Shown in pieces: positions 1 to 34,551 of a DNA stretch of 34,551 bases. A program made the position numbers and the translations under genes. The stretch spans positions 1-34,551 of the forward strand of contig PMZA01000005.1 of NCBI GenBank assembly GCA_003170595.1. The letters run 5' to 3'. How positions within the stretch are numbered: position 1 is the first letter of the stretch; every line of letters begins with the position of its first letter. The notes below the pieces were generated by a model. It had not been told where the DNA came from. It did no database searches and saw only the letters and a list, made by a program, of their open reading frames with translations. The stretch comes from Armatimonadota bacterium. Its GTDB lineage: Bacteria > Armatimonadota > Zipacnadia > Zipacnadales > FEN-943.

Positions 1-317
1 GATGAACAAGAACGCACAAAGCACGCCGATGATTCCCATGTCGTTCTCCCCTCGCCCGTTGGGAACCTCGGCGAGGGCTGCATCGCCGCCGCTGGCTCGG
101 ATGGGGTTCCCTCCGTCAATGGCGGTCGCCAGCGGATCCTGAGGTTCGCCGTCGACCGGCGGGGCGTCGGGAGCGTGTGCCCTGCTGGAGAAAGGAGGCC
201 CACCCGAGCCCGACCACATGCGGCCACGGAGCGACTGCCGCCGTGCTGCGAGGGCCGGCGGGCCCGGTCGATGAGGGCGGATCCCATGCGCAACCAGAGC
301 CGGAGGCAGCCACTCTC

Positions 318-339
318 CAACTGGGGGAGGTCACCCAGT
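318..339. repeat. CAACTGGGG...CCCCAGT palindrome family, copy 1
   Basis: CAACTGGGGGAGGTCACCCAGT. Confidence 0.5.
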
Positions 340-517
340 CAACGGAAGCCTGGGTGATCGTGCATGGGGTCGGCGGGCCCAGGTGTCGGATGGGGGGTGC
401 AGGCGACGTCGTGGCCCACGAGGTCCACCCTTGCCCCAGGCTGCCCCACCAGCAGGCCGGAGATGGAGGTCAGAGCCGGGGCCTGAAGCGGGCGGCAGGT
501 TCCGTCGCCGACGGGTG

Positions 518-542
518 TGATCAACGACAACTAGAATTGCCG
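518..542 (-). repeat. Same repeat, copy a
   Basis: Minus strand: CGGCAATTCTAGTTGTCGTTGATCA. Confidence 0.75.
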
Positions 543-724
543 ATCGTCGATGGATGCGGATCCTGGCGTCACGATGCAACTGCGTTCGACGTGTCGGCTC
601 CAGGGAGCAAGGTTGATTCGCCTAATGACGTCGCTGCCGACGGATTAGAAAGAAACGAAATGAACTGCAGCTCCACCCGCTTGGCGATCGATGAACCGGC
701 GAATTGGGAAATCGATTCCCACCC

Positions 725-743
725 CAACTGGGGAGATCCCCAG
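725..743. repeat. Palindrome family, copy 2
   Basis: CAACTGGGGAGATCCCCAG. Confidence 0.6.
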
Positions 744-922
744 AGGAAAGCCCCTTCGTGCATGCCGCTCTCGGAGAATCGCATTCGGCCATCCCTCCAA
801 GTTCGTCCCTGCCATCGGCCTCTCCGCTCTCGGCCGGCAGGTCCCCGTCCTGCAATATCGGGGTGCCCACGGGTCGTGCGGGCGAATCTCATGCAAAGCC
901 CGGGCCAACGGCAGCCTTTCAT

Positions 923-943
923 CAACTGGAGAATTGCCCCAGT
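923..943. repeat. Palindrome family, copy 3
   Basis: CAACTGGAGAATTGCCCCAGT. Confidence 0.5.
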
Positions 944-1431
944 GCCTCGGAGCCAGGCCGAGAGTGTTTCCGGGCGACTCGCCATGCAGGGCCCAACCGG
1001 GCTTGACGGCCGCAGGGTCCATCTGGCCATGAGGCCACGGCCGCATGCCGGGGCCATCCCTCCGGGAAGCAGAAGCATGCGCCCACCACCACAGGCCTCC
1101 GCCCGGATTCAACTTCGGGGCACGGCTCCGCTTCCACGGCCGCAACCGATCCTGGTCGGGCAACTCGCCATGTGGGGCGGGGAAAAAGTTTTCCGATCCC
1201 AGCATCATGTTCGCCGAATCTACTTTTCGAGAAGGATAAGAGCGATGCAAGAGGGCTCGACCAGCCGACCTGAGCAGGTGCGAGCCACATGATCACAGCA
1301 TCAGACATGCTGAACAGTTCGGCCGGGCCAGGCCAGGTCCGGTGCACATGAGTGGCCGGGGAGTTGGTCGAGGTTTCGTCGCCTCTCTCCCAAACCGACT
1401 CCCGGGCCACCGACAGGGGGAGAGAGACGAC

Positions 1432-2712
1432 ATGGACGTACCGCATGGTGTTGAGCTTGCTCCGGTGAGCGCTCAGGGTTCTGGAGCGTCGACAGACGCC
1501 GTGCCACCCCCGGCGGCGACGAATCCACACGAGCCCGCCAAGGGCGGGGGCTTCGTCAAGCTACCCGCATGGCTCACGACGGATGGGCGGATGCTCGGCC
1601 TGACCCACCGGCAGTTCCGGATCTTCATCCACCTGCTGGCCCACTGCTGGCGGGCGGAAGGGACCAAGCGCACGAACATGATGGCGGGACAGGTGCTCCA
1701 GAGCGTGGCCGAGATCGCCCGGGACCTCCACATCCAGGCATCCCACGTGTACGCCGACGTCCGCCGCATGGTGAAGCTCGGCCTGCTCCACAGGGCCAAC
1801 GGCAGGCTGGTCGTGCTCGACCAGGCCGGCTGGATCGGTTCCGGTCAGGGCAACCCCGAAACCGGGGTGGGCGTGACCGCTACGGTCAATCCATGTAGCC
1901 GAAACGGTCACTGCGGTGTGACCGATACGGCCACTCCCCGTGGCAGGAACGGTCAGACCCCTGTGGCCGATACGGTCACAGGCCGTAGCCGATACGGTCA
2001 CAGTCCTGTAGCCGATACGGTCACAGAAGAGAGCATGTCTAAGGAACACGAGGCCTTGGATACCAAAGCCTCCAGACCTCCTGCGGCGGAGCCCTCAGAC
2101 GTAAAGACGTCAGACGGGGTTTCAAAGGAAAGAGAATCAGACGAGAGATCCGACGACGACGTCAGCCGTGCCTGCGGCACGGCCGACGGCCCGTCGTCGT
2201 CGCCAGGGGTATCGGAGTCTTCATCTAACAACCACAGCAACGGCCACGATGGGAGCCAGTATGCCTCTGGCTCTGCCTCTCCTTCCGAGCCAGATCCTAC
2301 CGGGACCCGCCGGATGGAAAGCCCGGAAGGGTTGGCTCCGACCGCTGCCACCTCCACCGACGAAGTTGACCGGGTTCACGCCTTCCTGCTTGACCGCGGT
2401 CTGACCCCGTCTCAGGCGGACACCCACTCCGGCTCGCTTTCGCTCGCCGAAGCCCGTGCTCTGTTCGCCCAGGTCGAGCATGGATGCCGCTCCAAGGCAG
2501 GCTCGAACCCGGTGGCCATCGTGGTCTCCATCCTGAAGCAGGGGCGAGCCGGGGTCCAGTCCTCCCTCCGCGGCCCCGGTGCCAGGGCCGCCACACGAGC
2601 CGTCCTGGTGGGCACCAGCAGGACCGTCACCGATGAGGAGATGCGTGCCAGCATCGACGGCAACAGGAGACTTCTGGCCAAGAGGAGTGAGGAAGATGAT
2701 CAGCAAGAATGA
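1432..2712 (+). CDS. Replication-initiator-like protein (winged-helix/DnaD- or lambda O-type N-terminus)
   Basis: ORF track gives 1342; ATG at 1432 (MDVPHGVELAPV) follows GGGGAGAG. N-terminal region GGGFVKLPAWLTTDGRMLGLTHRQFRIFIHLLAHCW...SVAEIARDLHIQASHVYADVRRMVKLGLLHR looks like a replication-initiator wHTH. Contains internal iterons and is followed by a DnaC-like ATPase. Confidence 0.65.
   Translation: MDVPHGVELAPVSAQGSGASTDAVPPPAATNPHEPAKGGGFVKLPAWLTTDGRMLGLTHRQFRIFIHLLAHCWRAEGTKRTNMMAGQVLQSVAEIARDLHIQASHVYADVRRMVKLGLLHRANGRLVVLDQAGWIGSGQGNPETGVGVTATVNPCSRNGHCGVTDTATPRGRNGQTPVADTVTGRSRYGHSPVADTVTEESMSKEHEALDTKASRPPAAEPSDVKTSDGVSKERESDERSDDDVSRACGTADGPSSSPGVSESSSNNHSNGHDGSQYASGSASPSEPDPTGTRRMESPEGLAPTAATSTDEVDRVHAFLLDRGLTPSQADTHSGSLSLAEARALFAQVEHGCRSKAGSNPVAIVVSILKQGRAGVQSSLRGPGARAATRAVLVGTSRTVTDEEMRASIDGNRRLLAKRSEEDDQQE
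1873..2026 (+). repeat. Seven tandem iterons, consensus GTRGCCGATACGGTCACAG, alternating 22/23-bp spacing, inside the initiator gene
   Basis: ACGGTCA cores start at 1882, 1904, 1927 (ACGGCCA), 1949, 1972, 1994, 2017; spacings 22,23,22,23,22,23. Confidence 0.9.
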
Positions 2713-3658
2713 GTGCATGAGGTACAGGCTGAGCCGCCCGTACGAAGATCGGGCCAAGCAGGGCCGCTGCCCCGAGGAGTCTCGGTGGGCTGAGCCGGCC
2801 GAATCGCTCTTCTGTGATGTCCGATATACCGATATCGCCTACCAACTGCCCAGCACCATGTCCTATGAGAACAGGCCCTCCTGGTGCGACGGCGAGTGGT
2901 TCGTGCCCCCCGAGGGAGACCACGGCGAGTCTCGGATCGATGCCACAAGCAGGGAGTACGTGGGCCACAAATGCCCCTTCAACTCAGCCGATGACTGCCC
3001 GTGGTGGGAGGAGCGGTTGGGATTCCATCTGGAGCAACGGGCTGGCGATCTCTCGGCCGTCGGCTTCCCGAATTCGAACCTCTACCCGGAAGCAGAACTG
3101 CTGCCGCCGGAGATCGCCGAGAAGGCGCTCTGCTACGTGCGCGACTCACTCAAGAGGCCGATGATGTCCAACGTGGTCATCGTCGGGCCGGTCGGTGCAG
3201 GGAAGACCTCCGTCGCCGCCTACCTGGTGGCCGAGCCCGGTTGGGATCCCACGGCGGCGATCCTGGGTGCCCCCATTGCGGACCTGGCGAGCAAGGCGCT
3301 CATGCTCTCCGCCGACGACCTCTTCGAGCGCCTCAACGAGCAGGTGGAGAAGCGGCTCCTCGAGGTACCACTCCTCATCGTGGATGACCTCGGCACGGAG
3401 ATGGCCTCACCCATCGGGGTGCGCAACTGGCACCGTGTCGTGGACCGGCGGTACAACGACAAGCTGCCCATCATCGTGACCACCAATGCGTCCGACGTGG
3501 ACTCCCTGTTCTCGGATGAGCGCACCCGGTCGAGGTTCATGGCCCGCTGCGAGGTCTGGCGGACGGAGCGGGGTGACTTGCGCCCCTGGATCGAGACGAA
3601 ACGCTCGCAGGACGAGGGCCAGACTGAAAGCGAGACTGAGGATGCGACGGAGGACTGA
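2696..3658 (+). CDS. DnaC/IstB-like AAA+ ATPase (putative helicase loader)
   Basis: Walker A GPVGAGKTS, Walker B LLIVDDLGTE, sensor IIVTTNAS. ATG at 2696 (MISKNECM) after GAGGAAG, overlapping the end of the upstream gene. Confidence 0.85.
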   Translation: MISKNECMRYRLSRPYEDRAKQGRCPEESRWAEPAESLFCDVRYTDIAYQLPSTMSYENRPSWCDGEWFVPPEGDHGESRIDATSREYVGHKCPFNSADDCPWWEERLGFHLEQRAGDLSAVGFPNSNLYPEAELLPPEIAEKALCYVRDSLKRPMMSNVVIVGPVGAGKTSVAAYLVAEPGWDPTAAILGAPIADLASKALMLSADDLFERLNEQVEKRLLEVPLLIVDDLGTEMASPIGVRNWHRVVDRRYNDKLPIIVTTNASDVDSLFSDERTRSRFMARCEVWRTERGDLRPWIETKRSQDEGQTESETEDATED

Positions 3659-4054
3659 TCGCCCCGTCTCAGCAGGCCATCCGACAACGGCGGGCGAGGG
3701 GTCGGGTCGTTGTCAGGGACTGAGAGTTGCCCGTGATCGCCCTGCAGGGCTCCCAGACCCTCCAGGAGCCGAGATCTCGGGCCGCCCCTCCTCATCGCTT
3801 GCCCCATCCGATTCCGATGCCCCACAGGACATCCTGGGAGCTCACGAGCCCAGGTGGTTCACCGGCTCGTGGCATCTAGTCGACGGTCGACCTCAGGCGG
3901 ACGGGCTGACCAACATCACCTGCACGGGAGCCCTCCGAACACATCAGACCTCTGACGTGTGGTGAGACCCGGCAAACGGGGGTGGTCATCGGCCCGATCG
4001 GCTCATGCATCCGGCCAAATCCACCCCACGTCATCTGCCACGGGGTGAGGAGAG

Positions 4055-4987
4055 ATGGAAGACACGCCTTTCATACAGAGGTTGAAGCAGAAGCTTTCGG
4101 AGGAGGACCTGGCGGCCGAGACGGTCAAGCGGACCGTGATAGACGCCAACCAGTTCGAGGTTTGGTACCACGGCACGACCGGGCATGACATCGATCCCGA
4201 CGACATGCAGGTCGTCAACGTGGACTTGAGCGAGTTCCGAGGATGGCTGCAGAGGCAGGACATGAAGCCGTCGAGCGTCCGGCGCAAGTTCGCCAGCCTG
4301 CGAAAGGCCTTCATGCTACTCGCACCGGAGTCGGCCCTGCGACTTCGCTGGCCGAAGCTCCCGCAGGCGCAGGTGGCGGCTCCCTCGGGTCTCACCCGCA
4401 ACGAGCGCAACTCCATCCTGCGGGCCTGCGAGCAGCTGTCGGCTCGGGATGCCCTAGTCGTGGAGCTCGCCCTCTTCACGGGTGCGAGGTCGTCGAGCAT
4501 CGCCAGCATCCGCATGGCGGACATCGAGGCCGGGCAGCGCAGCGGGAGCATCACCTTCCATGGGAAAGGCAACAGGGAATATCGGGTGCCCATGAACCGG
4601 GAGGTGCGGGAGGCTCTGGCCAAGTACTTGGCCGAGCGCCCGCCCGTAGTGCATGACTACCTCCTGGTTCAGGAGCGCTGGCCGTACGAGCGGCTGTCCC
4701 GGTGGGTCTTACATGACATCGTCCACCGACGGCTGACCAAGCACCTCCCGCCCGACGTGGCCAAGAGGATGAAGGGGCTGCATGCATTTCGGCATGACCT
4801 GGCCCGCCGCCTTCTTTCCGGCGACGAGGGCAGGCACGCCCCGATCCCGGTCGGGGACGTCGCCGCCATCCTCGGCCATGCGGACGTCAGGACCACCGCC
4901 GGGATTTATGCCAGGCCCTCGCCGGAGGACATGAAAAGGGCGCTCGACCGGATCGCCGGGGAGGAGGACGAGGAAGACAGCGACTGA
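4055..4987 (+). CDS. Tyrosine recombinase / integrase
   Basis: Catalytic motifs: R in LFTGARSSSIASIR, HAFRHDLARR (HxxR), LGHADVRTTAGIYARP (H...Y). Confidence 0.92.
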   Translation: MEDTPFIQRLKQKLSEEDLAAETVKRTVIDANQFEVWYHGTTGHDIDPDDMQVVNVDLSEFRGWLQRQDMKPSSVRRKFASLRKAFMLLAPESALRLRWPKLPQAQVAAPSGLTRNERNSILRACEQLSARDALVVELALFTGARSSSIASIRMADIEAGQRSGSITFHGKGNREYRVPMNREVREALAKYLAERPPVVHDYLLVQERWPYERLSRWVLHDIVHRRLTKHLPPDVAKRMKGLHAFRHDLARRLLSGDEGRHAPIPVGDVAAILGHADVRTTAGIYARPSPEDMKRALDRIAGEEDEEDSD

Positions 4988-4991
4988 GACG

Positions 4992-5012
4992 AACCGGGGA
5001 AAGGCCCCAGTT
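4992..5012. repeat. Palindrome family, diverged inverted copy
   Basis: AACCGGGGAAAGGCCCCAGTT, just after the integrase stop. Confidence 0.45.
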
Positions 5013-5013
5013 A

Positions 5014-5049
5014 CGGACGGCGGGACGGTCATTAGGTTCCCGCCGTCCG
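5014..5049 (+). other. Hairpin at recombinase 3' end (11-bp stem, 14-nt loop)
   Basis: CGGACGGCGGG acggtcattaggtt CCCGCCGTCCG, 27 bp after the integrase stop. A diverged second copy is at 14378-14415. Confidence 0.75.
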
Positions 5050-5517
5050 GGTCGTGGCGCATCACCAACTCCCTACCTCCCGGGGCCCCTGTTCTCGAGA
5101 CACGACGCAAGCCGACCGGGGCATTGCACCCATGCTCTGCGAGCGGTCGGTCACGGCATAACCAGTTATCACTTGCCGCGATCGAGGCTCCTGCTGGCCT
5201 CGGCGACGGTGGACTCGATCTTCCGCAGGTGGACGTGCCCGGGGTGGCACGGACGGGAGGTTGAGGTGGCGGCACAGACGCTGACCAGCTCCGAGCGGGA
5301 TCATGCGGCCCAGGCCGTCAAGCGTCACGAGGAACGCCCACGTCCCGTCGACACGGCCGACCTCACCGGCCTTTGCGGTGGTGATCCGGCCGTCATGCTG
5401 CCGATCAGTTCCACCAGTGGCCGCCGAGACCGGTACGGCCTGAGAGCCGATGGACCAAGGAAACACCATTTCCCGGCGGATCCGTAGCGGCCCCCCGGGC
5501 TTGGTTCGCCGGGAACG

Positions 5518-6507
5518 TCATGGGCGATCGAAGCAGTTGACCGACCGCCATTTCACAACATAGGCGTACGAGTTCCCAGCGCCCTGAGAGTAGTTCGGGT
5601 CGTAGACCTGTGGCTGAGTGTAGTAAAGCCCGAACCCGTGAGCTAGGGCGCTCAGCGCCATGCCAAGAGTGTGGGGCTTGGGCCCGAACGGAGCCAGCAC
5701 GAGACGGCCTTTTGCCGCTCCCCATTGCTCACAAACCCTGGAGACCCGCTCAGCGTCCCAAGCTGACACGACGAGGAGGCGCGGGGATGCCTGAGGTGCG
5801 GACGGCATGACTTGCCGCAGCGTCCGCCACGTCCGGATGCTCCCGATACCGTTGGGCGGATAGGGGAGTATGCATTTCACGTCTTCTGCTTTGACTTCCC
5901 CCGAGAACATATCGAATAGACTGGCCACGCTCAGTGGCTCGAAGCCGACTGAGATGACTATCCCTCCCACCTCCTTGTGCCCTACGGCGTAGCCCGGCAA
6001 GAGGTCACACTGTAGCGGGTTGAGGGCCAACTGATGAGCCGTGTAGGACTGGGGTGCCACCGAGGTGTAGGTCACGATAAGGCTATGGATTGCTTCGGAG
6101 CGCACGAAGTGTTTCAGTAGAAAACAGAAGAAGCGCTTTGGCATGGAGCTTATGTCTAGGATCACGGCGCGGCCGTCGGCCTCGTCCACTAACCAGCGAC
6201 CGCAGTCGAGAAGCTCATCCTCAGACGCCAGAAGCTCTGCCTCTCTAGGGGTGACTCCTACCCCGGCCGCCTCAAGCCTTTCGCGGTTGGCCTCGGTCTT
6301 CTGGCGACACAAGTCGGTGAAATTGGGATACTGGCCGGGCGGGTCGTTGACCTGCAGGAGATCGAGCCCTTGGCCCCCTGGGGCCGCCATGCGAATCGGG
6401 ACGCGTGTGCATCTCTCCTCTGAGCCTAACGTCCCTACTACCAGGTAGGGCAAGTCTCGAATGAACACGTTGCGCACGAATTCCAGCTTCCCACCAGGCA
6501 GCCTCAT
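5518..6507 (-). CDS. Uncharacterised 329-aa protein, fourth gene of the methylase/PRTase/ATPase operon
   Basis: ATGA overlap with the upstream ATPase gene (ATG at 6507, TGA 6506-6504). Motif AVILDISSMPKRFFCFLLKHF; no family assigned with confidence. Confidence 0.8.
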   Translation of the reverse strand: MRLPGGKLEFVRNVFIRDLPYLVVGTLGSEERCTRVPIRMAAPGGQGLDLLQVNDPPGQYPNFTDLCRQKTEANRERLEAAGVGVTPREAELLASEDELLDCGRWLVDEADGRAVILDISSMPKRFFCFLLKHFVRSEAIHSLIVTYTSVAPQSYTAHQLALNPLQCDLLPGYAVGHKEVGGIVISVGFEPLSVASLFDMFSGEVKAEDVKCILPYPPNGIGSIRTWRTLRQVMPSAPQASPRLLVVSAWDAERVSRVCEQWGAAKGRLVLAPFGPKPHTLGMALSALAHGFGLYYTQPQVYDPNYSQGAGNSYAYVVKWRSVNCFDRP

Positions 6508-8549
6508 TCGAGATCACCCAAGCTCATCTGCTGTTCCTGGAGATGCTCAGCCCTGTCGGTTCCTTGGCGGAGTCCGCGTCGTGCCAAGGCGATCTCCCTA
6601 TCCTCGAAGATCCACTGCCAGACTTCCTCAACCTTGGCGTAGTAAGGCTCTTTGACTCGGCTGTACGGTATCCCAGTGACTGGCGACAGGAGCGGGTGTA
6701 AGTAGAACTTCCTTCGCTGGGGTTTGCCCTTCACCTTGGGGGTGTGACGTCGCTCCTCGAAGTACCCCCAGCCTACGCCCTCCTCCAGAAAGTCGGACAC
6801 CTTCCTGCCCGCAGCCGCAGAATGCAGTTCCAACTCCTCGAGCGAGAAACCACTATGGCCCGGGTTGGACATGGTGCTGCTCTTGACCACTGCCTCCTTC
6901 ACGGCAGCTGCGAACCGGTACGCGAAATCCTCGCGGCGAGGGCCACCTCCGTGCTCCCGAAGGTTTCGCTCTTGCCACTCAACCGACGCATCATAGATGC
7001 CGTAGGTCTGCACCTGTACCGGAAGCGCTTCACTGCCGAGGGGCTCTATCCCCTGCTTGGTGGCGACGTCCCAGATGCGACTACAGATCAGCAAGAACGC
7101 GTAGATGTTGCCTCCGGAGAGATAGACTATCGTGTTCCAGCCATAGTATTTCTTGGTATCGTTCGCCAGAGACGCCAGTCGGAATAGCGCGGCCTGCACC
7201 CTCTCCTTGTGCCACCATCGGCGCATCCAAGGTCGACCTGCCGAAAGCCGGAGGATCTCGTCAACGTCCTGCTTACGGGCAAGGCGTTGTCTGACCCACA
7301 CCGTTGCCAGGAGAGCATCCAGGGGATCTTCGCCAATGCTCACGAGCCGTCCCAGCGCCTCTCTCAGCGCAGGTTCCATGTCCCCCCAAAGCTGCTGACA
7401 CACCCGCTCAGGACCAAGCGAGTATTTTTCGGCCTCCGACTCGGCCGTCCAGCCACCGTACATAGCCTTAAGCTCTTTCGTCTCTAGGCCCCGGCCGCAG
7501 AAGGCCTCGATCCGCTTCTTTGCTACGTCAGCTGCGAACTTCGGGAACACCCATTCTCTCTGGCTTTCCCGCCTCATGAGTATGCGTGACAGGTCGATGC
7601 GCACGTAATCCCTCTGCGCCTCGACGGTCGCTTCCGACCCCCATACTCTCAGCTCCCTTCCCCAGTCGTGGGTCCGTACGCCGAGCTTGTAGAAGGCGAC
7701 CGGATCTCGGCCTTTGATCAAGGTATTGACTACTCGCTGCAGCGTCGCACCTTGACTGCCGCCCAACGCCTGCAGTTCCTCATACTGGTCGATGCAGACG
7801 AAGAGAGGCACGCTTCGTGTGGCAGAGCTGAGTTCCGAGAGCAGGTTGCCCATGCGGTGCAGCGGCTTGTCGGGGAGCGTCTTGGATGCCCATATGTCAT
7901 CAGGCACCGACTCCATGTTCATGTTCAGGAAGCTCTCCCAAGTGGCCAAGCGGGAGCGTGCCCGGCCCAAGAGATCGCCCAAGCTATCCGAGCCGTCGTA
8001 GTAACCGTACCAGCAAGCCCATCCGGCAATGTCGCATGCGACATCTCCAGGACCCCGGCCTGCCTGGTCGATGCCCAACCAGTCTCTGAACTCGCCCTCG
8101 CCGTCCTGGAAGATCAACTGAAGGGCCCGAAGGTACTCTATAAGCAGGTGGTGTGTGAGGAAATCCGCTGCGCAGGCAGCTCCGACCTCCGCTTGGGTAC
8201 CACTTCGAGCCGAACCAGTTCGCCGGCCGAACGTGTGGAAGCCTGCTCGTACCAGGTTGATCGAGATGCCGACAAAGGGTGCCACGTTGGCCAGCGCCCC
8301 AGGAGGGGACCCATGTTTCTTCAGCCAGTTGTTCATCACGACATACCGGATCAGGTTCAGGAGCATAGTCTTGCCAGAGCTGAGTGCGCCTGTCAGGACG
8401 ACGTTCTTCGGCTCGAACAGACTGAGAGTCTCCCCAATCAGAATCTCCGGGCTGAAAAGCTCGCCGTACTCAGGAAGATCGATGAGCTCGGTTGCCATGG
8501 CGTCCACAAAGGGGTTCCTGACAGCCCGATCGTCCGATCCCATGATCAT
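6504..8549 (-). CDS. P-loop ATPase (ORC/CDC6- or STAND-like) with probable C-terminal winged-helix region
   Basis: Walker A LTGALSSGKTMLLNLIRY, Walker B-like VPLFVCIDQYEELQAL; C-terminal KVKGKPQRRKFYLHPLLSPVTGIPYSRVKEPYY. ATGA overlap with the upstream stop supports a start at 8549 (MIMGSDDRAVRNP) rather than 8609. Confidence 0.82.
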   Translation of the reverse strand: MIMGSDDRAVRNPFVDAMATELIDLPEYGELFSPEILIGETLSLFEPKNVVLTGALSSGKTMLLNLIRYVVMNNWLKKHGSPPGALANVAPFVGISINLVRAGFHTFGRRTGSARSGTQAEVGAACAADFLTHHLLIEYLRALQLIFQDGEGEFRDWLGIDQAGRGPGDVACDIAGWACWYGYYDGSDSLGDLLGRARSRLATWESFLNMNMESVPDDIWASKTLPDKPLHRMGNLLSELSSATRSVPLFVCIDQYEELQALGGSQGATLQRVVNTLIKGRDPVAFYKLGVRTHDWGRELRVWGSEATVEAQRDYVRIDLSRILMRRESQREWVFPKFAADVAKKRIEAFCGRGLETKELKAMYGGWTAESEAEKYSLGPERVCQQLWGDMEPALREALGRLVSIGEDPLDALLATVWVRQRLARKQDVDEILRLSAGRPWMRRWWHKERVQAALFRLASLANDTKKYYGWNTIVYLSGGNIYAFLLICSRIWDVATKQGIEPLGSEALPVQVQTYGIYDASVEWQERNLREHGGGPRREDFAYRFAAAVKEAVVKSSTMSNPGHSGFSLEELELHSAAAGRKVSDFLEEGVGWGYFEERRHTPKVKGKPQRRKFYLHPLLSPVTGIPYSRVKEPYYAKVEEVWQWIFEDREIALARRGLRQGTDRAEHLQEQQMSLGDLE

Positions 8550-9547
8550 TTCCCCCCAGCGTGCGGGATTCGCCGGAACAGCGGATACCAGCTCGGAGCT
8601 TCGTGCCATATGAGTGGCAACGTGTTGTTCGGCGTGCTATAGCAGGGCACCACGAGAGCACCTGAGTCTTTGTAGCCGAAGGGGCCGTAAGGGGCTTCGT
8701 CGAGGTCATCAAGCCGCTCCATGACCCGCTCGGCTGACGTCTCGACTATCGAGCGAAAGGTTGGCCAGTCTGGGAGTTCCCCGGGCGTAGGGTTGGGCCT
8801 AACACAAAGCTGATCCGGCACCACAACAACAGGCTCAATCCGCACTCCCTCGATGGATCCGAGCTTGTTGGCTCCCGTCTCAAGCATCACCAAGGGGACA
8901 AAAATGCACGGCTGGTCCGGCCGCAGTCGGGCAGCCACCTTCTTGAGGCACCCGGCGGCTTGCGTGCCAGTGCCGACGAAATCCTCCATCACTATGATGC
9001 CGACCTTCTTCTCCGCTTCGGCCTGGGCCAGGGCCGCCTCTGGGGCGGGGCGCAGTTGCAGAGGCCTTGGAGCGACGATCTGGTTCTCCTTGAGGAACTC
9101 GCCGACCGCGCAGCTTTCGGTAATGTGGAACCATGCATGGTTCGCCAGTAGCTCGCGCAGTACCGATGGCCAGGACGGATCCAGCAGATCGTCGCCAGTC
9201 TTCCGTTGTTCCTCCACAATCCAAGGAACAATGACACCCCTGAGTGCTTCCCGATAGAGCGAATCCCGTTCATCACGGCTGACGAAGTGAATGTAGGCAA
9301 CCATCCTTAGCAGAGCCTGGCGCTGTTCGGGTTCTGGGAGATTGCCGAGCCATTTCTCCAGGCGCACATCGAACTCGCCGTCCTCAGACGATGCACTGTG
9401 GTCGCAGTACCTAAGTTCGGCGTGATAGAGAAGCTCGTCAAGCAAGTGGCGAAATGACGATGGGATATAGCCGCTCTTCTCGTCCAGTGGCGAGTTATCC
9501 CATTCAAGCGCCCACTGGTAGAGCTGGTTCTTGGGCGTCATACGCAT
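8546..9547 (-). CDS. Phosphoribosyltransferase-like protein (PRTase-CE-type)
   Basis: PRPP-loop-like motif KVGIIVMEDFVGTGTQAAGCLKKVA. Start at 9547 (MRMTPKNQLYQWALEWDNSPLDEKSGYIPSS) after a G-rich SD; the upstream extension to 9706 overlaps the methylase gene. Confidence 0.7.
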   Translation of the reverse strand: MRMTPKNQLYQWALEWDNSPLDEKSGYIPSSFRHLLDELLYHAELRYCDHSASSEDGEFDVRLEKWLGNLPEPEQRQALLRMVAYIHFVSRDERDSLYREALRGVIVPWIVEEQRKTGDDLLDPSWPSVLRELLANHAWFHITESCAVGEFLKENQIVAPRPLQLRPAPEAALAQAEAEKKVGIIVMEDFVGTGTQAAGCLKKVAARLRPDQPCIFVPLVMLETGANKLGSIEGVRIEPVVVVPDQLCVRPNPTPGELPDWPTFRSIVETSAERVMERLDDLDEAPYGPFGYKDSGALVVPCYSTPNNTLPLIWHEAPSWYPLFRRIPHAGGK

Positions 9548-9558
9548 CCCCCCCAGGG

Positions 9559-10701
9559 CTATCTCTCCGCGACAAAGACTCGCTCGACCATATCTCGCTG
9601 AGAGTGGCCATTGGAGTTGGCGAGGGCGTTGAGGTAGCGCCTGCCTCCAACTACTCGGTGAACACTCCTGTGCGTGATCCTCAGACCAACTTGCCTCGAG
9701 CGGCATATGTCGGCTAGCAGGTCACCGGTTCTTATGACGTCGGTGCGGCGCTCACCCTTGCTAGTCGTCGTGTGGCGGACGTCGCCCGCTATACAGACCA
9801 GTTTACCACTCCTCCTCAATGCCTTCGCTATCGCTGCGAACGCCTCCGTGAGGAGATCCCTGTAACGGTCGATGCTTTGCGTCTGGATATACTGCGCCCT
9901 GATGGTTGGGTAGCTGCGGTTGAGAAGCCACAGGCGCAACCGATTGTCCTTAGCGTACGTCTGAGCGGCGAGATATGGTGGTGACGTAACAACCAGATCC
10001 ACCCGCCCCGTCAACTCGGGGAAAGCCGTCGCGACAGCTGCCGCTGGAGCTTCCATCACATCGCCCGCTACTGATGGAGGCAACGGATCTCGAAAGCACC
10101 TAGCTGCCTTGGCCAATAGGCACTCTTGCACGCTGCGCAGGGGTGCAGTGAGACCATGCTCCTGCGAGTACCGCTGGACGTACTGCGGCGACATCGAGTA
10201 AGCATGTGACGAGGGTAGCGACAAAGAGTAAGATGCGTGGCCGTGAAGGATTCCCAGAAGAAGACCTAGAGCGACTGTGGCACAGCTCCTCGTGGCACGT
10301 CGCCCGAGATCGACGTCGTGTAGGAGCGCATCCCGCACAGATAGGATTTGGGAAAGCGTTGCAGGGTGGAAGAAAATGCGAACCTCGTCAGGCACGTCAG
10401 CGCAGTCCCCGTCGTCGGTTGGCAGACGGCGGATGTACGACTCAACGGCCCGGACATCGGTGGCGAGCAGCTTGGCCCTGCTGCAGATGACCGCCTCGGG
10501 CGCAACGTCGAGCCCATAGGCAGGACGGCCGAGAAGGCGCGCAGCCAGAATCGACGTACCTTTCCCGCAAAATGGATCCAGCACCACACCGCCGGGTCTA
10601 CCGAAGCGCCTGACCAGACCATAGGGCACGTGAAGTGGGAAAGACCCCGTCCGGGCCATCATCTCCTGCATCGAGTGGTCATACCGATCTGCGGTTGGCA
10701 T
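9559..10701 (-). CDS. DNA (N4/N6) methylase
   Basis: SAM-binding motif VVLDPFCGKGTSILAARLLGR; catalytic VVTSPPYLAAQTYAKDNRLRLW. Order motif I before SPPY. Start 10701 (MPTADRYDHSMQEMM) or 10761. Confidence 0.85.
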   Translation of the reverse strand: MPTADRYDHSMQEMMARTGSFPLHVPYGLVRRFGRPGGVVLDPFCGKGTSILAARLLGRPAYGLDVAPEAVICSRAKLLATDVRAVESYIRRLPTDDGDCADVPDEVRIFFHPATLSQILSVRDALLHDVDLGRRATRSCATVALGLLLGILHGHASYSLSLPSSHAYSMSPQYVQRYSQEHGLTAPLRSVQECLLAKAARCFRDPLPPSVAGDVMEAPAAAVATAFPELTGRVDLVVTSPPYLAAQTYAKDNRLRLWLLNRSYPTIRAQYIQTQSIDRYRDLLTEAFAAIAKALRRSGKLVCIAGDVRHTTTSKGERRTDVIRTGDLLADICRSRQVGLRITHRSVHRVVGGRRYLNALANSNGHSQRDMVERVFVAER

Positions 10702-11150
10702 CTTCTCTCGTCGTTGGGCAGGCACTGAGTCGGGGCAGCAACCACGGCCGAAGTCGCCCACCGACCTTGATATGGCAGCACTGTACCGTGGCCCCCAAAA
10801 GGCTGCCCGCGCGTTGGCAGGCTCTTCTGTTCCTTCCCTGGTTCTCTAGCAGGACCTCCGTAACATCGATGGGCCACGGCTACTCTCGAGCTGGCCTGCC
10901 CCCATTGGCGGTACAAGTTGCTACGTCAGACACAGCGCGGTTGCGGCCCTGGGCGACAGGCGGGCCAAGGCAACGTATGGATCCGAAAGCATACCCTCCC
11001 CCGGGCCAGGCGGATAGTGGCCTCACGAATCGCGCAGCCCCAGCTTGTCGTGACGCCTTCGCCAGCGCTCGCCTCCCAACTTCACCACCCGACTAGAAGC
11101 GGCTCGTTCTGCGCCCTTCCGCCCGTCGGCGGAGACCTCCGGTCACGTGG

Positions 11151-11173
11151 CAACTGGGGAAGGCCTCCCCAGT
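11151..11173. repeat. Palindrome family, copy 4
   Basis: CAACTGGGGAAGGCCTCCCCAGT. Confidence 0.6.
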
Positions 11174-11225
11174 AGTGCCCTCGCCCCCGCCTGACCCCTC
11201 CCGCCGGGTCATGTTGCGGTGAGGG

Positions 11226-11250
11226 CGGCAATTCTGATTGTCGTTGATCA
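11226..11250 (+). repeat. Same repeat, copy b
   Basis: CGGCAATTCTGATTGTCGTTGATCA. Confidence 0.75.
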
Positions 11251-11318
11251 GGCAAGGTCGGTCGGAGTCCGTGACGGCACGCCCCTTTTACCGTCCGAAC
11301 CGAATCGGTTCCGGCATC

Positions 11319-11832
11319 TCATGCATCCCCCGACCAGCCCGCAGGGCCCTCCTGCGTGACCCCGCCTGCGCTCCTATGATCTGCCGCCATCCCTCCCCCG
11401 CTGGCTCGCCCGGCCGCCCTTGCGATAGCGACCTCTATGACCTGCACCATGACGTGACCCGGATCGCCCTCGCCGACCCATTCGGCACCCGGCACGGCTG
11501 GGAAGAACCAGCGCATCCCCAGCAGCTCGTGCGCCTTCATGTAGTCGAACCGCATGTCCCACCAATGGTTGAGGATCGCCTCCACCTTCTCGCAGACGGG
11601 ACGAACCTGCCCGTTCACCCTCACGCCCTTGATCCTGTGGTGCTCCTCGCAGTGAATCAGGTCATTCATGGTGAGCCTGGCCGCATCCTCGAGGACGATC
11701 CACGTGCAGTTGATCAGGCTGCACAGGGCATGGTTCCTGACTTCGATCAGCAGTCGGATCAACCCATCTTCCACCATCTTCCACCATCTGATCCAGCGCG
11801 TCCTGCGTGATTGCGCTCTCCCGTTTACTCAT
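11319..11832 (-). pseudogene. Small uncharacterised gene with a frameshift caused by a 10-bp tandem duplication (ORF track shows only 11319-11777)
   Basis: Upstream ATG at 11832 with GAAGGAC SD encodes MSKRESAITQDALDQMVEDG and then shifts frame at ATGGTGGAAG x2. Removing one unit joins it in frame to VEDGLIRLLIEVRNHALC... Confidence 0.6.
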
Positions 11833-11946
11833 GTCCTTCGCCGCTTTGCGTTCTCACTCATCGATCCAGTCATCGAACCATCTCCCGAGCTGGCGGCGTC
11901 GGACTCGATCTGCCAGAACTCGTAGGTGTCGGGTTCCGGGCCTCGG

Positions 11947-12945
11947 TCATGGTGCGGTGATCGGCTTTGAGCGAGTCCAGAGCACCTCACCGCACTCGTC
12001 GCAGCTGACGTCCAGCATGACGGTCTCGTCCGAGAAGACCTCCACGCTCTCCAGGCCGTAGGCCAGCGGCGCCTCTGGGTCGTCCCGGGTTATCTGGCTC
12101 GCATGCCTGACCAGCGTGTCGGCTGTCAGGTCGTCACCGCCGCACACGGGGCAGTGCTCCGGCAGCCACTCCGGCTCGCCGACCCGGTCCTCCCGGATCC
12201 CATACCCGTTGGTCGTGGCCTGCCACGCCTTGCCCTCGTCGTGGTCGTCGTCCACCTCGACGACTGGCACCCGGAGCCTGATCTGGCGGCCCTCGCGGTC
12301 GCGTAGGATCATCGTGGCCCAGCGGGTGACCTGCCCGTAGTCGGGCGGGATCGCCTCGTACGACTCGCCAAACAGGCCCGGGTTGATGAAGCACCCGCCG
12401 CAGCATTCACCCTCGCCGATCCAGTCAGCATCCAGGTTGAGGGATAGCCCCCAGGGCTTCACCGGGTCCTCCTTGCGGCGCAGGACGAACTCGGGCACCG
12501 GCCCCAGCTTCGACCGCACCTCGTCACGCCGGCGCCGGTGCGCCTCGAGCGGGTCCCGCACGCCGTGCCGCAGATACCGGGCGATGTGCTCCGGGCATAG
12601 GCCGTCGTCGGACCAATCCTCTATCTCTTCTGCGCCAGGCCATCCCTCGGCTTCAGCGCCCTGGGCGTCTGCGAGGACCCGTGCTACGGACAAGCCGCCT
12701 CTCGCCGTGAAACTATGTCGCAGAAAGCAGGCAGCATGGCCGGGGCCCATCAGGCACGTCAGGGCGGCCTCGGCAGCGGGATCATCCCACGGCGAATCCG
12801 ACTCCGGTGATTCGCCCTCAATGGGCTCCCACAGGCAGCGGTCGCAGACGAGCACACCCTCGTAACCCGCCTTGACGGTCCTCTCGCCGCGAGCTTCGGT
12901 CCTCCCACAAAGGCTGCAAATCCTCACACCATCGCTGTCTCTCAC
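11947..12945 (-). CDS. Uncharacterised protein with two CxxC pairs (zinc-ribbon-like)
   Basis: CSLCGR...CDRC near the N-terminus and CPVCGG...CDEC near the C-terminus. GTG at 12945 follows AGGAGG at good spacing; ORF track uses 12954. Confidence 0.65.
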   Translation of the reverse strand: MRDSDGVRICSLCGRTEARGERTVKAGYEGVLVCDRCLWEPIEGESPESDSPWDDPAAEAALTCLMGPGHAACFLRHSFTARGGLSVARVLADAQGAEAEGWPGAEEIEDWSDDGLCPEHIARYLRHGVRDPLEAHRRRRDEVRSKLGPVPEFVLRRKEDPVKPWGLSLNLDADWIGEGECCGGCFINPGLFGESYEAIPPDYGQVTRWATMILRDREGRQIRLRVPVVEVDDDHDEGKAWQATTNGYGIREDRVGEPEWLPEHCPVCGGDDLTADTLVRHASQITRDDPEAPLAYGLESVEVFSDETVMLDVSCDECGEVLWTRSKPITAP

Positions 12946-12997
12946 TGCAAACACCTCCTGTCGTCGTTGCTGACGTCAACCGCGGGCACCACGAGCG

Positions 12998-13023
12998 CCC
13001 TTATCCGCCTGCGAGATCGGGAC
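12998..13023 (-). promoter_or_regulatory. Duplicated upstream element, copy 1
   Basis: CCCTTATCCGCCTGCGAGATCGGGAC, about 45 bp upstream of the zinc-ribbon-like gene. Confidence 0.5.
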
Positions 13024-13055
13024 AACTTGCCCGTCCCCTAAGCGGCTGGCACTCT

Positions 13056-13745
13056 TTAGCATGAGGGGCGTACCTGTCCGCCCAGCTCGGGACCCTCGGG
13101 ATGGGCGTCGATCCACTCGTCGAACCAGCCCCGGACGCCGGATTCGAAGCACTCAAAGTCCCAGTACTTGTAGGGATCGGGCTCCGGGTCCATGTTGGGT
13201 CCAGGCCACCACACGTTCCCATACTGCTTCCCATCCCACGCGAGGTAGCCGAGCCACCCATACTCCTCATTCTCCACCATGCCGGCCTCCTCCACGTAAC
13301 AGAAGTCATGCTCGTCCATCTCCTTCCGAGCCGCCTCGGCCCTTCGCTCGTCTCGTTCCGCATGGAAGGAGTCCAGATCGCCCTGAGCAGGGGCGATCGT
13401 CCGGATGGCCAGTTCGCTTGTCGTGGACAGCCTGAGTTCGCCCGCTTCGGTGAGCACTAACACGCATCGTTCGTCCCTCTGGTACGCGAGGACGAGTGCC
13501 TGCCTTGGTTCGTCCTTGTGCGGCCGAACACCGTGGAATAGGGCATCGCCCGGCTCCAGAGGGATGACCGAGATCGACTGCAGGTTCTCGGACAGACCGA
13601 TCTCGTCCATGACGATGTACTCCTGGCCGGCCCACTCGCGGACCGGGCGGCGTTCCGCACGGCAGTCATGCCTTTGCTGCACCATCCTCGACGCCGCCTC
13701 GTCAAAGGCCTTCCGAGACTCTCTCATGCCATCTACATCGATCAT
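13056..13745 (-). CDS. Uncharacterised protein
   Basis: Long ORF, acidic/W-rich C-terminus (DPYKYWDFECFESGVRGWFDEWIDAHPEG). Start 13745 (MIDVDGMRESRKAF) preceded by GGGAG; ORF track start 13778. Confidence 0.55.
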   Translation of the reverse strand: MIDVDGMRESRKAFDEAASRMVQQRHDCRAERRPVREWAGQEYIVMDEIGLSENLQSISVIPLEPGDALFHGVRPHKDEPRQALVLAYQRDERCVLVLTEAGELRLSTTSELAIRTIAPAQGDLDSFHAERDERRAEAARKEMDEHDFCYVEEAGMVENEEYGWLGYLAWDGKQYGNVWWPGPNMDPEPDPYKYWDFECFESGVRGWFDEWIDAHPEGPELGGQVRPSC

Positions 13746-13871
13746 CAGGCTCATCTCCCGGGGCGTTCTCGCCCCCACTGATTCTGTGGGCCTCGCAGCT
13801 CTGCTGAGTGTCCCGGCCCCTCATGTGAGCTTCCATTGCCCGCCAATCCAGGCTGTCGTCGCTCACGGGGA

Positions 13872-13897
13872 CCCTTATCCGGCTGCGAGATCGTGGG
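13872..13897 (-). promoter_or_regulatory. Duplicated upstream element, copy 2
   Basis: CCCTTATCCGGCTGCGAGATCGTGGG upstream of the 13056-13745 gene; both copies lie near TGTCGTCG. Confidence 0.5.
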
Positions 13898-14280
13898 AAC
13901 GGGCTGCATGGGGATTCTGGGGCTCATAACCAAAGTTATAACCATAGTTCATAACGGCCCGAGAGCACACGACGGCGGGCATCGAGAGCACCTGGCGAGG
14001 TAGGTCGAGGCACAGGGCAGACGCGGATGGGAGTTCATGCCCGGGATCAGCGAAGGGGAATGACGAGGGCGCAGGGCCTGAAGCCCCAGCTCCAGTCGAG
14101 CCGGGGGCAGAAGCCGGGGACGAGGCCTCCCGAGTTCTCACCTGCTGCGAAAAGAGGCAGCTCATGTCGCTGCCATCCACAATGAGCGTACCGGGCTGGA
14201 CGCCCCCCCCCCTCATCCAGCAGTCGGGGCGGCCACAGGAGAGGTCGTCGAGCACGAGGATGGCCAGGAGGAGGAGGAAG

Positions 14281-14357
14281 ACCAGCCTCCGAGGATGTGC
14301 GCCGGGCTCTGGACCGCATCGGCGGCGACGAGGACGAGGCAGACGACAGGTAGGCCA
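14281..14357 (+). pseudogene. 3'-terminal remnant of a second tyrosine recombinase
   Basis: Encodes RPASEDVRRALDRIGGDEDEADDR*, matching the integrase end ARPSPEDMKRALDRIAGEEDEEDSD*; the downstream hairpin is also shared. Confidence 0.75.
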
Positions 14358-14377
14358 ACTGGCGACTTGGCATAGTT

Positions 14378-14415
14378 CCGGGCGGCGGGACGGGCATGAG
14401 ATTTCCGCCGCCCGG
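14378..14415 (+). other. Second copy of the recombinase-associated hairpin
   Basis: CCGGGCGGCGG ... CCGCCGCCCGG; flank GGGTCCTGGCGCAC vs GGGTCGTGGCGCAT in copy 1. Confidence 0.72.
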
Positions 14416-14640
14416 GTCCTGGCGCACACGTGACCTGTCGCCTGCTCTCTGCCAGCGGGCCTGAAGGGGGCGGCCCGGGCCCGTTGCGCCGCAGCCTTGA
14501 GTATGGGCTGCTGACATTACGAGTGACGCTCGCTTCCCCTCTATGGCCTCTGCCTTGCGCCGGTAGGCGTTTCCATACGGTCCGAACCTCAGTGCAACCC
14601 GCCGCGAAGCGGTTGGGACAGCGCGGCCGAACATGCCGCC

Positions 14641-16668
14641 CTATTCGAAGTCCGGGCCCGAACTCTCCTCCAGTTGTATCGCCAGCGACAATTGTGCAGG
14701 ACACCCTCGGTGGTCCCCCGCTGCAAGCGGACATGGCTCTCCCTGAAGCCTAGCCAGTATGCAGCACGGCTCCGCTGCCTTGTGGAGAATGAGCAGCTTC
14801 TCTCTGGATCGTGAGCACCCGACCAACAGGAGATTGCGGATGGCTTCACAAGCGGTGCCGTCGGCGCTCGGCTTCAGGTGGCGGGTATCCAGGCTTGCGC
14901 CACAGACGAAGGTGTAGTCGAACTCCCTACCCTTCGCAGCGTGCATCGTTGCCAACGTGACCCATGAGCGGGTCCGTCTCCGTCGTTCTCTCGCCACCGC
15001 GCTCTCGACAGCCCTCCAGGCTGCCGCACTGACATCCTCAAGCGTCCCTCCCGGATTGCGCGTGACGAAGCCCTCCAGGTCCCCGGTCCATCGGGCAAGC
15101 GGCTCGTCGAGAAACGAATCGGATGTCCAGATGGATACGCCCCGGCGGCTGTTCATGGCCTTTCGGATACCGACAGCCGCGTCGCTGACAGCCCGCATGG
15201 CTTCGAAAGGGGCTAAGCCGCACGAGAGTGCCTCGCCAATGGTCTTGGCGACCTTCGCCTGTCTCTGCCCGTTCCCGCGTTTCAGAGGCTGGGCCGTCGA
15301 GCCGAACCAAGGCCCATGGGCATCCTTGACTGTTACACGGCGCATCTGTTCCAGCGCATCGCCGGCAAGATGTCTGGCCTCGTCGACGGACCTGAGTCCC
15401 AGGACACCCTCCATGAGATAAGCCAGCGCCGCCAGGAACACGCCGACCTCTTCTTCAAGGCCGACGATTGTGTGCCGCAGAGCTACCCCGCCATAGCCCT
15501 GCCTCAAGGCTTGGGAGACGGCTGCAAGCAACGCCCAGGTCGGGCATAGTAGCCCCACTCGCTTGCCGACTCCAAGCGCATCACGAATTTCGCCTTTCAT
15601 CCCGCTGACGTACGACACCGGCCACTCTCCATCAGCAGAACCCGGGTGCTCGCCGCGGGCCTCCTCTATCGACCGCACCTGGATGCACGCTCCAAGTGCA
15701 TCCAGCCCGGATGCCGGACCGGCCGTGCTGCAGGCCTGCCTGATGGCGTCAGCGACTGCCTTGAGGCCTGGGGACGCCTCAGTGCGGGGGACCTCGGGCA
15801 GACGGAACCCGTCAAGCACTTCGGGCTCTCGCTCGCTCTTCAGACGTGAGAGTCGGACCTCCGGATCCGCACCTCGCCACAGATAGACTGCCTGATCAGG
15901 ATCGCACATGCAGACGAGTGTCGAGTCGTGTGCCAAGGCCTTGATGAACTCCCATTCAACCCCGTTCGTGTCCTGAAACTCGTCAACGAAGATGAAAGGG
16001 TATCGTGCGCCCATGTGGCGGCGGACCTTGCTCGAACCGGTCAGTGTTAGGTGGGCGAAGTACGGCCAGCTGTCATAGTGAAGCAGGCCGTCGCGATGAT
16101 GCCTGCCCAGCGTGTCCGCCGCTGCCTGAAGTGTGTCGAAGGAGCAAGCACGAACCCGTTGACCGTCCATGAGTCCAGTCACGATGCTTGTGGCGTTAGC
16201 GGCCTCCCACTGCTTGGCGCGGTCCTTCTTTCCCCGCGCGTACGAGGCCTTGGTCTCGTCGTTGATTTGGCAGAGGGCAGCATCGACCTCGTGCGGTAGC
16301 CATGTCCGCCACCGCCTGGGCACCCCACAGTAGCGGACGTAGCCGTCCAAGAGCCGCCGATAAAGCGAGTGGTAGTTAAGGACCGCCACTTGTGATGTTC
16401 GGGCGCTGCTCTCCGTTCGGGCATCCCTGACCTGCAGGGCGAGTTGCTCAGCCGCACTGACGCTGAAGGTAAGCACAAGCGCGCTCTGTTCCGCAGGTAG
16501 ACGTTCCGCTGCCTCGAGGGCGAGTCTGGCCGTCAGCCAGGTCTTGCCAGAGCCGGGGCCGCCTTGGATGAGCACCGTGCGATGTCCCCGATCGAAGAGT
16601 GCCGAGCGGATATCACTGATTGCTTCCTCGTTCCATTTCTTGTTGGGAGATGACACTTGAGCCGTCAC
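14641..16668 (-). CDS. gajB-like: UvrD/Rep-like helicase, GajB-like (Gabija-type)
   Basis: Walker A VLIQGGPGSGKTWLTARLAL, FIFVDEFQDTNGVEW, DPDQAVYLWRGA, TLATMHAAKGREFDYTFV. GTG at 16668 forms a GTGA overlap with the upstream stop; the ORF-track extension to 16887 overlaps the nuclease gene. Confidence 0.85.
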   Translation of the reverse strand: MTAQVSSPNKKWNEEAISDIRSALFDRGHRTVLIQGGPGSGKTWLTARLALEAAERLPAEQSALVLTFSVSAAEQLALQVRDARTESSARTSQVAVLNYHSLYRRLLDGYVRYCGVPRRWRTWLPHEVDAALCQINDETKASYARGKKDRAKQWEAANATSIVTGLMDGQRVRACSFDTLQAAADTLGRHHRDGLLHYDSWPYFAHLTLTGSSKVRRHMGARYPFIFVDEFQDTNGVEWEFIKALAHDSTLVCMCDPDQAVYLWRGADPEVRLSRLKSEREPEVLDGFRLPEVPRTEASPGLKAVADAIRQACSTAGPASGLDALGACIQVRSIEEARGEHPGSADGEWPVSYVSGMKGEIRDALGVGKRVGLLCPTWALLAAVSQALRQGYGGVALRHTIVGLEEEVGVFLAALAYLMEGVLGLRSVDEARHLAGDALEQMRRVTVKDAHGPWFGSTAQPLKRGNGQRQAKVAKTIGEALSCGLAPFEAMRAVSDAAVGIRKAMNSRRGVSIWTSDSFLDEPLARWTGDLEGFVTRNPGGTLEDVSAAAWRAVESAVARERRRRTRSWVTLATMHAAKGREFDYTFVCGASLDTRHLKPSADGTACEAIRNLLLVGCSRSREKLLILHKAAEPCCILARLQGEPCPLAAGDHRGCPAQLSLAIQLEESSGPDFE

Positions 16669-18680
16669 CGAATCGAGAGCGAAATGATTTTCCTGCCCTC
16701 CGAGGCCGTCATACTGCAGGTAATGAAGCAATGAAGGTTCTCGAACAGGCAGCGGATGCCGGGAGGCACGCCGCCGGCGTCGACACAAGCTTGCGCCCAG
16801 ATCCTCCCGTACCTTGCGCTCTTGGCGAACACATGCTGATCGTCGGTGCCATCGCCCCGCTTGCCGCGACACCGATCGGCGAACCAATCACGAACGGCTT
16901 CGGAGACATCCTGACGTGCCTGGCCACATAAGTTCACCACGCATTCGATGACCGCACCGTCCGCTGCCTTCGATCCATCCGCTCCCGGCAAATGCTCCCC
17001 CAGATGCCTTGGAAGGCCCTTGCGTACCCATTCTCCGAACGAGCCGCCCTCCGGGGGAACGTAGATCTCAGACCAAGCCGTCAGCACTCGTCTGAGCACT
17101 TCCTCCGGCATAGCAACCGTCATCATGCCTTCGAAATCCCGGCCCGGATCCTCGTCGGGCCAATGCATGGCGAGGTCGGCGACGCGCTCGATCAATGCTT
17201 GCTGGTCCGCGTGTCGTCCGCCTTTGCCGCCTGCATTGGGGTCAAGATCGTAGAGCGCCACCACCTTGATGCCGTAACTCCGCAAGACCCGGGCGATAGG
17301 TGCAATGTCGGTGATGCCCCCGGCACTAATGAGCGCCACATCCGCGGCGTCAAGCCCGCGGTAGCTTCCGACCGTCTTGGCCGCCCAACAGTCAAATACC
17401 GGAAGAGCTCCGGCTTCGGTCGAGCCCTCGACCACTAGTGCTGCCCTGGCGAAGAGGGCCGACGAACAGACATCCCAGTAGCGTTGGGCGTTCTTTCTGA
17501 CCTGCTCCGCCTCCACGCAGCCCGCTTCAGAGGGAACCGTCCTCGCAGTCAACTCACCGTCTCGGTTGTCAATCCGCCATACCTCTTGGGGGCGGCAGGC
17601 TTGCACGATGTCCGCCGAGTGGGTGGCTATGAAAGCCTGGGGGCGGTCCGAGTCGATCCCTTCCGCCAGGCCATGGAGCATCGTTCGCTGCGCCTGGGCG
17701 TGGAGCCCGACCTCCGGTTCGTCGATCGTCAAGACCTGGGCACCCCGTACGCCTTCAGCTCCTGCCTTGATCTCGGCGAAGGCTGCCCGTGCCGCGATAG
17801 CGATGGCTCTCTGCATTCCAGCGCCTTGACGACTGAGCGGAATGCGTTGTCCCGACTCGCCAAAACCCAGCTCCATCATCCTCTGGGCCCAAGCCTCAGT
17901 GACTGCTGCGGTGATCCCAAGCTTGATGTCTCCCGCAGCTGAGGGCAAGAGCCGGCCAACTTGCTTGGAGATCTGCGACGCCAGCTCGTTCAGCCCATCT
18001 CCGGACCCGCTTCCGCTGGCGAACCCCTCGGCCTGGGCGACCAGGCTGTCGATGAAGGCAGGGATACGGTCCTCCCGGCGAGGGTCCCAACCAGCCGCCC
18101 GCGCAGCCCTCGCGAGCTGCGATCTGGTGGACAGGCTGCCCACCTCCCAGAGGGCTTCGTTGTATGGGGCGTCCCAGAAACCGAAGGCCTGCCGCTGTCG
18201 TTGAGCAACGCGCCTGCAGTCGGATTGGCCTGGTGGGTCGAACTTCGGAAAGAACCATACTGCGCGGTCCTCGGCCTCGGGCCGATCCGGCTGATAGAAG
18301 AGCGCCACTCGGAGAATGCAAGGGTCCTCATCCAAACCGGCAAGATCTGCGTCAGCCGGCCCCTCGGCCCAGGAGGGCAAGTCGGCGTATGGCTCCTCAA
18401 GTTCCGGGAACACGGCCCATTCCTGCTTAGACGGTTCGAGTATCGCGCCGATCTTCACAGTGAGGCCGCGCTCCCGCGTCAAGCCGTAGATGTCATAGCG
18501 GGTGAAGAGGTCCTCACCTCGATAGGCTTGCTCGACACCCAAGAGCAACTTGAGTCCCTCGAGAATGGTCGACTTTCCGGCGTTCGCACGTCCGACCAGC
18601 ACGTTCCGCTGCGGAGCCGGGTGCCAGGTGAACTGTTTGATACCTCGGAAGTTCTCGATGTCCAGCCTGAGGATACGCGT
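16665..18680 (-). CDS. gajA-like: OLD-family ATPase with TOPRIM nuclease, GajA-like (Gabija-type)
   Basis: Frame extends upstream of the track start: TRILRLDIENFRGIKQFTWHPAPQRN-VLVGRANAGKSTILEGLKLLLG. ABC-type signature-like LSRQGAGMQRAIAIA, Walker B VLTIDEPEVGLH, TOPRIM LVVEGSTEAGALPVF and ALYDLDP. Next gene is a UvrD-like helicase. Confidence 0.85.
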   Translation of the reverse strand, partial: TRILRLDIENFRGIKQFTWHPAPQRNVLVGRANAGKSTILEGLKLLLGVEQAYRGEDLFTRYDIYGLTRERGLTVKIGAILEPSKQEWAVFPELEEPYADLPSWAEGPADADLAGLDEDPCILRVALFYQPDRPEAEDRAVWFFPKFDPPGQSDCRRVAQRQRQAFGFWDAPYNEALWEVGSLSTRSQLARAARAAGWDPRREDRIPAFIDSLVAQAEGFASGSGSGDGLNELASQISKQVGRLLPSAAGDIKLGITAAVTEAWAQRMMELGFGESGQRIPLSRQGAGMQRAIAIAARAAFAEIKAGAEGVRGAQVLTIDEPEVGLHAQAQRTMLHGLAEGIDSDRPQAFIATHSADIVQACRPQEVWRIDNRDGELTARTVPSEAGCVEAEQVRKNAQRYWDVCSSALFARAALVVEGSTEAGALPVFDCWAAKTVGSYRGLDAADVALISAGGITDIAPIARVLRSYGIKVVALYDLDPNAGGKGGRHADQQALIERVADLAMHWPDEDPGRDFEGMMTVAMPEEVLRRVLTAWSEIYVPPEGGSFGEWVRKGLPRHLGEHLPGADGSKAADGAVIECVVNLCGQARQDVSEAVRDWFADRCRGKRGDGTDDQHVFAKSARYGRIWAQACVDAGGVPPGIRCLFENLHCFITCSMTASEGRKIISLSIR

Positions 18681-19008
18681 GCTGGTTCACCTCCAGACGG
18701 CCGCTCGCGCTGCCAGGTAGCGGCTCTGCCCTGGTGCTGCGCTAGCTGGTGGCTAGCGGGCCTGCGTGCCTTCGCGCGCTCGCCGCCATTACCTTCGCCC
18801 TCGGAGCATGTACGGCCTGTCGAGCGCCCGGAGGGGTAACTGAGCCGGAGAGCAGCCACCAGCCGTGCCGGCCATCCCCGAGTAGCCAGTAGCGGGACCG
18901 CCCATTTGTGCCGGCGTCGGTAGCAGGGCCGTTACGCTATGAGTCGATCTGCCGTTGTTGCGGATGGTCGGCTCCTCGGGCAGAATCACGCGTGAGCCGT
19001 GAACCGCG

Positions 19009-22000
19009 ATGGATAGCTCCACAGATCTAGAGGGGCAGGAAGCCCTCCCCAGACATGCCCAGATGGGTCAGCTCCGGGCAGAGCACCTGCGCGTCTACAC
19101 GCTTCTGCAGAACGTTGACGCCCAGTTTGCCGACTTCTACCTCGGTGGGGCGCTCCTCTTGTCATTGGGCCTACCTGACTCGGCCAAGGCGCACTTCCTG
19201 GCCTACGCCGGGCGGGAGGTCTGTGACAGGCTGGATCTTTGCCTGGGCGCAGAGCGCGTCGTAGGGGAAGATGGCAAGATCACCGCTAGCTCCAAGTTCT
19301 CGGGGGTAGTGCAGGCAGGAGAGCACTACCCAGTGGTCGAGGTCTGGGACGATCTGAGACAGGGGTTCAATGCGTCCGCGCATCTGCGAGCTCCGGGCCA
19401 AGCCCCTCCCAGTGCAGACTACTTCGCCGATCTGTTCGACCGGCTTACGAGCGTGTTGCTGTACCTGTTGGAGCCTCACTACGAGACCATCGATGAGCTC
19501 GACGCCGTCTTGGGCCAGGGGGCCCCTGACCCCGAGACCGTGGGCCATCTCGTCGAGATGCTGTCCAGCCCGGCCAAGAGAGCTTACTTCTTTGGTAGGC
19601 TCTCATCGTCAGCTTGGTTGGCTCCGCTCGATCATGAGGGCTTTTTCAGCAGCCCCCCGAACGCGATCCATAATGCTGAGGATGGGACCGTCCGTCTAGT
19701 CGCTTGGCCAGAGGGAAGGTACCTCGCACGGGCAGCTGAGGCAGCGCCGGAAGAGGTCTGCGAGATAGCCGTCCGTCTCATGACCCAGCCTTCGCCTGCG
19801 ATCGACAATCCCTGGGTAGTGAACGTCTTCATTGACGCGGCGATGCTCATGCCCCCTCTCCTTGCATCCGGGATCGCCCACGAGTTGCCTCGGTTCTTCG
19901 GGTTGATCGGGGCCGACTTCATCGTGATGAGGTCAGTCGACCTGATTAGGAAGCTCGCCGATGGCTCCGAACCCGCCGCAGCTCTGAGACTTCTCGACAA
20001 GACTCTCCAATTGCACGCCGAGCCAAGGCCCGGATGGGAGGCGATCGGCGGAGATGCCAATCTGAAGCGGGCCGTGCCTCTCTGCGGCGAATGGGAGTAC
20101 CAGCACATGCTCGACGAGGCAGGTCCGAGCGTGGTGGCCTCGGCTGGGCCGGACGCGATCGCCATGCTGTGCAAGCATCTTGCAGCAGCGGTGTGCATCG
20201 ACCACGGGCGCGGTTCGGGGCGAGGCTCCTATATGTGGCGGCCCGCGATCGCTGGCGGCGGAGACGGCAACGCCGACTGGGTCAAGAACGCGCTGGTGAC
20301 CGCCATACGGGACGGAGCCCAGGCGCTGGTAGATGCTGACCCAGCGTCCGTTGCTTCCATCTTTGATGTCCTGGAGAGGAATAAGTACCCCGTCTTCCGA
20401 CGGATCGAGCTGCACTTGCTTGCCAGCAACTCGCCTCTGGCAGATGACCGATCTCTGGAGCTTCTCACCGATCGCGAGTTGTTTGACGATCACGAAGTGG
20501 CCGAGGAGTATGAAGCCCTGACGGGGCAACGTTTCGGCAGCCTTACGCCAGACCAGAAGGAGATGATCTTGGGTTGGGTGCAGGGCGGCCCGGACGAACA
20601 GCGGATGAGGGACAACTACGAGAAACATACTGGTACTCCAGCTGAGGACGAGATGGTCCAGCGGTGGAGGGAGGAGTGGCAGCTCGAGCGTCTGCGCTCC
20701 ATTCGGGAGTCTCTTCCCGCGGAGTGGACAGAGCGCTACGAGGAACTGGCGGACCGTCACGGCGCTCCGCAGAGCCCGGCAGAGCGCAGGGGTTCCATGC
20801 GCTTCATGTTCGTTGGCCCGGTACCGTTCAGGACCCATGACGAGCTCGGCTCGATGACGGTTGAGGATATCACCACGTTCCTGAAGGCCACTCCAGAGCC
20901 GACCCAAGACTTCCACGCCCCGACCCCCGAGGGTCAGGGCCGCGTTCTGGCTGAGATAGTGAGGTCGCGGCCGCAGGAGTTCGCTGAGCAGGCCCTGCGG
21001 TTTCACGGTCTGCGGCCCACCTACGTCCGGCATCTCATCGAGGGGCTTACCGACGCCTGCAAGCAGGACGTCGTGTTCCCGTGGCCCCCCGTGCTAGAGC
21101 TCTGCCTGTCGGTGGTGCGTGAGCCCCTGCCTCAGACTCTCCCCGGTCCGCGGCCTCATCTGGAGGACGACCCCGACTGGTCGTGGTGCCAGAAGGCGGT
21201 GCCTGGACTAGTCAGGACGGGGCTCCAACGATCAGGAGGCAGCATACCGTTCGACCTCCGCGAACTGGTGTGGCAGTGCCTGGAGCCTTTGGCCAAGCAC
21301 CCGCACCCGACCCCGGAGGACGAGGCGAGCTATGCGAGTATGGGCCCGGCGGGCACTGCCATCAACACTGTTCGAGGGCAGGCACTTGAGGCTGCCCTGG
21401 CCTTTGCGGCCTGGTGTGTCCAGAAGATGCACCCAGAGCAGTCATGTTTCGGCCAGTACGCGGGGGTCATGGATGAGCTTGGTCCTATCAGGGCCGTCCT
21501 AGAGACGCACCTTGACCCGATCCACGAGCCTTCGCCGGCCGTTCACTCAGTGTATGGCAAGTTCTTTCCGCTGCTTGCCTGGATCGACCTCAACTGGGCC
21601 CTAGACAACAGACCTAGGGTATTCCCACCAGACGAACAACTCCGAGACATGCGATCGGCGGCATGGGAAAGCTACCTGCTATTCGGCGGTCTCTATGTTG
21701 GCCTCGTGGATGCCCTGCGGGAGGAGTATGCGTCGGCGTTGGACGAGGTGTGCCAGATCGGGGAAGCGTCTGACGTCGCCGACCGGGGTTCGGCCGGAAG
21801 ACTCGCCGAGCACATCGCGACCATGTACCTTTGGGGCATCGAGACTCTCGCAGGACCGCTTGTGTCGAAGCTATACCACGAGGCCCCTGTGAAGCTTAGG
21901 GCCCATGCCGATAGCTTCCTCGGAAGATCCTTCAACAGAGCGGCCGGAGTGGAGAGGGAGTACCTGGAGCGAGTACTGGCCCTCTGGGAGTGGCGAATCG

Positions 22001-22440
22001 ACGAGCTGTCCGCTGCGACAGCGGCCACCGAAGACCGACTGGAGCTGCGGGCCTTCGGCTGGGTCTTCCAGATCGATGCCCTGGACCCGGAGCGATCGCT
22101 GAACCTGTTAGCTCGCACGCTGCGACTGACAGACGGGACCACCGACTGGGACGCCGGCGTCGCCAAACGACTAGCAGTGCTCGCCGACTCCTATCCCCTC
22201 CAAGCCGTGCGGGCACTTAGCCTCACGATAGGCGAGAACAGGCAGGATTGGGGATTCTACTCGGTTGTGAGGGAGAGCCAGGCAATTCTCTCGGTCGCGA
22301 TCCACTCGGAAAGCCGCGAGGCGCAAGACCTCGCAGTCCAGTGCATTAACGAATACGGAAGACGAGGCGAGGACAGCTTCAGGCCTTTGCTGCAGGAGCT
22401 GCGAGAACGTCGAGAGCAGGATGAAGGTCCCGCCGAATAG
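19009..22440 (+). CDS. Large (1143-aa) alpha-solenoid-like uncharacterised protein
   Basis: Single long helix-rich ORF; central section MTVEDITTFLKATPEP...PTPEGQGRVLAEIVRSRPQEFAEQALRFHGLRPTYVRHLIEGL resembles repeat regions of large defense-associated proteins. No P-loop seen. Confidence 0.8.
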   Translation: MDSSTDLEGQEALPRHAQMGQLRAEHLRVYTLLQNVDAQFADFYLGGALLLSLGLPDSAKAHFLAYAGREVCDRLDLCLGAERVVGEDGKITASSKFSGVVQAGEHYPVVEVWDDLRQGFNASAHLRAPGQAPPSADYFADLFDRLTSVLLYLLEPHYETIDELDAVLGQGAPDPETVGHLVEMLSSPAKRAYFFGRLSSSAWLAPLDHEGFFSSPPNAIHNAEDGTVRLVAWPEGRYLARAAEAAPEEVCEIAVRLMTQPSPAIDNPWVVNVFIDAAMLMPPLLASGIAHELPRFFGLIGADFIVMRSVDLIRKLADGSEPAAALRLLDKTLQLHAEPRPGWEAIGGDANLKRAVPLCGEWEYQHMLDEAGPSVVASAGPDAIAMLCKHLAAAVCIDHGRGSGRGSYMWRPAIAGGGDGNADWVKNALVTAIRDGAQALVDADPASVASIFDVLERNKYPVFRRIELHLLASNSPLADDRSLELLTDRELFDDHEVAEEYEALTGQRFGSLTPDQKEMILGWVQGGPDEQRMRDNYEKHTGTPAEDEMVQRWREEWQLERLRSIRESLPAEWTERYEELADRHGAPQSPAERRGSMRFMFVGPVPFRTHDELGSMTVEDITTFLKATPEPTQDFHAPTPEGQGRVLAEIVRSRPQEFAEQALRFHGLRPTYVRHLIEGLTDACKQDVVFPWPPVLELCLSVVREPLPQTLPGPRPHLEDDPDWSWCQKAVPGLVRTGLQRSGGSIPFDLRELVWQCLEPLAKHPHPTPEDEASYASMGPAGTAINTVRGQALEAALAFAAWCVQKMHPEQSCFGQYAGVMDELGPIRAVLETHLDPIHEPSPAVHSVYGKFFPLLAWIDLNWALDNRPRVFPPDEQLRDMRSAAWESYLLFGGLYVGLVDALREEYASALDEVCQIGEASDVADRGSAGRLAEHIATMYLWGIETLAGPLVSKLYHEAPVKLRAHADSFLGRSFNRAAGVEREYLERVLALWEWRIDELSAATAATEDRLELRAFGWVFQIDALDPERSLNLLARTLRLTDGTTDWDAGVAKRLAVLADSYPLQAVRALSLTIGENRQDWGFYSVVRESQAILSVAIHSESREAQDLAVQCINEYGRRGEDSFRPLLQELRERREQDEGPAE

Positions 22441-22525
22441 CCGAGACAATTGGCCCCAGCCATCAGAGGAAGTTCGGGCAGGGCATGCCACGACCCCGGA
22501 ACCTGCACGCCGATAGGTGTAGACC

Positions 22526-23107
22526 ATGCCGCATCCATCCGCGGACGATTCCCCCATCGTGAGCCGAGCGCGAGGCTGCCTCCTCGGGCAGCTGGCTGGC
22601 GATGCGCTGGGCGGCCTTGTGGAGTTCGAGACCCCCGGCCAGATCCGCCGCCGATACCCCCATGGCGTCCGGGAACTCCAAGACGGCGGGACATGGGGCA
22701 CGCTGGCCGGGCAGCCAACTGACGATTCGGAGATGGCTCTGGCCCTGGCTCGGACGCTGGTCGCCGACGGTCGGTCTGGCATTGAGAATGTCGCCAGGGC
22801 GTACGCCCGCTGGTACGAATCCGGCCCCTTCGACATGGGCGGCACCTGCCGGACCGCTCTGTCGGCAGCGACACGGTCCTTGAGGGAGGGAAGGTCTGCG
22901 TCGGAAAGGGCGCAGGCTTCGGCCAGCCGCGCCAGCCAGGCCAACGGCGCTCTCATGCGCATCAGCCCGCTGGCGATCTTCGCCGCCCGGTCCCCGAAAG
23001 AGGACGTCATGCTGTGGGCTCGGGACGACGCCTCCCAGCTCAGGCGAATCGATGGCCTCTTCGCCGTCCGTCAACCGGCAATTCTTGTTGTCGTCAGCGA
23101 CAACTAA
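22526..23107 (+). pseudogene. ADP-ribosylglycohydrolase (DraG-like), truncated at 3' end
   Basis: ARGCLLGQLAGDALGGLVEFETP...GTLAGQPTDDSEMALALARTL...GALMRISPLAIF are DraG-family motifs; the ORF ends after about 193 aa and its last residues lie in the ~25-bp repeat. Confidence 0.75.
23070..23095 (+). repeat. GTCAACCGGCAATTCYTGTTGTCGT repeat, copy c
   Basis: GTCAACCGGCAATTCTTGTTGTCGTC. Confidence 0.75.
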
Positions 23108-23157
23108 CGACAACTAACGGTCCTTTCACCGTCCCTCCACCGACATTTCTACGTGGC

Positions 23158-23188
23158 GTCAACCGGCAATTCCTGTTGTCGTTCATCA
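23158..23188 (+). repeat. Same repeat, copy d
   Basis: GTCAACCGGCAATTCCTGTTGTCGTTCATCA. Confidence 0.75.
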
Positions 23189-23320
23189 CCTCACCGCCGA
23201 TCACCCCAGCACCGAAGCTCTGCTCCGTCAGGCCCATGTCGGAGTCGCCACCCGTGCGGGCACGCCGTCCGTGGCATGACAGACCTGGTCGGCGGCATGC
23301 AGTCGAGGTCGGTTCTATCG

Positions 23321-24463
23321 CTACTTGCTTGCGGACCAAGCAGCCCAATCATCGGCAGTCAAGGGATACTTGTCCTGCTGCTGCGCCCAATCCACGAACC
23401 GACCCCTCTTGTAGTACCCGGCCATCATCCAAAACAACCGAAATGCTCTCAGCAGGTTCGGTGTCCAGTGTCGGCCGATGAACGGCTTGTCGCGATCCGT
23501 GATATTCAGCGGTTCATACCGCTGCGGATACGGCTGGATGCCGAGCCTGACGCACTCGTGCATCCTGTAATCTGCCTCTTGGGGCGTGTCCGTGAAGTTG
23601 AAGAGCGTGTAGGCCATCATATTGCTCTTCGCAACACCGCCCGATCGAAGGCGATTGACGGCCTCTTGAAAGATGCCATCCTCCTCCATGCGATCGAAGG
23701 CGAGACGCAGGCCCAAAATGACCCACCTCACCCGAGCAAGCTCGGCGGCCATCTCGTCGGTTATGAGCTTGCAGTCCAAGCCATTATCCAGTATGACCCG
23801 CTTCTTCTTCTGCACCAGGAACTCGATGAGTTCAAGCACGTGTTCCGTGGGGCAAGCGGACAGGTTGTTGTCCGAGATCATGGCATGGGGTTTCTCATCG
23901 ACGATGTGCGAACGCCATGTGGGATTCACCCACAGATCGGGCTCAAGTCGGGGTACCGCACAGTAGGCGCAGTGATTGGGGCAACCTCGAGACGTGAAGG
24001 TGAACGAGAACTTGCTCCACTTCTCTTCCACGCCCCAGTCGATGCTGTAGTCCGGGACGCACTCATCCAGCGCCTGGCTGTAGCCTCGATATACCAGTGC
24101 ACTTCCCGCTACGGCGTTGGGCACCAAGGTCGCCGCCACACCGCCCAGGAGAATGGGAGCATCGGGTAGCACGCAGGACGCCTCTCGTATGGCATCTCTG
24201 ACCGGGAGCGAGGCATGGGTGAAGAGGGACGTAACGCAGACCAGGTCGTAGTCGCCCGGCGTCGGCTTGCGTGTGAACACGACCTCGCCACCATGGCGCT
24301 TGACGAAGGTGGCGATTTTGGCCAACCCCAAGGGGGGGTACTTGCGGCGATACCTGGGTTCGACCAGAAGGACTCGCTTGGCCTGTCCGAGCGTCTCCAA
24401 CAGAGCGGTTTCGTCAATGAAGAGGGTTCTCTCGTCTCCATCCGGTGTCTCCGCCAGAGTCAC
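23321..24463 (-). CDS. Radical SAM protein with B12-binding-like N-terminus
   Basis: RGCPNHCAYC (CxxxCxxC), N-terminal VLLVEPRYRRKYPPLGLAKIATFVKRHG typical of cobalamin-binding-type radical SAM proteins. Confidence 0.85.
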   Translation of the reverse strand: MTLAETPDGDERTLFIDETALLETLGQAKRVLLVEPRYRRKYPPLGLAKIATFVKRHGGEVVFTRKPTPGDYDLVCVTSLFTHASLPVRDAIREASCVLPDAPILLGGVAATLVPNAVAGSALVYRGYSQALDECVPDYSIDWGVEEKWSKFSFTFTSRGCPNHCAYCAVPRLEPDLWVNPTWRSHIVDEKPHAMISDNNLSACPTEHVLELIEFLVQKKKRVILDNGLDCKLITDEMAAELARVRWVILGLRLAFDRMEEDGIFQEAVNRLRSGGVAKSNMMAYTLFNFTDTPQEADYRMHECVRLGIQPYPQRYEPLNITDRDKPFIGRHWTPNLLRAFRLFWMMAGYYKRGRFVDWAQQQDKYPLTADDWAAWSASK

Positions 24464-24635
24464 GCCGTTTCCTCCCTGCGATCAGTGCTGTCGATGCTTC
24501 TAAGAGTGACCTTGCCCCCGATAGCGGGCCGAGGTTGAACGCCATTATACGCCGGACCTGGGACCAATCCAGAGGGGGCATGAAGCATGGCCAAGAGAGG
24601 TCTGGTGAGCGACGATTGGAACTGCCCGAGGTTCG

Positions 24636-24660
24636 GTCAACAGGCGTGTAGTTGTCGTTT
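24636..24660 (+). repeat. Diverged copy e of the same repeat
   Basis: GTCAACAGGCGTGTAGTTGTCGTTT; GTCAAC-GGC and GTTGTCGTT parts conserved. Confidence 0.45.
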
Positions 24661-24776
24661 GGGAGTGCGTGCTCAAGCTCAGTGACTACTCTTCAGGGAT
24701 CCCTTCGCAGTCGCTCAGCCGGCGAGTCCGCCCGTAGTAGGACCGTCGTAACCGTCGCTCGTCGAGGCCGCGGCCG

Positions 24777-25109
24777 CTATGTGACCCCAAGTATCCACCC
24801 CTGCAGCTCCGCGGCTCTCCGTTGCTCGGAGGTCAGCGGCGGATCAAGGTACCGCCGGAGGTAGCTGATCGGGAAGCTGAACGCATGGTCGATGCCGGCG
24901 ATGAAGCATGTCCCGTCACGGGCCAACCCGATGAGCCAGTCGGCGATCTCGCTTCGGCACCAGTTCCAGTGCCTCTCCTCGGGCTGGGATGGCGTCGAGA
25001 CGCGTTCGGGCAGGCCCTCGCCGGCTCTGTAGACCTGGAGGCCCCTGAGCCGGGACGTCGGCGTCTCGGCCCCGCTGTAGTCGATGCCGACGTAGGTGGC
25101 GAAGGTCAT
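24777..25109 (-). CDS. DUF429/RNase H-fold-like protein, probably truncated
   Basis: TYVGIDYSGAETPTSRLRGLQVY and FIAGIDHAFSFPISYL; only 110 aa. Confidence 0.5.
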   Translation of the reverse strand: MTFATYVGIDYSGAETPTSRLRGLQVYRAGEGLPERVSTPSQPEERHWNWCRSEIADWLIGLARDGTCFIAGIDHAFSFPISYLRRYLDPPLTSEQRRAAELQGWILGVT

Positions 25110-25182
25110 GAGTGTTGCTCCTGCCTCTACGATGCCTCCGCTACTCGGGCGGCGAATGCGGTGCTCGGGCTGAGCTGCCGGA

Positions 25183-26650
25183 TCAGTCCTCGCCCAGCAG
25201 CTCCCGCAGATCGGCTTGGAGGTACTCGTCGCTGGACAAGAAGAGCTCCCTCACCTCGTCGCTGATTGGCACCTCGTTGCGGTCTTCCGCCCCGCACCAC
25301 GCTCGGTACACTCCCGCCAGCCACAGATACGCATCCAGATCGCGGTCTGACAGGCACAGAGACATAAGCGAATAGGGCTATGCAGTTGACACAAGTAAAG
25401 GCAAGAGAGACGGCTTCATCAACAGCGTCCCAACCGCATGTGTCTCGGGAGTCATCGACCTCGCCTATCAGAAGGCGACCAAATGAGGCATCGGCTTGGG
25501 CAAGTGGGCACCTCAAGGGGCGATTAGGTGGCCGTCAAGCCTCGTGAAAGCGCCTTTCAAGCTACACGGCATCATATTAGCAGTCCTCGGCAACTTTGAT
25601 AGCCTGGGTTCCGCCAACACCTACTTAGGAGCTCAAATGACGGGCCCGTCGGGCCAAGGCCACCTACTTGTGTTAACTGCATAGCCCTATAAGCGAAAGG
25701 TATCTCGCCGCCCGAGCGAATGGAACATAGGAGACGTCTAGCTCCGCTCTGGTTCTGCCGAGATGGTGCCTCAAGGACTCGACGGCCCAGCTGTCATAGG
25801 TGGGCACGTACCCGATGGTCGGAACGTGGAGCTGCACGAATACCGACGCGAACTGGCGGAACTCCACCGACCGACCCGAGGGTCGGGATATGAGCTCGAC
25901 GAGGCGGATGGGGTCGTCCGGCGGATCCCGCAGGACCTCGTGGATATGCGTGGCCATCAGCCCGGTGTCTGGTAGTGGGCCCTCGCAGAGAGCCTTCGTA
26001 CCCTCTACAAGGGTCACGATACCCTCGTAGTCTCGCGGGGGGCCTGGATCACGGCCAGGCACGAGCACGGGGCCACTCTGAGCAAAGCGACTGGTCATCT
26101 GAGAGCATAGCCTCGACGCCGCTTCAACTTGGGTAAGCCATGGAGGAGTGAGCCCGAACGGCACCAAGTTTGGTGGCTGGCACATCCCGGCATCGCCAAG
26201 CTCGATCCTCTTCGATTGGGCCGCCACGCGGTCCTTGAGCCATCCTACGTCACCAACGCCCTCGAGAGCGCCCGCTATCGCGCCCGTTGCCGCCGACAGC
26301 GCGATGATGTTGAGGACCTTGGTGTTGATGGGGCCGCCCACGTCATCGACCGGATCCCCACAGCTGCATCTCCACACGATCAGTGTTTCGTCCTGCTCCG
26401 CGTCCTCGGAGAACGCAACCCGAGCCTCGAGATCGGGAAGCTCGAGTGCGAGCTGCCATTCGGCGGCTTCCGCCCATAGTTGGCGGAATGCTCCCCAGCA
26501 GAACGCGTCGGAAGCGCCACCGAAGATGCCGACAACGTCCGGAGGACAGTGGGGCAGGTAGACCTCCACGCCAACGACTTCGTGCCCGGCGTGGGGACCG
26601 CTTCCCTGTTCCCACTTCTTCTCGTCTGGAGCCCGTTTCTCGTCGGCCAT
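25183..26650 (-). pseudogene. Uncharacterised 380-aa protein gene interrupted by a MITE-like element
   Basis: The 325-aa ORF (26650-25673) reads into the element; the 60-aa ORF (25365-25183) continues on the other side. 26650-25690 (961 nt) plus 25364-25183 (182 nt) = 1143 nt = 381 codons in frame: ...FARAARYLSL|MSLCLSDRDLDAYLW...LLGED*. Confidence 0.85.
25373..25689. mobile_element. 317-bp MITE-like non-autonomous insertion element
   Basis: 25-bp TIRs TAGGGCTATGCAGTTGACACAAGTA (25373-25397) and, inverted, TAGGGCTATGCAGTTAACACAAGTA (25689-25665), one mismatch; 8-bp TSD TAAGCGAA at 25365-25372 and 25690-25697. Confidence 0.93.
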
Positions 26651-26704
26651 TGCTCAGTCTCCCGTCGGGCATCTCATCGCCGGACCCGCGCCCGTCGTAC
26701 CCGA

Positions 26705-29700
26705 CTAACCATCTGACTGCCGCTTCCACGCCTCCAGGACGAGGCGGCGGGTGCGGTACTCGCCGAAGGCCTTCTCTTCCTTGTTCCTCAGCACCCGGAA
26801 GGTCTCGCCGGGGAAGTCGATGGCCGGCTCGGCCGGCAGCAGGTGCGGGCCCGAGCAGGTCGGGTCCTCCCAAGGGTCCAGGATGTCCGCCAGTTCCAGC
26901 TCGCTCAGGCCGTGCGGGTCCAGGATGTAGCGGAGTTGCTTGCGGTTCAGGCCGTACAGCCGGGCGTACCAGGCGTCCAACTCCGCCCGCAGCACCGCCC
27001 GGCGGTCGTCGCTCCACTTGAAGGGCGGCAGGGGGCAGCCATCGGCGGCGATCTCCGCCCACTCGGGCGGGTCCCAGGTATGCCCGCCGGTCTCGCCGCG
27101 GTTGGCCTCCCATTGCTGCTGCAGGGCCTGCCGCAGAGCGTCATCTCCCTCCCGCCATACGTCGTCGGCGAAGGCCTTGATGTCCCAGGCGGTGTAGGTC
27201 AGTTCGACCACGCGGGGGACGATGAAGAGCAGGTCGGCGGCGGCGTAGGCGTCAGGCGGGATGATGGGGAGTTGTCTCACGTAGAAGATGTTCATTGTGG
27301 CGGCTGCTAACTTGCCGCGAATGACGTAGTCCAGGATTAGGGAGTTGCAGTCACCGAGGAGGCATCCCACGAGTGGGGAGGGCCGATCCACCGCCATGAG
27401 AAGAGGGATTTTGTCTCCAATGGCAGCGATCGGCAGGACAGTGAACGTCGCCGTTCGTGCGAGAGACTTGCTTGTCACGCTTCGGAACCCAAGCAGCCAC
27501 GATCTGTCCCACCGGGGAGCGAGTACGTTCTGCACCTCGGAGTAGGAGACGTAGTAGCAGGCCAGTGGAATGTATGATGGGTCTTGGTGTTGGGATGCCG
27601 AGCAGTTTGGGAGCATGTGCGGTCTCTGACCGTTGCAGTCCTCGTACGAGGCGAACCGATGGTCGAATTGGTGCACCATCTTGCCTTCGTACAAGGGCAC
27701 CCAGTGCGTATTCCCATCCACGAAATGGGCTCCCATTCGCACGAAGCCCTCCCCCTGAAGTTCAGCCGGTGTCTTGAAGAGGTGGGAGGCGGTGTTCGTC
27801 ATGAACATCAGGAGAAATCTGGCACCCCAAGGGCTTACGCCCGTGACCTCGTTCTCCAGAACAGGCACACGCCGGTGCACCTCCATAGTCAAGTCGGCAT
27901 CTGGTCGGGTCCGGAACACAGGAGCCGTCTGCGTATTGGGATTGATGACGGCCAGGTCATCGCGAGTTAGGCGGAAATGGCGGATGGCCTGGCGTACGTC
28001 GCCAAAGGTCTGACACTCGTAGGCGAAGTCGGCATGCTCACTCTTGGCCTCGCGACCCGTCAGTGTGAGAGCACAGAACCGGAAGTTGTGGAGGACGTCT
28101 GCGAAGATCCGTTTTTCGTTGACGAATGCACACAGGGAAACAAGCGTGCCCGTCGCCATCAGGTCCTGGAAGAACGTCTTCGCAGTCTCGTCCGACGCTA
28201 CGCCAGGGGGAACGACAAGCCCGGCCCTGCCTTGCGGTGCCAACAGCATCCGTGCGAACTCGGCAAAAAGAGGAGCCAGGTTGGTTCGGCCTCCTTCGGT
28301 TAGCGGGAAGCGACCCGAGGCATGGACGAAGTTTTTCGCCTTGTCGCTCTCGCTTACGGCCAAGTGGTACTCCCTGAGTAGGTCCGGCCGGGATTCTGAC
28401 AACCGTTTGATGAGACGGGATCGCTGGGCCATATTGGCCGCCGCGGCCACGTCCGGAGAACGGTTAGCAAAGAACTCCTGCGGGTCAAGCTGCATCTGGT
28501 CCCACGGCGGATTGGAAAGCACGCAATCGAAGCCGCCCTGCTCGAACACCCCGGGGAACTCCAGCGGCCAATGGAAGAAGCGGTTGCGTTCGGCCAAGGC
28601 CCAGACGTGGTTCCGCATACGGGCATCCACGGCCTCCGGGCTCTGCATGTATCGACGCAGATCGTCAGTGGTGGGGATGCGGCGGCCCGCCTCTGCTTCG
28701 GGCGTCAGTTCGGCGAAGAACGCCGCCGTCCAGAGGTGACACGCCATTCGCTCTCGCCAGAGCGTGCTCCCCTCTTGCTGCAGCCGCTCGTAGGCCTCCC
28801 TCTTGCGGTGGATCTGGTCGGGCGTGTCATCGGCGAGGCCGTCCAGCTCCCGGCGTTCCTCAACCAGGCGATGCACCTCCGCGGTGGCGTCAGCCAGGGC
28901 GAGGCCGAGCTGGCTGCGTTCCTGCTTGTTCCGCTTCTTGATCGCTGACGCGAGCTTGCGGTCGTCGCCGGAAACGGCGTCGAAGGCGGCGTCGGGGATG
29001 CCATCGTCCAGCACGGCGAGGTCGAAGACGCCGACGAGGGAGTCGCCGCAGCGGATGCGGTGATCCAGGAAGGTGAGGGGCTTGCCGCCTGAGTGCCCCT
29101 CGATCCAGAGGGCGACCTTGCACAGGTCCACGGCGAGGGGGTTCTTGTCCACGCCGTAGATGCAGTGGGTGATGACATCCCGCACGGCGGCCCGCACAGC
29201 ATCGGGAGCGGGGGCCTCCTCGTCGGTGCGGACCTTCGCCAATTCGGTGCCGATCCTGCGAGCGGCGGCAAGGAGGAAGTGGCCGGAGCCGCAGGCCGGG
29301 TCGCAGACTCTCAGCGAGAGGAGGGCCTGCTCACGCTCGGGCGGCTTCGTCGCCTGGAGGCGATCCTCGATGACCGGAACGAGGGCGGACTTGACGAGTT
29401 CCGCGACCAACTCGGGGCGTGTGTAGTACGAGCCGGTGGTCTTGCGTTCGGTGCCGGCACCGAAGTGGAAAGTGAGCCGCCCGTCCTGGCCGTCAACGAT
29501 GGGCTGCAGGTCGAGCAGGGACTCATAGACGCTGCCCAGCTCCTCGACGTCGAGGTGGCGATAGTTGACGCGGGTCGGCACCCGCTGGTCGCGGGGCACG
29601 AACCACGATAGGGTGTGCATCGCGGTGAGCAGGTCGCGGTTGTTGAGGTAGGCGTCGCCGAGGGCGGAAGTGCGGGCACAGTCGAACAACTCGCCGTTGA

Positions 29701-30778
29701 GCGGCGGGAGGCCGAGAGCCTCGGCGAACTCCTCCTTGCAGAGCGAGAAGAACAGAGCCCGCAGGTTGCGGTAGAGATCGCAGAAGCGTTCCGGGGCACT
29801 GAGCGGCTCGTCGGCGAGGGCACGGAGCCGCTGGACCGTGAAGTAGTCGCGTGCGGAGTGATCCTGACCGTCGCCCCCGCGGAGCAGTCCCCGCTCCTCC
29901 GCCACCATCAGGAATAGCAGGCGGTAGATGAGGTACAGGAGCTGCTGGTAGAACCCCACGGGAGTGAGCCGGCCGGAGCGGAGGGCCTCCCGGAGGTCCT
30001 CGTTCTTCGCATGGGCGAGGAAGCCGTTGGCGAAGATGGAGATGGCCTGCTCGACGGCACCGCGGAGGCCGTCGCGGATCCGGCCGCCCTGATCGATGCC
30101 GATCTGGTGGTACTTCTCCAGCAGGCAGGTGTCCCCGTCATCCATCGCCTTCGGCATGCGGGTGCGATGGACGAGGCGGTAGAAGAGGAAGAACTCGTCC
30201 AGCCGCTCGCCCTCGAGCATCTGCTGGAGATCGAACTCGATGAAGGCCGGACGAGTGAAGTAGGACGAGTCGCGGAGCAGGCGGAGGGTGTTGCCGTTGG
30301 TGACGATGGCCCAGAGGTGGTCGGTGCGGTTGAGATAGTCCTGCATCATCGCGTGCGGCGACATGTTGCCGCGGCCCGAGGGCGGGCGGGAGCCGAGGTC
30401 CTGGTCGAAGGGCTCGATCTGGACGGGGAGGTCTTCGTCGGTCTCGCCAGTGCGGTGGCTGATGCGGTAGAGGCGACCCTCGACATCGACGCTCTGCGGC
30501 TGGTAGGCCAGCCGGTAGCCGAGAGCATCGAGCAAGGGGATGACCCACTGCTCGCGGGTGATGGTGGTAACGCTCTCGCTGGACGACCGCTGGAGGCGAC
30601 GCTGGAAGGCATCCCAGTAGGAGCGGACATCTGACCAAAGCGACGAGACCTCGTCCACCAGTGTGCGGCGACCCTCGATCCCGAAGTCGGAGGGCTTCTG
30701 GCCCTCGGCGTCAGCGATGGTCTCCAGGAAGTCCGGGGCGAGCAGGCCGCCCTCGATCTTGATGCAGGTGGAGTTCAC
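26705..30778 (-). CDS. drmMI-like: Large N6-adenine DNA methyltransferase, DISARM DrmMI-like
   Basis: TGSYYTRPELVAELVKSAL, VCDPACGSGHFLLAAARR, DCVLSNPPWDQMQ. GTG at 30778 overlaps the upstream stop (GTGA); the ORF-track start 30958 is within the helicase gene. Confidence 0.85.
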   Translation of the reverse strand: MNSTCIKIEGGLLAPDFLETIADAEGQKPSDFGIEGRRTLVDEVSSLWSDVRSYWDAFQRRLQRSSSESVTTITREQWVIPLLDALGYRLAYQPQSVDVEGRLYRISHRTGETDEDLPVQIEPFDQDLGSRPPSGRGNMSPHAMMQDYLNRTDHLWAIVTNGNTLRLLRDSSYFTRPAFIEFDLQQMLEGERLDEFFLFYRLVHRTRMPKAMDDGDTCLLEKYHQIGIDQGGRIRDGLRGAVEQAISIFANGFLAHAKNEDLREALRSGRLTPVGFYQQLLYLIYRLLFLMVAEERGLLRGGDGQDHSARDYFTVQRLRALADEPLSAPERFCDLYRNLRALFFSLCKEEFAEALGLPPLNGELFDCARTSALGDAYLNNRDLLTAMHTLSWFVPRDQRVPTRVNYRHLDVEELGSVYESLLDLQPIVDGQDGRLTFHFGAGTERKTTGSYYTRPELVAELVKSALVPVIEDRLQATKPPEREQALLSLRVCDPACGSGHFLLAAARRIGTELAKVRTDEEAPAPDAVRAAVRDVITHCIYGVDKNPLAVDLCKVALWIEGHSGGKPLTFLDHRIRCGDSLVGVFDLAVLDDGIPDAAFDAVSGDDRKLASAIKKRNKQERSQLGLALADATAEVHRLVEERRELDGLADDTPDQIHRKREAYERLQQEGSTLWRERMACHLWTAAFFAELTPEAEAGRRIPTTDDLRRYMQSPEAVDARMRNHVWALAERNRFFHWPLEFPGVFEQGGFDCVLSNPPWDQMQLDPQEFFANRSPDVAAAANMAQRSRLIKRLSESRPDLLREYHLAVSESDKAKNFVHASGRFPLTEGGRTNLAPLFAEFARMLLAPQGRAGLVVPPGVASDETAKTFFQDLMATGTLVSLCAFVNEKRIFADVLHNFRFCALTLTGREAKSEHADFAYECQTFGDVRQAIRHFRLTRDDLAVINPNTQTAPVFRTRPDADLTMEVHRRVPVLENEVTGVSPWGARFLLMFMTNTASHLFKTPAELQGEGFVRMGAHFVDGNTHWVPLYEGKMVHQFDHRFASYEDCNGQRPHMLPNCSASQHQDPSYIPLACYYVSYSEVQNVLAPRWDRSWLLGFRSVTSKSLARTATFTVLPIAAIGDKIPLLMAVDRPSPLVGCLLGDCNSLILDYVIRGKLAAATMNIFYVRQLPIIPPDAYAAADLLFIVPRVVELTYTAWDIKAFADDVWREGDDALRQALQQQWEANRGETGGHTWDPPEWAEIAADGCPLPPFKWSDDRRAVLRAELDAWYARLYGLNRKQLRYILDPHGLSELELADILDPWEDPTCSGPHLLPAEPAIDFPGETFRVLRNKEEKAFGEYRTRRLVLEAWKRQSDG

Positions 30779-33702
30779 TGGGCCGCCCCCTTCGGCACTG
30801 GCACCAGCACCAGTACGCCGAGGAGGTCGGGCGGCTTCTGTGGCTCGATGCGTACATGCCCGGCCTTGGTGAGGCTGCGGATGCGGCGGTGAGATTCGGT
30901 GAGCCGTCGGGCCCGCTCGTCGAGCACGGCCGAGAGCTGCTTCTGCAACGGCTCCCACCCGGCGAGCATCTCGGCGACGACCTCGGTCTTCTCCTGGGCG
31001 GAGAGGTTCCCAACTGGGGCCGCCTCATCCACCAGCTTCTTGGCGTCGTCGAGGGAAATCGGCTCGATGTCAGGCAGGAGGCCACGGTATCCCCAGACGA
31101 GGGTCTCCTCGGCCAGGCTGGGCGTCTCTTCGTCCCGCTCGTGGATCAGGTAGCGTAGGCGAAGCAGGAGCAGCGTGGTCCGCCGGGTGACGGCGTCGGT
31201 GCGGATGGCTCCGCAACGTGCCGCCGCCGACTGGTCGGAAGATGGGTAGAAGGCCAGGTCCATGAGATGCTCGGCCAGGCACTCGATGAGACGATGGCTG
31301 CGTCCGACGTAGGCGACGCCCTCGGGGACGGGCGTGTCGAAGGTGATGGGCCACGGATCGGGCACGTTGCCGAGAGCCTGCCTCACCGCTGGCGGCAGGG
31401 GGGCGATGTCGATCTCCCAGACCTCGGGGCCGGTCTTGCGAGAACGGCTGCTCCGGCGGAAGCCGAACGTCAGCCGCTGGCTGGCCTCGAGTAGGAAGCT
31501 TCGGACCTCCTCCGGGTCACCCAGGACTCCGTCGGTCTCGGACAACTCTCGCTGCACTTCGTCGGGCTTGATGCTGCGTTGGGCGAAGCGGGAGCGTGTC
31601 TCCTTCTCCCGCTCGGCGGCCAGGTCCATCTGGTAGTGGAAACTGCGGACGACCTCGGACGCCATGTCGGACCGGTCGAAGAGCGAGAGCTGTCGCTTGC
31701 CCTCGTAGGACCGGGCGAAGACGGACTTGAGGACCGTCTCCATGACGGTCTCGCTGTCGACGGGGACCGGGACATAGATGCCCAGGGCTTTGTGGATCTC
31801 GCGGGCCTTGCGGATCAGGACGTCGAGAACCGCCCCGTCCACCGGGTTGTCCTGGCCGTAGATGAGCACGGTGCGGACGGTGGGCGAGTTCTGGCCGAAG
31901 CGGTCGACGCGGCCCTCCCGCTGTTCGAGGCGGTTGGGGTTCCAGGGCAGGTCATAGTGGAGGACGGCGTTGAAGTGCTCCTGGAGGTTGACGCCCTCGC
32001 TCAGGCAGTCGGTGGCCACCAGGACACGCCTCGGGGCCTTCGCGAGTTCTGCGAGCTTCAGACGCCGCTCGTCTTCGCCGACGGTGCCGTTGATGGACGT
32101 CACCCGGAGGTCTCGGAACTTCTTGCCCAGGGCACCCTGGAGTTCCTCCGCGACATAGTCGCTGGTCGCTATGTATCTACACCAGACGATGGGATGGTAG
32201 CCGTCACGCAGGCAGGCTCTGACAGCCTCGGCTGCGGCTTGGAGCTTGGCATCGTGTCTCCCCCGCAGCTCGCCCGCACGCTTGGCGAAGGCTCTCATCC
32301 GGCGACGGTCGGCATCGGGCCAGGATGAATCCATCTCCTGAGCGTCGAAGATCGCCGTAGGAGGGGCGTCAGCCGATGGCCCCGCATCGGTGGAGTCGTA
32401 GAGGGCGGGCTCGAAGGTCGCTTCGAGTTCGTCCTCGGTGGATGCGTCAAGGGCTTCGGTGGAGAAGCCCTCGTCTCCGCCCAGTCGTCGGAGCAGGCTG
32501 GCCTCCGCGGCGGCCGGCGATGAGGTCACGCACCGCATGAGGGCGAGGGCGGACCAGAAACGCATCCTTCGCTTCCAGCCTTTGAGCGTCTCCGCGGAGT
32601 CAACGAGGCCGCGGGCGAAGTCGTACACGTCGGAGTAGAAGCTACGGTAGGCGTCGGAAAACGAGTACGGGTACTCGCCGGACGGTGCGGGCCACGGGTC
32701 CCGCTCGGGGAAGGGCGTGTCCTCTCCCATCCACCGCTTCACGTCGGGTCGCCGACGCTGGACGAAGTGCTTCGACAACTCGTCCCGTTCGTCGTCGGAC
32801 AGCTCAGCCAGGTTCAGGTCAGCAAACTCCGGTCGTAGCAGCCCGAGCAGGGAGAGGAACGACTCCTCGACACCGCTGTGCGGCGTGGCGGTGAGAAGCA
32901 CGAGGTGGCGGTTCGGGTCACTGGCAACTTGGCACACCAGATCGTGCCTTTGCTGCTGAGAGCGTGCCCGTCGATCGCCCGGCGGCCGGGCGGCCCCGTG
33001 GGCCTCGTCGACTATCACGAAGTCGGGGCAGTGCAACAGAAACGTCTCACGGTATCGCTCGCTCTTGATGGTGTCGATGCTGGCCACGAAGTGCCGGTGT
33101 TGCTGGAAGATGCTGCGGTCGGCCGGGCAAAGGCGTTCAAGTCTGGCGACGGTCCCCGAGCGGATGACTTCAGCCTCCATCTGGGCCTTCTCTGCGAGTT
33201 CCCGCTGCCACTGATCGCAGAGGTAGGGGGGACAAAGAACGGCGAGTCGCCGTACCTCTCCACGGGCCATCAACTCACGGCCGAGCAATATCCCTTCGAG
33301 GGATTTGCCTACTCCGACATCGTCCGCCACCAGCAGTCGAGCGGTATCCTGCCGGAGCCCCATGAGCATCGGGACGTATTGGTACGGGCGGGGTCTGACG
33401 GACAGATGGCCCAGCGACCTGAAGGGTGTCGCCCCATCCCGCAGGAGCAGACGGGCGGCCTCCAGCAGCAACTTGACGGCGGCGTGGTCCTGCACCGCAC
33501 TGGCGTCTGGTGCCCTGAACTGCGTCTGTTCGACCCGCTCGAAGAACAAGCTGTAGGCCATCGTGTCGGCGAGCGACCGCAGGACGCCGCAGACCTCCCT
33601 GGCACTGCCCCCGATCGGGCGGAGCATCATGAGCCCGGGCTCCTCCGATGGCAGGACAACCCAGTCCCGTTCGCGGTACCGCACCAGCGTGCCGGGGTTC
33701 AA
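30775..33702 (-). CDS. drmD-like: SNF2-like helicase, DISARM DrmD-like
   Basis: LLVADDVGVGKSLEGILLGREL, FVIVDEAHGAARP, LLTATPHSG, ATDCLSEGVNLQEHFNAVLHYDLPWNPNRLEQREGRVDRFGQ. TTG start with TTGA overlap to the upstream stop. Confidence 0.9.
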   Translation of the reverse strand: MNPGTLVRYRERDWVVLPSEEPGLMMLRPIGGSAREVCGVLRSLADTMAYSLFFERVEQTQFRAPDASAVQDHAAVKLLLEAARLLLRDGATPFRSLGHLSVRPRPYQYVPMLMGLRQDTARLLVADDVGVGKSLEGILLGRELMARGEVRRLAVLCPPYLCDQWQRELAEKAQMEAEVIRSGTVARLERLCPADRSIFQQHRHFVASIDTIKSERYRETFLLHCPDFVIVDEAHGAARPPGDRRARSQQQRHDLVCQVASDPNRHLVLLTATPHSGVEESFLSLLGLLRPEFADLNLAELSDDERDELSKHFVQRRRPDVKRWMGEDTPFPERDPWPAPSGEYPYSFSDAYRSFYSDVYDFARGLVDSAETLKGWKRRMRFWSALALMRCVTSSPAAAEASLLRRLGGDEGFSTEALDASTEDELEATFEPALYDSTDAGPSADAPPTAIFDAQEMDSSWPDADRRRMRAFAKRAGELRGRHDAKLQAAAEAVRACLRDGYHPIVWCRYIATSDYVAEELQGALGKKFRDLRVTSINGTVGEDERRLKLAELAKAPRRVLVATDCLSEGVNLQEHFNAVLHYDLPWNPNRLEQREGRVDRFGQNSPTVRTVLIYGQDNPVDGAVLDVLIRKAREIHKALGIYVPVPVDSETVMETVLKSVFARSYEGKRQLSLFDRSDMASEVVRSFHYQMDLAAEREKETRSRFAQRSIKPDEVQRELSETDGVLGDPEEVRSFLLEASQRLTFGFRRSSRSRKTGPEVWEIDIAPLPPAVRQALGNVPDPWPITFDTPVPEGVAYVGRSHRLIECLAEHLMDLAFYPSSDQSAAARCGAIRTDAVTRRTTLLLLRLRYLIHERDEETPSLAEETLVWGYRGLLPDIEPISLDDAKKLVDEAAPVGNLSAQEKTEVVAEMLAGWEPLQKQLSAVLDERARRLTESHRRIRSLTKAGHVRIEPQKPPDLLGVLVLVPVPKGAAQ

Positions 33703-34551
33703 GGCCGCACCCCCTCACCGAAGACATCGGGATGCTCAGCGATCTGCTCCTCGAGGCCCCGGTCGTAGCGGATCGTGATGACCCGATATCCGAGTTCCCG
33801 CAGTCTGCGTCGGGCTGCCTCGTCCCTCCCTTGCTGTTGAGGCTGATCGTGCACACTCCCGTCGCAGAACACGCAGACGTGCAGGCCTTCGTAAGCGAAG
33901 TCCGGCGTGCACTCGGCTTCGGGCACGTGCATCTGAGCGTGCGAAGGCAGGCTCCGTCGAGTGCGGTAGAGGTGGTCGATGAACTGCCTCTCAAGGGCCG
34001 ATCGAGAGTCCGTCTCGCTCATCAGCCACTGACACTGCTCGTCGTAGGAGCGTCCGGCTATCTCGACCCGGACCCGCCCGCCCTTCAGGCTTAGCAGAAG
34101 GTCCCGCACGAGGTGTCTATCGAGGAGTCTGTGGTGTCTTTGGTTGTAGTAGGAGAGCAGGCAGTCATAGCAGGCCCTGGCACAGCCGTGCACCTCGTCC
34201 TCGGGCGGCCGCATGTCCTCGCCCGTGTCCGGGTCGAAGTGCATGATCTCCAGGGCCAGCGATGCGACGCCCGAGAGGGCGTCCGGCTCGTCCACCAGAC
34301 GCCTGAGCACTCCCAGCCCTCCCTCGGCCGCTTCCCATATCAGGATTCGACGCCCCAGTCCCTCCCCGATGACTTCCGAGCCCAGCTCGGACGACTCCAC
34401 CTGGTACCGGGCAGCGACCCCGGCGACGAGGGCGTACTGAAGCGTGTAGACGAAGGAGTTGGTGGTCGCCTCGTCATCCGGGTCTCCGATGTCGGGGTGC
34501 ACGAGGACGGCGTTCGAGGTGTTCCTGACGAACAGCCGTACATAGTGGCGG
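33699..34551 (-). CDS. drmB-like: DUF1998 domain plus DUF559/Vsr-like nuclease domain, C-terminal part of DrmB-like protein (5' end outside window)
   Basis: TLQYALVAGVAARYQVESSELGSEVIG...CARACYDCLLSYYNQRHHRLLDR (DUF1998) then CTPDFAYEGLHVCVFCDGSVHDQPQQQGRDEAARRRLRELGYRVITIRYD. Frame stays open to the window edge (RHYVRLFVRNTSNAVLVHPDIGD). Confidence 0.82.
   Translation of the reverse strand, partial: RHYVRLFVRNTSNAVLVHPDIGDPDDEATTNSFVYTLQYALVAGVAARYQVESSELGSEVIGEGLGRRILIWEAAEGGLGVLRRLVDEPDALSGVASLALEIMHFDPDTGEDMRPPEDEVHGCARACYDCLLSYYNQRHHRLLDRHLVRDLLLSLKGGRVRVEIAGRSYDEQCQWLMSETDSRSALERQFIDHLYRTRRSLPSHAQMHVPEAECTPDFAYEGLHVCVFCDGSVHDQPQQQGRDEAARRRLRELGYRVITIRYDRGLEEQIAEHPDVFGEGVRP

What the first reader, a model, noticed from the sequence alone, without database searches (positions are those of the whole stretch)
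5518..10701. Coupled four-gene operon: DNA methylase, PRTase-like protein, ORC/STAND-like ATPase, unknown protein (candidate poorly described defense system)
Genes 2-3 and 3-4 overlap by ATGA and genes 1-2 are 11 bp apart, so the four products are probably co-expressed. A modification methylase with a phosphoribosyltransferase-like putative effector and a sensor-type P-loop ATPase fits a self/non-self system in which the PRTase-like protein would act on nucleotides or nucleic acid. PRTase-CE-type domains have been proposed as conflict-system components; this exact four-gene architecture is not one I can match to a named system.
Basis: partly seen in the sequence, partly recalled or inferred. 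Interest (0 to 1): 0.78.

Follow-up and report, generated by a model that had tools for sequence, protein, structure and literature searches.

The report
Methylase–PRTase–ORC ATPase–CARF defence-like operon
Four overlapping genes form a divergent copy of a widespread but, as far as I could find, experimentally unstudied gene set (DNA methylase, nucleotide-type enzyme, DNA-sensing ATPase, ligand-sensing CARF protein) that probably defends bacteria and archaea against invading DNA by acting on nucleotide pools.

Summary
Four minus-strand genes, coupled by an 11-bp gap and two ATGA overlaps, encode a PF01555 DNA methylase, a PRTase-CE protein, an ORC-CDC6-like ATPase and a 329-aa protein. The co-occurrence is real. 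Of 80 PRTase-CE loci fetched with a PRTase query only, 70 are followed by the ATPase, all 65 that continue have the CARF next, and 60 carry a methylase directly upstream. They span 14 named phyla, three of them archaeal. Slots are modular: methylase (several classes) and effector (PRTase, HD or pyrimidine nucleoside phosphorylase); ATPase+CARF is constant. Unexpectedly, thymidylate synthases (ThyX or unrelated ThyA) and dUTPase recur as neighbours. No PADLOC or NCBIfam system model matches it. Pfam's names (ORC-CDC6-like, PRTase-CE, HD-CE) show that the domains have been recognised computationally; the probable source papers were not readable here. The window copy is a deep outlier (at most 23% identity). 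Most likely: methylation-licensed, ATPase/CARF-gated defence acting on nucleotide pools. Defence and mechanism are inferred, not shown.

The parts
9559..10701 (-). DNA methylase, 380 aa (PF01555; motif I DPFCGKGT at 10555-10578, motif IV SPPY at 9973-9984, suggesting N4-cytosine or N6-adenine methylation)
   Evidence: PDLC03325 2.9e-35; related to the S. meliloti operon MTase, phmmer 1.5e-13; 2zie_A 5e-10
8546..9547 (-). PRTase-CE protein, 333 aa, putative effector
   Evidence: PF24390 1.1e-24; PADLOC PRTase_III-A 1.3e-20; model matches type I PRTases, prob 1.0, low TM
8963..8986 (-). PRPP-binding loop EDFVGTGT of the PRTase; second acidic residue invariant in 76 of 76 system PRTases, first residue nearly always D
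6504..8549 (-). ORC-CDC6-like AAA+ ATPase, 681 aa (Walker A GALSSGKT at 8367-8390; Walker B region FVCIDQYEEL at 7773-7802)
   Evidence: (PF24389 4.7e-34)
5518..6507 (-). CARF protein, 329 aa, two tandem Rossmann-like domains in the model; invariant R32, D118 and K277 at or just after beta strands
   Evidence: PADLOC CARF6 8e-43; pLDDT 79, pTM 0.83; Can1 6sce TM 0.53
8546..8549 (-). ATGA overlap, PRTase stop / ATPase start
6504..6507 (-). ATGA overlap, ATPase stop / CARF start
9548..9558 (-). 11-bp MTase-PRTase intergenic gap
4055..4987 (+). tyrosine recombinase beside the operon (context: mobile island); G+C drops from 0.65 to about 0.59-0.60 over 6001-10000
   Evidence: (PF00589 7.5e-22)

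Best explanation
A four-part anti-invader system. (1) The MTase methylates a short motif so that the host's own DNA is marked as self. (2) The ORC-CDC6-like AAA+ ATPase and the CARF protein form the constant sensing/switch core: the ATPase engages DNA, presumably invading or replicating unmarked DNA, and the CARF pocket adds a nucleotide-ligand checkpoint. (3) When triggered, the core releases the PRTase effector, which acts on (deoxy)nucleotides, most likely to exhaust pyrimidine deoxynucleotide supply and halt replication. In related operons the effector slot holds an HD enzyme or a pyrimidine nucleoside phosphorylase instead, and a thymidylate synthase or dUTPase nearby would buffer or reset the pool. 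Shown here: composition, order, conservation, retained catalytic motifs, modular slots, thymidylate-enzyme association. Inferred: defence function, direction of the signal, PRTase chemistry, self-marking role of the MTase.
For: In 70 of 80 PRTase-CE loci the next gene is the ATPase; CARF follows in 65 of 65 that continue; median gaps -4, +1, -4 bp. Searches from other anchors agree: ORC profile in 291 phylum genomes and CARF profile in 41 order genomes, whose two hits (G000, G022) both sit beside an ORC gene. The methylase slot is filled by different classes: SPPY type, SPPF ~300-aa type, C5, convergent N6-like. The effector slot holds PRTase, HD-CE (six operons) or pyrimidine nucleoside phosphorylase (1brw 1.5e-17). 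The acidic PRPP-loop residue and CARF R32/D118/K277 are invariant. Thymidylate synthases: ThyX is the commonest Pfam family among 107 neighbours (7), with ThyA 2 and dUTPase 2; on the ATPase tree 21 rows need at least 14 changes. PRTase-like proteins act in anti-phage retrons and a DprA-PRTase system (PMC9122126); a weak relative is NCBIfam's DS32_1_antiphage. The window is a defence-rich island: Gabija-like, DpdE-like, DrmMI-like.
Against: No phage test and no activity known. No nuclease, and no proof that the PRTase is toxic. The window has no thymidylate enzyme beside the operon and its genome has no ThyX. Five of 70 operons lack a visible MTase; four of those carry an SIS-HAD protein with PfkB nearby, which looks biosynthetic. 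The window proteins are 23% identical or less to any relative in the trees, so function may have drifted.
Confidence: 0.5

Rival explanations
1. The PRTase is a signal synthase, not the killer: it makes a nucleotide-like messenger from PRPP that the CARF protein senses, a messenger system without a cyclase; the ATPase/CARF complex is then the executor.
For: CARF domains bind nucleotide ligands, and the three invariant CARF residues lie in loops of the kind that bind ligand in Csm6. SIS-HAD and PfkB partners in one subtype look like sugar-phosphate/nucleoside synthesis, as proposed for the PRTases of Ter systems. Real Cas10 is present in only 3 of 29 other host genomes, so a different ligand is needed.
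Against: HD and nucleoside phosphorylase in the same slot are degradative. The CARF protein has no fused effector domain.
Confidence: 0.2
2. A DNA-modification or plasmid/element maintenance system: the operon installs or surveys a DNA modification and the nucleotide enzymes supply or adjust precursors.
For: Methylase in nearly all copies; recurrent thymidylate synthase and dUTPase; carriage on plasmids.
Against: Effector swapping and the retention of CARF and AAA+ in all forms fit a triggered response better; PRTase, HD and phosphorylase do not share one biosynthetic role.
Confidence: 0.12
3. The CARF is driven by cyclic oligoadenylate from the host's own type III CRISPR system, so the operon is an auxiliary of CRISPR.
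For: The window's genome holds a Cas10/Cmr2 with an intact GGDD on another contig.
Against: Only 3 of 29 other host genomes have a real Cas10; the remaining weak hits look like GGDEF-type matches. No Cas families are among the commonest neighbour families.
Confidence: 0.06
4. A retron or ordinary restriction-modification remnant.
For: The PRTase matches PADLOC retron III-A PRTase profiles; a methylase is present.
Against: No reverse transcriptase or known RNA element found in or beside the operon, no restriction nuclease in it, and all four genes intact and conserved as a unit.
Confidence: 0.02

Closest known systems
Pfam ORC-CDC6-like (PF24389) / PRTase-CE (PF24390) / HD-CE (PF24391) families
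   Same: The window's ATPase and PRTase pass the Pfam cut-offs; these families occupy the same operon positions in the relatives examined.
   Different: These are domain families, not a tested system. Their source paper (probably Burroughs & Aravind 2020, recalled from memory) is not held here, so whether the four-gene order was already described could not be checked.
CARF6 group of CARF proteins (PADLOC profiles; probably from Makarova et al. 2020, recalled from memory, not held)
   Same: Gene 4 matches over nearly its full length (PDLC01923, 8e-43); gene 4 of the relatives scanned matches other CARF6 profiles.
   Different: The model shows two clear Rossmann-like domains; the profile label says three CARFs. 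Not tied to Cas10 in most hosts.
Retron type III-A
   Same: PRTase effector of the same broad family (1.3e-20).
   Different: No reverse transcriptase or known RNA element found; a methylase, AAA+ ATPase and CARF protein instead.
DprA-PRTase system (PMC9122126) and DefensePredictor DS-32 (NCBIfam DS32_1/DS32_2)
   Same: PRTase-like protein in an anti-phage system; DS32_1 weakly matches 25 of 56 PRTases of this module. That NCBIfam's DS32 is the DS-32 of the DefensePredictor paper is inferred from the name.
   Different: Only two NCBIfam models (DS32_1, DS32_2) seen; no PRTase here reaches the DS32_1 cut-off (best E 2.5e-8).
Ssp phosphorothioate system and other Orc/Cdc6 conflict systems (PMC10853773)
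   Same: Orc/Cdc6-clade AAA+ ATPase coupled to DNA modification.
   Different: Phosphorothioation and nucleases there; base methylation and nucleotide enzymes here.

Membership tests
ORC-CDC6-like / PRTase-CE / CARF module | PF24389 and PF24390 over cut-off, adjacent, same strand | tested here: met
   coordinates
ORC-CDC6-like / PRTase-CE / CARF module | CARF gene directly after the ATPase | tested here: met
ORC-CDC6-like / PRTase-CE / CARF module | Catalytic motifs kept (PRPP loop, Walker A) | tested here: met
Retron III-A | Reverse transcriptase and retron ncRNA beside the PRTase | tested here: not met
   no RT among Pfam hits of the neighbouring proteins scanned; no Rfam hit 3500-12500
Type II restriction-modification | Cognate restriction endonuclease in the operon | tested here: not met
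   no nuclease among the four genes; a separate Gabija-like pair lies about 4 kb away
CBASS | CD-NTase cyclase | tested here: not met
   SMODS profile: no match in own genome (84.5% complete)
Type III CRISPR CARF accessory | Linked to Cas10, or Cas10 in host | tested here: inconclusive
   own genome has Cas10/Cmr2 on another contig; only 3 of 29 other hosts do
DS-32 anti-phage system | DS32_1 and DS32_2 over NCBIfam cut-offs | tested here: not met
Anti-phage defence system (any) | Protection against phage | not testable with these tools
   needs plating assays

The most novel reading that the evidence does not exclude
A methylation-licensed immune system that works through thymidylate/pyrimidine-deoxynucleotide metabolism: an AAA+/CARF switch controls interchangeable nucleotide enzymes (PRTase, HD, pyrimidine phosphorylase), with system-encoded thymidylate synthase or dUTPase as rescue or reset, and a CARF ligand that is not made by Cas10 or a CD-NTase.
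Probability: 0.25. Interest if true: 0.85.

Novelty: new variant of a known kind. Interest (0 to 1): 0.62.

Why it matters
If the reading holds, a common gene set in bacteria and archaea joins self-marking by DNA methylation to a nucleotide-sensing CARF switch without CRISPR or CBASS, and would be missed by the defence catalogues checked here. The thymidylate-synthase link gives a direct, cheap test (thymidine rescue, dNTP measurement). It also puts the CARF6 group and the defence PRTases, whose ligand and chemistry I found no report of, into one testable operon.

Tried and rejected
Searches with the window CARF or ATPase alone found almost nothing: none in plasmids with CARF, one weak plasmid hit and no phage or viral-contig hit with the ATPase, because this copy is so divergent; family profiles and a PRTase alignment were needed. 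First impression that gene 2 of L036-L038 was a PRTase was wrong: it is HD-CE. A strict PRPP-loop pattern missed 44 of 76 PRTases and was replaced by an alignment. Foldseek top hits of the CARF model by E-value (KCC transporters) have TM below 0.3 and were set aside. A PDB profile search for CARF gave nothing credible and for PRTase nothing. The C-terminal part of the L035 ATPase looked TIR-like by eye but found no support, so it is not claimed. Retron, CBASS and plain R-M were tested and rejected (see membership table). Search of E. coli genomes with one Pseudomonas operon (DNA, distant mode) found nothing. Literature: the probable source papers and related ones (DOI 10.1128/JB.00365-20, 10.1093/nar/gkaa635, 10.1093/nar/gkaa1149, PMC4678834, PMC7498327, PMC7685563) are not held, so prior description of the exact operon cannot be excluded. 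No control set of random flanks was run for the neighbour survey.
Full report
Observation. The four minus-strand genes exist as described: MTase 10701-9559 (380 aa), PRTase 9547-8546 (333 aa), ATPase 8549-6504 (681 aa) and a 329-aa protein 6507-5518. The first junction is an 11-bp gap and the other two are ATGA overlaps. Named motifs are present: DPFCGKGT/SPPY, EDFVGTGT, GALSSGKT. The operon lies in a G+C dip (0.59-0.60 against about 0.65) next to a tyrosine recombinase.

Identity. Pfam gives N6_N4_Mtase, PRTase-CE and ORC-CDC6-like over their cut-offs. An AlphaFold2 model (pLDDT 79, pTM 0.83) shows two tandem Rossmann-like units. Its best global match is the CARF nuclease Can1 (6sce, TM 0.53), with Csm6 also present; the higher-ranked transporters have TM below 0.3. 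R32, D118 and K277 are invariant in all relatives aligned and lie at or just after beta strands, the kind of place where Csm6 binds its ligand (compare PMC7101355). The PRTase model (pLDDT 85) matches uracil, orotate and adenine PRTases with probability near 1 but E of 2e-3 or weaker and low TM: a type I PRTase core with an extra helical N-terminal part.

Is it a unit? A PRTase-only scan of 84,980 species genomes returned 80 loci. Labelled with profiles built here, 70 have the ATPase as next gene; all 65 with sequence beyond it have CARF next (five contigs end); 57 have an N4/N6-type MTase and two a C5 MTase directly upstream. L124 adds one more MTase (PF01555 2.3e-30), making 60 directly upstream. 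Five (L067, L087, L099, L108, L117) have a convergent N6-like MTase after CARF. Five lack one (L083, and the SIS-HAD group L116, L118, L126, L128). Median gaps are -4, +1 and -4 bp. Bias to note: the seed alignment came from ATPase-linked PRTases, so solo PRTases are under-sampled. Independent anchors agree: the ORC profile over 291 phylum genomes found seven genomes over cut-off, six with CARF next and one (L039) at a contig end; the CARF profile over 41 order genomes found two loci, both beside an ORC gene. Plasmids of Sinorhizobium and Rhizobium carry the same order, partly decayed in two. Loci with assigned taxonomy come from 11 bacterial and three archaeal phyla.

Modularity. The MTase slot is filled by an SPPY ~455-aa type, an SPPF ~300-aa type (also PF01555), C5 methylases, or a convergent N6-like enzyme; one of the C5 operons has a Vsr gene next to it (L039). 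The effector slot holds PRTase, HD-CE (six C5 operons) or a pyrimidine nucleoside phosphorylase homologue (L039, 1brw 1.5e-17). MTase type follows the ATPase tree with few changes, i.e. subtypes. The window copy is a deep, long-branched outlier in all three trees, at most 23% identical to any row, so its placement is unsure and it is best called a divergent subtype.

Thymidylate link. Among 107 nearest neighbours the commonest Pfam family is ThyX (7), ahead of integrases (4); ThyA (2), dUTPase (2) and Tn7 TnsE (3) also appear. With wider searches ThyX is beside nine of the 70 PRTase loci (split in L085), five of six HD operons and three plasmid operons; ThyA directly precedes the MTase in L096 and L101 and lies further upstream in L066; dUTPase follows CARF by about 10 bp in L064 and lies between ThyX and the operon in L074; L069 has a MazG-like protein after CARF, by eye. 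Two unrelated thymidylate synthases recruited in different orientations, with at least 14 changes for 21 rows on the ATPase tree, argue for a functional tie. No random-flank control was run. The window lacks this partner and its genome has no ThyX.

Mechanism. Constant ATPase+CARF and interchangeable nucleotide enzymes suggest sensor/switch plus effector. The MTase suggests self-marking. The MTase role, the trigger and the chemistry are inferences. The CARF ligand is unlikely to be Cas10 product in general: real Cas10 occurs in only 3 of 29 other host genomes, although the window's own genome has a Cmr2 with GGDD. No CD-NTase was found in the own genome.

Known or new. PADLOC 2.0 has no model matching the ATPase strongly (LmuB 0.052). 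NCBIfam has none for three of the four window proteins, only weak methylase matches for the MTase, and only a weak relative (DS32_1) for the PRTase family. Pfam's family names show that the domains were recognised computationally, and CARF6 is an established group. I therefore rate it a new variant of a known but, as far as I could find, untested kind, and cannot exclude that the four-gene order is already in a paper or supplement not held here.

Noticed in passing
window 14641-18602 (-): Overlapping GajA/OLD-like (TOPRIM) and GajB/UvrD-like genes, a Gabija-like pair.
   Followed up: partly
window 26705-34502 (-): DrmMI-like Eco57I-type MTase (1417 aa), full-length DpdE-like SNF2 helicase (7e-186) and a DruE-C-terminal/MZB-like protein at the window edge; a DISARM/Dpd-like mixture.
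   Followed up: partly
window 19009-22440 (+): 1143-aa protein with a Dsr1-like match (8e-23) and no Pfam domain.
   Followed up: no
L129 (G000:C352): Cas10/Cmr2 with GGDD and a Cmr3-like neighbour (by eye): type III CRISPR on another contig of the same genome.
   Followed up: partly
L068, L074, L091, L096, L101, L107, L109, L112, L119, L124, L064, L036-L038, L041-L044, L047: Thymidylate synthases (ThyX or ThyA) and dUTPase repeatedly beside the operon.
   Followed up: partly
L040, L116, L118, L126, L128: Subtype without MTase: SIS-HAD-like protein (~630 aa) upstream and a PfkB-family gene nearby.
   Followed up: partly
L039:3-4321: C5 MTase, pyrimidine nucleoside phosphorylase homologue, and an ATPase with an N-terminal protein-kinase-like domain; Vsr beside it.
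   Followed up: partly
L058:6338-7426, L066:6405-7460: AIR-synthase-related (AIRS) protein directly upstream of the MTase; role unknown.
   Followed up: no

Follow-up and report, generated by a model that had tools for sequence, protein, structure and literature searches.

Transposition by elements of the IS1595 family typically duplicates 8 bp of the target. DISARM defence systems are built on a core of the DrmA helicase and DrmB (DUF1998), together with a methyltransferase, DrmMI and/or DrmMII (PMC9142583). Both kinds of system bear on the window, by which we mean the whole 34,551-nucleotide stretch of Armatimonadota DNA analysed here. Downstream of a DrmMI-like methyltransferase gene, a 380-codon gene is split by a MITE with IS1595-type ends. 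Our reading, held with considerable confidence, is that the MITE was probably mobilised in trans by a transposase of a clade seen in another genome, that of Candidatus Zipacnadia G020, and that its insertion is expected to truncate the encoded protein to 325 residues. The features are collected in Table 1.

Table 1 Features of the MITE, the interrupted gene and the adjoining DISARM-like genes in the window.
Feature	Position	Strand	Basis
3' part of interrupted gene, last 60 codons + stop, with conserved D-x-Y-x-W-x-x-G motif	25183..25364	-	rejoined frame, homologs
Target-site duplication copy 1, TAAGCGAA	25365..25372		sequence
317-bp MITE (non-autonomous IS1595-type element)	25373..25689		repeats, duplication, further copies
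Left terminal inverted repeat, TAGGGCTATGCAGTTGACACAAGTA	25373..25397	+	sequence
Right terminal inverted repeat, TAGGGCTATGCAGTTAACACAAGTA (read on -)	25665..25689	-	sequence
Target-site duplication copy 2, TAAGCGAA	25690..25697		sequence
325-aa truncated ORF, MITE-encoded tail IGLCS	25673..26650	-	ORF list
5' part of interrupted gene, codons 1-320 + first base of 321	25690..26650	-	rejoined frame, homologs
DrmMI-like / type IIG-like adenine methyltransferase gene, upstream of interrupted gene	26705..30958	-	Pfam/PADLOC matches
SNF2-type helicase gene	30775..33702	-	PADLOC best DpdE (618 bits), then DrmD (274 bits)
MZB-domain protein, C-terminal part, cut by window end	33699..34550	-	profile matches

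The original prediction described 25-bp terminal inverted repeats that differ at one base and an error-free target-site duplication of 8 bp, and both were confirmed (24/25 and 8/8 bases matched, respectively). The element encodes no transposase; all six of its reading frames are broken or short, leaving it with no long frame of its own. Its GC content is 55%, compared with 63% in the flanks. The single-stranded element folds well, mostly through its end repeats, and scans of it for promoters, terminators and Rfam families returned no match. Comparison of 12 flanks gave a target consensus of approximately TWGCNNWW. Being short, bounded by inverted repeats and a duplication, devoid of an encoded transposase and present more than once in the genome, the element has the hallmarks of a MITE.

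Joining the two flanks (961 + 182 nt) gave 381 codons including the stop, and thus the 380-residue protein that had been predicted. The present frame enters the MITE for five codons and then stops, producing the 325-residue ORF ending in IGLCS, likewise as predicted. The rejoined protein found matches in 12 of 101 genomes searched, the host counted; the host paralog, on contig C5, has 482 residues. In the 13 homologous frames that were recovered, reading continues without a break past the position of the insertion (residue 320). These homologs are therefore not naturally split at the site, as they would be if the gap were not due to an insertion. Pfam and PADLOC gave no name to the interrupted protein itself, the sole Pfam result being DUF7669 in 4 of the 12 family members, and a search of solved structures with the family profile returned no match. 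The protein is a member of an unnamed family. Family alignment identified D331, Y333, W335, G338 and F362 as invariant, all of them past the insertion. Because truncation removes these residues, the insertion likely results in loss of function, and a working truncated protein appears unlikely.

The host assembly (G000; 553 contigs totalling 6.45 Mb, completeness 84.5%, contamination 5.21%) is broken at repeats. The 25-mer MITE end has six exact occurrences in it, compared with none for the reversed control. Contig C160 carries both MITE halves in order with a long stretch between them, the right end is also present on contigs C401, C209 and C534, and further contigs start or stop within the outer 17–22 bases of the MITE repeat. 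After removal of the intervening stretch and one duplication copy, the C160 copy is identical to the window MITE over 315/315 bases, the contig stopping 2 bases short of the MITE outer end. The repeated occurrence of the 25-mer and this identical second copy indicate that the MITE is not a chance feature. Comparison of the first 8 bases of the outward flanks paired C1/C489, C522/C401 and C500/C168 as three extra sites with matching 8-bp duplications, and the joined C500/C168 flanks encode an 842-codon open frame across the insertion site. Both repeat ends at C500/C168 are of the G-type (left). The lack of other genomic copies, which the original prediction had named as evidence against itself, was therefore not borne out, and its claim of a recent MITE insertion gains support from the repeats, the duplication, the rejoined frame and the identical copy. 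Among the relatives searched, there was no same-genus genome for an empty-site comparison.

An exact scan for the repeat across 85,462 species genomes returned one record outside the host genome, a Candidatus Zipacnadia MAG, in agreement with the repeat found at G020:C541 in our genome search. At this locus the repeat (24/25) is followed by AGGTGGC, as at the MITE right end, and directly abuts an IS1595-family transposase gene (NF033547); this gene is truncated, and one end only is visible. This match indicates that the MITE is IS1595-derived. Related transposases in G013 and G036 sit between inverted repeats of similar type. The 8-bp duplication, an IS1595-family trait, is present at the window site, at the three flank pairs and around the IS1595 element of G036. 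Matches at transposase flanks were scored with 500 shuffled repeats as the control. The MITE end was distinct from this control at G020 and G041, weakly so at G036 (p=0.02) and not at G013 (p=0.10), and the flanks of transposases of the type nested in C160 (n=14) gave nothing clear, with the lowest value at L106 (p=0.05).

No transposase of the matching clade was found in the 84.5% complete host assembly at E<=1e-20, which is why we infer rather than observe mobilisation in trans. Two host transposases were recovered, the nested one and one on contig C54 (~40% identity). The C54 enzyme was considered as the mobiliser and rejected, as the MITE repeat scored no higher at its flanks than shuffled versions did. 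No MITE repeat was detected in the viral contigs or plasmids searched. The proposed search for an autonomous parent thus arrived at a clade of IS1595-family transposases carried by a relative, with no intact parent found in this incomplete genome.

A 54-bp gap separates the start of the interrupted gene from the DrmMI-like gene upstream, whose ORF is tabulated as listed and whose true start is probably nearer 30775. The encoded protein matches the DrmMI profile PDLC02643 with 276 bits (best stretch, residues 499–819), as expected of a DISARM-type methyltransferase. The only trace of a possible core in the window is the C-terminal part of the MZB-domain protein at the contig end; DrmA and DrmC are not visible because the contig ends. 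The spacing had suggested an accessory component of DISARM. In keeping with this idea, a 25-residue DrmMI tail fragment precedes a homolog of the interrupted gene at G020:C271; at a contig edge in G009, DrmMI is followed by a stretch that the profile matches over the N-terminal region of the family. In G035, a 111-residue DrmMI tail lies ~3.3 kb upstream of a homolog. Against it, the family profile found nothing in the 17 remaining stretches, which come from the phylum, start at DrmMI-like genes and extend downstream, and are mostly 4.5–5.5 kb long, two being only ~0.9 and 1.3 kb. Other homologs occur in mixed contexts, some of them defence-like, as beside a Zac-type pair (PADLOC ZacA, ZacB) at G020:C241. 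Since few related DrmMI-like genes have the family downstream, the link to DISARM is weak, and the association with DrmMI would be facultative at best. A further reading is that the family serves Armatimonadota DISARM-like systems as a facultative accessory associated with DrmMI and is here switched off by a possibly excisable MITE, with defence gene content varying by transposition within the population; this is very unlikely.

Several other genes in the window are of defence type or incomplete. A Gabija-like pair occupies 14641–18602 on the minus strand (OLD/GajA-like, 16665–18602; UvrD/GajB-like, 14641–16887), and the 1143-aa product of 19009–22440 matches a Dsr1-like profile in PADLOC (78 bits). 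The ADP-ribosylglycohydrolase at 22526–23107 covers only positions 1–151 of the 287-position Pfam profile and is apparently truncated. After the interrupted gene, the gene at 24777–25109, which has no Pfam match and which we presume to be DUF429-like, shows a clean in-frame internal deletion of ~146 aa relative to its homolog in G020:C241 (L071 6278–7048). This loss gives the tail of the region a decayed appearance.

The C160 copy raises the question of how the MITE arose. Its two halves border the 4.4-kb stretch in order and overlap by 9 bp, which would fit a MITE formed as an internal-deletion derivative of the 4.7-kb C160 element by recombination between two 9-bp ATTAGGTGG repeats. However, the 4,397 bp in question (L036 4200–8596, equivalent to G000:C160:10199–14595) start with GGTAATAATATACTTGACACACCATGC and end with its imperfect inverse; these inverted repeats begin with GG, ~24 of their first 30 bases matching. 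Eight bases of MITE sequence, ATTAGGTG, are duplicated exactly on either side of the stretch, which encodes its own IS1595-family transposase; these features are the signature of an insertion into the MITE. Moreover, this transposase belongs to a different clade from the one whose ends match the MITE. The deletion origin is thus very unlikely, and the C160 stretch was rejected as the MITE parent; it represents a separate transposon that lies within another copy of the MITE. As cargo it carries a Panacea-domain protein followed by a 99-aa frame, together with an EcoRI-type methylase (PF13651), which PADLOC classes as a type II methyltransferase, and a GmrSD_N-HNH protein, which PADLOC classes as a type II restriction enzyme (440 bits).

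An assembly artefact or strain mixture could also have placed the MITE in the gene, given the fragmentation and contamination of the assembly and the breaks of other MITE copies at contig ends. We regard this as barely credible, because one contig holds both flanks, the perfect 8-bp duplication and the restored frame, which a chance chimera would not give. Exact removal of the MITE and one duplication copy restores the frame, as a reversible switch would need if precise excision were to reactivate the gene in part of the population; yet the same is true wherever an element has inserted into a gene and duplicated its target, and the DUF429-like gene alongside carries damage too, suggesting decay, so a switch is highly improbable. 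In the reading we prefer, a transposase of the G020-type IS1595 clade would have mobilised the MITE in trans into an 8-bp A/T-edged target in the 3' part of the 380-codon gene, duplicating the target. The frame now stops five codons into the MITE, the expected 325-residue product lacks the conserved C-terminal motif, and loss of function would probably follow.

Our results document recent activity of IS1595-type elements in the poorly known phylum Armatimonadota and show one disrupting a defence-island gene. The interest of the case lies mostly in the sister copy, which was hit by a second IS1595 transposon bearing a restriction-modification pair and a Panacea-domain protein, that is, a small transposon carrying defence genes. 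Compared with class 1 DISARM, the window similarly has a DrmMI-like methyltransferase gene adjoining one for a DrmD-like helicase, and upstream of these it encodes an MZB-domain protein, but its helicase is closest to DpdE rather than DrmD; the interrupted gene, which has no PADLOC match, is not a defining component of that class. The event itself, the insertion of an IS1595-type MITE, is ordinary and well documented here. Although its sequence is new to the collections searched, the window element resembles known IS1595-family MITEs and transporter ISs in that its terminal repeat has a counterpart next to an IS1595 transposase gene of a relative, in its 8-bp duplication and in having no internal transposase.
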